NCBI GenBank assembly: GCA_903837355.1
Contig: CAILUI010000342.1
Location: 1-64,000 of the forward strand
Origin: an uncultured Victivallales bacterium
Lineage (GTDB): Bacteria; Verrucomicrobiota; Lentisphaeria; Oligosphaerales; JAFGRS01
Length of the DNA: 64,000 bases
Reading direction: 5' to 3'
This document shows, piece by piece, positions 1 through 64,000 of the stretch. The position numbers and the translations under genes were made by a program. The notes beneath the pieces were generated by a model, which did no database searches, was not told the DNA's origin, and saw only the letters and a program-made list of their open reading frames with translations. Numbering within the stretch: position 1 is the stretch's first letter; each line of letters begins with the position of its first letter.

Positions 1-81
1 AGCCACTGGAACCGCATCGCGGAGGCACTGGCCTCACCCTGGCGGAAGAGACGTCCACAGGTGGACGCACTTACGGACTAG
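1..81 (+). CDS. C-terminal tail of an unidentified protein (partial)
   Basis: An open frame enters from the left edge and stops at a TAG after 26 residues. It contains a basic PWRKRRP stretch near the end. It could be the tail of the gene upstream of the TolC fragment, but there is too little sequence to assign a family, and chance openness in GC-rich DNA is possible. Confidence 0.25.
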   Translation, partial: SHWNRIAEALASPWRKRRPQVDALTD

Positions 82-125
82 GGCATGCCGGGACCTGGGA
101 CAACCCAGCAGACTGGTGATCTTAA

Positions 126-1406
126 TTAGTTAGCGCTTATGCCGACGAGCCCCTCGACACGGACCCCCTGGGCCTCCGTGAAACGCGGGCTCGCGCCCTG
201 TCGTCTGGGGTACGCAAGCGCTTCGTCACGGGCACCGAGCTGGAGATCGCGGGCACGGCGGACTACACCGACGACAGCGCCTCGACAGCCGTTGCCGATC
301 CGGCCTACGCTTCAGGGGCCTCGGCCACGCTGCGCCAGGATCTGCTGCGCAGTTTCGGCCTCAGGACGAACCGCTACGGGATCCTGACCGCCAGGGATAA
401 CTGGCGCACGGCGCAGGAGGGGGTTCGCAACGCCTTGATCAGCACGCTGTTTGAGGTGGAGTCCGCCTACTGGAGTCTGTACTTTGCGGCCGCGGATCTG
501 CAGGTGCGGGAGGAGCAACTGGGCCGCGCCAACCGACTGGTGTCGGTCGCGGAGGCGCAGGTGCGCGTCGGCGAATCGGCCCCGATCGAGATCACGCGGG
601 CCCGGTCCAGTGCGGCGTCACAGCAGGTGGCCATCCTGGCGGCGCGGAGCCGAATTACGGTGCTGCGCCACCGGCTGCTGCGGCAGCTCGGGGTCCTCGA
701 ACCGTCGACCGCCGAGCGGCCGTTGGAGTTGGCAGACTCGCCACCGGAAGCCCTCTTTGTGCCGACGCTGGCCGAGTCGCTGCAGATCGCCTATGACCGG
801 CGCCCAGACTGTCGGCAGGCCGAGGTCGCAAAAGCGCAGGCAGAGCGTACGGAGGCCTATGCCGCCAATCAACGCCTGCCGTCGCTGCAGGTCTTCGGTG
901 GCCTGCGTCTGGCCGGACTCGACGAGACCTTCCATGACAGTCGGCAGGACATTGAGCACGCCGAATACCAGACGTGGATGGTCGGCGCCCGCCTGGAGGT
1001 GCCGCTGGGGAACCGTACCCTGGAAGGTACTTACCGCGCCGCCTGTCTGGATCGGCAGCGCGCCGCAGCGGAGCGGCTGGCAGTGCGTGAACAGGCCACG
1101 CGGGAAGTGGCCGATGCGTTCGAGGACCTGACCACGGCGGCACAGCAACTCGCCGCTACCCGGCAGTCGCGCGACTTGGCTGGGGAACTGCTCCAGGCAG
1201 AGGAGAAGAGCTTCCGTCTCGGACGAAGCTCAAGCCTCGACGTCCTCGCCGCCCAGCAAGCCCTCGCTGCGGCCGAGCGCGAGGAAGTCCGCGCCAAGGT
1301 GACTTACGCCACGGCACTGAGCGCCCTGCACGTCGTCCGCGGCGATTTCCTGGAGGCGAAAGGGCTCGCCGCTGCCGTGGCGGCCGCCGCCGCCCTGCCG
1401 GAGTGA
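126..1406 (+). pseudogene. TolC-family outer membrane efflux protein, 5'-truncated
   Basis: The frame encodes about 426 residues of a TolC-type outer membrane factor, the trimeric exit duct of tripartite exporters. It shows the family pattern of a GTELEIAG strand, the RQDLLRSFG..NRYG turn, long alanine- and glutamine-rich helices and a second repeat with the EVPLGNRT turn. The frame opens directly after an in-frame TAA at 123-125. It has no ATG, GTG or TTG before a TTG at 435, which lies inside the first helical hairpin. The signal peptide and roughly the first 70-100 residues expected for the family are therefore missing. The 44 bases before the frame are unusually AT-rich at the junction. 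A deletion, rearrangement, frameshift or assembly error would each explain this. The downstream part looks intact to its TGA stop. Confidence 0.72.
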
Positions 1407-1475
1407 ACCCGGAAGCGCGCTACGGCAGGTCGTAGTTTGCTGCCGAGCGCTCACCCCGGAGCCGTGTTGCGGGTC

Positions 1476-2744
1476 TCAGCCCAGCGCCAACCGCGGCATC
1501 TTCTCCAGCACGACGCGCTCTGCCGCGATGCACCAGAGACCGTTGTTGGCGACACAGATGCGGTCGAGTTCGGCGAAGACGGGGTTGGTCTTGCCGAGGG
1601 TGCCGAAGTCGGCGATGGCCGTCAGCGGGAAGTCGACCTGGGTGTAGATCAGCTTCTTGCCGCCGGGGATGTCCGGCAGATGCAGGGTGGCCTCTTTCGC
1701 GGCCGTGAGGCCACCGACATGGGTGATCATCATGGAGGGATTGATGCGCCCGGCGGCCATCAGTTCCAGGGCGTCGCGCATGTCTTGCGTGTTGCCACCG
1801 CTGGTGCCCACAATGTGGGTACTGCCATAGTGGACGTTGTAGAAGTTGAATTTGGCGGAGAAGGCTGGATCGGTCGGGCCGGCGAAGAAGTTCAGGCAGC
1901 CATCGCGTCCGAGGATGGCATCGCCCATTTCCACGACCGGAGCCACCGGAGCCATCACGAAGACGTCGTCATAGCCCGTGCCGGCGCTGACGGCCATGAG
2001 GTCCTGCAGCGGACTGCCGGTCTTGGTGTTGACGTAGCGCAGGTCGACCCCGTTCGCCTTGGCATCGGCCACGGTGAGAATAGACGCCGCGCGGTCGAGG
2101 CGGGCTTGATCGATGTCGGTGACGACAACCAGCGCCGGGCGCCGGTGGCCATGCACCAGCAGGTCGACGAGTCCCAGACCCATGGGGCCCGCGCTGGCGA
2201 GGCAGGCGACCTTGCCGCCGGCGCGGATCCCCATCTGGTGGTCGTAGCTGCCGGGCTCCATGTGATACTGGGCTTTGAGGGCGCCGATGATGCAACTCAC
2301 CGGCTCGCTCAACGAGGCCATGAAGAAGGCCTCACCCGTGTACTTGAGCAGGCATTCCATCTCCATGACGCTGGACGGAATGCGCACGTGCGTCGCATCG
2401 CCACCGATGGTCGGAAAGCTGTAGCCGGGGGCGTCCAGCGAGCCCTTGTACATGAGGGCCGGCTGGATCCCGAAGCGGTCACCGGGCGCGAACTGCTGCC
2501 GCCAGCGCGTCCCGACCTCGAGAATCCGCCCGGAGAACTCGTGGCCGATGATGGTCGGATTCGTGGCGCAGTCATCGGGAACCCGCTTGTGTTCGGGGCC
2601 CTGCTTGGCGGCCTTGTAACTGGACATGCAGATCGAGTCGCAGAGGACCTCTGCCAGGATGCCATCGCTGCCCGCCGGCGGGAGGTCGAACGTCTCCAGG
2701 CGCAGATCCATCTTGCCGTAGATGCGCAGTGCGGTTGTCTTCAT
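1476..2744 (-). CDS. SorE-like zinc-dependent alcohol dehydrogenase (L-sorbose-1-phosphate reductase family)
   Basis: This 422-residue medium-chain dehydrogenase closely follows E. coli L-sorbose-1-phosphate reductase (SorE). Shared stretches include MKTTALRIYGKMDLRLETFD at the N-terminus, SDSICMSSYK in the variant zinc region, KRVPDD, IIGHEFSG, GYSFPTIGGDATHV, a Rossmann turn ASAGPMGLG and DGCLNFFAGP. The likely reaction is NAD(P)H-linked reduction of a ketose phosphate or oxidation of the polyol phosphate in the cytoplasm. The ATG at 2744 was chosen because the SorE-like sequence starts there and AGAGGC precedes it; an in-frame extension to 2840 has no family similarity. It is transcribed divergently from lpxK and has no kinase, PTS or sugar transporter beside it, so the in vivo substrate is unknown. 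Confidence 0.82.
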   Translation of the reverse strand: MKTTALRIYGKMDLRLETFDLPPAGSDGILAEVLCDSICMSSYKAAKQGPEHKRVPDDCATNPTIIGHEFSGRILEVGTRWRQQFAPGDRFGIQPALMYKGSLDAPGYSFPTIGGDATHVRIPSSVMEMECLLKYTGEAFFMASLSEPVSCIIGALKAQYHMEPGSYDHQMGIRAGGKVACLASAGPMGLGLVDLLVHGHRRPALVVVTDIDQARLDRAASILTVADAKANGVDLRYVNTKTGSPLQDLMAVSAGTGYDDVFVMAPVAPVVEMGDAILGRDGCLNFFAGPTDPAFSAKFNFYNVHYGSTHIVGTSGGNTQDMRDALELMAAGRINPSMMITHVGGLTAAKEATLHLPDIPGGKKLIYTQVDFPLTAIADFGTLGKTNPVFAELDRICVANNGLWCIAAERVVLEKMPRLALG

Positions 2745-2924
2745 AGTGCCTCTGTGAGTCCGGAAGGACTTCTCGTGTGGTTCGGGAAACAGCCCTAACG
2801 TAGCGCCGGTGCCGGCGCTTGACCACCCCGGTCCGTCCAATGGCTGCCCACATTCGTGCCCGTCGTTCAGCCCGTACCCGGCAATCCGCAGGCGCGGTTC
2901 TTTCGCAACCCTGGCCGGCTGGTT

Positions 2925-2930
2925 ATACTA
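2925..2930 (+). promoter_or_regulatory. Candidate -10 element upstream of lpxK
   Basis: TATACT sits 66 bases before the chosen lpxK start, in an otherwise GC-rich divergent spacer. The hexamer 17 bases upstream (TTTCGC, 2902-2907) is a poor -35 match, so this is only a candidate. The rest of the 2745-2995 spacer shows no other clear element. Confidence 0.25.
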
Positions 2931-2995
2931 TATGCCGACCCCCGGCGACAGGGTCTGGAATGGGCCAGGTCGAGTCCGGTGGCATTGGGGATGGC

Positions 2996-4165
2996 ATGAC
3001 GTTTCGCGAACTACAGGAGCACGCCGAGCAGTACCTCATTGCCATCATGGGGGGGCGGCGGCATACCGCCTACGACCGCTGCTTCTGTGCGGCGCTGTTC
3101 TGCTTGTCCCGCCTGTACCGCGCCTTGGCACAATTGCGACTGACGCTCTACAGCGAGCGCATCCTGCGGCAGCGGATGCTGGGATGTTTCGTCATCAGCG
3201 TGGGCAACCTGACCTGCGGTGGCACGGGCAAGACGCCGGTGGTCGAGGTCTTCGCGCGCACCCTCGCGGCGCAGGGTCGGCGAGTGGCGGTGCTAAGCCG
3301 TGGGTACCGCAGTCGCTCGCCGCCCCTGCTGGAGCAGGTCCGGGCCTTCTTCTTCAATGACTACGATGCGGCGCCGCCGCGGGTGGTCAGCGACGGACGC
3401 CGACTGCTGATGGACTCCGCCACGGCGGGCGACGAGCCTTACATGCTTGCCAGCAACCTGCCCACGGTCCGGGTGGTGGTCGACAAGGACCGCGTCAAGG
3501 CCGGCCGCTATGCCATCCAGGAACTGGGCGCCGATACCCTGCTCTTGGACGATGGCTTCCAGTACCTGCGGCTGAAGCCGCGCCTGAATATCCTGCTGAT
3601 TGACTCCACGGAGCCTTTCCACAACCACCATCCCCTGCCGCGCGGACTTCTGCGCGAACCGATCAAGAACCTGCGCCGTGCCGACTATGTGTTCCTGACC
3701 AAGTGCGAACTGGGCCGTTCCCTGCACCACCTGCGGCGCTTCATCCACCGCCATAACCCGCGCGCCGAAATCATCGAATGCACGCACCGGCCGATGTACC
3801 TTGAGGACGTGTTCAGCGGCGAACGGCGGCCGCTGGAGGATCTGAAACAGCGCCGCCTGGCCGCGATCAGCGGCATCGCCGTCCCCGCGAGTTTCGAGGA
3901 CTTCCTGAGGCGCCTTGGCGGTGACTTGGTCTATGCGGAGCAGTACGCTGACCACCACCGCTACCGCCAGCAGGAGATCATCGACTTCATCAACTGCAGC
4001 CTCAACAAGGGGGCCGAGATGATCGTCACCACGGAAAAGGACGCGGTACGCTTCCCGCGCCTGGACCGCCGCGATCTGCCCGTCTACTTTCTGCGCGTGG
4101 AGATCGATATCCTGAGTGGGAAAGAGAGTTTCGATCAGTGCATCGCCAGGATCTGCTTCCTCTAG
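2996..4165 (+). CDS. lpxK: Tetraacyldisaccharide 4'-kinase (lipid A biosynthesis)
   Basis: LpxK phosphorylates the 4' position of the tetraacyldisaccharide-1-phosphate lipid A precursor with ATP on the cytoplasmic face of the inner membrane. The 389-residue protein has the family N-terminus with a membrane-associated helix, then [19 protein letters not shown] with the Walker A residues GGTGKT at about 75-80. The LLLDDGFQ motif, the ID.T.PFHN...LPRGLLREP region and the late [10 protein letters not shown] motif follow. The ATG at 2996 is preceded by a GGGGA ribosome site and gives a normal family length; longer in-frame extensions to 2819 are GC-rich and unlike LpxK. It shows that the cell makes lipid A and so has an LPS-type outer membrane. 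No other lpx gene is nearby. The stop is TAG at the end of an ICFL tail. Confidence 0.93.
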
Positions 4166-4376
4166 TGGGGTTGCCAGACGTCGCGACCGCTGCGGCCCAC
4201 CGCGACCCGCCGCGACGGGACAAGCGGCCGCGGGCTGTTGCCTTGCTGCGGTTTCCGCGTACAGTAAGAGAGTGTGGGCGAAGGGTGCTTAGGCGGCAGC
4301 GGTGGTGCCGGTACGTACGGGTGTGGAATGCAGTCGGTGTGGCGGGTTGTCCAAGGCTGGGGATACAGAGGCCAGT

Positions 4377-6158
4377 ATGACCAGGATGATGAGCAGCCAC
4401 AGGCGCGCTTCCAGCGTCTTCGTCACGGGCTTGGCGTTCTGCCTGCTGTTTGGGCATCTCTGTCAGGGCGTCACCGAAGGCACTGAGGTGTCTGAACGGC
4501 GCCTCGCCGTGCTCCGGCGACTGGTCGTGGAGCGCCTTGCCCAGGACGGACTGGAGGCAGGGCCGCTCAGCGTCACGAAGACTGTCCTGACCGCCTTCTT
4601 CAGCGCCGAGCCGGACTGCCCGACCGCGCTGACTCTCGCCGAACCTGTGACCGAGGAGGAGTGCAAACAGGCGGCGCGGCAGATGGCGCGCGACCTGGTG
4701 ACCAAGAAGTTCCCGGATCTGGACATGGCGGCCCTGGAGGCTGAGGCGTCCAAGCTCTTCCCGATGCACGCCGAGGGTGACATCGTCGAGGTGGAGTTCC
4801 AACTGAACCCGGCGCGGCGGGAGCGCCTGCGCGGGCCCTACGCGGGGCGCGGGCCGGACTATATCGTCATCGGGCGGCGGCAGATCATGCTCGCCGACAT
4901 GGAGGCGGTCGAAGACAGCGCGGCCAAGATCCTGATGTTCGACCCGCAGCGCAGTGGCGAGCTGCGCCGGAAGTATGTGGAACAGAAGGTCCAGGCGCAC
5001 GCTGAAGCGCGTGACAAGTACGCCGAATCGGTGCGTCAGATCGCCAAGCGTGAACACTACCGCCTGGGTGCCGAGCAGAACGAGGGCCGTGGTTACGTCT
5101 TCCTTGACGGAGCGTGGTATGCGGTGCGTGACGCGGTACCCAGGATCGTCGAAGCGGAACGGGCCGAGCGGCAGGCCGAGCAGCAGCGGCGTGCCGAGGC
5201 CCTTGCGGCCAGCATTCGGGAGGAGGCTGCGGCGTTGGTGCTGGCGCAGACGGCAGTGGCCGACTTGGGCGCGCCGGTGCGCTGGCGCGATCCGGCCGCC
5301 GAGTTGACCGAGCAGCAGGCGCGAGTGGCGGCGGAGGCCAAACGCCTCGCGGCGGTGGCCGAGGAGGAGGCACGCAAGCAGTCCGATGTCGCCGCCGCCG
5401 CCGAGGCGGCCCGGGTGCAGGCCGAGGCGGCGGCACAGCCGCCGGCAGCCCCGTCCGCCGCCGCCCCGGCAGCGGCGGACGCCGGACTGCCCTGGCTGCT
5501 CATCGTGGTCGCCGCCGCCTTGGTTCTGGTTGCGGCCGGCGGCGCCGTTTTTGCTGTCACCCGTAGCCGGCGGCGGGACCCGGCGAAGTTCTTCGCCGGC
5601 AAAGGCCAGGTGCAGAGCGACTTCTGGGCGATGGCCGAGGCTGACCCTGAGCACTTCCGTTACGTGGCCTATCTTTTCCCATCGCAGCCGGCGGCACAGA
5701 GTGCGTTGCTGCAGCTATCCTTTATCAAAGAAGGCCCAGGCGGTCAGTTGAAGTGCAGTCGCGAGGTTGAGTTCGGCACCTATCCACACCAAGGAAAGCA
5801 CGTGGTTTTCATTGGCGGTACCAACCTCCACTACGCCCTCTGGCGCGAGGCCTCCGCCGTCTTGCCGGAGCTTCCCAATGCCGAGTATTTCCGCGTCAGC
5901 GAAGCCCCTGACGTGATGCTGGAGATCCCGGATATCGAGCAGTTGTTGCGTGATGAGACGCTGAAAGTCGAGCACGTCGAGAACCGTGAGGGTGAGGGGA
6001 AGGACTACTCCCAGTACTACGTCTACCGCGCCCCGGACAAGACCAATGCCCTGGAATTCCTGAAGCGGGCCAATGTTACCGAGGCCGGCGTACACGTTAT
6101 CGTGCAGACGCCAGAGGGGACGTGGGGCAAGGACGAGAACGGTATCTACCAGGAGTGA
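4377..6158 (+). CDS. Unknown secreted/membrane-anchored protein with coiled coil and one central TM segment
   Basis: I do not recognise the family. The 593-residue product begins with a basic stretch and a hydrophobic segment (FVTGLAFCLLFGHL) that looks like a signal peptide. A charged helical domain of about 300 residues follows, then an Ala/Glu/Arg-rich coiled-coil stretch and an Ala-Pro linker. A strong transmembrane helix (PWLLIVVAAALVLVAAGGAVF, about residues 371-391) is followed by an RSRRR stop-transfer. The last 200 residues form a soluble mixed alpha/beta domain. The topology suggests a protein with domains on both sides of the inner membrane. ATG 4377 is chosen because the signal-like segment follows it; ATGs at 4386 and 4389 are equally possible. 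It is convergent with the ABC operon, so it is probably not part of it. Confidence 0.6.
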   Translation: MTRMMSSHRRASSVFVTGLAFCLLFGHLCQGVTEGTEVSERRLAVLRRLVVERLAQDGLEAGPLSVTKTVLTAFFSAEPDCPTALTLAEPVTEEECKQAARQMARDLVTKKFPDLDMAALEAEASKLFPMHAEGDIVEVEFQLNPARRERLRGPYAGRGPDYIVIGRRQIMLADMEAVEDSAAKILMFDPQRSGELRRKYVEQKVQAHAEARDKYAESVRQIAKREHYRLGAEQNEGRGYVFLDGAWYAVRDAVPRIVEAERAERQAEQQRRAEALAASIREEAAALVLAQTAVADLGAPVRWRDPAAELTEQQARVAAEAKRLAAVAEEEARKQSDVAAAAEAARVQAEAAAQPPAAPSAAAPAAADAGLPWLLIVVAAALVLVAAGGAVFAVTRSRRRDPAKFFAGKGQVQSDFWAMAEADPEHFRYVAYLFPSQPAAQSALLQLSFIKEGPGGQLKCSREVEFGTYPHQGKHVVFIGGTNLHYALWREASAVLPELPNAEYFRVSEAPDVMLEIPDIEQLLRDETLKVEHVENREGEGKDYSQYYVYRAPDKTNALEFLKRANVTEAGVHVIVQTPEGTWGKDENGIYQE

Positions 6159-6163
6159 TGCCG

Positions 6164-6189
6164 GCGACGGCGCGGCAACGCCGCGTCGC
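6164..6189. terminator. Candidate bidirectional terminator hairpin
   Basis: Between two convergent stop codons, GCGACG pairs with CGTCGC around an inner CGGC/GCCG stem with a three-base loop and a three-base bulge. There is no T-run on either side, so intrinsic termination is only a possibility. Confidence 0.3.
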
Positions 6190-6194
6190 AGGCG

Positions 6195-6920
6195 TCACGA
6201 TACCTTGCCGACGCGGATGTCGAGATCCTCGCGGCGTTGCAGGCGGTCCACGCCGCCGTCCTTGACCCAGAGGATGCGGTCGGAAGTGGCCAGCATCTTG
6301 TGATCGTGGGTGGCGGTGATCACCGTGACGCCGTACTCCTTGGAGAGGGAGCTGAGGAGGTTGATGATCTCCTCCCCGGTGACGAGGTCAAGGTTCGCGG
6401 TCGGTTCGTCGGCGAGGATGATGGCAGGGTCGTTGGCGAGGGCGCGGGCGATGGCCACGCGCTGTTGCTGCCCGCCTGACATCTCGTCCGGCCGATGGGT
6501 CAGGCGGTGGCCGAGTCCGACCCGGGTGAGGACCTCCTGTGCCCGTTTCTCCGCCTCCTGTGGACTGAGGCCGCTGAACAGCAACGGCAGGCAGACATTC
6601 TGTACCGCGTCGTACGCCGGCAGCAGGTTGTAGGATTGGAAGACGTAGCCGATGTGGTTGCCGCGGAAGTGGGCCAACTGTCGTGGACTCAAGCGCGTCA
6701 GGTAGACCCCCGCGACCTCGACCTCGCCGCTGGTTGGCCGGTCCAACGCCCCGATCATGTTGAACAGGGTGCTCTTGCCGGAGCCTGATGGTCCCATGAT
6801 CGAGAGGTACTCGCCGCGGAAGATCTCCAGGTTGATGTTGCGTAGGGCATAGACCACGGTCTTGCCGAGATCAAACTGCTTATTGACGCCCTGCACGCGG
6901 ATGAGGATGTCCTGGCTCAT
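6195..6920 (-). CDS. ABC transporter ATPase, LolD/MacB family (second ATPase of operon)
   Basis: This 241-residue nucleotide-binding subunit has Walker A GPSGSGKST, a Q-loop in VFQSYNLLP, the signature MSGGQQQR, Walker B ILADEPTANLD and the H-loop ATHD. This pattern belongs to the LolD/MacB/FtsE group that powers FtsX-fold permeases by mechanotransmission rather than classical transport. The start ATG lies 20 bases after the stop of the OPT-like gene, so it is the last gene of the seven-gene operon. It resembles the ATPase at 14367-15179 but is a separate paralogue. Which of the two permeases each ATPase drives cannot be told from sequence. Confidence 0.9.
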   Translation of the reverse strand: MSQDILIRVQGVNKQFDLGKTVVYALRNINLEIFRGEYLSIMGPSGSGKSTLFNMIGALDRPTSGEVEVAGVYLTRLSPRQLAHFRGNHIGYVFQSYNLLPAYDAVQNVCLPLLFSGLSPQEAEKRAQEVLTRVGLGHRLTHRPDEMSGGQQQRVAIARALANDPAIILADEPTANLDLVTGEEIINLLSSLSKEYGVTVITATHDHKMLATSDRILWVKDGGVDRLQRREDLDIRVGKVS

Positions 6921-6940
6921 GAATCCGGTATCCTGTTGCG

Positions 6941-8983
6941 CTAGAACGGCAGTTTGATGGCAGACTTGCTGAGGAACGTGATACCGATACCGAAGGTGGT
7001 GATCAGGCCCATGCCGCAACCGAAGCCCGCGCTCACCACGGGGATATACTGCCGCCACTTGAGGCCCAGGCGCTTCCTGAAGTAAAACTGGCCGATCAGG
7101 GCGCCGATGAACTGGATGACGATGGAGTGGGGGATCGTCTGGCCCAGGCCACGAACCACTCCGTAGGTCAGCATGATGGGCGCATTGAAGAACTGGAGAA
7201 CGCTGAAGAGAAACACTCCGAAGCCGCTGCCGCAGAAGAAGTAGAGTGGGTTCCAGGCCTGCTCGAACATGGAGTACTCGCCCATGGTCGCAGAGTACAT
7301 GATGCAGCGGGTAGCCGCATCCAGTTCCCACATGCGCTGAGCGTAAGGGTAGGAGAACGACGGAATGGGGTTAAGGCCCCAGATGAAGTTCATAAAGAAT
7401 AGGGAACTGATGAGGATGATGGGATAGAGGATGATCTGCGTCTTCCAGATGCTGGTGAACTTGGTGCCGGTCAGTTCACACTGGCGGTAGAAGACGACCA
7501 TCATGCCGTAGTTTGCGATGGGCATGGGCACGAACCAGCAGGCGATGCCCTTGTAGCCCGAAAGGATCAGGGCGGCTTCGCGGATCATCGGGATCTCGAC
7601 GACCTGCCCGACCATCCCCTCGAGACGCGCGGTCACGTAGCTGATGAGGGGCGTGTAGACCACCCCGAGGAAGATCAGGATCCAGAGCACGCGGAAGATG
7701 TCCGGGTGCCATGACCCATGGTACCAACGCAGCAGCCCGACCGAGAGGCCGATGTAGATCCCGGTGACGACGAAGTAGCAGAGGGCGATGGCCCACCAGG
7801 GAATGTCGCCACGGCCCAGAGGGACGGCAGTGGACGCGCCTGCAGAAGCTGCCGCGCTGCCACGAAGGCGGCGCTCGTGGCGGGCGTCGAGCAGGTGGCG
7901 GCCAACCTGCCAGAAGCCGACGACGGCAATGGCCACCGCGATGCCGATGGTGAAGCTGAAGTAGAAGTCGACCTGTGTGTTGAACAGGGTCGCGATCGTG
8001 TCATCGCCGAACTTCCAGTTGGAGAGCAGCCCGACTTTGTAGAGCACCGGGTTGGCGACCGCGGTGATGATGAGGCCGATGAAACTGCCCACCATGCCCC
8101 AGTACGGCATGACCATGCCGAAGATGAGATTGCCGAGGTTCCAGTCGATACCGGTGGCGAACGCCGGCAGGTAACGCCCGGTCTTGCCGGTGAAGTCGGA
8201 GAAGGGAATGGGAAAGATCTGGATGGCCGTACCGGTCAGGGCTCCGGAAAGCACGGGCAGGAGCAGGTAGACGGTCCCGAACGCGAGGCCGATGGCGCCG
8301 CCGATGGCGAAGACGCGCCAGCGCCAGTTCTCTTCAGCGTTCTTGGCCGCCTTGGCCTCGATATCCTCAGCCATGGCCATGATGCCTTGCGCACCCACTG
8401 GAGCCAGGGGAAAGGGCAGTTTCTCGATGTCACTGGTGATGCGGAAGAGGCCGTAGCCGACCACGGTATTGGAGAGCTGGCTGAGGAAGGTGCCCACGAC
8501 CGCCATGATCAGCACCGGGGCCCAGTCCATATGAAAGAAATTGCGCACCCCGTACGACTCGGGATGCTCGGTCGCGTTGGGGGCCACCCAACGCGGGATT
8601 TCGTTGGCGATGCCGTTGGCGGCGGCCGCATCGGATTGCACGAAGAACTGATCCCAGAGCAGGCCCGAAGTTCGGCCGCCCGCCAGGCCCAGGCCGCCCA
8701 TCATGGAACCGGCCATGAAGAAGAGTACGAAGATCTCGCTCTTGTTGAGGTGTTTATGGGCGCGCCGGGCAACCTCGATAAAGAGGATGACCGTTACCCA
8801 CTGCGCGGCGCCGCCGATGCCGACGCCGGCAAGCAGACCCATGTAGATGGCACCGGGTACCATCAGCAGGGCGACAAAGATAGCCCCCAGCAATGACGAC
8901 CAGCGGAAGCCCTCCTCGAAGGTGGAGGGGACCTCCATGATCCGCCGGAATTCCTCGAGCTCGCGGTCAAGTCGCCTTGCCAT
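6941..8983 (-). CDS. OPT-like polytopic membrane transporter
   Basis: The 680-residue protein has a short charged N-terminus and about 14 hydrophobic segments. Features recall the oligopeptide/metal-chelate (OPT) transporter superfamily: a glycine-rich early membrane segment (GAIYMGLLAGVGIGGAAQW), SQLSNTVVGYGLFR, LPFPLAPVGAQGIMAMAE before a cytoplasmic loop, and SYVTARLEGMVGQVVEIP. The usual eukaryotic OPT signature is not obvious, so it may be a divergent OPT relative or a related uncharacterised family. It starts two bases after the stop of the giant permease gene and is followed 20 bases later by an ATPase, so it is clearly co-transcribed with an ABC system. The ABC partners are of the mechanotransmission type, which makes co-occurrence with a secondary transporter unusual. 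Substrate unknown. Confidence 0.65.
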   Translation of the reverse strand: MARRLDRELEEFRRIMEVPSTFEEGFRWSSLLGAIFVALLMVPGAIYMGLLAGVGIGGAAQWVTVILFIEVARRAHKHLNKSEIFVLFFMAGSMMGGLGLAGGRTSGLLWDQFFVQSDAAAANGIANEIPRWVAPNATEHPESYGVRNFFHMDWAPVLIMAVVGTFLSQLSNTVVGYGLFRITSDIEKLPFPLAPVGAQGIMAMAEDIEAKAAKNAEENWRWRVFAIGGAIGLAFGTVYLLLPVLSGALTGTAIQIFPIPFSDFTGKTGRYLPAFATGIDWNLGNLIFGMVMPYWGMVGSFIGLIITAVANPVLYKVGLLSNWKFGDDTIATLFNTQVDFYFSFTIGIAVAIAVVGFWQVGRHLLDARHERRLRGSAAASAGASTAVPLGRGDIPWWAIALCYFVVTGIYIGLSVGLLRWYHGSWHPDIFRVLWILIFLGVVYTPLISYVTARLEGMVGQVVEIPMIREAALILSGYKGIACWFVPMPIANYGMMVVFYRQCELTGTKFTSIWKTQIILYPIILISSLFFMNFIWGLNPIPSFSYPYAQRMWELDAATRCIMYSATMGEYSMFEQAWNPLYFFCGSGFGVFLFSVLQFFNAPIMLTYGVVRGLGQTIPHSIVIQFIGALIGQFYFRKRLGLKWRQYIPVVSAGFGCGMGLITTFGIGITFLSKSAIKLPF

Positions 8984-8985
8984 GC

Positions 8986-11900
8986 CTATGCGTCCTTGCG
9001 CTGGGGAGTCTGTGCAGCGGTCGCGACGTCACCCTGACCGAGCGCCGTCAGGGTGCGCTCGCGGTAGACCTCCATGGTCTCATGGGGGATGGAGCGCCAG
9101 ATCAGGAACTGCTGCCGCAGGTCATCAAGGAAGACCTTATTGAGGCGGCGCCAGTCCTTCGGTTGCCCCGAGAGCCGGTGGAGTACGACGCGCACCTCAT
9201 CGATGCCAGGGATCTCACTGGGGGAACTGCGCAGGGCGAAGGTCTGGCTGACGCCCAGGTCGAAGGGGGCCAGGGCGAGGGCGGCGTCCAGGCCCAAGAG
9301 GCCGCTGGACTCTTTGACCAGTTGCACGTTGCTGGTCATGAAACGGCCCAAACCTGTATCTGTGTGGTTACCGAAATGCTCGCGCAGGAAGCTGACCACG
9401 CCGGTGATGTCGTAGGCGGAGACAGTGAAGGGAAAGACGAGGTCGAGGATGTCGCCCTGCGGCGCCGGCGGGCGCCACATACGCATGAGCCCGGGGTTGG
9501 CGCTCCGCGAAGCCTTGACTGCGGGGTAGATGGCCGAGACCAGCACGGTAGCCATGACCAGGAGGATGGTCACGATGGTGTTCGTCGAGCTCATGTTCAT
9601 CTCCGGCACGCGGACGATACCGTACTCACTCAGCACGCTGAGGATCTTCAGGGTGCCCTGCGCCAGAAGATAGCCCCCGAGGCCGCCGATCAGGGAGTAG
9701 ACCATGGACTCGGCGAAGAAGAGGGTCGCGACGTGGCGCGGTGCCAGGCCCAAGGCGCTGAAGGTGTAGATCTCCTTCTGGCGGTCGGCGACAGAGCCGA
9801 GCATGGTGCCGAAGATCACCAGGCCGCCCAGCACGATCGGGAAGAACAGATCCTTGGCGCCGCTGGCCTGGAGGACGGTGCCGAGCAGGTGCCGGTAGAC
9901 GCCGTTGTCGCGCGTCGCCGGGATGGGGAAGGGCAGCATGCGAGCGAGGTCTTCGGCGATCTCGACGGCCTCGGTGGTATCGCGGGTGTAGACCATCAGG
10001 CCGTAGAGACTGGCGCCCAGGGACTTTGCCGTCGTGGCCGAGACCACGACCACCTGGTCGACGGGGAGGCTGGCCCAGTTGCGCTGGGTCATCATCTCGA
10101 CCTCTTCGTTGTTCTGCGTGGTCTGCTGGGTACTGCTGGCCTCGGTAAAGTCGGCCGGCAGGATGCTGCTGGTGTCCATATCCTTGGCTGCCGAGATGCG
10201 TACCGCGTCCAGGAGCTGGCCGACCGTCAAGCGCCGCCCCTTCATCAGCACCTCATCCCCGGGCTTGACACCGAGGGTACTGGCCACGGCACTGGTGATG
10301 AGGACGGTCTGGTCATCGATGGCACCGAAGAACTGCTTCATATCGGGGCGCTGCGCGACCTCGCTCGGGTCGATGCCGAGGACGCCCTTGATAGTGACCG
10401 GCTGGCTGGCGTCGGTGCAACTGACCAGCTGCCCCGGGTCGTTCTGGGTTCGCGGCGAGATCCACAGCCGGCGACAGACCACCAGACGATCCCCCCAGCG
10501 GCCCTTGATGATGTCGCGGAGGTCTTCGCTCAAGGGCTGCCAGTTGACATTGTGGACGAAGATCCCCGAGTACGAGGGGTTGGGAGCACTGAAGAGGGTG
10601 ACGATGCCGGACTGAGTGCCAAAGGAGGCGAAGCAGAGGATGGTGAAGGTCAGGAGCACGATGGTGATGGCGGTCAGGGCGGTCCGTAGAGGGCGGCGGC
10701 GCATGGTGGAGATGCCCATCTGCATGGCGGCGAGGAAGGTGCTGACGCTCGAGACATCGGCGGCGTGGACGGTGGCGGTCATCCCCTGCAGGGCCTTGAG
10801 CTCATACTCGAACTTGCGCATGATGATGAAGATGACCATGGCGCTCATGACCAGGATGGCGAAGCCCAGGAAGATGATGATGGGCGTGTTGGCGATGGCG
10901 AAGGCGGGATGACTGAGGTAGAGAATCGTGAAGGTGAGGGCGAAGAAGACGCCGAACCAGGAGATTTGGCGGTACACCGTCGTGGCGCCGACCACAACGC
11001 GCTCGAGGGCGAAGGCGAAGGGCACCGACAGACCGAGCAGAATGAGCACGGCAAAGACGAGGTCGTCGAGCATGCTGCGGACCTTGCGATACACCGGTTG
11101 CGAGGCCCAGAACGCACTGGTGACGAGGGACTCCCGGCGCATCGGAGAGGCCTCCGTGCGAGACTCGATGAGGATGTCCTCCGAGCGCCCATGCAACTCC
11201 GCCAGGCTGCTGTCCTGGATGCCCTTGCTGCGCAGGATGGCGAGACGGGACTCGTTGAGGCGCCAGAGGTCAGCCGACGAGCGCGCTGGCACATCGATGG
11301 TCGGCGGCAGGCCGGTCATGGCGAAGCCTTCCCCAATGGGGTCCCTGACCTCCTCCTTGTCATCGAGGACCTCGGCGCCGCTGTTGAGACCCACCAACTG
11401 CCGCAGGCTGAAGAGCTTGACGCCGCGTTCACGGTCTTCGCTGTACCACGCCACCATGCCGTCGGCGGTTTGCGTGTACGACTTCTTGCGGTCCAGGTCG
11501 GCGTTGGCGCGGGCGCCGAGGACCTTGACCTCTTCGCCGGGCAGCTTTTCAGTGCGCAACTGCGGGGGCAGCGCGGCCTTGCCCTCTTTGCAGCGGAAGA
11601 CGTTCAGGCGCCAGCGTACGGTCTGGAACGAGTCGATATCCGAGACTTGGGTTACCTGCCCCTGCGGGTTAAAGATGGCGGCAAAGCCGCCGGCGACGGC
11701 CCACATGCCCCAGCCGCCCTTGACCGGCCCCAGGCCATAGACGCCACTGCGGCTGGTGCGCAGGATCTGGAAGTCGTCGTATCCGGCCGGCTTGGACGGC
11801 GCGTAGGCCAGAGAGTAGTTGGGGCGCAGGCGGAGCTGCACGGGAGCACTGGGCATGGGCGTATTGGGAATGGAGCTGCCGGGGAGGAGGCCCATCACCA

Positions 11901-14366
11901 TCGGTCCGCGCACGGTTCCATCCTTGAAGGATGGGGTGATGTACTCCTTGGCGGCGACGATATTCCGACGCAGCGAGAGACCGGGCTGATTGGCCACGGC
12001 GGCTTCCTCGTGGGCCCCGGCGCCACAGAGCAGATGGGCAATGTCGGCGGCCTGTTCGGCGATGACGTCGGCCTTGAGGTTCGCCAGGGTGTCGTCCGGG
12101 GTGCCCTCGCGCGCCAGGCTCTCCTGGGCCGTGCCGAGGGCAAGGTTGTAGATGCCGGACAGTCCGGCGATCTCACCACTGTGAATGAGGAAGGGGGGGC
12201 CCCAGAGGACACGGGTCTGCGGCAGGTTCTGGTTCGCTGAGGCCGCCAGGAAGTGCGTGCCCGTACCATCGGCTCCGGCATAGGCCTCATGCGCTTTGAG
12301 GAAGGTCGACTGGATTTTGCCGTACAGGCCCCAGTGGTCTTCATTGGAGCGCAGCGAGGACTCGCCACCGATGACCAGGCCCCAGGTTGAGGTGGTGTCG
12401 CCGAGCATCAGGGAGGCGTGCAGGCCGATCCAGGCATTGCCGATCAGAAGCAGCATGTCCTCGTCAGCCTTCAGGGTGGCGAGTTCCGCGGTCATCTCCT
12501 GCTGGCGGAGGCGGATGTCCTCGCGGAAGGACTCCAGCACGATGGCCAGCTTGCTGCTGATCAGGGGACTGAGGACAGGCTTCTCCTTGCCGCCGAACTG
12601 GCGCTTGAGGCGGCCCAGAATGCGCTGCAGGTCGTTCCAGGCATCCTTCTCGGGTTCGATCTCCGTATCGACGCTCTTGCGTATCGCGTCGAGGCGGGCC
12701 TGCACCTCCGCCGGCGGTGTCTCACCGCGCTCGCGGTACTGCTTGCGCAGGAGGTTGGCCTCGTCGCGTAGCTTGTAGGAACTGTCTTTGAGCAGATAAG
12801 CATGCCCCTTGGACTTGTCGCTCAAGCGGTCGAGGAGTTCCCGGCGGACCTTGCCAATGTCCTCGAGTTCGGTTGTGTAGTCCGCTTCAAGGGCCTCGCG
12901 GACAGTACGGAATGCGTCCTTCTGGGCGCGACTCAGGCGGGCCGCGGCAGTCTGTCCGGCGACCACGGGCTGGATCACCTCAGCCCCCTGGTCGAAGGTT
13001 GCCTTGACCTGGAGGCAGCGCTCGGCAAGTTCGAGGCGGAACGCGGCCAGTTCGGCGGTGTTCGGGCTGCGGGCCTCGAGGTCGGCCTGCTGCTTGAGGT
13101 CGGCGGCCAGTTGCTGCAGAGCGGCGCTGCTGTCGGTGGCTTTGGTGGCCAGGGCCTGCGTCACCGTTTCCCGCACCTTGGGCAAGTTCTCGACGGTGCC
13201 CTTCCTGGCGAGCGACGTGAAGGGGCCCCCGGCGAAGAACGCCTCCTCGCCGCGGCGCTTGTCGATGAACGTGATGACGCTAAGCCGGGAGCGGACGTCC
13301 GCCTCGGCGGCGAGTGGCTCGGGGCTGTTGGCGAGGGTCATCAGCTTGCCGAGGAAGATGTTTTCGTCCTCCCATGACTGGCGGCGGGTCTTGACCGTGT
13401 GCTCGGTCTTCTCGGCTTCCAGGGCCCGGTAGAAGGCGCTGACGCCGGCGTGACCGCGGGCCTGGTTGTCGAAGAAGGCGAGGAGGATGTGCCGCCGCGG
13501 CCGCTGCTGTTTGATGACTTCGGCGATCTGCAGCAGGGCGGCGCAGTTGGCGGCCCCGCGGGCGCCGGGCGCGAGATTGGGCACCTCGCCAAAGCTGTCG
13601 AGGTTGGCCGCCAGGATGATCAACTCCTCCTTCTCCTGATCGAAAATCGGGTCTGTGCCACGGAAGTAGGCAAAGAGGTTGCGGCCAGTAGCGCCCTGCC
13701 AGACGACTTCGCTGTGGATCACCGCGTCCTTGCCATCGGGGATGTCCGTGGCGGGGCCGTCGTAGTAGAAACGGGGTAGGTTGGTGCTGCATTCGACGTA
13801 GTGTGCGTGCTGGCTTTCGGCCGGGCCGCCCTGCGCGAAGATGACGGCCTGGGCACCAAGGCGGAAGGCCCGGAGCCAGGTGTCGCCCGTGTTGTAGTCC
13901 ATGACCACGATCGCGCCACGCACCGACGTGCGGTCGAACTCATCGGCCGTGGCTTTGCCGACGTGCACGACGCGACCGTTGACGCCGCCGGTCGGAGTCA
14001 CGGGGGGGATAATGCCATTTGGGCGCATGGGCTGCAAGGGCAGCGGCGTCGTGCTGCCCGCGATCAGGACATCGCAGCGTTTCACGAGCGTCTGGGTGAC
14101 CGGGAAAGGCTGTTCGATGACCTGGTCCGGCCCGATCTCCCGCAGGCGCCCGACCACATAGTCGGCGGCGCGGGCCGCCTCCGGCGTGCCGCTGAGGCGG
14201 TGTGGCGTCGCGGTCAGTGCCTCGCAATCGGGACCGAAGGCGGCGGTAGCGGGGCGCAGGCCGAGAGTGACGGCCAGGATCCACCCGCCCAGCACGATCA
14301 GCCAGCGGACAGGGCGTCTCAGGCTCATGAGCGATGGCGCTTTCCGGTTGTCGGTCCAGTCTCTCA

Positions 14367-14370
<4 letters not shown>
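8986..14370 (-). CDS. Giant FtsX/MacB-type permease with N-terminal degenerate M28-peptidase-like domain
   Basis: This is a 1,794-residue protein. A membrane anchor or signal segment lies at about 22-44. An M28/PA-like periplasmic domain follows at about 45-330, then an alpha-helical coiled region (about 330-640) and a beta-rich region to about 1080. Several TM helices occur around 1100-1185, followed by RRRPLRTALTAITIVLLTF near 1230, a MacB-type periplasmic domain, and the FtsX C-terminal TM set (about 1500-1610). A C-terminal tail of about 180 residues ends the protein. In the M28-like part the metal-site motifs are altered: the HxD position reads NLDS, the GAxDN position reads GARGAAN, and the EE position reads FFDNQARG. 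Peptidase activity is therefore unlikely. Its ATG overlaps the stop of the upstream ATPase gene as ATGA, indicating coupled translation. It probably forms an envelope machine with that ATPase; the role is unknown. Confidence 0.75.
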
Positions 14371-15179
<809 letters not shown>

Positions 15180-15209
15180 GGTCGTTCTGCTCGTCCGTCC
15201 CAGACCGAA

Positions 15210-16685
15210 TCACTCGATACGCATGGCTTCCATCGGCGCCAGCCGGGCCGCCTGGTAGGAGGGCAGTACCGCGGCCACCGCCGCGAGCCCCATTCCCATG
15301 ATAATGCTGGCGGCCATACCGGCGAGGAGTTCCCCGGCCGGCATCGCGCCGACGAAGTTGATGCCGAAGGCGGCCAGCATGCGCCCGACGGCGATGAGGG
15401 TTCCGAGAATGGCGCCGACGCAACCGCCGACAATGCCCAGGAAGGAGCTCTCCATCACGAACATCAGCATGATGAAGCCGTCCAGCGCGCCGAGGCACTT
15501 GAGGGTGGCAATCTCCGTGAACCGCTCGGTGACCGTCATGAGCATGGCGTTGCAGATGCCGATGCCGCAGACAAGCATGGAGACGAAGAGGAGCCAGGCC
15601 AGGCGTTCGCCGAGGCCCATGAAGCCGCGTCCGGCGTCCATCGTCAGCCGCTCGGCCTGGAGCAGGTCGGCGTTCTCTTTGCGCGCTTCGGCGAGGCTCA
15701 CCAGGCGATCGGCGGTGAGTCCGGCGGTCTCCACGCCGCTCTCGGTCATACGGGTCAGATAGCGGGCTGAAAAACGGGCACTGTCGAGGTATTTCCACAG
15801 CATCAGGACGTTCACGTCGGCCGGCATGACATTGCCCTGCTGCGCCAGGAGTTGCCGGCACTTCTCACTGTCCATGGTCTTCTCGAGGCGAATGACGTCA
15901 AGCAGTCGTTTGGCCTGTTCGGCGACGACCGGGGCCACGGCTTGGGCGTCGAAGATGAAGCCGGCGGCGCGGACGGTGTTGCCGAAGTCACCCTCGCCGA
16001 CGGCGAGCGCCTCCAGGACGGATTTCTGGCCGAGGCTGCCGGTGATCTGCGCGATGGCCCGACGACGACCGTCGAGGATGGCCTGAGCGTCGACCAGGAG
16101 CTGCGGAGTACGCATCAGGAACTGCTCCAGGTCCTCGTACGAGGTGACGAAGCGCACCGACTTGATGTGCGACAGCGCCGTACGGAAGTCCTGCATCCCT
16201 TTCTCCGTGCTCAGGCGCTCGAAGATCTCGATCCCGCGGGCGGTGTGGATCGCGGACCGACGCTTGGCATAGTCGAGGTCGGCAAAGAAGGTCATATAGG
16301 CGATGGCCAGGACCGCATCGCGGTGGAAGGCGGCCATGCGTTCGACGGGGAGAGCGCCGAGGCCCTGCATCTCGCGAAAACGGTCATCGCCGGGTTGCAG
16401 CGCGGCCAGGTCGGTGAGCACCGATTCGAGGGACCCGGGGTTGGTCAGTCGGGCGCTCCAACTGTAGACCAGACGCATCTGGGCAATGCGCTCACGGGTA
16501 TTGCTGGCCACGGCGCGCTTGATGAGGCTCTCGCCCAGGATGTTCATCAGGAAGGCCACCGCCACGGCGATGACGGCCACGGTCACCGAGGCGCGAAAGA
16601 GGCGGTAGCGGATGCCGTCCACCGTGATCTTCACGGTGCGCGCCAGGCCCAACCAAGGCTGATCCGCGATCTGGATTTGTTTCAT
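15210..16685 (-). CDS. FtsX/MacB-type ABC permease
   Basis: The 491-residue protein has the four-TM MacB layout: one N-terminal helix (about 32-51, ASVTVAVIAVAVAFLMNILG), a long periplasmic region (about 52-357) rich in helices, and three C-terminal TM helices (about 358-480). The C-terminal part has the FtsX family pattern TERFTEIATLKCLGALDGFI, LGIVGGCVGAILG and a closing ARLAPMEAMRIE. The periplasmic region is all-helical rather than the usual MacB Porter/Sabre fold, so the ligand is likely to differ. Its ATG overlaps the stop of the PqqD-like gene by four bases, and an ATPase gene follows 30 bases downstream. Confidence 0.82.
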   Translation of the reverse strand: MKQIQIADQPWLGLARTVKITVDGIRYRLFRASVTVAVIAVAVAFLMNILGESLIKRAVASNTRERIAQMRLVYSWSARLTNPGSLESVLTDLAALQPGDDRFREMQGLGALPVERMAAFHRDAVLAIAYMTFFADLDYAKRRSAIHTARGIEIFERLSTEKGMQDFRTALSHIKSVRFVTSYEDLEQFLMRTPQLLVDAQAILDGRRRAIAQITGSLGQKSVLEALAVGEGDFGNTVRAAGFIFDAQAVAPVVAEQAKRLLDVIRLEKTMDSEKCRQLLAQQGNVMPADVNVLMLWKYLDSARFSARYLTRMTESGVETAGLTADRLVSLAEARKENADLLQAERLTMDAGRGFMGLGERLAWLLFVSMLVCGIGICNAMLMTVTERFTEIATLKCLGALDGFIMLMFVMESSFLGIVGGCVGAILGTLIAVGRMLAAFGINFVGAMPAGELLAGMAASIIMGMGLAAVAAVLPSYQAARLAPMEAMRIE

Positions 16686-17065
16686 GAGCGGTCCCGTATC
16701 ACGATCGCCAACACGCCGCGTTGGATGAGTTTCTGCAGGTACCCCGTGACCGCGGCCCGTGCTTCATGGAAGGTCAGCCGGTGCTCATCCTTGAAACGGT
16801 CCACGATCTCCTCCACCGTCAGCTTGCCGTCGCACCACTGCCAGACCTGGCGCCCCAGCGCATCCAGTCCGATCTCTCGTTCCGCCGAGTAGGGCACAGC
16901 CCACGAGATGGGGGGCACCAACCAAGGCGGTCGCCGACGCTTGACGTATAAAGTGACGCCAGTCGAGCCATTTTCCACCGCCCTGGCGGCGGTATTTCGG
17001 GTGGGCTGGGCACGGAGCATGCCCCCCCAATCCGCTTCGCGGCCCAGGTCGACGGCGTCGCTCAT
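16682..17065 (-). CDS. PqqD-like (RiPP recognition element fold) small protein
   Basis: The 127-residue product has an unstructured N-terminal half and a C-terminal PqqD-type winged-helix domain (about 65-122). The domain shows IGLDALGRQVWQWCDG, LTVEEIVDRFKDEH and a final ALTVTG-like helix with LQKLIQRGVL. PqqD domains usually hold the leader of a peptide substrate for a radical SAM enzyme. None is present in this operon, so another binding role is possible. The start at 17065 overlaps the stop of the preceding gene (ATGA), and the stop overlaps the permease start in the same way. This tight coupling implies it works with the ABC components. The domain call is firm; the function is not. Confidence 0.75.
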   Translation of the reverse strand: MSDAVDLGREADWGGMLRAQPTRNTAARAVENGSTGVTLYVKRRRPPWLVPPISWAVPYSAEREIGLDALGRQVWQWCDGKLTVEEIVDRFKDEHRLTFHEARAAVTGYLQKLIQRGVLAIVIRDRS

Positions 17066-17940
17066 AGCGTCACCTCCAGGTCGGGGCAACAGCTCAGCAC
17101 GCCCGGTGGTTTCCCGTTCCGGCCACGATCCCTGCTGCGATAGGCTTCACGGTAGATCTGGTAAAGCCGTCCATCGCGTGGGCAGATCCAGGCGCTGGAG
17201 GCGACTTCACGGCGCCCCAGCAGCAGGTCGGGAAGGCGCGGAATCTTGCGCTCGGCACGGATCGTTGCCACGCTATGGCCATGACTGTCCTGCTCGCGCT
17301 CGAAGGTGGTGCGGAAGCCGCGTGGCGCGCTCCGCCGCAACCAGCTTGGCACAGGCTCGTGCAGCCACTGGGGCAGGAGCCCGCGCCGGGCGTAGCGCTC
17401 CCAGGTGCGGCGGCGCTCCGAGCTGAAGGTGAACTGGGCGAATGCCGGATCGGCGTTGCAGTGCTCGAGGAAACTGCCGGTGCGGGTCAACAGGTCCATC
17501 CCGAAGGCGCGCCAGCGGACCTGGCCCGCGGGCGTTGGCTCCTCCGCCCGTAGCGACCCCAAGACCTGCGCCTCGGTGGGTTCATGTCTGGCCTTTGGCC
17601 ACAGGAAGACGACTTCCACGAGGCAGCTCAGGGGAGCCAGGTAGCCGCCGTAGCGCGAGGTGGCGCGCCGGTCTGGCAGGACCCCATAGACCCCCGGCCA
17701 GCCGCCGCATTGCAGACGCCGCGTCTCCAGGATGCCATCCTCGTCCAGCCGCGAACGGTAGTCGGCCAACATGCGCTCGAAGTCGGGTGCGTTCGGGACC
17801 ACGCTCCAGTTGATTTCAAAGCGGAATTGGCTCCGGTCCGCGAAGGCGCAGCGCCCCAGCTTCGGGTTACGGGTGAACTGCAGCAACTCCCATTCCTCAG
17901 GGAGCTCCACTCGCAGTTGACGCCAGACCCAGCTCTGCAC
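17062..17940 (-). CDS. Unknown protein, first gene of the ABC/OPT operon
   Basis: I do not recognise the family. The 292-residue protein has no signal peptide or TM helix and is rich in Trp and Arg. It begins with WVWRQLRVELPEEWELLQF, then GRCAFADRSQFRFEINW, a pattern of a soluble beta-sheet domain. The C-terminal half has LPDLLLGRREVASSAWICP, with a few Cys that could bind a metal. The GTG start at 17940 is chosen because AAGGAGG lies six bases upstream and the frame beyond it is GC-biased without domain features. It overlaps the PqqD-like gene by four bases. It probably acts in the cytoplasm with that protein, but this is inference from coupling only. Confidence 0.7.
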   Translation of the reverse strand: MQSWVWRQLRVELPEEWELLQFTRNPKLGRCAFADRSQFRFEINWSVVPNAPDFERMLADYRSRLDEDGILETRRLQCGGWPGVYGVLPDRRATSRYGGYLAPLSCLVEVVFLWPKARHEPTEAQVLGSLRAEEPTPAGQVRWRAFGMDLLTRTGSFLEHCNADPAFAQFTFSSERRRTWERYARRGLLPQWLHEPVPSWLRRSAPRGFRTTFEREQDSHGHSVATIRAERKIPRLPDLLLGRREVASSAWICPRDGRLYQIYREAYRSRDRGRNGKPPGVLSCCPDLEVTL

Positions 17941-18118
17941 GGAACCTCCTTGCGTTGGGGCGGAACGCCAGCACTCCAGGCTGGTTAACCGGCGCGATGC
18001 TGGGCCACTGTAGCAAGCGCTGACGGTTTTGCAACCGCCGGGCAGCAGGCCGCTGTGGGTCGTCGCCCGCAGCGCACGAATCCCGCGACCCACTTTTGGC
18101 AAAGCGCTGCCAGTGGAT
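17941..18118. other. 5' spacer of the ABC/OPT operon
   Basis: A strong Shine-Dalgarno (AAGGAGG on the minus strand) sits at the right place for the GTG at 17940. Beyond it I see no clear promoter, operator or gene before the remnant at 18119. Confidence 0.4.
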
Positions 18119-18643
18119 ATGACAGCCATCCGGGTGTACGGGCAAGGCCCGCAGGAGTTGCCGCCTGCGCCCGACTCCCGGAGCCAGGGCCGTTGTCAGA
18201 GTCGCGCCGCCGGGCCTGGGTGTCGCGGTCTTTCTCGGGGCCGTCTTCGGTCTCGGTTCAGCCGTGATCCTGCTCTTCCTGCGCAAGCCATGCGTATCCG
18301 GAAGTATTCGTGCTGGCCAGTCTGCCCTCGCCCTGCTTGAGCCGCTCTACGGGCCCCCGTCGCCCCGCCCCGATGTTGTTGCGGCTCGCGAGGGCTATGC
18401 GGTGGGTGCCCTCAGGGTCGACGCCACGACGCTGGTCAGCGCGCCGTCCAGGTGGTAGTCATGAAGCGTCTTCCCGACGGTCGCCTGGCCCCCGGAGACT
18501 CCTGTACTTCCGACTGGATGGGTCAGTCCTCGGACCGTCCGCCGAAGGTCGTCGGCGGCGATGGCCAACCCGTGATCGGCGTCCATGGCCGTTGCGGCGC
18601 AGTCATCGACGCGATCGGCCTCATTCGCGCGCCCAATCCGTAG
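18119..18643 (+). pseudogene. Frameshifted remnant of a membrane-anchored protein with a jacalin-like domain
   Basis: Three frames must be joined to read this. A start-like frame (MTAIRVYGQGPQEL) opens at 18119. A second frame from about 18180 encodes a TM helix (LGVAVFLGAVFGLGSAVILLF) and then REGYAVGALRVDATTLVSA. After a two-base slip near 18445 a third frame continues with VQVVVMKRLPDGRL, GDSCTSDWMG and GGDGQPVIGVHGRCGAVIDA, ending at a TAG. The GYAVG...GDGxPVIGxHGR...IDAIGL pattern is a lectin-like (jacalin-type) extracellular domain that I associate with PVC bacteria. The shifts look like decay, although sequencing error cannot be excluded. Confidence 0.5.
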
Positions 18644-18869
18644 GTGCCGGTGCCCGTACAACCCGCTTGGGCCTGTACCCGTGGCTGTAGTAGCGACGGC
18701 CCGCTACGACACCGCTGTTTCCGGGCCTGGTCGAGGAACCTCACCGGTTCGCTGAAGTCAACGGCGGCATGGACCTTGGGGACGACGAACCCGGAGCCGC
18801 CCGGTTCGTAGTTCCGCCTTCACGCGGTCCTGCCCGCATGGGCTCGGCGCTGGGGCGGCGGGGACACCC
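18644..18869. other. Intergenic, no gene seen
   Basis: A short open stretch in one frame reads VEEPHRFAEVNGG and could be another decayed fragment, but I cannot assign it. No terminator with a T-run was seen. Confidence 0.3.
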
Positions 18870-20471
18870 CTACCGGCCCGGCGTGGGGGCCGCAGGGTAG
18901 ACGCGGAAGCGCAGCGTGCAGGTTCCGGCGTCCGGGGGCGGCCGCAGGTGCACGAGGCCCTGGGCGTCTCGTTTCCAGGTCACCGCGCGTCCGTCCTCGA
19001 GTCGGGCTTCGAGCGTTGGCTCCGCCGTCGGCGGGAACCAGACCAGCGTGTCGCCTTTGACGGGGTCGGGTTTGAAGCGGAGTTCCATCCAGCCGTCCTG
19101 ACAGGAGGCGGCCAGCGGCGTGCCGGCGATGGCGCGCAGGCCGGGCCGGGTCAGATGGACGAGGGCTTCGTCGCGCAGGAGCACGTCCCAACTCCAGGCG
19201 GCCCAGCCGGCGAGGTGGGCGTCGAAGGCATCCAACTGGTCACGGAAGAAGCGCGGATTCGCGAAGGCGGCGGCCGAGGGGCTGCACCATTCCCCGAACC
19301 AGACGGGCAGGCCCAACCGGGTGCCGCTGTCGACGCCACGCTGAATCAGCCAGCGCCCGCGTTCGGCGTTGCCTTCGTAGGCCAGGCCGATCTCGGTCGA
19401 GGTCTCGTAGTAGTGGGGTGCGAAGGCCACGTTGGGGTGGGGGGTGCCGTCGGGTCGCCGCGGCGTCTGCAGGGCGGTCTTGACGCCGCAGCCTGCCAGG
19501 ACCATCGGTTCGAAGAAGCAGATGTGGTTCGGGTCGACCTCGCGGATGGCGGTTACCAGGCGGTCGTGGAAAGGCTGCTGCTTGGCGGTCTCGAAGCGCT
19601 GGACCGCGGGCTCCAGGTCCCGGAACAGCCCCTCCAGCACGCGCAGATCCTGGAGCGGCGCCGCCAGTTCCGCGAACTGCGCCTGCGGGTCGGGGCTGGC
19701 GACGGCCGCCATCCACTTGCTCAGCGTCCCGGGGCCGGAGGTCTTGCCGACCCAGGCGAAGAGCGCTGCCAGGATCGAGGCCATGTCGGAGCCGACGTAG
19801 GGCTCGTTCATCAGGTCGTAGCCGACCACGGTAGGGTCGTCGCGGAAGCGCCGGGCCACGTGCTGCCAGGCCTTGATGTAGTGCGTCTGAATGCCGACGC
19901 CGTCAGGGCCGGGGGCATCGGCCCAGAAGGCATCGAAGCAGGCCATGACGGGCGCGGCCAGGTAGTTCAGGCCCCAGTACGGCGCCTGGGTCATGGGCAG
20001 CCCCTTGTCCTGGCAGGCCCAGGCCGGGGCGCCATCGCCGCCGTAGCGGCGCGAGAACAGGTCCTGGTGCATGTCCAGAACCGCCCAGACGCCGGCCGCG
20101 TGGCAGATGGCCACCAGCTCTTCCAGGCGCTTCAGGTAGGCCTCGTCGTAGGCGCCCGGCGTGGGCTCCAGCCCCTCCCAGACAAAGACCAGGCGCATGC
20201 AGTTGAAGCCCCACGCGGGGTTCCGAGTCGGCAGTTCCTGCTGCAGGGGCCCGTAGACGTTGACCCCATCCTTGGCGATGTTGCCGGTGTTGAAGCCGCG
20301 CAGGATGACGACGCGACCCTGCGGGTCCACGATGTAAGGACCCTCGGTGCGCAGGAAGCCGCCGGCGGGGGGCTCGGCGGCGTGGGCCAACCCGGCCGTG
20401 GCCAGCAGCCACAGCGCCAGCGCCGCCAGGAGCCGGCGCGGGGTTCGGGTCGATGTAGATGAAGCGAGCAT
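18870..20471 (-). CDS. Secreted GH5-type glycosidase (endoglycoceramidase-like)
   Basis: The 533-residue protein has a signal peptide (RRLLAALALWLLATAGLAHAA) and a GH5 TIM barrel. It contains RGFNTGNIAKDG, FNCMRLVFVWEGLEPTPG and LDMHQDLFSRRYGGDGAP, which is typical of the endoglycosylceramidase branch. The likely catalytic acid is E223 in LMNEPY and the nucleophile is E394 in WFGEWCSP. A small beta-sandwich of about 90 residues closes the protein. It should cleave beta-linked glycans outside the cytoplasm, but the natural substrate is not evident from sequence. The ATG at 20471 has GGAG five bases upstream; the longer frame to 20849 runs through REP-like repeats and is not coding. It is divergent from another glycosidase. 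Confidence 0.85.
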   Translation of the reverse strand: MLASSTSTRTPRRLLAALALWLLATAGLAHAAEPPAGGFLRTEGPYIVDPQGRVVILRGFNTGNIAKDGVNVYGPLQQELPTRNPAWGFNCMRLVFVWEGLEPTPGAYDEAYLKRLEELVAICHAAGVWAVLDMHQDLFSRRYGGDGAPAWACQDKGLPMTQAPYWGLNYLAAPVMACFDAFWADAPGPDGVGIQTHYIKAWQHVARRFRDDPTVVGYDLMNEPYVGSDMASILAALFAWVGKTSGPGTLSKWMAAVASPDPQAQFAELAAPLQDLRVLEGLFRDLEPAVQRFETAKQQPFHDRLVTAIREVDPNHICFFEPMVLAGCGVKTALQTPRRPDGTPHPNVAFAPHYYETSTEIGLAYEGNAERGRWLIQRGVDSGTRLGLPVWFGEWCSPSAAAFANPRFFRDQLDAFDAHLAGWAAWSWDVLLRDEALVHLTRPGLRAIAGTPLAASCQDGWMELRFKPDPVKGDTLVWFPPTAEPTLEARLEDGRAVTWKRDAQGLVHLRPPPDAGTCTLRFRVYPAAPTPGR

Positions 20472-20890
20472 TGTGGCTCCGTCGTGCCTGCGCTGGTGTG
20501 CCAGCCTCCGAGCGGCGCCAAGGCAAGCGAACTGGCTCGCCCTGCGCTCCGCGAAAGCGGTGTCTGGCCACCGCACTCCAAAGTACCCCCACGTTGTTGG
20601 GGTGCGGTACGATGCTGTATGGCGCAGCCATACCTTGGAGTGCCGGCGGCTTGACGCCGCTTTGGCCGCCTTCGCGGGCGGCGACGCACCTCGCCTTGGC
20701 GCCCTACGGCGGCTTCGGTCCAACGTTACCATCGGCCCTCTTCCTTGACTCCGCCAGTTGCGGAGCGAGCTTCCCGTGTGACAGCCCCGAGGGCAGATCT
20801 CCATCAGCGAGGGATTCCGTGGCCATGACCCTTCTGCAGCGCGCCCCAATGACGAGTTTGTTACATTTTATCGTAGAGTATTTTACACCC
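20472..20890. repeat. Divergent spacer with REP-like palindromes
   Basis: The spacer holds at least two REP-like units. One at 20551-20583 has GCGGTG...CACCGCACTCCAAAG. One at 20634-20664 has CTTGGAGTGC...GCGGCTTGACGCCGC. A hairpin-prone GTACCCCC...GGGGTGCGGTAC lies between them (20583-20610). Related units recur at 22898-22970. The right end (20860-20890) is AT-rich and may hold the promoter of the rightward gene. Confidence 0.6.
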
Positions 20891-22855
20891 ATGCGTAGCC
20901 TCCTCGCGGTGTACCTGCTCGGGGCGGTGGCGCTGCGCGCGGCCGAAGGCCCGGCGGCCTGGACGGCGGACTTAGAGAAGGGCGTGCCTGGCGGCTGGCA
21001 GGCCTATGGCGAGGGCTGCACGCTGGAGGTGAGCGCGGGGGCAGCGCACGGCGGCACGTACGCCTTGCGAGCGCGTTTCGATGACGCTTCGGGGGCGGCC
21101 TGGGCCAACAAGGGCGCCCGCCTCGAGATGCCGCCTGGGCTGAGCTGGGCCGATTTTCGCTATGTCCTGCTCTACTACCACCTCGATCATGCCGCCCAGG
21201 CCATCGGCGTCCTGCTGCATGACCGCGCCGGCAACTGGTGGCGGGCGGCAAGCCCCGGCCCCGCGCTGGGGCAGTGGGCCCCGGCCGCCGTGAGTAAGGC
21301 CGCCTTCGCCTATGCCTGGAATGACGATCCGAACCAGCCTCCGGGCAGCAAGGACGGCGAGATCAGCGAACTCTTCCTCTTTGCCAACACCGAGGCGGTG
21401 AACAGCGGCGCGCGTTACACGCTCGGCCTGGACGACATCGCCTTCTGCAACGCCTTGCCGGATGGGCTGGAGGCGCCGGCCGCCGCGGCGCCGACCGCCG
21501 CGCCGACCCTGCCGCCGGAGGAGGGTGGCCCATTCCCTCTGCAGTGGCGGGTTACGCACATGGATGCCCGCGGTTACCTCACCGTCGACGGCCAGCCGTT
21601 CTTCCCGCTGGGCATCTACTCGTGCCTCGGCATCGACCAGGCCTCGGGCGCGCATTCGACCAGCCAATTCAGCGGCCCGGTGACCGAGGCGAAGGTGCGT
21701 TTCTGGCTCGATGCCGTGCACGATGCCGGCTTCAACTTGCTGCAGACCTATACCATGCAGTTCTACGGCACCGAACTCCGGCCCGGCGTCCTCGGCCCGT
21801 GGAACCCCGAGGACGTGGTTCAGGCGAGCACCCCGGAGACCCTGCGCGCGGGCACCCTGCGGCTGCTGGACCTCTGCCAGCGCCACGATCTGAAGTTGAT
21901 GGCCGGCAGTTTCCAGCCCTACTGCGCGATCTCGCTGCCGGCGGACCCCGCGGCTCGGGCCGCGGCGCTCGCGGAGTGGCAGGCGCGCGTGCGGCCCAAT
22001 GTGCTGGCCTGGAAGGCGCACCCGGCGCTGTTGGCCTGGTACCTCACCGATGAGCCGTCGTCGGTGAACCAGCCGGTGGCTGATTTGCGGGATCAGTACC
22101 GCTTCATGAAGGAACTGGACAGCGAGCACCCGCTGCTGATCGCCTCGTGTGCCGAGTCGGATCTGCAGTACGCCCGCGCCGTGGACATCATCGCGCCCGA
22201 TCCCTATCCGATCGAGACCGGCGTGCCGCTGCGCGAGCTGCCGGCCCGCATTCGGCCGTTGCGGGCGGTGGCGACCGGCGCGCCGCCGCTGCCGCAGACC
22301 TGGGCGGTGATCCAGGTCTGCCAGTGGGTCGAGGGGCGCCGCCTCCCCAGCGAGGCGGAAATGCGCCTGCTGGCGCTGAGCGCGCTGTCACAGGATGTCA
22401 CCGGCCTGCTCTTCTACGAGTTTCGCAACTACCCGGACAGCAACCCGGAGCACTGGCAGCGGATCGGGCGCGTGGTGCGCAGCCTGCAGACGGTGATCCC
22501 CGCGCTGCTGGCGCCGGGAGCCGCGGTCCGTACGGTTGCCGCCAGCGACCGTCGGGTCTATGCCCTGGCGAAACAGGTGGGGACTGGCGCGGGCGCCGTG
22601 GGCTGGCTGATCGCCGCCAACCCCTCGCAGAACCTGGCCGGCGAACCCATGGCACTGGGGCAGGTCAGCTTCACCCTGGACTGCCTGACTCTACCCGCGG
22701 GGGCGGTGGCGGTGGCACTGGACGAGGATGAGAGTGGCCAGTTCCACCCTGGTGGCCGGCGGCCGGTGACGCTGCGGCAAACGCCACAGGGCCTCGTGCT
22801 CAGCGACGCTTTCGCGGCCCTGGCCGCGCATGTCTATCGCATCGGCGTGGAGTAG
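20891..22855 (+). CDS. Secreted glycoside hydrolase-like TIM-barrel protein with N-terminal jelly-roll domain
   Basis: The 654-residue protein starts with a signal peptide (MRSLLAVYLLGAVALRAAEG). A carbohydrate-binding jelly roll (about 20-195) and a Pro-Ala linker follow, then a (beta/alpha)8 domain that opens with YLTVDGQPFFPLGIYS. The barrel shows FNLLQTYTMQFYG, LLAWYLTDEPSS with a likely catalytic Glu in the DEP motif, and a VDIIAPDPYPI strand. A C-terminal beta domain ends it. The layout matches GH2/GH42-like and related uncharacterised secreted families and resembles the product at 42329-44317. ATG 20891 is chosen from the signal peptide; its ribosome site is weak, and an ATG at 20850 is possible. 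Substrate unknown. Confidence 0.75.
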   Translation: MRSLLAVYLLGAVALRAAEGPAAWTADLEKGVPGGWQAYGEGCTLEVSAGAAHGGTYALRARFDDASGAAWANKGARLEMPPGLSWADFRYVLLYYHLDHAAQAIGVLLHDRAGNWWRAASPGPALGQWAPAAVSKAAFAYAWNDDPNQPPGSKDGEISELFLFANTEAVNSGARYTLGLDDIAFCNALPDGLEAPAAAAPTAAPTLPPEEGGPFPLQWRVTHMDARGYLTVDGQPFFPLGIYSCLGIDQASGAHSTSQFSGPVTEAKVRFWLDAVHDAGFNLLQTYTMQFYGTELRPGVLGPWNPEDVVQASTPETLRAGTLRLLDLCQRHDLKLMAGSFQPYCAISLPADPAARAAALAEWQARVRPNVLAWKAHPALLAWYLTDEPSSVNQPVADLRDQYRFMKELDSEHPLLIASCAESDLQYARAVDIIAPDPYPIETGVPLRELPARIRPLRAVATGAPPLPQTWAVIQVCQWVEGRRLPSEAEMRLLALSALSQDVTGLLFYEFRNYPDSNPEHWQRIGRVVRSLQTVIPALLAPGAAVRTVAASDRRVYALAKQVGTGAGAVGWLIAANPSQNLAGEPMALGQVSFTLDCLTLPAGAVAVALDEDESGQFHPGGRRPVTLRQTPQGLVLSDAFAALAAHVYRIGVE

Positions 22856-22897
22856 GGCGTCGCGGGGGCAACCACCGAGGCGCGACAGGGGCGCGAC

Positions 22898-22970
22898 TCT
22901 TTGGACTGCGGTGGCTCGACACCGCTGTGGCGGCTCGGAAAGCTGCGTCAAGCCGCAGGCACTCCAAAGA
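22898..22970. repeat. REP-like inverted pair
   Basis: Two related units face each other: CTTTGGACTGCGGTGGCTCG..CACCGC on the plus strand and, inverted, GCGTCAAGCCGCAGGCACTC..CAAAG. They match the units at 20551-20664 in core sequence. They lie between a plus-strand stop and a minus-strand stop, so they may aid transcript ends. Confidence 0.6.
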
Positions 22971-23026
22971 CGCTACGCGTCGGTAGGGGATCGCGGCGGT
23001 CCTGGCAGTCCGGCTATGCCCTTCCC

Positions 23027-23626
23027 CTACAGCAGGCCGATGCAGATGCGGCTAGCGAGCACGGCGGCGTCCTCGGTACCGAAAACGCGCAGCGCGGCGG
23101 CATCGAAGAGCACTTCCGCGGTGGGGCCGAACTCCTCGTCGCCACGCTGGTAGATGAGGGTCAGGTAGAGGGGGCCGAAGGCGTGCAGGCAGGCGCCGAG
23201 GTCGCCCTGCGGCACGGGGGTAGCGTCCCAGCGGCCGAGGTTGGTGCGCAGGGCGTCGAGGTCGTTGCCGAAGCGTTTGACCAGGGGTTCGACGGTGCGC
23301 GTCCGGAACGGGCCGAAGTAGAAGCTGCCGCCGGGGAACTCATGGAAGCTCACCAGGCGCTCGGTGCGGGCAACGGGGCCCTCGTGCATGAGGTAGTGCA
23401 GGACCAGAATGCGGTCCGCCAGCTTGGCCGGGGCCCCGGAGGCGGCCAGGCGGATGGCGAGGTCGCTGAGGTCTAGCAGCGCGTCCTGCGCGAAGAGGCG
23501 GAAGGGCACGCGCCCATCCTGTGCGGTGGGCAGGCCCAGGAGCGGCAGGCGGCGCTCAAGATCCACGTCGGCCAGTGCTGTCAGGGCCTGCTCGAGGGCC
23601 TGTTGCTGGGCCTGCTGCTTGGACAT
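23027..23626 (-). CDS. DUF3786 protein, last gene of the CODH/ACS operon
   Basis: The 199-residue soluble protein fits DUF3786, with ILVLHYLMHEGPVART, LVSFHEFPGGSFYFGPF and PLVKRFGNDLDALR in family order. The family occurs mostly in anaerobes, and its role is unproven. Here it starts inside the stop codon of the RACo gene (TGATG overlap), tying it to corrinoid protein maintenance or CODH/ACS assembly by context only. It lacks cysteine motifs for a cluster and has no membrane segment. Confidence 0.75.
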   Translation of the reverse strand: MSKQQAQQQALEQALTALADVDLERRLPLLGLPTAQDGRVPFRLFAQDALLDLSDLAIRLAASGAPAKLADRILVLHYLMHEGPVARTERLVSFHEFPGGSFYFGPFRTRTVEPLVKRFGNDLDALRTNLGRWDATPVPQGDLGACLHAFGPLYLTLIYQRGDEEFGPTAEVLFDAAALRVFGTEDAAVLASRICIGLL

Positions 23627-25539
23627 CAGCGTTCCCCCGTCAGGCGCGCCCGGACCGTCGGGAAGCGCTCCGGATCGGTGTGGGGGATGAAGAGCGCGCC
23701 GGTGTACTGGTCCATGTAGGTCGGATCGGTACTGAGTTCCACGTACGTCATGCGTCGGGCGAGTTCCAACTGCAGTTGCCGATACTCCTGCGAGACCAGG
23801 ACAATATAGGAGCCCATGAGCGAGGAATTGCCAATGTACTGGAAGCGTTCGCGGGGCAGATCGGGGATCAGGCCCAGGGTGGTGGCCTGATCGAGATCGA
23901 GAAAGCGCCCGAAGCCACCGGCGATGTAGACATGTGCCAGGTCGGTGAAGTTGAGCCCGACCTGTTTGACCAGCAGCGCGCAGGCGGAGTAGATGGCGGC
24001 CTTGGCGCGAATGATGTTCTCGATGTCCGTTTCGCTGATGAGCAGGGCTTGGCCGGAGTCAGACTCGGAGGCGGCGACGAGGGTGTACGTAGCGCGGCGT
24101 CCAACGCAGTGGATGATGGGCGACGGGCGTGAGCGGTCGAACTTGCCTGCGGCGTCGATCCAGCCGGTGCTGAACAGGCCGGCCAGGAGCGAGATCATCC
24201 CGGATCCGCAGATGCCCTTGGGCTTGACGTTGCCGATGGTACGCCAGTCGGCCTGCCCGGTTTCGGGATCGACCTCGACTCCCTCGATGGCGCCCAGGGC
24301 GGCGCGCATGCCGCAGCCGATGCCGCCACCCTCGAAGGCCGGGCCGGCCGAGCAGGCGCAGGTGATCAGGAAATCGCGGTTGCCGACGACGATCTCGCCG
24401 TTGGTGCCGATGTCAATGAAGAGGCTGACCGCTTCGGTGTCGGTGGCCAGGTCGGTGCAGAGTACCCCGGCGGTGATATCGCCGCCGACATAGCTACCGA
24501 CGCAGGGCGAGAAGGCAACCCAGGATTCCGGGTTGATCTGTAGGCCGACGTCGCCGGCGTTGAGGAAGGGGGTCTCGTGCAGCGTCGGCGTGTAGGGCGC
24601 GATGCGGATGTGTTCGGGGTTCAGGCCCAGCAGCAGGTGCGTCATGACCGTGTTGCCGGAGAGGATGGCGTTGGAGATCTCGTGCGGGTTGACGTCATGG
24701 CTCTCACAGACCTGCAGGATGAGCCGGTTCACGGTATCCAGCACGCGGCGGCGCAGATCCTCGAGGCGGTCGGGGCGGCGGGCGTAGTTGATGCGGCTGA
24801 TCACATCCAGTCCGCAGGAGATCTGGTCATTGTAGTCGCTGCGGACAGCGACGATCTCGGCCAGCGGCAGGTAGACCAGTTGCACGGCGATGGTGGTGGT
24901 GCCCACGTCCACGGCGATGCCGAAGTGGCGCACGGTGGTGTCGCCGGCCTCGACCGCGATCAGGTGTAGGCAGCCGGATTCGCGCACCAGCGTGGTCGTG
25001 ATCCGGCCGGCCTCGGCGCGCAGGGCGGTCGCCAGTCGGCGCAGCACGGGCAGGGTGACGCGGACCTCGGCCTTGCCCCATTGCTGCAGCAGGGCGCGCA
25101 CCACCCGGTCGAGATCCGAAAGGCCGCCCTCCGCCTCCGGTTCGGGGACCTCGAGGTAGCACTTGACGGCCAGGGGGTCGTAGTGCCAGCGCTGCGGCAG
25201 GAGCTCGTGGCGGACCAGGCGGGCGTCCGCGCTGGAGTCGGAGAACTTGCCGCCGGCGCGGCCGATCTGCTCCGGGATCTCGACCGTGAGCGGCTCATCC
25301 AGAACGCGGGTGCGGCAGGCCAGGACATAGCCGTCGCTGACCGCCCCGGGCGCGAGCACGCCCAGGCTCTGCGAGTCCACCTCGCCGGTGGCAATGCGCA
25401 CGATGCACTTGCCACAGGTGCCCTTGCCGCCGCAGGGCGACTCGGTGTCGATGCCGGCCGTGCGGGCGGCATCGAGCAGGCCCGTACCGGCCGGCACCGT
25501 CACCCGGCGCCCGGAAGGCTGGAAGAGGATCTCAGGCAC
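23626..25539 (-). CDS. acsV: Corrinoid activation protein RACo (AcsV-type ASKHA ATPase with [2Fe-2S] domain)
   Basis: RACo restores the inactive Co(II) form of the corrinoid iron-sulfur protein to Co(I), using ATP and electrons. The 637-residue protein has an N-terminal ferredoxin domain with C36, C42, C45 (PCGGKGTCGKC) and C75. A linker follows, then the ASKHA domain with GIAVDVGTTTIAVQL, AILSGNTVMTHLLLGLNP, LFIDIGTNGEIVVGN, AGPAFEGGGIGCGMRAA and YIAGGFGRFLD. Length and order match the family. It overlaps the acsC stop by eight bases and the DUF3786 start by one base, so it is translated with its substrate protein. The four cluster cysteines and the nucleotide motifs are present, so it should be active. 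Confidence 0.9.
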   Translation of the reverse strand: MPEILFQPSGRRVTVPAGTGLLDAARTAGIDTESPCGGKGTCGKCIVRIATGEVDSQSLGVLAPGAVSDGYVLACRTRVLDEPLTVEIPEQIGRAGGKFSDSSADARLVRHELLPQRWHYDPLAVKCYLEVPEPEAEGGLSDLDRVVRALLQQWGKAEVRVTLPVLRRLATALRAEAGRITTTLVRESGCLHLIAVEAGDTTVRHFGIAVDVGTTTIAVQLVYLPLAEIVAVRSDYNDQISCGLDVISRINYARRPDRLEDLRRRVLDTVNRLILQVCESHDVNPHEISNAILSGNTVMTHLLLGLNPEHIRIAPYTPTLHETPFLNAGDVGLQINPESWVAFSPCVGSYVGGDITAGVLCTDLATDTEAVSLFIDIGTNGEIVVGNRDFLITCACSAGPAFEGGGIGCGMRAALGAIEGVEVDPETGQADWRTIGNVKPKGICGSGMISLLAGLFSTGWIDAAGKFDRSRPSPIIHCVGRRATYTLVAASESDSGQALLISETDIENIIRAKAAIYSACALLVKQVGLNFTDLAHVYIAGGFGRFLDLDQATTLGLIPDLPRERFQYIGNSSLMGSYIVLVSQEYRQLQLELARRMTYVELSTDPTYMDQYTGALFIPHTDPERFPTVRARLTGER

Positions 25540-26878
25540 GGGCCATGAACCTGGCCTTGACGAAGCTCTCGAGATCGCCGGCCTCGGGCGGGCCCACCAG
25601 CACTTCCCAACCGGGCAGGCATTCCTCGAGGTCGCCGCTGATCTGGGCGACGTAACCCGGGATGACCAGGGTGCGGCGCCGGACCTGCCCTTCGAGATCG
25701 ATCTGTTTGGCGAACTTCGCGATGCTGGCGCCGGAGAACTTGCCGGCGGCCCAGGCGGTGAGCACGCTCATGCCCTCGCACTCGGGCACCAGCAGCCAGG
25801 CGCTGATACCGCTGTTCTCGATCTCGCCGGAGACGATGAAATAGGTCAGTGAGAAGTTGGTGGTGACGAAGACCGGCGAATCGGGCGTCGGTTCGCCGAC
25901 GGCGTAGAGCTTGGGCTCGACCTGGATCGGCTTCTGCGGATCGGTGTAGAGGTTCAGCCGCAGCGTCATCAGGACGCTGAGCAGGGCCGGATCGAAGACG
26001 GGCAGGACGCAGATGCCGCCGTACTTGGCGATCTCGGTGACGGCGGCGGGGGTGGCCGCGAGGGGATCGGTGCTGTCGACAAAGGCCAGGGACGGGTAGC
26101 CGAGGGCCTTGCAGCCATCCTTGAGGGCGGCGCGGCGGGCGATGGCGTTGGTCTGGAAGCGTTCCGCCGGCGAGTGCGTGTCAAACTGCAGCAGCAGCTC
26201 GTTGAAGCCGGCCTGCTTGATCTGGGCGGTGAGCTGCACCAGGCCGTTGAGGTCCGGCGCGCTGACGGCCAGGGCGTGGCCATGGGCCTGGGCCGCCGCT
26301 ACCAGGACCGCCTGCGTCTCCGCCGTCGCCGCGGCCAGGACGCTGCCGGAGCCTTTGACGGCTGCCGCCGCACGGACCAACGCCGCCGCATCGGCGTTGC
26401 GCAGTACCAGCGGCCGCTGGGTGACCTCCCAGGCCTGCTTGGCCAGGGCGACGAAGGCATCGGCGTTGCCGGCGGTCCCGTGCACGCAGACCATGTCCAC
26501 CAGGAGTCGCTCGCCGACCCGCTCGAGCACGTAGTCGCGGATCTGCCGCAAGGTCTGTTCGGTGACCGCGGGCGGATCGGTGTCGCGGACGCTGACCGCG
26601 AGCGCCGTCTGGTGGACGAAGGTCTTCTCGTGGCGATAGAGCACGGTCTCCTCGCCCAGCTTGAGGGCCGCCTGGGGACCGAGGCCGATGGCCTTGACCG
26701 GCGGCTCGCTGGCCGCGCCAAGCACGCGTTTGGCTTCGTCCGAGGCGTAGGGGCAGAGGGACAGGTCGGCCTGTTTGGCTGCCAGTTTCATGGCGAAGGC
26801 CAGGCAGGTGTTCGACCCGCATTCCTTGCAGTTGGTCTTGGGCAGGAGCTTCTGTATCTGCAATCCGCTGAGTGCCAT
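25532..26878 (-). CDS. acsC: Corrinoid iron-sulfur protein large subunit
   Basis: AcsC binds the corrinoid and a [4Fe-4S] cluster and, with AcsD, carries the methyl group to acetyl-CoA synthase. The 448-residue protein has the cluster motif C17, C20, C25 and C42 (CKECGSNTC...LC). A TIM-barrel domain follows, and the C-terminal Rossmann-like corrinoid domain contains TNFSLTYFIVSGEIE and a late ARFMARA end. The ATG at 26878 gives the normal family start (MALSGLQIQKLLPKTNCKEC). It lies 38 bases after the acsB-acsD fusion, the expected position for the partner of AcsD, and overlaps acsV by eight bases. No residue loss is visible. Confidence 0.92.
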   Translation of the reverse strand: MALSGLQIQKLLPKTNCKECGSNTCLAFAMKLAAKQADLSLCPYASDEAKRVLGAASEPPVKAIGLGPQAALKLGEETVLYRHEKTFVHQTALAVSVRDTDPPAVTEQTLRQIRDYVLERVGERLLVDMVCVHGTAGNADAFVALAKQAWEVTQRPLVLRNADAAALVRAAAAVKGSGSVLAAATAETQAVLVAAAQAHGHALAVSAPDLNGLVQLTAQIKQAGFNELLLQFDTHSPAERFQTNAIARRAALKDGCKALGYPSLAFVDSTDPLAATPAAVTEIAKYGGICVLPVFDPALLSVLMTLRLNLYTDPQKPIQVEPKLYAVGEPTPDSPVFVTTNFSLTYFIVSGEIENSGISAWLLVPECEGMSVLTAWAAGKFSGASIAKFAKQIDLEGQVRRRTLVIPGYVAQISGDLEECLPGWEVLVGPPEAGDLESFVKARFMARA

Positions 26879-26916
26879 GGCTCGTCTCTCCTGGGCGGGG
26901 CGTGTGGGGCCGCGTC

Positions 26917-29900
26917 CTATTGCTCGGCGCTTCCATCCAGCAGTCGGAAGATGGTTTTCTTGACGGTGATGGCGGCCTCGGGGTGGTACATGATGAGGAC
27001 ATCGGCGCCGGCGTAGAGGAGGCTGGTGGCCGTCGTGGTCTCCCACAGGGCGGCGCGGCGATCGAGGTCGCCCCAGGCGGGGAAGTCCTTCTCGGCCGCC
27101 TTCAGTTCCTTGATCTTGGCGCATTCCTGGCCGGGGTTGCCGAGCATGGGGCCGGCCAGCATCTTATCGCCGCCGAGGCCGGTGAGGCGGATGCGTTCCA
27201 TGACCGAGTAGGTGTACTCCAGGCCGTAGCCCATGGCGCCGGTCATGGGGTCCATGACGATCTGGCCCTGCCTGATGTCCATGTTGGTGAGCAGGATGGT
27301 GAGCTGCTTGGCGATGTTGACATCGATGGGGCTCTGGGCGACGACGCTGTGTCCGTAGGCGAGGGCCGCGCCGGCGATGGTGCGGTAGTTGTCCTGCTCG
27401 ACCCAGTTCAGCAGCAGGTTCTCGCCGGCACAGGCCTGGGCCACGGCTTTCATGACCTCGTTGTTCTTGTCGAAGTGGTTGTGGCCGGTGATGATCAGCG
27501 GCACCTCGACGGCGGCCAGGACACGCTTGACCACGTCGACGGCCGCGGCCGCACTGCGGTTGCCCTTCTCGGGATGGGTGCCCTCGAGCCGCACACTGAT
27601 GAGGTCGGCGCCGTACTGCTCGACGCAGGCCTGCGCCATGCGGGCCGGATCCTGCAGCAGGTCGCCGTAGACGCGGCGCAATACCGCCGGATACTTCTCG
27701 CTGACCGTGTCGAAGACCTCCATCGCCACCAGCGGCCGTTGTGGCATCTGGCCTTCCCAGAGGTGGAAGGGCATGGCCGTCTGGCCGCCGATCAGGTAGG
27801 TCTTGCCGCGCGTGCCGCCTTCCGCCCGCGACGCCCCGAGCTTGACGGTCGCAACCGGGACCTCGCCGACTTCGCGGCGGACGTTGAAGGCGGTTACGGC
27901 ACTGAGACGGTCACGGGCGCTGGGACCGCCACTGGTCGTCGCGAATACCGGTCGAGCCGGCGGCGCGGCGGGCGGCACGGGGAGGGGAGCGCTGGTGGGA
28001 ACGGGACCGCTAACGGGAACGGGTACGGAAGCGGGAACGGAAGCGGGAACGGGGAGGTCCTGGGCGAGGAAGGTGCGCGACAGCGTGGCGATGATCTCGC
28101 GCACGACGTCGCGGGTGACACTGGCCCGGACCTCGGCAGCGAGGTCGCTCTGCCACTGCTGCAGGGCGGCAGCGCTGGGCGGCGGGGCCACGGCGGCGCC
28201 GTCGTGCGACGGCTTCGACGGGGCGGCGGGCGTGCTGGGGGCGGGCGCGACCGGGGTGGCAGCCACGACGGCTGGCGCGGCGACCGGGGCGGCGACCGCG
28301 GCCGGAGCTGGCGCCGCCGGCTCGCTGGCGGCGGCCATGTCCGCCATCTGCAGGGCTGGGTGTCCGACCTTCTCAAGGTAGGCGCGGACCTCGTGCGCCT
28401 CAGTGGCGACCGTTTCGTCGGCGATTTGCTCGAGCAGGTCGGGCACGCCCTGCTCCCCGAAACGCAGCTTGAGGTCCGCCGCCAGCAGCTCCTTCAGCTC
28501 TTTGGGCATCCAGACCAGGCGCCGGTAGCCGCCCTCGGCCTGGAGGAACTTGCGGCTGGTGAGGAAGACTTTGCCGCAGCCCATGAAGCCGGGAGTCTGC
28601 TGGCCGCCGCCGACGCTGCCGGCGAGGCTGGAGAACTTCATGCCGACGGGCGTCTCCCCCTGGAACTCGCGGTTCACGGCCATGATGCCGTTGCACTCGG
28701 GGAGGTAGGCGCAGATGACCTCGAAACAGCCGCAACTGGTCATCGGATTGTCCATGATCGAGTACGCGCAGAACGACTGCACCGACTTGTGGCTGGTGCC
28801 GTAGACGTAGTCGTTGACGCCCTTCCAGACGCCGCGCACCGGGTCCAGGCAGTCGCCCTTCTTGATGGGCTGGTTGGGGCCGGTCGCGTCGATCTCGTGG
28901 GCCGCCTTGCCATCCAGCCAGTTGTAGGCGCCGCACAGCCCGAGGCGTTCGGGGGTGATGACGCAGACGTGGTTGGGGGCGAAGGACTGACACAGCAGGC
29001 AGGAGTAGAAGGTGTCCACGGACTCGTCGGTCATGCTGGCCAGGCGGCGATTGCGCTCGTCGTAGACCTTGCGGGCCACGGCGAGGCGGCGGTTGACCTC
29101 CTCGCCGGCGGTGACCAGAGTGACCTTGACCTTGTCCACGATCGCCGGGTACTCGGCCAGGAACTTGGCGTGGATGATCTCGCCGTAGTGGCGCAGGCGC
29201 AGGCCGCTGGCGAAGCCGGCCTTGGAGACGCGGGTCCAGACGATATCGCGTTGCCCCATGTGCCAGATGCCCTCGGCGCCGTTGACCAGGTGGTGGATCT
29301 GGCGCTCGAGGATGGGCTCGAAGTCGGGCTGCATCTTGCGGCCGGCTACCTCGACCCAGATCGCCAAGGGCAGCGCCGTGCCGTCCGGGACGCTGTCGAT
29401 GTCCGGGCCGATCACCTCGATCTCGCCGTCGTTGATCTGGTCCAGGTTCACGCTGGTGACGAACTCGAAGGCCGGGGTGCGGTTACCGCCGAACTCGACG
29501 CGTACGTCGGTCTTGCGGATGCGTTCGCCCTCGAAGGCGGCGCCGTAGGCGACGGGGATGGGGACGTGGGTGATGCGGATCTTGCAGCCGCGCACCTCGA
29601 GGGCCCGTTCGACCATGGTCTCGTAGGGCACGCTGGAGACGACGTGCTCGTAGGTGCAGACCCCGGTAGGCAGGATCTGCGGGATGGCGGTGTCCGCGAT
29701 CACCGGGAAGCCGTAGTTGATGGCGCCCGCGGCAACGGCGTACTTGTCCGGGGTCACCTCGCCCAAGGCCAGGACGAAGGCGAAGACGCGGTTCTTGTTG
29801 TAGCGCAGGTTGGCCGCAAAGTCGCCTGGCTGCACCCCGCCAAAGGAGAGCGCGGCGCGGTTGGCGAAGCCGAGGGCGTAGACTAGGCTGGAGACGTCCC

Positions 29901-30510
29901 GGCCAAAGGGCACCAGGCGCGTTTCCCAGCCTAACTGTACGCCCTCCTCGGCAAGCTGCTCGGCGAATTGCCGGCCCCCGCTACAGCCCCCCATGAAGAC
30001 ATATAAGTTTTTCTGCTGCAACTCTTTAGCGATCTTTACGGCGATCTTGTTAGTAGGTGCGGCTCCGGTGATGGCGGCAAAGCCGGGAGCCGTGCCATCG
30101 ACGAACTCGATGCCGCGTTCGCGCATGATGACGTCGTTGGCGGCGCCGAGCCAGATGCCCGCGGCCGGGGCCGGACCGATGACCGTCTTGCAGGCTTCGA
30201 TGATTTCGCAGGCGAAGAGGGCGGCGACGCCGGCGTCCAGGGCGTTGCCCAGATAGGGCAGCCAGACGTCGGCGGTCGGACGCTGCGGCAGGAGCTCGCG
30301 GGCGCCGTTGAGCGCGGTCTGCAGGTCCGCCAGGGTTTGCACCTTCTGGCCGGTGAAGCTGTAAATGATGGGCAAATAGTAGGCGGTATCGGGGAAGCCG
30401 ACCGGCGCCGTCGCGCCCTGGGCCGCGATGGCGTCGTTCAGCTTTGCCTGGGCCTTGGCCACCCACTCTATGGCGCCGGCAATGGCGCTGTCGCAGATGA
30501 TCTTAGACAT
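26917..30510 (-). CDS. acsB-acsD: Fusion of acetyl-CoA synthase (AcsB) and corrinoid iron-sulfur protein small subunit (AcsD)
   Basis: One open frame of 1,197 residues covers two Wood-Ljungdahl subunits. Residues 1 to about 730 are a full bacterial ACS that parallels the Moorella enzyme, including PVGFPDTAYYLPII and FGGNRTPAFEFV. The A-cluster cysteines are C504, C507, C516, C526 and the SCGC pair near 593-595. An Ala/Pro-rich linker (about 730-855) includes a short helix and a VPASVPASVPVPV stretch. Residues about 855-1197 are the AcsD TIM barrel (FHLWEGQMPQRPLVAMEVFD, ITGHNHFDKNN, TDPMTGAMGYGLEY-like strand). The two proteins are normally separate. Joining them would tether the methyl donor to the enzyme that uses it. 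The gene overlaps the acsA stop by eight bases and has an AGGAG site. Confidence 0.92.
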   Translation of the reverse strand: MSKIICDSAIAGAIEWVAKAQAKLNDAIAAQGATAPVGFPDTAYYLPIIYSFTGQKVQTLADLQTALNGARELLPQRPTADVWLPYLGNALDAGVAALFACEIIEACKTVIGPAPAAGIWLGAANDVIMRERGIEFVDGTAPGFAAITGAAPTNKIAVKIAKELQQKNLYVFMGGCSGGRQFAEQLAEEGVQLGWETRLVPFGRDVSSLVYALGFANRAALSFGGVQPGDFAANLRYNKNRVFAFVLALGEVTPDKYAVAAGAINYGFPVIADTAIPQILPTGVCTYEHVVSSVPYETMVERALEVRGCKIRITHVPIPVAYGAAFEGERIRKTDVRVEFGGNRTPAFEFVTSVNLDQINDGEIEVIGPDIDSVPDGTALPLAIWVEVAGRKMQPDFEPILERQIHHLVNGAEGIWHMGQRDIVWTRVSKAGFASGLRLRHYGEIIHAKFLAEYPAIVDKVKVTLVTAGEEVNRRLAVARKVYDERNRRLASMTDESVDTFYSCLLCQSFAPNHVCVITPERLGLCGAYNWLDGKAAHEIDATGPNQPIKKGDCLDPVRGVWKGVNDYVYGTSHKSVQSFCAYSIMDNPMTSCGCFEVICAYLPECNGIMAVNREFQGETPVGMKFSSLAGSVGGGQQTPGFMGCGKVFLTSRKFLQAEGGYRRLVWMPKELKELLAADLKLRFGEQGVPDLLEQIADETVATEAHEVRAYLEKVGHPALQMADMAAASEPAAPAPAAVAAPVAAPAVVAATPVAPAPSTPAAPSKPSHDGAAVAPPPSAAALQQWQSDLAAEVRASVTRDVVREIIATLSRTFLAQDLPVPASVPASVPVPVSGPVPTSAPLPVPPAAPPARPVFATTSGGPSARDRLSAVTAFNVRREVGEVPVATVKLGASRAEGGTRGKTYLIGGQTAMPFHLWEGQMPQRPLVAMEVFDTVSEKYPAVLRRVYGDLLQDPARMAQACVEQYGADLISVRLEGTHPEKGNRSAAAAVDVVKRVLAAVEVPLIITGHNHFDKNNEVMKAVAQACAGENLLLNWVEQDNYRTIAGAALAYGHSVVAQSPIDVNIAKQLTILLTNMDIRQGQIVMDPMTGAMGYGLEYTYSVMERIRLTGLGGDKMLAGPMLGNPGQECAKIKELKAAEKDFPAWGDLDRRAALWETTTATSLLYAGADVLIMYHPEAAITVKKTIFRLLDGSAEQ
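27997..28056. repeat. Hexanucleotide micro-repeat inside the AcsB-AcsD linker
   Basis: Ten successive six-base units resemble GGGAAC on the plus strand (GGGAAC, GGGACC, GCTAAC, GGGAAC, GGGTAC, GGAAGC, GGGAAC, GGAAGC, GGGAAC, GGGGAG). On the coding strand they give the alternating Val/Pro/Ser residues of the linker. The same unit type occurs in intergenic spacers of this operon. Confidence 0.8.
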
Positions 30511-32452
30511 TGATCTCTCTCCTGTCCTTCATATCGAGAAGCTTCCGCTCCAGCGCACGGTTGATGCCGAGCCGGTCGCGCTTCTGCTCGATCAGTTCCA
30601 TGATCTTCTCGACCGCGGGGCCCGGTTCCGGGACATCATAGAAGGCGGCGCCGAAGAGCTTCTGCGTTTCCTCGTGGAGGAACTCCTGGACCTTGTCCGA
30701 GCCGGAGGTGTGGAAGGGCAATCCGAGGACGACATCGCAGCCGGAGGCGACGAAGTAGCAGGCGATGGTGACGGCCTTCTCGCTCATCCACTCCGGGGCC
30801 AGGCCGACCGCGGGGAGCTGCGCGAGGTCATCGCCGAGGCCGCCCTCGAGCACGATCTCGGTGGCCGCTTCGAGAATGCGGCCATTGTCGACGCAGCTAC
30901 CCATGTGCAGGATGGGCGGAATACCGACCGTCTCACAAACCTCGCGCAGGCTGGCGCCGGCTGCGGTCAGGGCGGTCTCCGGGGTCAGGGCACCGGTCTT
31001 GGCCGAGGCCTGGGCCGCGCAGCCGGTCTGCAGCACCAGCACATTACGGGCGATCAGCTCGCGGACCACGTGGTTGATGTAGGAATCGGCCTTGGTCTTG
31101 GGGTTATTGCAGCCGACGATGCCGCAGACCCCGCGGATGCGGCCTTGGATGATGGCATCGTTGAGCGGGCGGAAGGAGGCCCGGAAGCGTCCCCCCAGCA
31201 TGTAGCGGATGGCCTCGACGCTGAAGCCCGCCACCAGCGGCTGCTGCTGGCTCGGGATGGCGACCTTGGCCGGGTCACGCCGCGCATAGCGGTCGATGGC
31301 GCGCTTCAGGAGGCTCTTGGCCGAACTCAGGGCGTGGTCGTCGTCGAAGCGCAGGTGCGTGGCGCCGATGGTCTTGGCGATGTCGGCCGTGCTGACGATC
31401 TCGGTGTGGTAGGCCGCGGCCACCTGCGGCAGGCTGGGCATGACGCATTGGACGTCGACCACCATCATCTCCACGGCACCGGTGATGATGGCCAGTTCCT
31501 GCTGGTGGAAGTTGCCGGCCACGGGGATGCCGTGGCGCATGAGAATCTCGTTGGCGGTGCAGCACAGCCCGGCGAGGTTGACGCCCTCCGCCCCCGCGGC
31601 CTGGGCATAGGCTACGACCTCGGGGTCGTTGCAGGCGATGGCCAGCATCTCGGAGAGTGCCGGTTCGTGACCGTGGACGATGACGTTCACCCGCTTCGCC
31701 TCGAGCACGCCCAGGTTGGCGCGTGAGCGCACCGGGGTCGGCGTGCCGAAGAGGATGTCGCCGACCATCGAGGCGAGCCGTGCGCCGCCCCAGCCGTCAG
31801 CCAGGGAGGTGCGGAAGGCCTGCAGGAGCAGGTTGCGGTAGTCGTGGTCGACCCCCATGTGCGTGCGGTGCATGGACTCGACGCACATGCGGTCGATGCC
31901 CAGGGGGGCGACCCCGGTCTCCGCCCAGACGGCCTGACGCTTGCGCGGCGCCAGGCTCAGGGTCTTCAGCGGCTCTTCCTGCGAGGTGAACTCGCCGATG
32001 CAGAGGTGTGCCAGGTCGAGAGCGATGGCGGCGTCGCTGCGGTCGACGGTGGGGATGGCATACTGGGCGGCGGCGCGGTGCAGGGCCTTGGGGTCATTGA
32101 TCCGGTAGTCGCCGCCTTTGCCCTCCGCCACCGCCTTGAGGCGCAGGACGAGGTGCCGGGCGTGGTCGGAATGGGCCGCGCAACCGCCGACGACTTCGCG
32201 CAGGAAGTTGCGGGCCACGATGGTGTCGGCGTCGGCGCCGCAGATGCCGCGCGGGCTCTTGGCCGCGATGCGGCAAGGCCCCATGTGGCAGTTCTTGCAG
32301 CAGACTCCCGAGGTACCGAACTTGCACTGGATGCCCTGCGCATCAAAACGGTCGAAGCAGGTCTCGACGCCGTCGTGCAGGGCTTTGGCGATGACCTCGC
32401 ACGAGGCCTCGTCACTCACCCGGTCTGCGGGTTTCAGGTGTTCTCTGGCCAT
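30503..32452 (-). CDS. acsA: Carbon monoxide dehydrogenase, catalytic (Ni,Fe) subunit
   Basis: AcsA/CooS interconverts CO2 and CO and feeds CO to acetyl-CoA synthase. The 649-residue protein has the D-cluster pair C43 and C51, then the B-cluster cysteines C52, C55, C60 and C71 in QCKFGTSGVCCKNCHMGPCR. The C-cluster ligands are all present: the His of VHGHEP (near 262), the Cys of GLCCTANE (near 296), VQCVMPS (near 334), VGCNNPK (near 448), LQTGCAAQA (near 477) and MGSCVDNGR (near 518). Length is normal. Its stop overlaps the AcsB-AcsD start, and an AGGAG site precedes its ATG. The location next to acsB and CooC genes assigns it to the CODH/ACS complex rather than to a stand-alone CO oxidation system. 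Confidence 0.94.
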   Translation of the reverse strand: MAREHLKPADRVSDEASCEVIAKALHDGVETCFDRFDAQGIQCKFGTSGVCCKNCHMGPCRIAAKSPRGICGADADTIVARNFLREVVGGCAAHSDHARHLVLRLKAVAEGKGGDYRINDPKALHRAAAQYAIPTVDRSDAAIALDLAHLCIGEFTSQEEPLKTLSLAPRKRQAVWAETGVAPLGIDRMCVESMHRTHMGVDHDYRNLLLQAFRTSLADGWGGARLASMVGDILFGTPTPVRSRANLGVLEAKRVNVIVHGHEPALSEMLAIACNDPEVVAYAQAAGAEGVNLAGLCCTANEILMRHGIPVAGNFHQQELAIITGAVEMMVVDVQCVMPSLPQVAAAYHTEIVSTADIAKTIGATHLRFDDDHALSSAKSLLKRAIDRYARRDPAKVAIPSQQQPLVAGFSVEAIRYMLGGRFRASFRPLNDAIIQGRIRGVCGIVGCNNPKTKADSYINHVVRELIARNVLVLQTGCAAQASAKTGALTPETALTAAGASLREVCETVGIPPILHMGSCVDNGRILEAATEIVLEGGLGDDLAQLPAVGLAPEWMSEKAVTIACYFVASGCDVVLGLPFHTSGSDKVQEFLHEETQKLFGAAFYDVPEPGPAVEKIMELIEQKRDRLGINRALERKLLDMKDRREINV

Positions 32453-32597
32453 CCGTCGACTCCTATGCGTTTCACGCCTGCAGAACGATTGCTTCGTAAA
32501 CGGACCTCACGTCGTCCCGGCCCGCTCTGGGAACCGTGTTCTCCGCCACCCGGCCGCGGGATACGGAGATCCCGCGTTCCAGCGCACCAGGACGGCG

Positions 32598-33365
32598 TCA
32601 ACCGCCACCGACCGCCCACGCCACCAGCGCTTCCAGGCGCTGCGCCACCGGGTTCGTGGCGGGCAGCGTCAGCACGCTGGCGCCCTCCTCGCCCAGCCGG
32701 GCCAACTCATCGTCGTCCGGCAAGCCGAGCACCTGCTCTGCGCCCAGTTCGGCCCCCAGCTCGGCCAGGCCGCGGGGGAGTTCGTCGCGCCGCACCCGGT
32801 TCACCACCAGCACCAGATGGCTGTAGCGAATGTCCATCTCCCGAGCCAGCGCGTGCAGCCGGCGCAGCGTCTCCAAACCGCGTTGCGAGGGATCCGTGAC
32901 CAGCACCAGCAGGTCGACGGTGTTGACCAGGCGGCGGGAGAGGTTCTCGAGGCCGGCCTCGTTGTCGAGAACCACGTACGGGTACTGCGCCGCCAACTGC
33001 GCCAGGACCTCGCGGAGCACGTTGTTGGCGTAGCAGTAGCAGCCCGGCCCCTCCGGGCGGCCCATGGCCACGAGGTCGAAGCGGTCCGCCTCGACCAGAC
33101 TCTCGGCAATCTTCAGTTCGAGCAACTGCTGTTTCGAGATGCCGGTGGGCAACCCCTGTCCAGCGATCTGCCGGGCCTGCTCGCGGACGCCGCCGACCGT
33201 GACCTGTGCCTTGACCCCGAGCACGGCATCGAGGCAGGTGTTCGGATCGGCGTCCACGGCCAACACCGGCCCGCGATCGCGGGCGATGAGGCGAGCGACC
33301 AGAAGACCGGCGACGGTCGTCTTGCCGACCCCACCCTTACCGCCGATGGCAATGAGATAGCTCAT
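32598..33365 (-). CDS. cooC: CooC/AcsF-type nickel-insertion ATPase (paralogue 1)
   Basis: CooC-type ATPases load nickel into CODH or ACS. The 255-residue protein has a deviant Walker A KGGVGKTT at 10-17, ADPNTC in switch I and the nickel-binding CxC motif in GPGCYCYANN. The D of VVLDNEAGLENLS (MinD-like Walker A' region) is also present. The spacer before its start consists of GACTACGGGA-like micro-repeats and has no clear ribosome site, so it may depend on translation from upstream. It lies 145 bases upstream of acsA. The second CooC-like gene is 44 bases upstream. One may serve CODH and the other ACS. Confidence 0.87.
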   Translation of the reverse strand: MSYLIAIGGKGGVGKTTVAGLLVARLIARDRGPVLAVDADPNTCLDAVLGVKAQVTVGGVREQARQIAGQGLPTGISKQQLLELKIAESLVEADRFDLVAMGRPEGPGCYCYANNVLREVLAQLAAQYPYVVLDNEAGLENLSRRLVNTVDLLVLVTDPSQRGLETLRRLHALAREMDIRYSHLVLVVNRVRRDELPRGLAELGAELGAEQVLGLPDDDELARLGEEGASVLTLPATNPVAQRLEALVAWAVGGG

Positions 33366-33409
33366 GATGGGACTACGGGATTACCGGACTACGGGACTGC
33401 GGCGCTGGT
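33366..33409. repeat. GACTACGGGA micro-repeat spacer
   Basis: The 44-base gap between the two cooC-like genes is made of imperfect repeats (GACTACGGGATTACCGGACTACGGGACT). It resembles other short-period tracts in the window and carries no visible ribosome site for the downstream gene. Confidence 0.5.
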
Positions 33410-34192
33410 TCATGGCGGCTGGCGCTTCTCGAGCTGGCGCAGGATCGTCTCAAAACGGGCCCGAACCTCGGGGGGGCAGACATCCAGGACAGCGGTACCG
33501 CTGCGGTCCGCCTGACGGATGGACTCGGTGAAGGGGATACAGCCCAGGAGGTCTCCGGCCGGCAAGGCTTCGCGGATGAAGGCCTCGTCCTCGGGGCCGG
33601 TGACCTTGTTGGCCACGAAGCAGAGGTCCCGGATGCCGAGCTCGCCGCACATGCGCACGACGCGGCGGGCGCAGTCGAGGGAGCGCTGGCCGGGCTCAAC
33701 CACGATGACCATGGTGTCGACGCCGCGGGCGGTGCCGCGGCCCAGGTGCTCGACGCCGGCCTCCATGTCCAGGACCAGGGCTTCCTCACGAAAGAGCACC
33801 AGGTCGGTCACCAGAGCGCGGATCAGGATGCTCTCCGGGCAGGCACAGCCCCCGCCGCCGCGCGGCACGGCACCCAGCACCAGCAAGGCCACGCCACGAT
33901 GCAGCGTGGCGTAGGTCTCCGTGATGTCGGAGACCTGCGGATTGAGCCTGAACATCTGGCCATACTGCTGGACCTTGGCGCCGGTGCGCTCTTCGATCAG
34001 CGCGACCTGTTCGGCGATGGGGACGATGCCGGCCTGCTGCGCCGCCGACAGGCCGAGAGCCACGGCGAGGTTGGCAACCGGATCGGCATCCACGGCCACC
34101 ACGCGGCGTCCCTGCTCGGCGAGCAGCAACGCCAGCGTTCCGGCCAGCGTCGACTTGCCGACCCCGCCCTTACCTGAGATGGCGATCTTCAT
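33410..34192 (-). CDS. CooC/AcsF-type nickel-insertion ATPase (paralogue 2)
   Basis: The 260-residue protein has Walker A SGKGGVGKST close to the N-terminus, VDADPVANLA, a CxC metal motif in GGGGCACPES and LVLDMEAGVEHLGRG. These features place it with CooC1/AcsF-like Ni-insertion ATPases. It differs clearly from the neighbouring CooC by its longer switch region and by the CAC rather than CYC metal site. GGAG precedes the ATG. Two paralogues in one CODH/ACS operon occur in other anaerobes and fit separate maturation of the C-cluster of CODH and the A-cluster of ACS. Confidence 0.86.
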   Translation of the reverse strand: MKIAISGKGGVGKSTLAGTLALLLAEQGRRVVAVDADPVANLAVALGLSAAQQAGIVPIAEQVALIEERTGAKVQQYGQMFRLNPQVSDITETYATLHRGVALLVLGAVPRGGGGCACPESILIRALVTDLVLFREEALVLDMEAGVEHLGRGTARGVDTMVIVVEPGQRSLDCARRVVRMCGELGIRDLCFVANKVTGPEDEAFIREALPAGDLLGCIPFTESIRQADRSGTAVLDVCPPEVRARFETILRQLEKRQPP

Positions 34193-34237
34193 GGCGTCTC
34201 CGTACCCCCGGCCCCCGCCTCGCGGCGGCCGCGACGG

Positions 34238-35308
34238 TCAGAACCCGTACTTGCCCCGCAGCAGGTGCGACAGGGCGGCCGTAGTCTCGAAGACCCGCTC
34301 CGCATCGGCCGGGGCCATGGAGCCGGTGCCGCAGGACGGAGTGATCAGGGCCTGGCGCACAATCAGGCCCTTATCGATGCCCTTGGCGGCCAGACCGTCC
34401 ATCACCTGCTCCAGCTTGACGGCGAGACTCTCCGGAGTCTGCTCGCGGATGGCCGCCGAGGTCGGCACCACGCCCCAAGCCAGCATGCCGCCGGCCTCGA
34501 GATGGCGTTTGACCGCGTCGGCGTACATGGCGATGGTCTGGCCGAAGCCGAAGGCGTCGAAGTTGACAATGTCCACGCCCGCATCGATGAGGATGGTCCA
34601 CTCGGTGTTGCCGCAGCAGTGTACCCCGGCGAAGCCGCCTTCGGCCTTGACTGCCGCGACGCACTCGCTGATGGCGGCGACGACGTCATCGCGGCGGACG
34701 GAGACGTAGGTCGAACTGCCGAACGCCGAAAGGATAGGCTCGTCGATGAAACAGATCAGATTCTCGGCATAGGGCTTGAGGGTCTGCAGTTGCCAGCGGC
34801 ACTTCATGGCCATGGTCTTGATGACCACATCGCGAAACTCCTCGTTGTACCAGATGGCCCGCTTGTTCTCGTCAACGATGGTGAGGGCGAAGCTGACCGG
34901 GCCCGTGGTCTGGGCCTTCAGCCATGGCCGCTTGCCGCCGAGCTTCTGCAGCCGCCGCAACAGCCCGTACAGCCCGTGCGAGAAGGCCTCGGAGATGGCC
35001 ATGGCGGCGCAGTCGCCGGTCCCCGCGTCGGGGTCCATGGCGGTCATATAGGTCTCATAGAAGCCGGCGAAGGCCTCGGAGTAGTCGCCCGTGGTGTCGA
35101 TGTACATCCGGCCCTTGGCCTCATCGATGACGGCGCGGGGCATGCCTTCGGAGTACTGGATCTCCATCTGTTCCCGCAGGCCGAAGGCCGACATCTGGGG
35201 CCAGATGGGCGCGTCGAGCGTCCGCAGCGACACGTCGAGCGCGTGCTCCACCTCGGCAAAAGGCATCGACCCGATCGCGGTAGACATCAACTTGGGCTGG
35301 ATGCTCAT
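34238..35308 (-). CDS. Core-MetE-like / uroporphyrinogen-decarboxylase-fold methyltransferase
   Basis: The 356-residue protein matches the C-terminal catalytic half of cobalamin-independent methionine synthase and lacks the N-terminal half. It opens with STAIGSMPFAEVEHALD and IWPQM. VTFALT-like TTGPVSFALTIVDENKR and FIDEPILSAFGSSTY follow, then a zinc site from HCCGNTEW and a late Cys in ITPSCGTGS. Such short forms, described as core-MetE or Mes proteins, can take methyl groups from methyl-corrinoid proteins rather than methyl-folate. Beside a corrinoid iron-sulfur protein operon this would transfer a methyl group to or from homocysteine. An MtaA/MtbA-like role is the alternative. The ATG at 35308 follows GAGG; the extension to 35365 is a hexamer repeat. 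Confidence 0.75.
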   Translation of the reverse strand: MSIQPKLMSTAIGSMPFAEVEHALDVSLRTLDAPIWPQMSAFGLREQMEIQYSEGMPRAVIDEAKGRMYIDTTGDYSEAFAGFYETYMTAMDPDAGTGDCAAMAISEAFSHGLYGLLRRLQKLGGKRPWLKAQTTGPVSFALTIVDENKRAIWYNEEFRDVVIKTMAMKCRWQLQTLKPYAENLICFIDEPILSAFGSSTYVSVRRDDVVAAISECVAAVKAEGGFAGVHCCGNTEWTILIDAGVDIVNFDAFGFGQTIAMYADAVKRHLEAGGMLAWGVVPTSAAIREQTPESLAVKLEQVMDGLAAKGIDKGLIVRQALITPSCGTGSMAPADAERVFETTAALSHLLRGKYGF

Positions 35309-35379
35309 GGGAGCCCTCACTCTCTTTCGACTTCCCGTTCCCGTTCTGGTCCTTGTACCCGTCACCCGTCACCGGGCCG
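35309..35379. repeat. GGGAAC/GGGTAC-type micro-repeat spacer
   Basis: The gap carries TTCCCGTTCCCGTTC and ACCCGTCACCCGTCACC, six- and seven-base repeats closely related on the reverse strand to the GGGAAC units of the AcsB-AcsD linker. Confidence 0.55.
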
Positions 35380-36267
35380 TCAGGCTGAGACCGCCGTCTT
35401 CAGGGCGCGGATGTGGTCCGGGGTGGTACCGCAACAGCCCCCGACGATGTTGGCTCCGGCGGCCACGATGGCCGTGATCTGTGCGGCCATGTCGGCCGGC
35501 GATTCCGGGAAGACATCGACGCCGTTGACGTTCTTGGGCAGTCCGGCGTTGGCATGTACCAGGATCGGCGTCTGCGGTGCGGCGGCCCGCATCTCGCGGA
35601 CGATCTCGATCATGCGCTCGATGCCGTTACCGCAGTTGGTGCCGATGATATCCGCGCCGGCGGCGAGGGCGGCCTGGGCGGCCTCCGTCGGGGTGGTGCC
35701 CATCATGGTCCGGTAGTCACCGTTCACCGTACGGTCGAAGGTGAAGGTGCAGATCACCTCGCAACCGGTGTTCTCCTTGGCGGCACGAACGGCGATGGCG
35801 GCCTCGTCGGCAGCCATCATGGTCTCGATGCAGAGGCCATCGGCGCCGCCCTTTTCAAGCGCCTGGCACTGCTCCTTGAAGGCAGCGTAGAGCTCCGCTT
35901 CGGTGATGTCACCCATCAGCAGCATCTTGCCGGTCGGGCCCACCGAGGCGATCACCCAGGCCTGGCTACCCGCCGCCTGGCGCGAGATCCGGGCCGCGGC
36001 CTCGTTGATCTCGCCCACCCGCGCCGCCAGCCCATAGTGCGCCAGCTTGCAGCCGCTGCCACCGAAGCTGTTCGATTCGATCATGTCCGCCCCGGCGGCG
36101 ACGTAACTCCGGGCGATGTCCAGGACTTCGCCCGGACGCTCGACGCACCACAACTCGGGGCACTCACCGGGCTGCAGGCCCTTCTTCTGCAGAAAGGTGC
36201 CCCAGGCACCGTCGGACACCAGAACGCGCCCCGCCTGCACTGCCGCCACGATCCTGCCTCTGTCCAT
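35380..36267 (-). CDS. Homocysteine S-methyltransferase family protein
   Basis: The 295-residue protein is a stand-alone zinc-dependent homocysteine methyltransferase domain like the N-terminal module of MetH. It has LVSDGAWGTFLQKKGL near the start, IESNSFGGSGCKL, ASVGPTGKM, the zinc cysteines in GTNCGNG and GGCCGTTP, and HANAGLP. It likely moves a methyl group between homocysteine and a methyl-corrinoid or a small methyl donor. It is the first gene of the CODH/ACS operon, with GGAGGAT upstream, and the core-MetE-like gene follows 71 bases later. No separate corrinoid carrier protein is present, so the corrinoid iron-sulfur protein is the obvious partner, though this is inference. Confidence 0.82.
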   Translation of the reverse strand: MDRGRIVAAVQAGRVLVSDGAWGTFLQKKGLQPGECPELWCVERPGEVLDIARSYVAAGADMIESNSFGGSGCKLAHYGLAARVGEINEAAARISRQAAGSQAWVIASVGPTGKMLLMGDITEAELYAAFKEQCQALEKGGADGLCIETMMAADEAAIAVRAAKENTGCEVICTFTFDRTVNGDYRTMMGTTPTEAAQAALAAGADIIGTNCGNGIERMIEIVREMRAAAPQTPILVHANAGLPKNVNGVDVFPESPADMAAQITAIVAAGANIVGGCCGTTPDHIRALKTAVSA

Positions 36268-36711
36268 CGGCTATCCTCCAACACCTAACCCACGCCGCTC
36301 CGCGCACAGGCCACCCGACCGCCACGACCGGGATATCACGACCGATGCCGTCACTACTGGGCACATGCATAGAATAGGGGTACACGCGCCATTGTGGTTG
36401 TATATTCCAGGACCTTTATTGTACATATCAGTACGGTAGCGTCGATTGATCGTTGGCTAAGAGGCGATAGGAGCGTCGGTTGGAGCGGTACTGTCGCTTT
36501 GTTTCGTCGTCGTTGTCAGTACAGCGATAGCAGGACGGTTGTCGTCATCGTCGTCGGTCTTGAGGCAAGAGAAGGGCGGGTGGATCGGTTCCGATTGCGA
36601 CCACGACCACGACTACGACCACGACTACGACCACGACTACGACCACGACCACGACTACGAGAAAGACCAAGCGCGAAAGCCTAACCAAGGCTGCTGCACA
36701 AGGATAGCACT
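36268..36711. promoter_or_regulatory. Divergent control region between the CODH/ACS operon and its likely regulator
   Basis: The 444-base spacer has an AT-rich stretch at 36365-36440 (TAGAATAGGGG, TTGTATATTCC, TTATTGTACATATCAG) that stands out from the GC-rich surroundings. It probably holds the promoters of the leftward operon. I cannot place -35/-10 pairs with confidence. A hexamer tract follows at 36598-36661, ending about 50 bases before the regulator start. No gene is seen in the spacer. Confidence 0.45.
36598..36661. repeat. GACCAC/GACTAC hexanucleotide tract
   Basis: About ten perfect hexamers alternate between GACCAC and GACTAC. They sit between the likely promoter and the start of the PocR-AraC gene. 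Copy number could vary by slippage, which may affect regulator expression; that is speculation. Confidence 0.85.
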
Positions 36712-37974
36712 ATGCGCACCACTGAGCGCTTCCATGCCAAGGTCGACGGTGTTCTGGAGACCTGCGCTGCGCACCTGTTCCAGGGCTGCGTCTTCGTGCC
36801 CGTTGAGGCCCGCGAGCCCGTGCGTTCCGGGCGCCAGAGCTGCAGCTTCTGTCGTCACCGCACCGAGGACAGCCGTACGGAACTGCACTGCCGGCGCAGC
36901 GTCGTCAGTTCCGCCTACCAGTCGCTGCGGACCGGCGAGCCTTTCTTCACCACCTGTTGGCTGGGGCTGAACACCTGTGTCGTACCGGTGGCGCCCGGGG
37001 GCCGTTTGCGGGGCGCCATCACGTTGGGGGCCTATGCCTTCTTTGGTGACGTTGGGGACCCGGCCTTTGTGCGGGCCAATATTCCCACGGATCGCGCCGG
37101 CCGGTCGGCGGCGCTCGATCGTGACCTTGCCGATCTCTGCACCGTGTCGCCCTTCCAGGCCCGGCACGCCGCGGCCTTCGTCTGGGATGCCGTCATGGCC
37201 GCCGGCCTCAATGATGGGAAGGACCTGGCGCGTCGGCACGAACACTACCTCCTGCAGCGTCGTATCGCGGAGCAGATGCACCGCTACTGCCAGGAGCAGA
37301 CCATGCCCGATGATGCGGCTGAACTGCTGCCGGTGGTCAGCGCCGCACTGCGGGCCGGGGACAAGGAGGAGGTGCTGCAGGTGTTCAACGACTACTGCTG
37401 CCGGGTACTGCTCAGCGACGCCTCGAACCTGGAACGGGTCAAGGCCCACTTCCACCTGCTGGCCAGCCTGCTGGCGCGCGAGCGCGCCCTGCTCGGCCGC
37501 TGTTCGATGGAGGTTGCCGTCGCCGAGCAGCGCCTCTCCTTCCAGCAGGTGGCGCAGGCCGCCGACAATGAGGACGCCTGCTACGTCATGTTCTGCCGGC
37601 TGCGGGCCGCGCTCAGCGACCCGCTCGCGCTGCCGCTTGGCGATCGGCTCAGCGATCGCATGCTGGCCTGGCTGGGCCGGCACTTCGCCGAGCCGTTGAC
37701 GCTCGACCAAGCCGCCACCGTGCTGCGCGCCAGTACCTCAGCCATCGCCAAGGCCCTGCGCCGCGAGACCGGCCAGAGCTTCGTGACGCACCTGCACCGC
37801 TTGCGTCTGTTGGAGGCCAAAGACCTGCTCGCCACCAGTTCCCTGAGTATCTACCAGATCGCGGAACGCTGCGGCTACTACGATCCCAGTCACTTCCACC
37901 GGCGCTTTCGGCGCGAGTTCGCCATGGGGCCGCGTGACTTCCGCAAGATGTTGCGCCGCAGCGAGGACCTGTAG
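36712..37974 (+). CDS. PocR-domain AraC-family transcriptional regulator
   Basis: The 420-residue protein has an N-terminal PocR sensor domain (about 5-150), a helical middle region and a C-terminal AraC DNA-binding domain (about 325-415). The sensor contains the family Cys pattern: CSFCRHR, an LHCRR cysteine, and TCWLGLNTCVVPV. The DNA-binding domain shows two helix-turn-helix units, LDQAATVLRASTSAIAKALR and IYQIAERCGYYDPSHFHRRF. PocR domains are thought to bind small organic effectors. The gene is divergent from the CODH/ACS-methyltransferase operon across a 444-base spacer and is the natural candidate for its regulator. AAGGAT lies upstream of the ATG. The effector may be a methylated substrate, which is not shown by sequence. 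Confidence 0.85.
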   Translation: MRTTERFHAKVDGVLETCAAHLFQGCVFVPVEAREPVRSGRQSCSFCRHRTEDSRTELHCRRSVVSSAYQSLRTGEPFFTTCWLGLNTCVVPVAPGGRLRGAITLGAYAFFGDVGDPAFVRANIPTDRAGRSAALDRDLADLCTVSPFQARHAAAFVWDAVMAAGLNDGKDLARRHEHYLLQRRIAEQMHRYCQEQTMPDDAAELLPVVSAALRAGDKEEVLQVFNDYCCRVLLSDASNLERVKAHFHLLASLLARERALLGRCSMEVAVAEQRLSFQQVAQAADNEDACYVMFCRLRAALSDPLALPLGDRLSDRMLAWLGRHFAEPLTLDQAATVLRASTSAIAKALRRETGQSFVTHLHRLRLLEAKDLLATSSLSIYQIAERCGYYDPSHFHRRFRREFAMGPRDFRKMLRRSEDL

Positions 37975-38058
37975 CCCGGTGGCCGGCGGGGGAGACGGCT
38001 CAGCGCGGCGTGCGCCTCTGTGGAGCTTCGCCCTCCAACTCGCGATGCGCCCCCCCCG

Positions 38059-38100
38059 GTGACCTATCCCCCCAATGACCCATGACCAATGACCCGTCAC
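38059..38100. repeat. AATGACCC/ATGACC micro-repeat
   Basis: The gap between the regulator stop and the next minus-strand stop ends in short imperfect repeats (AATGACCCATGACCAATGACC). They belong to the same class of short-period intergenic tracts seen elsewhere in the window. Confidence 0.5.
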
Positions 38101-38112
38101 TTCCCGCCGCCG

Positions 38113-39111
38113 TCAGTCCACCCGGTTGCGGCCATTGAAGCTGGCCGAGCGCAGTTCGCCGTGCCAGATCAGGCTGGCCTGCTGCAGTCCGGCGCAGGCC
38201 TCGGCGGATGGCGGGCGGTAGAGCAGGCGGAACACGGCCGCCCAGTCATCCAGGCCCAGCAGCGCCCGCGGTTGCGGTTCGCCTGGCTTGGTCACGAACC
38301 AGGCTGGGTCGCTCAGGTCGACCGCCATCGTGTGGACGTCGCCGGGCGCGAGGACATGCACATCCTGGTCGGTGGGCGGCGCGGGCGGTGGTTCGTCGGC
38401 GCGGGCCCAGCGCCAGGCGCTGGGTTCCTGTTGCCACTGCTGGCGGTCGGACACCATGGCCAGGGAGCGCCCCTGGGGCAGATCGACGATGGCCAGGGAC
38501 TGCGGGGAGGCGTTGAGTAGGCGGACGGTGAGCTTGCCGGTGCGCAGACGCTGGTCGGGACCCATCTCGAAAACGACCCCGAGGCCCAGCGGCGCCGCCC
38601 GGTGGGAGAGCAGCACCGCGATGCCGTTGCGGCCCACCGCGATCTCCATCTCCAGCGGGATCTGCACCCCGTCGCGATTGCGCTCCTGCTCGACCTTGAG
38701 GGCGGTGCCCTGCTGCATGAAGTAGCCCTCGATGCCGTAGCGCACGTGGACGCCATTCCCCCAACTGCTCTCAACCCGGCCGCGCAGAAAGAGCCCACGC
38801 TCCGGCCGGATGCCCGTCAGCGTCTGCAGGTCGTGGAGACCATCGGCCCGCGGCGCCAGCACCGCGTAGACCTGCCTGCCCTTGGTCAGGGTGGCCTGGG
38901 TCAGGTCGGCGCTCCAGCGTTCGCGCGGCACGGTCGAGGCCTCGTAGCCCAGGCGGACATAGTCGCCGCGGAACAGATCGCGGGGGTCGACCGGGATCGT
39001 CCGCAGCCAGATGCGGGTGCCGCGCACCGCGACGTGCTCGCGCTCGCCGGCCATATAGCCGAGCACCAGGAGTTGCAGCACGGCGACAAGGGCAGGAAAC
39101 CAGCGACGCAT
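38113..39111 (-). CDS. GDYXXLXY-domain membrane-anchored protein
   Basis: The 332-residue protein has one N-terminal TM helix (FPALVAVLQLLVLGYMAG) and a periplasmic domain with the name motif of the family, here GDYVRLGY at about 49-56. DPRDLFRG lies just before it. The family almost always sits beside DUF2157 membrane proteins. The rest is beta-rich and contains RGLFLRGRVESSWG and IEGYFMQQG. Its ATG overlaps the stop of the DUF2157 gene (TGATG). The function is unknown; the pair is thought to act at the membrane. Confidence 0.82.
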   Translation of the reverse strand: MRRWFPALVAVLQLLVLGYMAGEREHVAVRGTRIWLRTIPVDPRDLFRGDYVRLGYEASTVPRERWSADLTQATLTKGRQVYAVLAPRADGLHDLQTLTGIRPERGLFLRGRVESSWGNGVHVRYGIEGYFMQQGTALKVEQERNRDGVQIPLEMEIAVGRNGIAVLLSHRAAPLGLGVVFEMGPDQRLRTGKLTVRLLNASPQSLAIVDLPQGRSLAMVSDRQQWQQEPSAWRWARADEPPPAPPTDQDVHVLAPGDVHTMAVDLSDPAWFVTKPGEPQPRALLGLDDWAAVFRLLYRPPSAEACAGLQQASLIWHGELRSASFNGRNRVD

Positions 39112-40418
39112 CAGGCACCTCCTTGCACGCGCTTGCCGCGTGCATACAGGAAGCCTTCGACGAAGAGCGTCACGCCGACCACGAGGAACACCACGCCGCG
39201 CGCCAGCAGGCTGTCGAAGAGGTCGACGTAACGGGCGCCGGTGATGGCTACCAGCAGGATGCAGCCCATGGCCACGGCGCGCATCTCGCTGCGTCGTACC
39301 CCTTGGGCCATGAAGCTGGCGGCATGGGCCAGCAGCACCAGGTTGAAGGGCAGGGCCGCGAGCCAGGCATCGGGCCGCGGCATGAGCGCCGCCAGGGCGT
39401 AGGCCGCCAGCACCGCCAGCGGCGCCAGCCACAGGTCCGGCGGCATCCAGGACCTCCCGGCACCTGTCTTCAGGCGGCGGGCGCCCAGCCCCAGCCAGGC
39501 CGCCACGGCCGCCGCCAGGGGCACTAGGCCGTAAGTCAGGCCGCTCCAAGGCTGTTTGCCGCGCTGCAGATCGAGAAGGTCATGGGCGGCGTCCCCGAAA
39601 CTCAGGATGTAGATCAGCACCAGGTAGGCGGCCAGGCCCAGGCCGCGGTAGCACGGCGCCGACTCCGGAAACAGCGGCGCGCCCTCGTGCAGCCACCCCG
39701 CCCCCAGCGCCAGAACGCTGAACGCCAGCAAGACCAGGAACGGCAGGGCGCCGTCTGAGCAGGCCGCGGAGATGAAGGCGAGGGACACCCCCACGGCCAC
39801 CAGCAGGCAGACCAGCAGCACCCGTGAACGCTCGCGGTAGGCCAGGGGCAGCAGGCCGATCAGCAGCAGCGGCAGGGCGGCATGCACCGGCGCGTTGAAG
39901 GCGGTCGACTCGGTCCCGGCCCAGATGGTCAGCAAGGCCAGCGCCAGCAACGCCTGGAAGATCGAGGGCAGGGCCCAGGCCAGCAGGAAGGCGCCCAGTC
40001 CCCAGATCAGGAAACCGGTGGGGAAGTGCTCGTTGATGTGGTAGATCTGGGCCACCAGCCAGATGCCGGCGCCGAAGAGCATGGTCCCCCCGACCGTCAG
40101 CGCCTCGCCCATGGCCCGGTAGCGCGGCTTGGTCTGGAAGAGGTACAACCCGCCGGCGTGGGCGGCCGCCAGGGCCCCGAAGACGGTGGCCAGTTTGGCA
40201 AGCTTGGGCATGGCGTGCCAGTTGTAGGCGAAGAGCAGGATCACCCCCAAGCCGACGATCACTGCCCCCAGTCCGCAGAAGATGAGCGTGGCCCAGGGCC
40301 GCGTTGGCGGCGGTACGGGGTAGAGGCCGCGCAGACGCGATGCCTGCTCGGCACTCAGGATGCCGTCCCGCACCCAGCGCTCACTCTCGCCGTGCAGCCA
40401 GCGGACTTCTTTGCTCAT
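39111..40418 (-). CDS. DUF2157 polytopic membrane protein
   Basis: The 435-residue protein has a short cytoplasmic N-terminal helix pair (WLHGESERWVRDGILSAEQA, the DUF2157 start) and about 12 TM segments. Family signatures include GAVIVGLGVILLFAYNWHAM, GGTMLFGAGIWLVAQIYHIN and a final FLVVGVTLFVEGFLYARGKR. ATG 40418 is chosen because the DUF2157 motif begins there. It forms a coupled pair with the GDYXXLXY protein. The molecular role is unknown. Confidence 0.85.
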   Translation of the reverse strand: MSKEVRWLHGESERWVRDGILSAEQASRLRGLYPVPPPTRPWATLIFCGLGAVIVGLGVILLFAYNWHAMPKLAKLATVFGALAAAHAGGLYLFQTKPRYRAMGEALTVGGTMLFGAGIWLVAQIYHINEHFPTGFLIWGLGAFLLAWALPSIFQALLALALLTIWAGTESTAFNAPVHAALPLLLIGLLPLAYRERSRVLLVCLLVAVGVSLAFISAACSDGALPFLVLLAFSVLALGAGWLHEGAPLFPESAPCYRGLGLAAYLVLIYILSFGDAAHDLLDLQRGKQPWSGLTYGLVPLAAAVAAWLGLGARRLKTGAGRSWMPPDLWLAPLAVLAAYALAALMPRPDAWLAALPFNLVLLAHAASFMAQGVRRSEMRAVAMGCILLVAITGARYVDLFDSLLARGVVFLVVGVTLFVEGFLYARGKRVQGGA

Positions 40419-40780
40419 CGGGCCAACTCCGGTAAACCCCACTCTCTCTACCATACGCCGCTGCTGCCGTTTTCGCGAAAGTGCGGGAAGGCTGCTTGGG
40501 GGACACGCTCAAGCGTGAACTCTGAACGCGCCGCCGCTGCAGTCTCGACCCGGCCTGCCCGGCGTCGGCCGGGGGCTCGGCTGGCGAGCACAGTCCTGCT
40601 GGCCAGCAGGACGGCGCGCTGCCGGGATGGGCGGCCGCCGACCGGCGGCCGACGGCTGCGGTTCGTGCCGGGTATCCCGGCCTGCCCTTGCCCTCCAGGT
40701 GCAGGCGGCTGGGCCGACCCGGCGCGCTGCCGGGATGCTCGAGAGGATCACCTTGGCGGGGAATTGGGCTATACTACTGC
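40419..40780. repeat. Intergenic region with several repeat elements
   Basis: The stretch holds GCCGTTTTCGCGAAA (40467-40481), an element GGACACGCTCAAGCGTGAAC..CTGAAC (40501-40527) with an inverted relative at 59791-59820, a CTGCTGGCCAGCAG palindrome, and an 18-base direct repeat CGGCGCGCTGCCGGGATG at 40612-40629 and 40720-40737. TATACT at 40770 could be a -10 but is only 5 bases from the next ATG. No gene is seen. Confidence 0.6.
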
Positions 40781-42319
40781 ATGGAGCCGATAGTAACTCC
40801 GCTGCTCGCGCTATCAGTCCGCGCCTGGGTCGCCAGCGTCGGTCGGCTCGCCCTCGCGGCGACGCTGGTCGCCGCGCTTCGCGCCGGCGATCAGGCCCAA
40901 TGGGGCGACCGCGGCACGCGCAATCAGACCTCCAGCGAGACCGATCTGCCGGAGTCGGTCGATCCCGCGACCGGCCTGAACGTGCGCTGGCGTGTCGACC
41001 TCGGCACCGATAGTTACGCTACGCCCGTTGTCGCCGCCGGCCGTGTCTACATCGGCACCAACAACGGCCGCCCGCGCAACCCGGCGCGGCCCGACGATCG
41101 CGGCGTGCTGATGTGCTTCAGCGAGCGTAACGGCGAGTTCCTCTGGCAACTTGCCACGCCCAAGCTCGGGGGCGACATCTACCTCGACTGGCCCAACAGC
41201 GGCATGTCTTCGCCGGCGACGGTCGAGGACGGCCGTGTCTACGTGGTCAGCAACCGTGGGCAGGTCCTCTGCGTGGATCCCGACGGCATGGCTGACGGCA
41301 ACGACGGCCCCTACCGCGACGAGGCCGCGCTGTTCGCCGGGCCGGACGGCGCGGTCACCGCGGCCGGGCCGCTGGATGCCGACGTGCTGTGGGTGACTGA
41401 CCTCAGGGAGGCCATCGGCATCTGGCCCCACGACGCCGCGCACAGCTCCATCCTTGTCGACGGGCCCTTCCTCTATCTGAACACCGGCAACGGCGTGGAC
41501 AACACGCACCGCCTGGTCCGCCGACCGGACGCGCCAAGCCTGGTCGTGCTGAACAAGGAGAGCGGCGCGCTGGTCGCGCAGGACGGCGCCAAGATCGGCC
41601 CACGCCTCGTGCATTGCCAGTGGTCTTCGCCGGCCCTCGGCGAGGTCGGCGGGCGCCGCCTCGTCGTCATGGGTGGCGGCGATGGCGTGGTCTACGCTTT
41701 CGAGGCGCTGCGGGATCTGCCGGCGGCCGGCACGGTGGCCGTGCTGAAGACGGCGTGGTGGTTCGACTGCGATCCGGCCGCGCCGCGCGAGAACCCCTGC
41801 ACCTGGAACGGCAACCGTAAGGAGGGGCCGAGCAACATCCTCAGCATGCCGGTGTTCCTTGACGGTCGCGTCTACGTCACCGGTGGCGGCGACACCTGGT
41901 GGGGCAAGTCGGAGGCGTGGGTCAAGTGCCTGGATGCCGGCGGTGCCGGTGAGGTCACGGCGACGGCGCTGCGGTGGTCTGCCCCACTGCTGAAGCACTG
42001 CATGGCGACGGTGGCGATCCGCGACGGGGTGCTGTTTGTGGCCGACCTCGGTCACGCCCTGCACGCCCTGGACGCGAAAACCGGCCAGGAACTGTGGTCC
42101 CAGGAGTTGCCCGGCGAGGTCTGGAACGGCGCGCTGGCGGCCGACGGCCGCGTCTACGTCGGCGACCGCAAGGGCACCCTGACCGTTCTGGCCGCGGCGC
42201 AGGAGAAGCGGCTACTGTCCCAGGTTCAGCTCGACGGCCCGATCAGCGCCGCCCCCGTGGCCGCCAACGGCACCCTCTTCATCGCCACGTCCACCTCGCT
42301 CTACGCCTTCGGGAAATGA
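40781..42319 (+). CDS. PQQ-like beta-propeller repeat protein, probably exported
   Basis: The 512-residue protein has a hydrophobic N-terminal segment (VGRLALAATLVAALRA) and then WD/PQQ-type repeats. The repeats show recurring VAAGRVYIGTNNG, VEDGRVYVVSNRGQVLCVD, GVLFVADLGHALHALDAKTG and ADGRVYVGDRKGTLTVL. These match PQQ-dependent-dehydrogenase-like and BamB-like propellers without the PQQ active-site residues being evident, so an enzymatic role is not supported. A region with CDPDGMADGNDGPYRDE-like acidic residues may bind calcium. The ATG at 40781 fits the signal region; a longer frame begins at 40688. It ends nine bases before the convergent glycosidase gene. Confidence 0.75.
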   Translation: MEPIVTPLLALSVRAWVASVGRLALAATLVAALRAGDQAQWGDRGTRNQTSSETDLPESVDPATGLNVRWRVDLGTDSYATPVVAAGRVYIGTNNGRPRNPARPDDRGVLMCFSERNGEFLWQLATPKLGGDIYLDWPNSGMSSPATVEDGRVYVVSNRGQVLCVDPDGMADGNDGPYRDEAALFAGPDGAVTAAGPLDADVLWVTDLREAIGIWPHDAAHSSILVDGPFLYLNTGNGVDNTHRLVRRPDAPSLVVLNKESGALVAQDGAKIGPRLVHCQWSSPALGEVGGRRLVVMGGGDGVVYAFEALRDLPAAGTVAVLKTAWWFDCDPAAPRENPCTWNGNRKEGPSNILSMPVFLDGRVYVTGGGDTWWGKSEAWVKCLDAGGAGEVTATALRWSAPLLKHCMATVAIRDGVLFVADLGHALHALDAKTGQELWSQELPGEVWNGALAADGRVYVGDRKGTLTVLAAAQEKRLLSQVQLDGPISAAPVAANGTLFIATSTSLYAFGK

Positions 42320-42328
42320 GGTCGAAGC

Positions 42329-44317
42329 TCAGCGCGGGGTCAGGCACAACACCTTCACCTCGAGCGGGGCGAGGGTGAGATCGAGTTGGGCGCCCTGGCA
42401 CACCACCGGCACCTCGCCGAGAACTTGCTCCGCGGCCGCGAACTCCGTTGCGAAGGTGAAGCGGGCAGTGACCGGCAGGCGTTCCGCGTTCACCGCCACC
42501 AGGTAGGTCTTGCCGTCCTTGGCATAGAGGCGCCAGGCGACCCCATCCGGGGCGTCGACCTGGGTCGGTGCCGCCACCGGGTCGACCGCGAGCAGGACCG
42601 GGAAAAGGCCCTTGATCTCGGCCGCCATCTGCGCGATATCCCGCCAGCGGCCCGCGAAGGGCTGCGGTACGTCGGGGTCCTGGTCCAGCCGCCACAGGTC
42701 GAACCAGGAGTAGAACACCAGGCCATTGGCGCCGGCTGCGATGCACTGCCAGGCCATCGAGCGCATCTCGGCGAGGGTCGGCGGTCGCGAGGCCTTCTTC
42801 TCGGCGGCGGTCTTGCGGTAGGCGGCCCAGTCCATGATCTGCGGCACCATCCATACCGCGCGGCAGTTGAAGGAGCCGGCCACGGTGTCACGGGTGTAGT
42901 CGAGGGCCCGGCGCGGCGCCAGGGTCGGGATGGGGTACGGGTCGGTGCCGATGACGTCGTAGCTGGGCAGGTACGAGCGCACTTCGGTGTACTGGAAGAG
43001 CACGACCCAGGTCGGCCGGCTGGGGTCCAGTTGCTCCATCCAATCACGGTGGGCACTGAGCCGTGGCATCATGCTGACCGGCAACTCGTCATTGATGTAC
43101 CAGGCGATGATGGCCGGGTGGTCGCCGACCTCCTTGACCTTCGCCTCAAGCGCGGGTCGTTCGTCGGCCTCGGCCGTGATCTGCGGCGGGCAGGACTCGA
43201 TGCCGGCGTAATAGTCCTTGACGCTGTAGATGACCTTGAGTCCGCGCGCCTGGCACTGATCGAGTTGCTCGCGGGTGCCCCCGCCGTAAGGCATGAGGCA
43301 GTTGAAGGCGGACTGTGCGTAGAGGTCGAGCTGCGCCGGGTCGATCCCGCCCCAGTAGGTGCCGAGGGGGAAGAACGGCTGGCCGTCGAGGAGCAGCCGG
43401 CCATGGCGGTCGATGACGGCGCGCCGCGCCACTGCTTTCTCGACGCGCACGAGCCGACAGCTCGCGCTGCCCTGTGCCCGGCCAGCGTTCGACTGCACGG
43501 TGACCTGCAGTTCGTAGGTGCCCGGGCGCAGCGGCGTGGCGTCGAGCGCGAACTCGGCGGTATCCGGAAGCACGCGGGCCGGGGTTACCGTCGCCACCGT
43601 CTGGCCCTCGGCATCGCGCACCCGCAGCGACACGGCGACCTGGGCCGGCGCCAGGTCGTGGCCGAGCAGGCGCAGGCCGGCGCGGACGACGACCGGCCCG
43701 CCAGCGGTCTCGCCACGGTAGGCATCGGTGGTCATGCCGTCGACCAGCGGCGGCAGGTACTCGCGGACCGCGACATCGTCCCACCAGGCCACGCCGGTCA
43801 TGCCCTGGCGAACGTAGACCGTCACATCGAAGGCCGCGGCATTCGCCGGGATCGGGCTGGTGATGGCCCGCACGCGCGTCCACTCGCCCTGGGTGCCCTT
43901 CACCCCGGCCGGATAGTCGCCACCGATGTAGGCGCCCTCCTTCGTCGACCACTGCAGGCAGACCGTAGCGCCCGTGTCCTCGCCGGTGACGCCCTCGGTG
44001 CGCACCCAGGCCTCGAATTCGTACTGCTTGCCCGGCGTCAGCGCCAGCGCTTGCGAACAGAGCAGATAGCGCCCGGCATCGCGGTTCTCAAAGCGCAGGC
44101 AGGACATGCCGCTGCGGGGCCGGTCCGTCACCAGCGTGTAGACGGGCGCCGGCGCCGACCAGGCCGCTGGCCGATCCGCTTCGGCGCGCGCCTCAAAACC
44201 GGGGTCGGCGGCCAGGTTGGGCCCCGGCGCTGGAGCCTCGCCCTGGGCGCGGGCGACGCTCGTACCCAGCACCGCCAGCAGTGACACAACGCGCACCGCG
44301 GTCTGCAGAATCCTCAT
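42329..44317 (-). CDS. Secreted glycoside hydrolase-like TIM-barrel protein with N-terminal beta-sandwich domains
   Basis: The 662-residue protein has a signal peptide (AVRVVSLLAVLGTSVARAQG), a carbohydrate-binding jelly roll (about 32-180), an Ig-like beta domain and a TIM barrel. The barrel starts at RLLLDGQPFFPLGTYWGG and has FNCLMPYGGG, IIAWYINDELPV with a candidate catalytic Glu, and YDVIGTDPYPIP. It closes with a short beta domain. The barrel resembles the product at 20891-22855, so the two are probable paralogues with different N-terminal modules. GGAGG lies upstream of the ATG. The substrate cannot be deduced. It is divergent from the GH172 gene. Confidence 0.75.
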   Translation of the reverse strand: MRILQTAVRVVSLLAVLGTSVARAQGEAPAPGPNLAADPGFEARAEADRPAAWSAPAPVYTLVTDRPRSGMSCLRFENRDAGRYLLCSQALALTPGKQYEFEAWVRTEGVTGEDTGATVCLQWSTKEGAYIGGDYPAGVKGTQGEWTRVRAITSPIPANAAAFDVTVYVRQGMTGVAWWDDVAVREYLPPLVDGMTTDAYRGETAGGPVVVRAGLRLLGHDLAPAQVAVSLRVRDAEGQTVATVTPARVLPDTAEFALDATPLRPGTYELQVTVQSNAGRAQGSASCRLVRVEKAVARRAVIDRHGRLLLDGQPFFPLGTYWGGIDPAQLDLYAQSAFNCLMPYGGGTREQLDQCQARGLKVIYSVKDYYAGIESCPPQITAEADERPALEAKVKEVGDHPAIIAWYINDELPVSMMPRLSAHRDWMEQLDPSRPTWVVLFQYTEVRSYLPSYDVIGTDPYPIPTLAPRRALDYTRDTVAGSFNCRAVWMVPQIMDWAAYRKTAAEKKASRPPTLAEMRSMAWQCIAAGANGLVFYSWFDLWRLDQDPDVPQPFAGRWRDIAQMAAEIKGLFPVLLAVDPVAAPTQVDAPDGVAWRLYAKDGKTYLVAVNAERLPVTARFTFATEFAAAEQVLGEVPVVCQGAQLDLTLAPLEVKVLCLTPR

Positions 44318-44516
44318 GGGACTGACCTCCATTGGCCGCCACCGGCGTACCTCGTTGGCGGAGTGTAGCTCCAGCCGCCGCGAGTTCAAGAGTCCTGGTG
44401 GGCCGGGGTGTTGACCGCGCGCCGGGGCGGGCCATGTTACGGCATCGGGCCCCGACCCGAGGTCTGGGCTCGGCACGGCGCGTGCACACGGCAGCAACAG
44501 GCGGGAGGATCGCAGC

Positions 44517-45596
44517 ATGGCGTTCAATGGTCTTGGTATGAACCTGGGCAACCTCAGCCAGCTTTCCAGCGCGCAGACACGCTCGATCAGCCCGGAGAAC
44601 TTCAGCGGGGCCAAGGGCCAAGCGGGGATGGCCACCGAGGGCACCGGCAAGAACTGCGCCCGCGAGTTGGGCCAGGGCTGGAAAATCTCGCCGTCGGTCG
44701 CGATTGCGGCGGGTCAGACCTTCGTCATGGCCGACATCGAGGGCAGTGGCGCCATTCAGCAGATCTGGCTGACCCCTGCCGGCAACTGGCGCTTCAGCAT
44801 CCTGCGCATCTACTGGGACGACCAGGAGCAGCCCGCGGTGGAGTGTCCGGTGGGCGACTTCTTCTGCATGGGCTGGGGCAAGTACGCCCAGCTCTCCTCC
44901 CTGCCTGTCTGCGTCAACCCCGGCAGCGCCTTCAATTGTTACTGGGAGATGCCGTTCCGCAAGCGTTGCCGGATGACCATGACCAACCTCGCTCCGGAGG
45001 CCATGACGCTCTACTACCAGGTCAACTACACGCTCACCGAAGTCCCCGCGGATGCGGCTTACTTCCACGCTCAGTTCCGGCGCACCAACCCGCTCCCCTA
45101 CAAGCAGGACTACACGATCCTCGACGGGGTGCGCGGGCGCGGCCAGTACGTCGGCACCTACATGGCCTGGGGCGTCAACAACACCGGCTGGTGGGGCGAA
45201 GGCGAGATCAAGTTCTTCATGGACGGCGACCGCGAGTTTCCCACTATCTGCGGGACGGGCACCGAAGACTACTTCTGCGGTTCGTACAACTTCGAGAACG
45301 GCGAGTCGCACCAGTACCAGCCCTTCAGTACCCCCTACACCGGCCTGCATCAGGTGCTCAAGCCCGACGGGGTCTACCGGAGCCAGCAGCGCTTCGGCCT
45401 GTACCGCTGGCACATCACCGACCCGATCCGTTTCGAGCAGGATCTGCGCGTCACCATCCAGGCCTTGGGCTGGCGCAACGGCGGTCGCTACCTGCCCCTG
45501 CAGGACGACATCGCCTCGGTGGCATACTGGTACCAGACCCTGCCCACGGCGCCCTTCCCGGCCCTGCCCAGCAAGGACGAGCTCGAGGTGATCTAG
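44517..45596 (+). CDS. GH172 (DUF2961) family glycoside hydrolase-like protein
   Basis: GH172 enzymes act on fructofuranoside and arabinofuranoside linkages and form multimers from two jelly-roll domains. The 359-residue protein is of usual length and shows MTRSIS-like SISPENFSGAKGQAGMA near the start. FVMADIEGSGAIQQIWLT, ILRIYWDDQEQPAVECP, YWEMPFRK, FMDGDREFPTICGTGTEDYF with the conserved acidic pair, and a C-terminal LGWRNGG complete the pattern. No signal peptide is visible, so it may act in the cytoplasm. GGGAGGA precedes the ATG. Neighbouring glycosidases suggest a role in using a furanoside-containing glycan. Confidence 0.87.
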   Translation: MAFNGLGMNLGNLSQLSSAQTRSISPENFSGAKGQAGMATEGTGKNCARELGQGWKISPSVAIAAGQTFVMADIEGSGAIQQIWLTPAGNWRFSILRIYWDDQEQPAVECPVGDFFCMGWGKYAQLSSLPVCVNPGSAFNCYWEMPFRKRCRMTMTNLAPEAMTLYYQVNYTLTEVPADAAYFHAQFRRTNPLPYKQDYTILDGVRGRGQYVGTYMAWGVNNTGWWGEGEIKFFMDGDREFPTICGTGTEDYFCGSYNFENGESHQYQPFSTPYTGLHQVLKPDGVYRSQQRFGLYRWHITDPIRFEQDLRVTIQALGWRNGGRYLPLQDDIASVAYWYQTLPTAPFPALPSKDELEVI

Positions 45597-45892
45597 TGTA
45601 ACGTCCGCAAGATTCGTTGTGCTATTCATGAACATCGAACACTGAACGTCCAACGTCCAACGTCGAAAGAAGGACACTCGCCCGTGCGGTGGTACTTCGG
45701 TGTTCGATGTTCAGTGTTCGATGTTGGACGTTCAGAGACGCCCGCCATAGACCAACGGAATAGACGGACGGCACACTAGGCGCGGGCCCGATCGACCGGA
45801 GGACACTCTGGTGGATGGTCGGCCTCGCCTCTGCGTACCCGAAGGCAAGGCCCAGCCCCAACGGGCGCCCGACGCTGCCAGCGGCAAGCGCG
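45597..45892. repeat. Intergenic inverted repeat of the AACATCGAACACTGAAC family
   Basis: A perfect 17-base inverted repeat has arms AACATCGAACACTGAAC (45631-45647) and its complement (45709-45725). Direct tandem AACGTCC units (45646-45664) lie beside the left arm, and a second TGTTCGATGTT and GGACGTTCAG flank the right arm. It lies between two convergent genes and may fold into a long hairpin. No gene is seen in this gap. Confidence 0.75.
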
Positions 45893-46285
45893 TCAGGGGT
45901 TCCACAGGCAGGGGACGTCATACTGCCTGATCATGGGGTCTGGGGTGACCAACGTGAGTTGGCGGGTCACGGCCTGGGCGACCAGCAGCCGGTCGAACGG
46001 GTCCCGGTGTAACAACGGCAAGTGCTCCAAGGCCAGGATCGCGGCGGCGTCCAGCGCCAGCGCTTCGATGCCGTGACGGTCCCGCAGGGCCGGGATGAGC
46101 TGTGACGGCGGCGCCGGCAGCGGGAGTTTCCCAAGCTGGTACTTGATGACCATCTCCAGCAAGCTGACATCACTGCTGTAGAGGTCGTTGCGGCCGTCGG
46201 TGAGGACATCCCTGAGGGCAGGCTGAATCCGCTCGCTGCCGTCGAGGTACCACAGCAGGGCGCAGGTGTCAAGCAGGAGCCTCAC
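45893..46285 (-). CDS. VapC-type PIN-domain toxin
   Basis: PIN-domain toxins of type II modules are Mg-dependent RNases. The 130-residue protein has the acidic residues of the active site: D6 in LLLDTCALLW, E44 in SLLEMVIKYQ, D95 and D98 in HRDPFDRLL, and D116 in VTPDP. It begins four bases inside the end of the antitoxin gene (ATGA overlap), the usual arrangement. The target RNA is not predictable from sequence. Confidence 0.88.
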   Translation of the reverse strand: MRLLLDTCALLWYLDGSERIQPALRDVLTDGRNDLYSSDVSLLEMVIKYQLGKLPLPAPPSQLIPALRDRHGIEALALDAAAILALEHLPLLHRDPFDRLLVAQAVTRQLTLVTPDPMIRQYDVPCLWNP

Positions 46286-46533
46286 GGCTGGCCCGTACCG
46301 GCAAAGAGGGCCTCCACCTCAGCATCCGGCGCGCCAAGATCCTCGGGGAGCCCCAGGCGTCCCCTGGCCAGGCCGAACGGGCGCCGCGCGGGGCTGACCT
46401 CTGACAGGGGCCGGATCTCCGCGAACGGCCGGTTCCGTGAGCATAGGATGATGGTCTCTCCTCGGCGCACGCGGCGTGCATACTTGGAGAGATGCGTCTT
46501 GGCCTCGTTGATGTTGATCATGATCGGGTTCAT
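46282..46533 (-). CDS. Phd/YefM-type antitoxin
   Basis: The 83-residue product begins with MNPIMININEAKTHLSKYAR, the DNA-binding Phd/YefM motif that also drives autoregulation. GETIILCSRNRPFAEIRPL follows. The C-terminal part (LGLPEDLGAPDAEVEALFAG) is the probable toxin-binding tail. The start is uncertain: ATGs at 46521, 46533, 46539 and 46545 are in frame, and AGGA precedes the last one. It overlaps vapC by four bases. The pair stands alone between a repeat-rich spacer and a glycosidase gene. Confidence 0.85.
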   Translation of the reverse strand: MNPIMININEAKTHLSKYARRVRRGETIILCSRNRPFAEIRPLSEVSPARRPFGLARGRLGLPEDLGAPDAEVEALFAGTGQP

Positions 46534-46691
46534 GACCATGAACATAGTCCTGTTGGGGTCGCACCACAAGCGCCACTGCCGTGCCCGCGTCGGCGTCGCC
46601 TTGGCCGCAGTTGGTGCGCGCTCATAAGGCATCGCTCCGGCAGGGCCGGGCGATGCTCTGTCATCGACCGGACCGCCCGGCTGCGGGGCCG

Positions 46692-49355
46692 TCAGGGCTT
46701 CCAGGCTTGGACCCGGTCCTGCAGGTGCCGGTGGGCCGCCTGCATGGCGGTGGTCAGGGGTAGGTAGGGTCGGTCGAAGGCGTCCACCAGGCCCCAGTTG
46801 GCCCGTTCGGCGTCGGTGGAATCGCCCCAGCCGAACCAATGCGCGCCGACCACGTAGTCCTGCTGCCAGAGCTGGTCGAGGACGTTCGCGTAGGCCTGTC
46901 CGCGCTGGGCCTGGGTGTCCAGGCGTCCCCAGACGTTGGTCAACCCCGTATCGCGCGCCATCGTTCCCCACTCGGAGACGATGACCGGCCGACCGCTGCG
47001 CTCCGACAGCCGCCTTAGCCAGTCCAGTTGCGCCTGGTCGAACTCGGTCTGGCCCCAGCGCGAGCGCGGGTAGCTGTTGCAGGCGATCAGGTCGAAGGCG
47101 CTGAGCAGGTCGGCGAAGTCGGTATCGAACTGCCCCGCGAAGCGGTTGCTGCACACCAGGTGCCGCGGGTCGTGCTTCTTCCACAGGGCCACGTAGGTGT
47201 CGCAGTAGGTCTTGATGACGTGCCGCACGAAGGCCATCAGGTCAGGCGCCACCGGGTCGTTGGGGCCGCGGATGGTCGGCTTGTCCGTCGCGATGTCGCC
47301 GAAGCCTCCGTAGGCGTAGGTATGGTGGCCGGACGACCAGCGCGCGTTGAGGGCGGCGATGTCGTCGTGGTAGCGTTCCCGCAGCCAGCGGCTGATCTCG
47401 GCCTGGCAGCCCGGCGACCAGAAGCGGTCCATCACCCCCTGTCCGGGCGACAGGGGGTCGTGCATCTGGATCTCGTTGTCGGTCCAATAGCCGATCAGCA
47501 GCGGGTCATCCCGGAACCGGCTGGTCACCTCGATGACCCGCGCCTCGGCGCCGCGCTGCCAGTCGGGGTCGAACACATCCGGGAACTGCGTGCGCTCCCC
47601 GTTGGGGCCCTGCAGCCACGGTCCCGCCCACAGCAGGTTCCAGCCCGCGAAGTAGGGGACGTTGGGGCGGCGGACAGGCTCGGCGCCGGCCAGCAGCCCG
47701 TCGTCGGTGTTGAACCCCCAGCCCAGCAGGCGTGACAGTGCGACCTCCCGCCAGGTCGCCGGGTCGGCGTAGTGGTCCGCGACCCAGCGGCTGTAGTGGC
47801 GCGAGTAGTAGCCCTCGTGCATCACGGCGTTGCAGGCCGTGCTGAAGAACAGGTCTCCGCCTGGGTCCACCAGCCACCAGCGGCCACCGATCTTCTGGGT
47901 GTGGAAGGTGCCCGTTGCTTCACCCCGGCTGAGCGTCGGGCGCTCCGACTGCAGCTCTGGCGTTGCTGGCAGCCAGACCACCATCTCGACGCTCGCCTTG
48001 AGTTCCGGGAAACGAAACGTCAGCAGGTGGGCGCCCCCGCGGCGTGGGGCGGAGAAGAGCTCCAGCCGCTGCTCGGAAGTCCCGCCCGGCAGCGCCCCGT
48101 CCAGCTCGGCGACCACGGTTGCGGCCATCTCGGCACTCAGCGTTGACAGGGTCGCATGGAACGGCGTGGACGCCGGCAGGGGCCGGCGCGGTTTCAGCAC
48201 GCCGCGCAGCACACCCGCCTGCGGGTCCACTTCCACAACCAGCTCCGGCAAACGGCGATCCAGCGGTCGCCGCAGGGGGTAGATGTCCAGGATCCCGGCC
48301 GGGGGTGCGGGGACCTTTGCCTGCGCCACCGCCGGCTCCCAGGTGCTGTCATCGAACGTCGCCGTCGTCCAGCCCTCGGGACTTGCGCGCGAGCACCGCC
48401 ACGAGGTGTCGCTGACCAGCACCTCCTCGTCGAGCGCCAGGTCGCCCCACCCCAGCACCGCCGCCGCGCCGGCCGGGTTCGGCGCGGTGCCATGGTTGAG
48501 GACAGCGAGCGCCACCACGTTCCGCCCCGGGCGCAGGAGGCTGGCCACATCGAACTCGGCCACGTCCCGGCCCGCCTTCCCGACTTCGGTGCCGTTGACG
48601 AAGACCGTCGCCTCGTCGTCGCCTGCCGCCTGCAGCCAGGCCGTGCGTGGCACGGCCGGCAGGTCGAAGCCCTTGCGGAAACTCGCACGGGAGCCACCCG
48701 TCGCCTGTTGCGGATCCTCGCCGGCGATCCAGATGACCGCCGGCACCCGTTCCGGGGCCCCGGCGGCGGCGGGGTCCTGCAGCACCTCCACAGCGTCCAG
48801 CCAGATCTCCCCGCGGCCGGTGGTGGCAATCTCGAAGGTGCGTACGCGGAAGCTGCCGAAGGCGCGTTCGGCGTAACCGAAGAAGTCCGCAAAGGGCAGC
48901 TCCAGCACGTCCCAGCGCCCCTTGGTCAGCCCCAGGGCGACCTGGAACTGCGGGTTCGCTTGTTCCCCGTGCTCGTGGGTCCGCAGATTCACCGTGCAGA
49001 AGCCGAACTCCGCCGCCGCCGGCACGAAGTAGCGGACGCGCAACTGCGTCCCGGCGATGGGGATATCCAACCCCTGCAGCAGATGCACCATGCAGGCGCC
49101 GGCGTCATCCACTCGTCCCCAGAGCGCCCGCTGGCCAGAGTAGACGTTGTCCGTCCGCACCTCCTGCGCCATCGCCTGGTTCGACCACTTGCCCCAGCCT
49201 TGCAGGCCGTCCTCGAAGTCCCAGCGCTGCAGGCAGCGCAGTGAGGCTGTAGCCGGTGCGCGGTCCGCGTCCTGGCCCCACCCGCTGCTCATCATGAGGC
49301 ACAGGGCGAGGATCACCGAGCAAGCCACGAAACGCAGCTTCGGAGCCATCCGCAC
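46692..49355 (-). CDS. Large secreted glycoside hydrolase (agarase-like TIM barrel with N-terminal carbohydrate-binding domains)
   Basis: The 887-residue protein has a signal peptide (LRFVACSVILALCLMMSSGWG). A jelly-roll CBM (about 42-185) is followed by a second beta-sandwich (about 200-330) with FVNGTEVGKAGRDVAEFDV, and a beta linker. The TIM barrel opens with GGRWWLVDPGGDLFFSTACN, a signature of agarase-like (GH50/GH86-related) hydrolases. Barrel motifs include LIGYWTDNEIQ with a likely catalytic acid, ACNSYPRSRWGQ, and PVIVSEWGTMARDTG with a likely nucleophile. A GTG start at 49355 has GGGAG six bases upstream; an ATG at 49349 is the alternative. A GCCGTTTTCGCGAAA element lies directly upstream. 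The substrate is uncertain. Confidence 0.8.
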   Translation of the reverse strand: MRMAPKLRFVACSVILALCLMMSSGWGQDADRAPATASLRCLQRWDFEDGLQGWGKWSNQAMAQEVRTDNVYSGQRALWGRVDDAGACMVHLLQGLDIPIAGTQLRVRYFVPAAAEFGFCTVNLRTHEHGEQANPQFQVALGLTKGRWDVLELPFADFFGYAERAFGSFRVRTFEIATTGRGEIWLDAVEVLQDPAAAGAPERVPAVIWIAGEDPQQATGGSRASFRKGFDLPAVPRTAWLQAAGDDEATVFVNGTEVGKAGRDVAEFDVASLLRPGRNVVALAVLNHGTAPNPAGAAAVLGWGDLALDEEVLVSDTSWRCSRASPEGWTTATFDDSTWEPAVAQAKVPAPPAGILDIYPLRRPLDRRLPELVVEVDPQAGVLRGVLKPRRPLPASTPFHATLSTLSAEMAATVVAELDGALPGGTSEQRLELFSAPRRGGAHLLTFRFPELKASVEMVVWLPATPELQSERPTLSRGEATGTFHTQKIGGRWWLVDPGGDLFFSTACNAVMHEGYYSRHYSRWVADHYADPATWREVALSRLLGWGFNTDDGLLAGAEPVRRPNVPYFAGWNLLWAGPWLQGPNGERTQFPDVFDPDWQRGAEARVIEVTSRFRDDPLLIGYWTDNEIQMHDPLSPGQGVMDRFWSPGCQAEISRWLRERYHDDIAALNARWSSGHHTYAYGGFGDIATDKPTIRGPNDPVAPDLMAFVRHVIKTYCDTYVALWKKHDPRHLVCSNRFAGQFDTDFADLLSAFDLIACNSYPRSRWGQTEFDQAQLDWLRRLSERSGRPVIVSEWGTMARDTGLTNVWGRLDTQAQRGQAYANVLDQLWQQDYVVGAHWFGWGDSTDAERANWGLVDAFDRPYLPLTTAMQAAHRHLQDRVQAWKP

Positions 49356-49369
49356 AGCCGTCTCCCGTT

Positions 49370-49384
49370 GAGCCGTTTTCGCGA
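49370..49384. promoter_or_regulatory. TTTCGCGAAA palindrome upstream of the agarase-like gene
   Basis: GCCGTTTTCGCGAAA lies 15-29 bases before the start codon. The same 15-mer occurs at 40467-40481 and in the tandem array at 57.6-57.8 kb, in each case on the 5' side of a minus-strand gene. It may be an operator or simply a dispersed repeat. Confidence 0.35.
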
Positions 49385-49397
49385 AAGCGCCTGGACG

Positions 49398-50135
49398 TTA
49401 CGGGCCGAGGCGGATACGGGCTGGGGCGCTTGCATAGACCCAGTACGCGCGGCCCGGCGCGAGCGCCCGCCCGGCGCCGAACGAGGCCATAAGGCGCGGA
49501 TCCCAGCCCCAGGTCGGGCCGGCGAGGGCTCCGGCCGGAGTCGTGTCCAGCGGCAGGTCCAGGGCCGCGTAGGGCGGCAGTCCCGTCGGCCCCACCAGAT
49601 TCCAGCCGGGATCCAGGGCGCGCACCGGCGCCTCGACCGGCACGCCCTGGACGATCCGCGAGGCCGCCCGGCCCGACCAGACCCAGTAGCCCTGCATCGG
49701 CTCGGCTCGCAGCACGGGCTGGTAGCCCCCTGTCGCGAACTCCCAGAGTGGCCCGCGTACTCCCGCCGGCAGGACCTCGGTCAGGTTCGGGTCCAGCGGG
49801 TACAGCGGCACCGAGATCAGGTTCCACCCCAGGCGTAACTCGAGGCTGAATGTCTGCACCGCGTAGATGGCGCCGAAGCCCTCGGTCAACGCCAGATCCC
49901 CGTTGGCGTCAGCCAGGAAGCCAGCCGCCGACTGGCCGACGCTGCTGTTCAGTTCGAAGCCGCCGGCGGCGGCCGGCGCGGCCGTGCCGCCGCCGGCACG
50001 GTTCCAGGTCAGGTCATAGTCGCCGCCGCTCTGGGCGCGCAACGACCACGCCGGCAGGACGGCCAGCGCCGTCGCCAACGCCAGCCAGGAGTGCAGCGGG
50101 CGTAACGCGGCAATCGGGTTTCTGTGCCTGTCCAT
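49398..50135 (-). CDS. Secreted beta-rich protein of unknown function
   Basis: I do not recognise a named family. The 245-residue protein has a signal peptide (LHSWLALATALAVLPAWSLRAQ) and an N-terminal segment with GGYDLTWNR-like sequence and a glycine-rich stretch. Two copies of a LGWNLISVPLYP / PGWNLVGPTGLPP motif follow, each with a YWVW or YWVYA strand. This pattern is common in cell-surface proteins of PVC and related phyla. GGAGGTGA lies upstream of the ATG. It begins 30 bases after the stop of the fibre-like gene and is probably co-transcribed with it, suggesting an accessory surface role. Confidence 0.65.
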   Translation of the reverse strand: MDRHRNPIAALRPLHSWLALATALAVLPAWSLRAQSGGDYDLTWNRAGGGTAAPAAAGGFELNSSVGQSAAGFLADANGDLALTEGFGAIYAVQTFSLELRLGWNLISVPLYPLDPNLTEVLPAGVRGPLWEFATGGYQPVLRAEPMQGYWVWSGRAASRIVQGVPVEAPVRALDPGWNLVGPTGLPPYAALDLPLDTTPAGALAGPTWGWDPRLMASFGAGRALAPGRAYWVYASAPARIRLGP

Positions 50136-50165
50136 ACTCGTCACCTCCGCCTTCCCGCCAACGCC

Positions 50166-53100
50166 TCAGCGCTTCCCGGCAAACGCTTCCGGGCAGAGAT
50201 AGGTGCCGCGCTCGGCTGCCGGTTTGTCCTCTTCGACCACAATCGGGTGCAGCTTGGCGTAGCCGTCCTGGCGGATGCCGGTGACCTGCCAGGAGACCTC
50301 CAACCCAGGCGTGCCGCCGGCGATCCTGAAGCGGTTGCCCTTCACCTTGTCGGCAATGTGCAGATTCGGCCCGGGGCCGCCGATCGCCGTAAGCTGATAG
50401 CGGAAGTCACGGTTCAGGGTCTCGACCCAGGCCGGCAGCTCGACCCAGGCCTCGCCCTTGGCGTCGAGCACCGCGTTACCGTTGTAGACATTCATCATAT
50501 CGGGGCTCTCGACGAAGCTGTGCGACAGAGTCTTGTTCGCCGGGTCCAGCGGGTGGTCGATCTTGAAGGATCCCGCGCCCTTGGTGAGGGTCCCGTTGAC
50601 CTGGAGGTTGCTCGTGACCGTGACGTTGCCGGCCAGGTGGGCAGCGAGCCCCCCGGTGCTGGACGCGTAGAGTGCGGGGCTGGTGCCCCCGTTGATGGCG
50701 TACACCGCCGCATAGGCCAGGCCACTGGAGGCATGGGCGTAGGCGCGGATCCCGTCACCGCTGCCGTTGTTGGTGACCGTCGCCGCGAAGTCACTGGCCG
50801 TGCGCTCGGCCACGAGGCTAGCCGCGCTGAGCGTACCGGTGACCGTGACGTTGCCGTCCAGATAGGCAGCCGGACCACCGGTGCTTTCCGCGTGGATCGC
50901 GGGGCTGTTGCCGTCGTTGTAGACGTAAACGGCAGCCTGGCTGAGCCCGGCCGACGTCTGGGCGGCGACCGTAATCCCGTTACCGGTGCCAAGGTTCGTG
51001 AACTGCACCGCGCTCATGCTGTTCGCGGCCAGGACCCAAACCCCATTCGCCGCGCGGATGTTGAATGAGTCAGCGTCGCCAGGTGCGAAATCCGTGTCGC
51101 TCGAATCCGCCCACACGAACTGGCCTGGTTGGGTTGCCTTGGCGCGGCGTCCGGCCGCGAAGCTGTAGTCGCCGGTGGCCTCGTTCAAGAGACCGCCCGG
51201 TACGGTAGCGCGTGAGCCTGCGGCCTTGTTGCCGCCGCCGCCGCCGACCGTCGCGCCGATGCCCGTCGCCTCATTTCCTGATCCACCTGCCACCGTGGCA
51301 AAGCGGGACAGGGCCGTCCCCGGGTCCCCTGCCAGGTTGCCCATGCCGCCGCCGACCACGCCGAAATCGTCGGCGACCTGGTTCGGAACCGGGGTGCCGT
51401 GGTACACTCCCCCACCCGCGACCACCGCCCCGACCACATCGGCAACGACGCTGTTCCCCGAGTACCCGCCGATCCAGTTCGGACCGTTTGTCGATCCCGC
51501 GTTGCCCTCGATGCGCAGCACCCGCGCGCCATTGACCCGCAGTTCCAGCGGCTGGTTGTCGGTGGTGCCGAGGAACTGCGTCGTCGGGTCCGTGCCGCTA
51601 TTGCCGGTCAGGCTCCAGCCCGAGCCGGGCACGGGCGTAACGGCGATGGTGATGGTGTTGCCTGCGTCGTCCGGGGTGATGGTGATCCCGGCGCCAGCCA
51701 CCAGGTCGAGATTGCCGCCGTCGTTGGTGACCCCATCGAGGCTGCTGAGCACCTCCGGGGCGATCATGGCGACGGTGATGGCATCGGCCTGGCTCTCGTT
51801 GACAAAGCGCGCGTCGAAGGCGCTGCCGTCGGCATAGGCGGCAGCCAGGGCAACGGTGTCGGCCGTGACGCTGATGCCGGTGCCCGCGCCGACGTGCAGC
51901 GTCGCACTGCCGGACTCGCCGCCGCCACTCAGGCCGCTGCCGGCCGTGACCCCGGTGATGTCGCCGCCGGCGTCGTTGTCCGCCGCCGCCGCCCAGGCGG
52001 TACCATTCCACTTGGCCACCTGCCCGGCCGCGGCGGCGAGCCCGGCCAGGGCATCGTTGTCGATGCCATCGCCGAACCCGGCCGGCAGCCCCTGCAGATC
52101 GGCCCAGCCGACCGGCGCGGTGGCCGGGTTGCCGTCAATCAGCAGCGCGGGCGTCACGAAGGCGCTGGCATGCGCGCCATCCAGCAGATCGGCATCGAGG
52201 CCGCTGCTGGCGCCATCGCCGGCCAGAACGGTCGGCATGATCTCGACGTCGCGGGCGATGGCACCCGGAATCCGGGCGTCGTCGAGGACGCCGCTGCTGA
52301 GGTCTGTCGCCACGTGTGCGTGCACCGCATGCGCCAGCGCGCCGAAATCGGCACTGAGGACGGTGCCGGTCAGGGTCAGGCCGGCGCCAGCACTGTAGGT
52401 GGTGTCGTTGTCGGCGGCCGGCGCCCAGGCGGCACCATTCCACTTGGCCACCTGCCCGGCCGCCGCGGCGAGCCCGGCCAGGGCGTCGTTGTCGAGGCCA
52501 TCGGCGAAGCCGGCCGGGACGCCCTGGAGGTCGGTCCAGCCGACCGGCGCGGTGGCGGGGTTGCCGTCGCTCAGCAGCGCGGGCGTCACGAAGGCGCCGG
52601 CGTGCACGCCGTCCAGCAGGTCGGCGTCCACGCCGCTGCCGCTGCCGTCAGCGGCCAGCACCAGGCCCAGCACCTCGGCGTCGCGCGCCACCGCGGCTGG
52701 GATGCGAGCGTCGTCGAAGACGCCGGTGCTGAGGTCCGCGGCCGCATGTGCGTGCGCCGCATGCGCCACCGCGCCGAAATCGGCACTGAAGACGGTGCCG
52801 GCCAGGGCCAGTCCGGCACCCGCCGAGTAGGTCGTGCCCGCGGCGCCATGCTCGTCCGCCGCCAGGACCCAGGCGTTGGCCGCGTCGTTCCACTTCAGGA
52901 TCTGCCCGTCCGACGCGCCGTTCCGTCCCAGGTCGGCCAGGCCAATGGCGGCATCGGCGATCTTGTCGCCGGTGACCGCGTCGGCGGCCAGCATCGCGTT
53001 GCCGATGGCGCCGGCCTGGCCCTCGTTGAGGAAGCGCGCGTCGAAGGCGCTGCCGTCGACCAGGCCGGCCGGAACGCTGACGAGGTTGGTCCAGTGCACC

Positions 53101-53975
53101 TGTCCCCCGCCGCCGCCGGCCGACAGCTCGGTCTCGGTGTAGTAGCGCTCGTCGTGCAGGTGCGCGGCGACGGCGAACGCGGCAGCGTGCTGCCCGTCCA
53201 GCAGATCCGCGTCCAGGCCGCTGCCCGCCCCATCGGCCGCCAGCACCAGGCCGACGACTTCTGCGTCCCGCGCGATGGCGGCGGGGAGGCGGGCGTCATC
53301 GAGGACGCCGCTGCTGAGTTCGGCCGCCGCATGCGCGTGCACGGCATGCGCCACCGCCGTGAAGTCGGCACTGAACACCGTGCCGGCCAGGGCCAGCCCC
53401 GCACCGGCCGCGTACGTCGTGCCCGTGGCCGAGATGGTGATGCGCTTGCCGGTGGGGTCGGGCTCGATGGTGACATTCGGTCCGGCCACCAGGTCCACAT
53501 TGCCACCGTCGTTGCTGACCCCATCCAGACTGCCCAGCAACGCCGGCCGAGAACTCAGGCCTGACCACGGCGCGCCCAGCGCGAACAGCGCCTGCGGCGC
53601 GGTCAGGAGCGCCTGCCGCGGCGCCAGCGTGACCCAGGCGCCCGTCCCGGCCGGATGGGCCACCTCGGTCTCCAGCCAGAGCTGCTGACCGGCGAAGACG
53701 CCACCGAAGTCCAGGGCCAGCGCGAACAGTCCGCCCGCGACGGGCAGGGCGGGGGCCGTCTGGGTCGGGCCGACCTGCAGGCCGTCGGTCTCGGCGTCCC
53801 ACAGCCGGAAGCGGAAATCGCAGGCGCCGTTGACTGGCGCCCCTTCCAGCTTGAGCTGCCCCTGGTAGGAGAAGGCCGTACTCAGAGCCTCCTGGCCGTG
53901 CAGGGCCAGCGCCACCCAGGTCAGTAGCACCGGCAGGATCCGGACCGTGGTGACAGAGCAAGAACGCATCGGCAT
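50166..53975 (-). CDS. Large repeat-rich surface/tail-fibre-like protein with YadA-head-like segment
   Basis: The 1,269-residue protein has a signal peptide (RILPVLLTWVALALHG) and an N-terminal domain (AFSYQGQLKLEGAPVNG..FRFRLWD) typical of PVC surface proteins. Three copies follow of a unit with TTYSAGAGLALAGTVFSADF, ELSSGVLDDARLPAAIARD and SGLDADLLDGQHA, which is characteristic of tail-fibre and collagen-like surface proteins. Later comes a left-handed beta-roll like the YadA head (GGGMGNLAG..GGSGNEATG..GGGGGNKAAG..YSFAAG). Then come repeats with NGISxYA-type GNSPAIHAESTGG, and a C-terminal domain ending in YLCPEAFAGKR. No intramolecular chaperone motif was noticed. It is probably an exported, trimeric or fibrous adhesin. 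GGAGGC precedes the ATG. Confidence 0.72.
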   Translation of the reverse strand: MPMRSCSVTTVRILPVLLTWVALALHGQEALSTAFSYQGQLKLEGAPVNGACDFRFRLWDAETDGLQVGPTQTAPALPVAGGLFALALDFGGVFAGQQLWLETEVAHPAGTGAWVTLAPRQALLTAPQALFALGAPWSGLSSRPALLGSLDGVSNDGGNVDLVAGPNVTIEPDPTGKRITISATGTTYAAGAGLALAGTVFSADFTAVAHAVHAHAAAELSSGVLDDARLPAAIARDAEVVGLVLAADGAGSGLDADLLDGQHAAAFAVAAHLHDERYYTETELSAGGGGGQVHWTNLVSVPAGLVDGSAFDARFLNEGQAGAIGNAMLAADAVTGDKIADAAIGLADLGRNGASDGQILKWNDAANAWVLAADEHGAAGTTYSAGAGLALAGTVFSADFGAVAHAAHAHAAADLSTGVFDDARIPAAVARDAEVLGLVLAADGSGSGVDADLLDGVHAGAFVTPALLSDGNPATAPVGWTDLQGVPAGFADGLDNDALAGLAAAAGQVAKWNGAAWAPAADNDTTYSAGAGLTLTGTVLSADFGALAHAVHAHVATDLSSGVLDDARIPGAIARDVEIMPTVLAGDGASSGLDADLLDGAHASAFVTPALLIDGNPATAPVGWADLQGLPAGFGDGIDNDALAGLAAAAGQVAKWNGTAWAAAADNDAGGDITGVTAGSGLSGGGESGSATLHVGAGTGISVTADTVALAAAYADGSAFDARFVNESQADAITVAMIAPEVLSSLDGVTNDGGNLDLVAGAGITITPDDAGNTITIAVTPVPGSGWSLTGNSGTDPTTQFLGTTDNQPLELRVNGARVLRIEGNAGSTNGPNWIGGYSGNSVVADVVGAVVAGGGVYHGTPVPNQVADDFGVVGGGMGNLAGDPGTALSRFATVAGGSGNEATGIGATVGGGGGNKAAGSRATVPGGLLNEATGDYSFAAGRRAKATQPGQFVWADSSDTDFAPGDADSFNIRAANGVWVLAANSMSAVQFTNLGTGNGITVAAQTSAGLSQAAVYVYNDGNSPAIHAESTGGPAAYLDGNVTVTGTLSAASLVAERTASDFAATVTNNGSGDGIRAYAHASSGLAYAAVYAINGGTSPALYASSTGGLAAHLAGNVTVTSNLQVNGTLTKGAGSFKIDHPLDPANKTLSHSFVESPDMMNVYNGNAVLDAKGEAWVELPAWVETLNRDFRYQLTAIGGPGPNLHIADKVKGNRFRIAGGTPGLEVSWQVTGIRQDGYAKLHPIVVEEDKPAAERGTYLCPEAFAGKR

Positions 53976-54126
53976 GGTGAACGCCTCCCTCAGCCAGTGG
54001 CTCTCTCCCGACAACCGGCAGGTCTGTCCGGCGGCGCCGCCGCGTCACCGGTGTGTCCACCTAACCGTAGCCAGAAAACCCACCCGCGCAAGTCTCGGCG
54101 GCCAAGGCTCGGCGGGCAGCGCCGCT

Positions 54127-57100
54127 TCACTCCACCCGCACCGTCGCCAGGCCGTGAGCTCGGAGGGGTACCGCGATCGTGCCGTCGGTGATGGTCAGGG
54201 GCTGCTGGGCCTCCTCGACCAGACTGCAGGCTGTGGCCTGCGTCGCCGGCAGGTGCGGGTCGAGACGCAGGCGGGCCGTGGTCGCCTGGCCGCTGACCTC
54301 CCACAGGCGCACGATCAGCGCCTGTCCGGCGTCGGCCTGTTTGACGCCGATGACGATGACGTTGGGCTCGGCCACTGTGATCAGGCTGCCGCTCGCGTCG
54401 AGCAGGGGCGCCGTCGGGTTGGGCTGGAGCACGGGCACGGCCAGCAGCGGCGTCGAGGCGCTCCAGCCGAAGCGCGCCGCGGCCACGCTGTCGGTCCGTT
54501 CACGGCTGGTGATGGCAAAGCGGAAGCGGGTTTCGCCGCCCTGGCCGGCGAGGTAGTTGGTGTGCCAGTAGTTGTTCATCACGTAGGCGTAGACATGGCC
54601 GTTAACCATTGGCAACTCGGTCTGCCAGCGGCCGCGGTTGACGTCCTGGAAACAGACCAGGGGGGCGTCGGGCGTGGCCCAGGTGACCGCGACGTCCGCG
54701 GCACTGACATCGACGAAGTGCTGCACCGTGAACCAGTCCAGGCAGGCGCCGGGGAGCATGTCGGTGTTGGCATTGACAATGCCGGCCGGCACCTCGTAGC
54801 GGATCGTCGGTGCCGCCGCGGCGAAGGGGAAGGCGAAGTAGACCCCTTCCTTGGCGTAGGTCAGCTCCTTGGTGAGTTGGTTGTCGATGTCGATGCGCTT
54901 GATCTCGTCCCAGACGCAGACCGTGGTGGCGATCTTCGGGGCAAAGGGGCCCGAGGCTTCGACTTGCATCAACTCGCCCAGGCCGGGGCGGCGGAGGCGG
55001 CGGAGGGTGGCGTTCCCCGAGGTGCCGATCTTCAGGGTCGGCTCCGGGCTGCCGGGGTTGGTCACGATGCGGGTGCCCTCGCCGCCGGCCACGTAGACGT
55101 ACTGATTCAGGCGGTACGGCGCCTGGGCATCGACCAACTCGCGGTTGAGGTCCTTGTCGCGGATGCTGACGATGGCACCGCTGTCGGGTGCGAACTCGAT
55201 CCGGTAGAAGCGGCTCTCGATGACGTTGCCCGGCGCCGGTTCGAAGGTCGCCGGCACGGTCGCCGCCGCGGTCAGCGCGAGGGAGCGGTAGCCGCAGGCG
55301 GGGACGTCCTTGACCAGCAGGTAGGTATCGCCCTGCGGCGAACGGTAGGCGGGCAGGCTCGCGTCGGCCACCGCCATCCCGTCCGGCAGCCGGACCTGGA
55401 CCACGTCCGTCCGCGGCCAGCTCGAGGGGTTGAGCACGATCACGGCCGGCCCCGGGCTGCGGACCAGGGCGGCCAGGGCCCGGGAGCCCTGTTCGAGCAC
55501 CTGCGTCGCCCCGGCGGCGGCATCCACGGCAAACTGGGCCTTGATCTTCCACTGCGCCTGGGTGAACTCGCTTTCCGGCTGGCTGATGGAGCAGTGTGCG
55601 CCCCAGGTGTGTTCATCGTAGAGCATGCAGTTGCGCCAGACCTTGCCGATGGCCGCCGTGTCCACGGGCGTCGCCTTATCGAGCCGGGCCGCCAGCGCCA
55701 GCATCTGCTCGCCGTTGGCCACCGCCTCGTGGGCGTTGCGGTTGAGGGCGGTCTCGCGTGCCGACGAGCCGGCCCCATCCTCCCAGTAGGTGCCGGCGCT
55801 GCCGCGGACCACCGGCAGGCGCTCGCCGTACTGCTTCTCGATGTACTCGAAGAAGTCAGCGTTGTGGCAGAGGATGATCTGCGGGAACTCGTAGCGCTGG
55901 TTCCACTCCTGGGCGACGGCGGCGAGTTTGGCATTGAGGGCGCAGTTGTCGCTCACGGCGCCATGCAGGAAGACGGCATCGTAGGGGTAGTCCGTGCGGG
56001 CCTCGTAGCCGGCCAGCGCCCCCAGAACCCGGGGCCGGGCCAGGGCGACACTGTGGTCCAGCCCCCAGCCGGAGGCCTGGGCGTAACCGGGCATGTAGAG
56101 CATCAGCACGCGGCTGCCGTCCGGGCCCTCCCACCAGCACGGGCCGCGGCTCTGCAGGGGCGTGAAGGTGAAGGCGCGCTCGTTGTTGATGCCGCTGCTG
56201 AGGTAGCGGATGCCGGCGCCGGCCAGCAGCGTCGGCAGCGTGGCCTCCTGGGTCGGCACATCGCTGATCATGGCGCTGCGGTAGGGGATGCCGTACTGAC
56301 GCTTGAGGCCGTACGCGTACGCCGTCAGCCGGCAGGCCTCCTCGGGCGAGCACAGGCCGGTCAGGATGTTGGCGTAGAGGGCCTGCACCCCCAGCCGGCC
56401 CTCTTTGGCGTAGCGCACGAAGTCGGCCACCTGCTGCGGGCTGCGCGTCTGCAGGTAGTTCTCTGCTTGCCAGGCCACCTCGAGGTTCCAGCGGAAGTCC
56501 GGGAACTCCGACAGCAGCCGCAACGCCGCATCGGTATTCTGATCGTGGCGCTCGGCACAGTTCGGCTGCAGGTCGGTGTAGCCGATATCGGTATGCGCGC
56601 TGGGGGCGACGAAGATGCGCCACTGGCGCTGCGGCAGGACGCGGACGGTGGTCGTTTCGCGCTGCGTGCCCAGGATCGCCGTGACCTGCACGTCGAAGGG
56701 CTCGGCGGAGACGGGCACCACCGCCTCGGCGGCGAGCGTGCCGAAGAAGGCGGAGGGCCGCTCCAGGCGCGGTTCGCTGCGCTCGCCGGCGGCTTCGACT
56801 ACCAGTGACGCCTCGGCCACCGGCGAGGACAGCGTCAGCGCGATGTCCACCGTCCGGCCGACGCGCCCGTCGCGACGCACAAAGAAGGGGGTCGCGGTGG
56901 CGGTGAGCTTCTGAATGGCCGGCGGCGGCAGTTGCGCGTCGGGGTCGTTGCGCAGCGCGAGTGCGTCGAACTGCACCCAGGAGCCATCGCTGCAGGCCAG
57001 GCGGATCTCATTGAGGCCGGCCTGGAGAAAGGCCGCGGGAAAGGTCAGTTCGAGGTGCTGCGGCCGGCCCAGGCGGGCGTTGCCAAGCGACCCATCGCCG

Positions 57101-57501
57101 GCCCCGGGGGTGAGGGCGAAGGTGCCCGTACGCTCGCCCAACGAGATCGTGTAGCGCGGTGGCTGGCCCTGATGGACATCGACGAAATCCAGGCGCAGCG
57201 TCCAGATGCCTCGCGGCTCGCCGGGCAGCGTGAAGCGGAGTGTCCACGGCTGACCGCCGTTGGGGGCCCAGGCATCTGCCGGCCCCGGTTGGATGAAGGG
57301 CCAGTCGCGCGCCGGGTCGCTGCGGCCGATCTCGAACACCGGCGCCTTGGCGCCAAAGGCGGCCGCGTAGGCGGAGTAGTTCCCGGGCATGGCGAACTCG
57401 GCGTAGTCGCCATCCGCCTTGCCGATCTGCCAGATCACCTGCTCCGCGCCCCCGAGCAGGGCGGAGACTGCCAGCAACCCCAACGCCAGAACTCGCGACA
57501 T
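54127..57501 (-). CDS. GH38 alpha-mannosidase-like enzyme, secreted
   Basis: The 1,124-residue protein has a signal peptide (RVLALGLLAVSALLGGA) and a PL4/CBM-like N-terminal domain (IWQIGKADGDYAEF..., about 20-190). A linker follows, then a GH38 catalytic part that starts with RIFVAPSAHTDIGYTDLQP, the metal-binding His/Asp strand. Other GH38 features are NLEVAWQAENYL, the nucleophile region AMISDVPTQEATLP, IILCHNADFFEYIE and a late HTWGAHCSISQPESEF zinc/His region. Two beta-sandwich domains end the protein. It likely removes alpha-mannose or a related sugar. The ATG at 57501 follows GGGGGG. It is 372 bases downstream of the CstA-like gene, and the gap holds the tandem TTTCGCGAAA array. Confidence 0.84.
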   Translation of the reverse strand: MSRVLALGLLAVSALLGGAEQVIWQIGKADGDYAEFAMPGNYSAYAAAFGAKAPVFEIGRSDPARDWPFIQPGPADAWAPNGGQPWTLRFTLPGEPRGIWTLRLDFVDVHQGQPPRYTISLGERTGTFALTPGAGDGSLGNARLGRPQHLELTFPAAFLQAGLNEIRLACSDGSWVQFDALALRNDPDAQLPPPAIQKLTATATPFFVRRDGRVGRTVDIALTLSSPVAEASLVVEAAGERSEPRLERPSAFFGTLAAEAVVPVSAEPFDVQVTAILGTQRETTTVRVLPQRQWRIFVAPSAHTDIGYTDLQPNCAERHDQNTDAALRLLSEFPDFRWNLEVAWQAENYLQTRSPQQVADFVRYAKEGRLGVQALYANILTGLCSPEEACRLTAYAYGLKRQYGIPYRSAMISDVPTQEATLPTLLAGAGIRYLSSGINNERAFTFTPLQSRGPCWWEGPDGSRVLMLYMPGYAQASGWGLDHSVALARPRVLGALAGYEARTDYPYDAVFLHGAVSDNCALNAKLAAVAQEWNQRYEFPQIILCHNADFFEYIEKQYGERLPVVRGSAGTYWEDGAGSSARETALNRNAHEAVANGEQMLALAARLDKATPVDTAAIGKVWRNCMLYDEHTWGAHCSISQPESEFTQAQWKIKAQFAVDAAAGATQVLEQGSRALAALVRSPGPAVIVLNPSSWPRTDVVQVRLPDGMAVADASLPAYRSPQGDTYLLVKDVPACGYRSLALTAAATVPATFEPAPGNVIESRFYRIEFAPDSGAIVSIRDKDLNRELVDAQAPYRLNQYVYVAGGEGTRIVTNPGSPEPTLKIGTSGNATLRRLRRPGLGELMQVEASGPFAPKIATTVCVWDEIKRIDIDNQLTKELTYAKEGVYFAFPFAAAAPTIRYEVPAGIVNANTDMLPGACLDWFTVQHFVDVSAADVAVTWATPDAPLVCFQDVNRGRWQTELPMVNGHVYAYVMNNYWHTNYLAGQGGETRFRFAITSRERTDSVAAARFGWSASTPLLAVPVLQPNPTAPLLDASGSLITVAEPNVIVIGVKQADAGQALIVRLWEVSGQATTARLRLDPHLPATQATACSLVEEAQQPLTITDGTIAVPLRAHGLATVRVE

Positions 57502-57596
57502 GGCCAGGCCCCCCTCTGCAGCTAGGTGTGCGCTCACGCTGAACGGCCCAGCACTGTACACCCGCGGACGCAGCCACCGCAAGGCGAGCCCTCGGG

Positions 57597-57805
57597 TTTC
57601 GCGAAAACGCCAAGGAGCCCAAAAACTGCTTCCGCGAAAACACCAAGGGTGGCCCAGCGCCGCTTTCGCGAAAACGCCAAGGGTGGCCCGGCGCCGCTTT
57701 CGCGAAAACACCAAAGAGCCCAGCGCCGCTTTCGCGAAAACGCCAAGGGTGGCCCGGCGCCGCTTTCGCGAAAACGCCAAGGAGCCCAGCGCCGTTTTCG
57801 CGAAA
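57597..57805. repeat. Tandem array of TTTCGCGAAA-containing ~33-bp units
   Basis: Seven copies of a unit with TTTCGCGAAA (one variant TTCCGCGAAA) start at 57597, 57630, 57664, 57698, 57730, 57764 and 57796. The unit reads TTTCGCGAAAACGCCAAGGG then TGGCCCGGCGCCGC, with 32-34 base periods. The sequence between palindromes is conserved, unlike a CRISPR. The array fills most of the gap between the CstA-like stop and the GH38 start; the flanks (57502-57596 and 57806-57873) hold nothing recognisable. Confidence 0.85.
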
Positions 57806-57873
57806 CCGTACTGGCGCCCGTGGCAGACCGGAGAGCCGGAGACGCTTGCCTTCTGGCTGCCCGCGGGCGACCG

Positions 57874-59610
57874 TCAGGCGGCGGCGGGTGGCGGCGCGGC
57901 GGCGGGGCTGCAGAAGGCACGGATGGCCTCAAGCAGCAGCAGCAGGGCCAGCAGGATCAGGATCAGCGCCACCCACGGGACGGGGCTGGTCGTGAGTCCC
58001 TTGAAGGCGCCGGCCGTTGTGAAGAAGCCCTGGCGGATGAAGCGGTAGAGGGCCCACATGCTGACGCTGTACATCCACACGGCCGGGAGCCCGGCCACCG
58101 GCCAGACCCAGAGGGCGCGGCGGGTGCGGTAGAGCCAGACGGTGACACCCAGCAGCGCCAGTGCCGCCAGGAGTTGGTTGCAGGCGCCGAAGAGCGGCCA
58201 GAACATGCGCCAGGCGGGGATCGGTTTCCCGGCGGCGTCCTCGAGTTTCTGGACGACGAAGAACAGGGGTGTCGCCGTGGTGATCAGGGTGGCGAGCCAG
58301 CGGCCGGCCTGACCGTGCCAGCCGGTGAGTTCCTGCAGGATGTAGCGCCCCAGGCGGGTTCCCACATCGAGGGTGTCATAGACGAAGGTGGTGAACGCCA
58401 GCAGGGCGAAGGAGACCGCGAAGGCGACCGGCACATGCAGAACGTGCAGGAAGCTCCCCATGCCCAGGCCGTAGATCAGGTTCGCCTTGGGCTGGCCGCC
58501 GGCCACGGCGGGGTGGTCGGGCGCCAGCATCATTACGCAGCACAGCGAGACCACGGCCACCATCGCCTCCATGAGCATGGCGCCGTAGCCGACGACCTTG
58601 GCATCGGTCTCGCGGCGGAGTTGGCGCGAGGTAGTGCCCGAGGCCACCAGTGCATGGAAGCCGGAACAGGCCCCGCAAGCGATGGTGATGAAGAGGATGG
58701 GAAACAGCGCTTCGCCTTTGGGGGTGGTCCAGCCGACGAATGCCGGATACAGGATCGGCTTGCCCCCGAAGACGATGCCCAGGGCGCCGCCGGCCAGCGC
58801 GATGATCAGGAAGTAGCCGCCCAGATGGCCGCGCGGTTGCAGCAGCAGCCACATCGGCACGACGGAGGCGAGCACGCAGTAGGCCAGCAGGATCACGTCC
58901 CAGATGCGGGTCGCCTCGCCGTCGGAGACGCCCAGCAAGGCGGCCAGGTCGAAGGGGGCCAGCGGGCCGGCCCAGATGGCGACGCCTACCAGCGGCAGGA
59001 AGATCAGCGTGGCCCAGCCCAGGGTGAGCTTCGTATAGCGTAGCAGCAGTCCCATGACGAGCGGCAGCAGGAGGTAGAGCAACGATGAGGTGGCGATGCC
59101 GCCGCCGGAGATCACGGTGCCGTCCTCCAGGGTCTGGCGGCCGACGAACGATGACGCCACAATGTCGGTGAAGGCCACGATGATGTACACCAAGGTGATC
59201 CAGATGAAGATGAGGAAGAGCACGTATGAGCGCTGGTTCATGTGCTCGCGCACGACCTCGGCGATGGAGCGGGCGCGATGGCGCACCGAGGCCACCAGCG
59301 ACCCCAGGTCATGGATGCCACCGATGAAGATCGAGCCGACCACAATCCAGACCAGCGCCGGAACCCAGCCGAACATCACGCCCGCCAGGATGGGACCGAC
59401 GATGGGGCCGGCGGCGGCGATGGCAGAGAAGTGCTGGCCAAAAAGGAACTTCGGTTCGATGGGCACGTAGTCGACGTCGTCGCGCATCTCGATGGCCGGC
59501 GTCCTGGCCTTGGGGTCCAGCCGCAGGAGGCGACAGAGCAGGCCGCCGTACCAGCGATAGGCCAGCCCGAGAATCACGGCACTGAACAGCACCACAGGCA
59601 GCAGGTACAT
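57874..59610 (-). CDS. cstA: Carbon starvation protein A (CstA)-family transporter
   Basis: CstA-family proteins import pyruvate or peptides, often under carbon limitation. The 578-residue protein has about 16 TM segments and family signatures FLFGQHFSAIAAAGPIVGP, MFGWVPALVWIVVGSIFIGG, HDLGSLVASVRHRARSIAEV, ACGACSGFHALVASGTTSRQ and FTTFVYDTLDVGTRLGRYI. The ATG at 59610 gives a normal N-terminus (MYLLPVVLFSAV). It is upstream of the GH38 gene on the same strand but separated by the repeat array, so co-transcription is uncertain. Substrate preference is not evident. Confidence 0.92.
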   Translation of the reverse strand: MYLLPVVLFSAVILGLAYRWYGGLLCRLLRLDPKARTPAIEMRDDVDYVPIEPKFLFGQHFSAIAAAGPIVGPILAGVMFGWVPALVWIVVGSIFIGGIHDLGSLVASVRHRARSIAEVVREHMNQRSYVLFLIFIWITLVYIIVAFTDIVASSFVGRQTLEDGTVISGGGIATSSLLYLLLPLVMGLLLRYTKLTLGWATLIFLPLVGVAIWAGPLAPFDLAALLGVSDGEATRIWDVILLAYCVLASVVPMWLLLQPRGHLGGYFLIIALAGGALGIVFGGKPILYPAFVGWTTPKGEALFPILFITIACGACSGFHALVASGTTSRQLRRETDAKVVGYGAMLMEAMVAVVSLCCVMMLAPDHPAVAGGQPKANLIYGLGMGSFLHVLHVPVAFAVSFALLAFTTFVYDTLDVGTRLGRYILQELTGWHGQAGRWLATLITTATPLFFVVQKLEDAAGKPIPAWRMFWPLFGACNQLLAALALLGVTVWLYRTRRALWVWPVAGLPAVWMYSVSMWALYRFIRQGFFTTAGAFKGLTTSPVPWVALILILLALLLLLEAIRAFCSPAAAPPPAAA

Positions 59611-59649
59611 GACGAGGTCCCTCGCGTTCCGGCCTGGGCCGGCGATCAC

Positions 59650-59845
59650 GGCGGCGGCGCCGCGCCCTGGGACCTCAAGGTAGCCGGCCGCCGGTCGCGG
59701 TCAAGGACAATGGCGGCGCGTCGTCCACGGCTACGGCCGCAGCCCCCGGCTGGCGCCGGGAATGCGGAGGCGAGGCTGCAAGGGTTGCCGGTTCAGAGTC
59801 CACGCTTGGGCGTGTCTCCCAGGTGCCACACGTAAACCCTTACTA
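59650..59845. other. Intergenic with a dispersed repeat
   Basis: GTTCAGAGTCCACGCTTGGG and CGTGTCTCCC at 59791-59820 are the inverse of the element at 40501-40527. The rest is GC-rich and includes CCCCGGCTGGCGCCGGG, a palindrome-like stretch. No gene is seen. Confidence 0.5.
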
Positions 59846-62086
59846 TCACTTTGTATAGAACGGCAAGATCACCGGCGCCTGGCCGCCGAGGGTCGCTTCG
59901 AGCTGTTTCCCCCAGGCGATGCGGAATGCATCACTGTCGTTGCCAGCGCTCAGGCTGACTGCCATGGCGCCGTCGTCTTCGCGGACGCTGAGGTCACGGG
60001 TCTGCGCCGGCTGGCCGGCAGTGACCGGTTCGATCAGGGCGACGAAGTGTGTGCGGTTGCCCGCCCGCGTCACCAGCGCCAGCGGTACGCGTTCGGTGAC
60101 GCTGGCGCCGACGCCGGTACCGGTGGTGACCGTCGTCGCCGGTGCGCCGGCCATGGTCAGGTGGACGGTGATGGGCGCCGCGGTGAAGGCCAGGCGTACC
60201 GGGTCGGCGGTGCGGCCCTCCCTGGCGTCCTGGATGAACTCACTGCCGGCGAAGCGTCCCTTGAGGTCGGTCCCCGTTGTCGCGACGGAGTCGTCGATCT
60301 GCTCGCCGCGGTTGTGGTAGAGCCAGTCGAAGCGGCGGCTGGTGTCGGCGGTCAGTTCATCGACGATCAGCAGGTAACGCTCGGTCTGCAGCAGCACGCG
60401 GCGGTGGAGGACTCCGGGGTAGGCCTGGTCACACTCGGCGGCGGCGACCGCCAGGACGGGGGTCGCCGAGAACAGGGTCAGGCGGGCGGCGACACCTTGC
60501 TGGGACTGGCCATCGACGAGCACGGTGTTGTGGGCCAGCGTGGCTTTGTACCACAGCGCGTGGATCGGCAGCCGGTAGGCCTGGCTTCGTGCCCGGCCGG
60601 GGTCGACACCGAGTTCCTGGCCGTAGCCGAAAAGGACGAAGGACAGCTTGTCGAGGTGGCCGTGGTAGCCCCCATACTCCCCAAAGGCGAAGGCGCTGGT
60701 CAAGGCTGCCGGCCCGGAGGTACGCAGGATGGCGTGGCCGGCGCCCGTGAAGACCTCGCTGTTGAGGGTTGGCGTTGCCGCGCCCGCTGCCGCGTTGCGG
60801 CCGTAGAGCACGCTCTCCCAGGTGGGTGTGGCGGCTAGCAGCGGCAGCAGGGCCGGGTCGGCGCTGGCCGCGTAGGCGGGCTCGAACAGGTCGGCATGGC
60901 CCCTGGCTGAACTGCTGACGTCGTCGCCGAAGCGTGGCAGGGTGCCATCGGGCAGGGCGTAGCGCGCTGGCAGGGTGAACAGGCTCTGGAAGCGCGGCGT
61001 CGGCCAGAGGTCGATATCGAGCCGGCGGGCCGCCTCAACCAGGTTAGCCAGCGCTTGCAGGGCGTAGAAGTGGTACCCCCAGCTATTCTCGTACCACATG
61101 CCGTCGGGGGTTACCGAATGCTGCATCTGGAAGAGGAAGCCATTGCCCGCTTGGTGCAGTCCCTTGGCCTCGACATTGGCGGCTTGGCCGATGAGTTGGT
61201 CCAGCGGCGAGTCTGGTCCGCCGAACACGGCTTTGCGCATCCAGGCCACCTCGCCGAGCACCGCGCCCGCACTGAACATGGCGGCATTGTGCCAGCTCTG
61301 CCAGTTGTTGACGCCGGCCTTGTACTTGTCGATGGTCTCGAGCATGGGTAGGAGGAGTCCCACGCGGAGGCGCTGGTGGTCATCCGGGGTGAGGAGCGCC
61401 TGTTCGTGGACGAGGTCATAGGCGGGGGCGATGTAGGTACAGAGGGCCCAGGCTTCGCCGAGCGTCTGCTCGAAGAGGTGTCCGCCCGAGATCCAGCGCC
61501 AGGCCAGGTTCCAGGTGGTGTTGGCGTGGTAGGGGTAGGCTTGGTAGCGCTCGGCGTAACCGAGCAGGATAGCCCTGGCGTGGGCTGCGTACTTGGGGTC
61601 GTCGGTGATGGCAGCGGCCCAGGCGGCATCGAGCAGCCCTTGGAGCAGGACCTGATGCCGGGCGGTGAAGAGGACATCGTCATAGGGCGGACCGGAGTAG
61701 ATCGTGTTGCAGAGCGGGCACTTGTGGTGCGTGGCGTCGACGGTCTGCAGGGCGACCTGGCAGCGTTCGCACTGGTACCACTGGTTGTGCTGCCCGCCCC
61801 GCGGCGGGAAGTCGGGTGGCTTGGCCAGCGCCGCGTCGGCGCGCTGGACCACGGCCGCGACCACGTCGTGGGTGGGTCCCGTCCCGGCCCAGGCGCTGCG
61901 CAGTCGGTCCCGTTCCGTCGCGGTGCAGGCGATGCGCGGATAGGGGCGGGTGGCCGCCAAGGTCACCGCGGGGGCTTTCCAGGTGGGCTCGGCGGCGCTG
62001 CCCAGGGTCAGGGCCAGCATCGCTGCGACCAGCCGCGTGGAGCGTCCTGCAGTCAGGCCAAGCAGTGTCATGGCGAACGGTCCCAT
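59846..62086 (-). CDS. Heparinase II/III-family polysaccharide lyase-like protein
   Basis: The 746-residue protein has a signal peptide (STRLVAAMLALTLGSAAEP), an alpha/alpha-toroid domain (about 40-400) and a C-terminal beta-sandwich domain typical of heparinase II/III and alginate-lyase-like lyases. A zinc-ribbon-like four-Cys motif lies in YQCERCQVAL...HKCPLCNTIYSG near residue 105-130. The second domain opens with GHAILRTSG and contains EYGGYHGHLDKLSFVLFGYG with the likely catalytic His/Tyr. The start at 62086 overlaps the stop of the methyltransferase gene (TGATG); ATG 62071 is the alternative. The lyase probably acts on an acidic polysaccharide. Confidence 0.82.
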   Translation of the reverse strand: MGPFAMTLLGLTAGRSTRLVAAMLALTLGSAAEPTWKAPAVTLAATRPYPRIACTATERDRLRSAWAGTGPTHDVVAAVVQRADAALAKPPDFPPRGGQHNQWYQCERCQVALQTVDATHHKCPLCNTIYSGPPYDDVLFTARHQVLLQGLLDAAWAAAITDDPKYAAHARAILLGYAERYQAYPYHANTTWNLAWRWISGGHLFEQTLGEAWALCTYIAPAYDLVHEQALLTPDDHQRLRVGLLLPMLETIDKYKAGVNNWQSWHNAAMFSAGAVLGEVAWMRKAVFGGPDSPLDQLIGQAANVEAKGLHQAGNGFLFQMQHSVTPDGMWYENSWGYHFYALQALANLVEAARRLDIDLWPTPRFQSLFTLPARYALPDGTLPRFGDDVSSSARGHADLFEPAYAASADPALLPLLAATPTWESVLYGRNAAAGAATPTLNSEVFTGAGHAILRTSGPAALTSAFAFGEYGGYHGHLDKLSFVLFGYGQELGVDPGRARSQAYRLPIHALWYKATLAHNTVLVDGQSQQGVAARLTLFSATPVLAVAAAECDQAYPGVLHRRVLLQTERYLLIVDELTADTSRRFDWLYHNRGEQIDDSVATTGTDLKGRFAGSEFIQDAREGRTADPVRLAFTAAPITVHLTMAGAPATTVTTGTGVGASVTERVPLALVTRAGNRTHFVALIEPVTAGQPAQTRDLSVREDDGAMAVSLSAGNDSDAFRIAWGKQLEATLGGQAPVILPFYTK

Positions 62087-62766
62087 CAATCCGGCAAGGC
62101 CGGTGCTTTTCGCAGGACCAGGCAGCACATGGCCCCCGTGAAGTGCGTCTGGCCGCTGCCGAAGCGTGTTTGTGGGGCGAGGTCCCGCATCTCTTCGGGG
62201 TTGAGGAAGGGCTCATCGAACGAATGCAGCCAGAGGAGGCCGAAGCGGAAGCCGCCGAACTGGCGTCGCACCTCGGTGCTGACGGCGGGCGGCAGGCGGC
62301 GTACCAGGTCGTAGATCAGCACGCACTGCCCGTCCTTCAGTACCCGCCAGATCTCGTTGAGACAGAGGGTCAGATCCTTCCAGTGGTGCATCGAGAGCGT
62401 GGACACGACGAGGTCGAAGGAGGCGTCGGGAAAAGGCAGGATGCCGGCCCCGGCAAGGTGCAGTTCCACGCCGGGGGTATCGGCGAGGTTGCGCGTGGCC
62501 GTGGCCACCATCGCCGGCGCGATGTCCATGCCGACGAGCGTGGCCGTGGGGAGTCTCTGGCGGAGTGCCGTGAGCAGCCATCCCGGACCGGTGCCGATGT
62601 CGAGGATGCGGCCGCCCTGCACCTGCGCGGCGACCTCGTCGGCCACCAGGTCATAGTGCCGCCGGAAAGCGCTGGTCTGACTGACGGAGTTATACCAGGC
62701 CGACAAGGGCCAGAAGATGCCTTGCGGGCGCAGGCGCCGGAGCCACTCCCTGGGGGTGTTTGCCAT
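62086..62766 (-). CDS. Class I SAM-dependent methyltransferase
   Basis: The 226-residue protein has motif I ILDIGTGPGWLLTAL, motif II region LVGMDIAPAM and PDASFDLVVSTLSMHHWKD, which is characteristic of the UbiE/Methyltransf_11 group. It sits 31 bases after the HzsA-related gene stop and overlaps the lyase gene by one base, so it is probably co-transcribed with both. The substrate is unknown, and a quinone or lipid substrate is only one possibility. Confidence 0.85.
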   Translation of the reverse strand: MANTPREWLRRLRPQGIFWPLSAWYNSVSQTSAFRRHYDLVADEVAAQVQGGRILDIGTGPGWLLTALRQRLPTATLVGMDIAPAMVATATRNLADTPGVELHLAGAGILPFPDASFDLVVSTLSMHHWKDLTLCLNEIWRVLKDGQCVLIYDLVRRLPPAVSTEVRRQFGGFRFGLLWLHSFDEPFLNPEEMRDLAPQTRFGSGQTHFTGAMCCLVLRKAPALPD

Positions 62767-62797
62767 CGCGCGCGGACCTCCGCCGTAGCCGGCGCGG

Positions 62798-64000
62798 TTA
62801 GGGCTCTTCCAGGGGGCCGGGACGCACGATCACCGGGGCCGTCTTGACCAGCGGCCGGATGGCCAGCCAGTCGACCCCCTGGAAGACCGGATCATCCTCG
62901 GCTCGGACCTCTTCGTCGCCCTGGTATGGGCACATCGCATCGACCCAGACGATGAGCCGCTGCAGGCTGATCGGGTCGACCTTGACATCGTGGTGTTTGC
63001 CGCTGGAGGCGCGTTCGATCAACCGGCTGCGGTAGGAGAGGCGGGTCAGCGGTTTCGGCGTCACATAGGCCGCCGGATCGAGGGTGCTGTAGGCCTCGAC
63101 CAGGATGGTATCGGCAAAGCCGAACCCTGGCGGCGGGTTCGCCGGGGCGTTGTAGGGCGCGCCCCAACTGGGCCGGCCGATCAGGGTTTGGTAGGGCTCG
63201 GGGAAGATCGGCTCGCTGGGCCGTAAGGTCATGTCGAACGTAGCCCGCGCCTTGCCTTCGCCCTGGTGGCACGTGCCGCAGTACTGATCCAGTACCGGCT
63301 GGACATAGCGCGGGTAGCTGACGGTGACATCCGGCCACGGCGGAGGCGTGATCGCCGGCGGCGCTGCCAGGGCGGCCTGCATCGGCGCGGGGTTCACCGG
63401 GGCGCGGCTATGACTCTCATGGCAGCCGGTGCAGCCCCGCCGTTCGCCTGGCATCAGGCCGACGAAGCTACGCATCGTCTGCAAGGCCAGGCCGCGCTCG
63501 TCAAGCAGTTGGAAGTGCAGTGCGGTGCCGGGCGGAGCCGTGAAGGCGAGCGAGCCGTCCGCCTCGATCGGCACCGTCCCCAGCAGGCGCTTGACGCCCT
63601 CGGACTGGACGGCGGAAACCACCGGTCCGGTGGACAGGTAGGGCCGCTTGTACCAGTAGGTGTAGGTCTTGGGATCGATGGCCAGCACGCGCAGGAAGCG
63701 GGCCTTGTCGCGCAGTTCCGGCGGTGCGCCCTGGTAGACATTGCCGCTGTAGAAGACGCCGGACTCCGGCTGCAGGCGGTCCTGGGGGCTGGGCCAGGTC
63801 ACGCGCTCGGCCAGGACCGGGGGCGTGGGCCGCGGTTTGAGCGGCATGGCGTGCAGGATGTTGTGCGTCCCCTCATAGATCAACTCGCGGTTGCCGTCAA
63901 CATCCATCAGGTAGAGCACGAACTTGCCGGCACGCTCGGCCGAAACCAGGAAGTCGGTCGCACTCAGAGGGTAAGGCGAGTAGTAGCCGGCATAGTCGCC
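62798..64000 (-). CDS. HzsA-related dihaem protein (3' part, continues past the right edge)
   Basis: The 400 residues seen belong to a family related to the alpha subunit of hydrazine synthase. They include two c-type haem motifs, CTGCH in GCTGCHESHSRAP and CGTCH in YCGTCHQGEG. LVSAERAGKFVLYLMDVDGN lies near the left of the protein part seen, and LIVWVDAMCPYQGDEEV is close to the C-terminus. The frame is open to the last base of the window, so the signal peptide and N-terminal propeller region lie outside. Members in PVC bacteria are periplasmic and mostly uncharacterised; hydrazine synthesis is not implied. Confidence 0.8.
   Translation of the reverse strand, partial: GDYAGYYSPYPLSATDFLVSAERAGKFVLYLMDVDGNRELIYEGTHNILHAMPLKPRPTPPVLAERVTWPSPQDRLQPESGVFYSGNVYQGAPPELRDKARFLRVLAIDPKTYTYWYKRPYLSTGPVVSAVQSEGVKRLLGTVPIEADGSLAFTAPPGTALHFQLLDERGLALQTMRSFVGLMPGERRGCTGCHESHSRAPVNPAPMQAALAAPPAITPPPWPDVTVSYPRYVQPVLDQYCGTCHQGEGKARATFDMTLRPSEPIFPEPYQTLIGRPSWGAPYNAPANPPPGFGFADTILVEAYSTLDPAAYVTPKPLTRLSYRSRLIERASSGKHHDVKVDPISLQRLIVWVDAMCPYQGDEEVRAEDDPVFQGVDWLAIRPLVKTAPVIVRPGPLEEP

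Follow-up and report, generated by a model that had tools for sequence, protein, structure and literature searches.

The window, meaning the whole 64,000-nucleotide stretch of DNA analysed here, carries a unit of seven genes on its minus strand. In operon order, these encode (i) U355, a tandem PsbP/Mog1-like protein of about 292 aa (17062..17940), (ii) a PqqD-domain protein (16682..17065), (iii) FtsXa, an FtsX/LolC/MacB-type permease of 491 aa (15210..16685; PF02687, 47.5 bits), (iv) LolD1, a LolD-type ABC ATPase of 270 aa (14367..15179; PF00005, 106 bits), (v) BIG, a protein of 1,794 aa with a degenerate M28-like N-terminal part and a C-terminal FtsX permease (8986..14370), (vi) P680, an OPT-like polytopic membrane protein of 680 aa (6941..8983), and (vii) LolD2, a second LolD-type ATPase (6195..6920; PF00005, 124.7 bits), whose place at the end of the unit is conserved. 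From FtsXa to LolD2 the genes follow one another on one strand, neighbours being separated by no more than 30 bases or overlapping slightly. A previous sequence-only reading of this DNA had not described a unit of seven genes. Two of the starts require comment: LolD2 probably begins at the ATG at 6920, while the longest U355 ORF opens at 18129 and homology sets in near codon 59 of that ORF, where a GTG (17940) behind an AGGAGG is the likely start. A further ORF, U542 (5654..4026), was first counted in the operon and then discarded; it has no Pfam match and looks spurious.

Elsewhere in the window, ORFs at 23626-27124 resemble, by eye, a subunit of a corrinoid iron-sulfur protein and a corrinoid activator that carries a ferredoxin domain; a DUF3786 gene (Pfam) adjoins them, and together they are perhaps a Wood-Ljungdahl gene set. 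The intergenic flanks at 20450-20750 and 22830-23000 give translated peptides that look similar by eye, a possible interspersed repeat.

The PqqD-domain gene runs from an ATG at 17065 to a TGA ending at 16682 and encodes 127 residues. A GGAGG lies immediately ahead of its ATG. The gene shares an ATGA with each of its neighbours: the U355 stop overlaps the PqqD start (17065-17062), and the PqqD stop overlaps the FtsXa start (16685-16682). The sequence-only reading held that the gene is translationally coupled to an FtsX-type permease. The overlap on which that claim stands is read directly from the DNA; coupling of pqqD with its neighbours is what the two overlaps suggest.

That the protein is PqqD-like, as first proposed, is borne out by both sequence and predicted structure. 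It scores 39.2 bits against PF05402 (E 8.9e-10), above the cut-off of 23.4, and all 36 members of its family alignment match PF05402 at E <=0.01. It is the sole PF05402 match in its own genome assembly (9.6 Mb in 466 contigs, 95% complete, 8% contaminated). The NCBIfam equivalogs for named PqqD families (PQQ PqqD, lasso and others) all stay well short of their cut-offs, at 20 to 26 bits, and the window PqqD therefore falls outside those named types.

An AlphaFold2 model of the protein (pLDDT 90.6, pTM 0.78) has the RRE fold. We looked for a fold unlike PqqD and did not see one: VIA-align places the model on 6jx3_B (Z 11.4, 85 aligned residues, 1.9 A), on 5v1v_A (Z 11.4, 88 aligned, 2.5 A) and on PqqD 5sxy (Z 9.3). 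Among the best matches, those covering nearly the full domain are mostly leader-binding RREs, the exception being the top row, 8hkr, part of Rv2067c (Z 11.7). Foldseek gives one match below 0.001, to the leader-bound TbiB1 structure 5v1v (5.7e-4), and its TM-scores, taken by query length, are modest: the rows for lasso B1 proteins and for PqqD 5sxy have 0.51 to 0.56. A PDB search with the single sequence returned TbiB1 alone (E 0.67), and one with the family profile gave a lasso PqqD-family chaperone as its best match (E 7.4e-5). Winged-helix domains without known peptide function, such as GATOR1 subunits (Z 7 to 8), also match the fold. Conserved residues particular to this family include F99, H100, E101 and W55.

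U355, the first gene of the unit, has no Pfam family. Its predicted structure (pLDDT 93.6) consists of two PsbP/Mog1-like domains, both of which find fold matches, up to Z 13.2: residues 149-296 match 2xb3 (Z 13.0) and residues 8-146 match 5h7y_A (Z 12.9). PsbP, T6SS immunity proteins, Mog1 and Eag chaperones are among the matches, with SciW (6xrr) at Z 10.4; Foldseek returns TplEi and PsbP entries at E 3.2e-5 to 1.1e-4. DUF1795 matched none of the 31 family members at E up to 0.1. No hydrophobic segment was predicted in either the window PqqD or U355, and among their relatives one passed the threshold in 1 of 36 PqqD proteins and 1 of 31 U355 proteins. With no membrane segment predicted, the two proteins are probably cytosolic.

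The two proteins are joined in a single ORF at four loci, in Phycisphaerae (L125), Verrucomicrobiia (L129), Puniceicoccaceae (L141) and Verrucomicrobia (L146); Pfam places the PqqD domain at the C-terminus of the L125 and L146 fusions. The fusions occupy three positions in the tree, with unfused neighbours at each, and no other single observation speaks as strongly for a joint action of U355 and PqqD. Among 74 distinct PqqD proteins, 50 adjoin a U355, 4 are fused to one, 7 lie at a contig edge and 13 have no detected U355; one of the 13 (L053) does have a U355, just past the distance limit of our rule. In four loci (L120, L123, L126 and L127) the U355-PqqD pair lies behind LolD2, not ahead of FtsX. 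U355 is the first partner of PqqD and the permease only the second, a point that the sequence-only reading missed. Lone U355-PqqD pairs were also observed, with no FtsX or OPT gene in the analysed stretch (L163, 3796-4987; L164, 6135-7191).

In BIG, PF02687 matches residues 1510-1622 (44.6 bits), and the N-terminal part matches the M28 structure 3iib (E 3.9e-5). Three sites that hold metal and catalytic residues in M28 enzymes, as H-x-D, D and E-E, align with BIG. In the alignment of 57 BIG sequences these sites are mostly changed: a few retain the His of the first site (L079, L081, L089, L094, L117 and L135), and the acidic pair is absent from nearly all, L089 having D-E. The alignment thus indicates the loss of most metal-ligand positions, and the N-terminal part is likely to be a dead peptidase domain, conserved as a pseudo-peptidase. 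P680 has 11 hydrophobic segments and a conserved N-terminal tail; it scores 22.4 bits against PF03169, just under the cut-off of 25.8, and 10 of 14 members of its family alignment match PF03169 at E <=0.01. Some genomes also have a DUF6785/DUF6784 membrane protein, located either upstream of U355 or in between PqqD and FtsX. Such proteins were seen in or beside the operon at L093 (580-2670), L130 (647-2710), L075 (257-2395) and L052 (11104-13179), called by Pfam for L130 and L075 and by resemblance for the other two. The window's own genome also contains a paralogous FtsX/LolD/BIG/OPT operon (contig C406, 5500-22500; L159), which has no PqqD or U355 match and whose OPT protein lacks the tail motif.

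The operon ranges over Lentisphaerae, Kiritimatiellae, Verrucomicrobia and Planctomycetota. A PqqD match (E <=0.001) occurs in 34 of 98 near genomes, the window's own counted. The order U355-PqqD-FtsXa is found in 25 of 37 fetched loci; ten of the others are divergent or paralogous and two are cut by a contig end or the fetch limit. As an independent anchor we used the OPT-like protein in a scan of named genomes, from which 80 loci were kept of at least 501 relatives. Their labels include Lentisphaerae, Victivallales, Kiritimatiellae, Verrucomicrobia, Planctomycetota and Phycisphaerae, and nearly all are MAGs; a strain among them is Oligosphaera ethanolica DSM 24202 (L078). Within these 80 loci, kept of at least 501, 36 have a PqqD of the system; 4 of these are fusions, and in the other 32 PqqD is a gene of its own, with FtsX also in view. 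The remaining 44 comprise 15 with FtsX in view and no PqqD, and 29 with no FtsX in the analysed stretch. For 20 of these 44 the whole genome was searched: PqqD was found elsewhere in 15 and nowhere in 5.

In a set of 240 genomes from across the phylum, 45 are matched by the PqqD profile, 42 by the OPT-like profile and 39 by both. An OPT-like protein is present in all 37 genomes with a strong PqqD match (>=40 bits); the other 8 of the 45 matches are weak (<40 bits). Two weak cases differ in kind: in G220 the match is located in the operon, while G218 has a full OPT protein, yet its sole PqqD is canonical and adjoins a radical SAM gene. An OPT match without a PqqD match occurs in three genomes (G176, G211 and G005), that of G005 being a fragment. 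Fisher's test for this co-occurrence gives 2e-38, a value that ignores kinship and is overstated because the genomes are related. In a tree of 86 PqqD proteins, 76 of the system type lie on one side of a branch with 95/93 support and 10 others lie opposite; the tree is midpoint-rooted, built from few columns, and has several long branches.

These counts also set limits on the unit. Five of the 20 genomes searched in full have an OPT locus and no PqqD at all, and the C406 operon is PqqD-free. Because some PqqDs lack a U355, and because in some genomes PqqD is sited away from the operon, a strict complex of all seven parts would not hold for every genome. The profile by which many PqqDs were scored had some of these proteins in its training set.

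The sequence-only reading also held that neither a radical SAM gene nor a precursor peptide accompanies the PqqD gene, and both points stood up. PF04055 matches nothing on the window's contig (C342); the 50 matches in the genome are all on other contigs. In the window and 117 loci, the CX3CX2C motif occurs in 19 of 4,027 ORFs of at least 150 aa, none of them a radical SAM protein by Pfam, in a step that is blind to genes cut at contig ends. The search for RiPP enzymes covered the radical SAM class. In 20 further stretches, one PqqD of the system (L171) has an RlmN gene 3.6 kb away. Ten of the 20 were centred on weaker or secondary PqqD matches (L175 to L184) and serve as a control: a radical SAM ORF adjoins PqqD in 8 of these 10, and Pfam confirms all eight. 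In the two exceptions, the PqqD of L180 belongs to an operon of the present type, and L175 (genome G232) carries a pair of PqqD-like ORFs with no CX3CX2C motif over 10 kb. Since 8 of 10 weaker matches have an adjoining partner, the search is able to reveal such partners. The two PqqD-like ORFs of L175 (4754-5360) are adjacent and group with the canonical proteins in the tree.

The check for small ORFs near homologues covered 1.5 kb flanks on either side of 64 operons and found no conserved precursor ORF among 2,557 short ORFs compared all-vs-all. Clustering in three or more loci was seen for 385, of which 345 lie within longer ORFs. The other 40, judged by eye, are cut LolD2 ends, same-genome duplicates and low-information pieces; the negative result thus depends partly on inspection.

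A candidate ligand for the PqqD domain lies within the unit itself. The N-terminal tail of P680 is conserved as DKELEEFRxIMEVPSTFEEGF, with a hydrophobic-x-x-P...G spacing. Lasso leaders carry the motif YxxPxLxxxG, which this spacing recalls. The ELEEFRxxM part is absent from the PqqD-free OPT paralogs (L159, L161 and L162), a correlation between tail and PqqD that is suggestive only. The source genome of L162 (G112), and likewise G239, still has a separate U355-PqqD pair; the tail is present in nearly all OPT loci, whether or not PqqD is seen there; and its invariant columns (7 of 30) are no commoner than those of several membrane parts. A PqqD domain acting as a constitutive docking site within the transporter, holding the tail of the OPT-like subunit, is quite unlikely. 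If it were true, a leader-recognition fold would have turned into a standing subunit contact, or leader recognition would have derived from such docking.

We consider it probable that U355 and PqqD form a cytosolic two-part adaptor of an inner-membrane ABC machine composed of two FtsX permeases, two LolD-type ATPases and the OPT-like protein. This reading draws on evidence at the level of sequence: the predicted fold, the seven-gene order, the fusions, the co-occurrence with OPT, and the absence of nearby radical SAM and precursor ORFs. In such a machine, (i) the adaptor would attach to the double FtsX/LolD assembly, (ii) the RRE groove of PqqD would dock a linear segment of a machine partner or of cargo, and (iii) the ATPases would work the FtsX pair on something periplasmic, by mechanical transmission of the MacB/LolCDE type. 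Recognition of a peptide or partner by PqqD is putative and follows from the fold. The proposal that a leader-binding domain was recruited to an ABC machine is partly supported: gene order, co-occurrence, fusion to U355 and the lack of radical SAM or precursor ORFs nearby all favour the recruitment.

Three other explanations have to be weighed against the adaptor. PqqD could be purely structural, a winged-helix-like subunit in which another surface binds U355 or a permease loop and the groove is vestigial. The family-specific residues (F99, H100, E101 and W55, among others), the extra residues before strand 3 and the GATOR1 matches are all compatible with this, but the best near-full-domain matches, 8hkr aside, are mostly leader-binding RREs, and we regard a purely structural role as fairly unlikely. 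Very unlikely, in our judgement, is an orphan RiPP pathway, in which the genome would produce a peptide at another site, PqqD would bind its leader, a distant enzyme would modify it and the ABC machine would export it. In its favour, the protein has an RRE fold with leader-bound structures among the best matches, the genome has its 50 radical SAM matches on other contigs, and ABC exporters often go with RiPP clusters, according to PMC7470986. Against such a pathway stand the lack of a conserved short ORF within 1.5 kb of the 64 operons, the broad conservation of an operon with membrane proteins of its own, and the radical SAM neighbours that 8 of 10 weaker PqqD matches in the phylum do have.

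The association could also be incidental, the gene being a neighbour retained through operon inheritance in one clade. Gene order is vertically inherited and the association tests ignore kinship; however, PqqD is held at two operon positions, before FtsX or after LolD2, is retained on another contig or off the operon in other genomes, and is fused to U355 at three places in the tree, which leaves an incidental association barely credible.

The cytosolic adaptor, if confirmed, bears on how RREs are read in surveys, where they are used as markers of RiPP pathways. PMC7470986 regards a PqqD-like protein as strongly indicative of a RiPP cluster when regulators, enzymes and transporters are close by, and a marine survey (PMC9902471) counts PqqD-like transcripts among RiPP core genes; a whole type of PqqD serving an ABC machine in these phyla would be miscounted by such a rule. 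The operon also offers a conserved, defined system for asking what purpose an RRE fold serves outside RiPP biosynthesis, and it is present in the cultured Oligosphaera ethanolica (L078). The fold is known, as is the kind of transporter; the conserved use of an RRE-type domain within this transport unit had no precedent in the open-licence literature searched. That search, of titles and the starts of abstracts and including PMC12710340, returned no description of the operon and no paper on DUF6785, and PMC12283558 makes no mention of PqqD, FtsX, lipoprotein, DUF6785 or OPT.

Each part of the unit has known relatives from which it differs. BIG resembles M28 metallopeptidases, weakly, through its N-terminal part; the aligned positions, metal-binding or catalytic in those enzymes, are mostly changed in it. 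P680 resembles OPT transporters in that most members of its family alignment match PF03169, the window protein itself scoring just under the cut-off; it differs in occurring with FtsX and LolD genes. A second membrane protein, DUF6785/DUF6784, joins the operon in some genomes. Both halves of U355 share the fold of PsbP/Mog1 proteins, including the Eag (DUF1795) chaperones, which stabilize effector transmembrane domains according to PMC12881460 and PMC7773334. U355 differs from these in having two copies per chain and no sequence-family match, and in its linkage or fusion to PqqD.

FtsX permease domains and LolD-type ATPases are shared with ABC transporters of the MacB, LolCDE and FtsEX types. 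In contrast to these, the operon has two unequal permeases, one bearing the degenerate M28-like domain, and two different ATPases, along with the OPT-like, U355 and PqqD proteins. Its scores also lie below the curated cut-offs for LolCDE (TIGR02212, LolCE: 44 bits for FtsXa against 362; TIGR02211, LolD: 218 bits for LolD1 against 308). A better LolCE match lies on contig C303 of the same genome (284 bits, also below 362); the machine need not be, but may still be, the lineage's LolCDE. With PQQ PqqD and the discrete RREs, such as TbiB1 and the lasso B1 proteins, the window protein shares PF05402 and the fold. It differs from them in that no radical SAM enzyme or precursor ORF adjoins it, in additional residues at its N-terminus, where a W..ML...P..N motif is conserved, in its extra residues ahead of strand 3, and in the company it keeps: U355 and an ABC machine.
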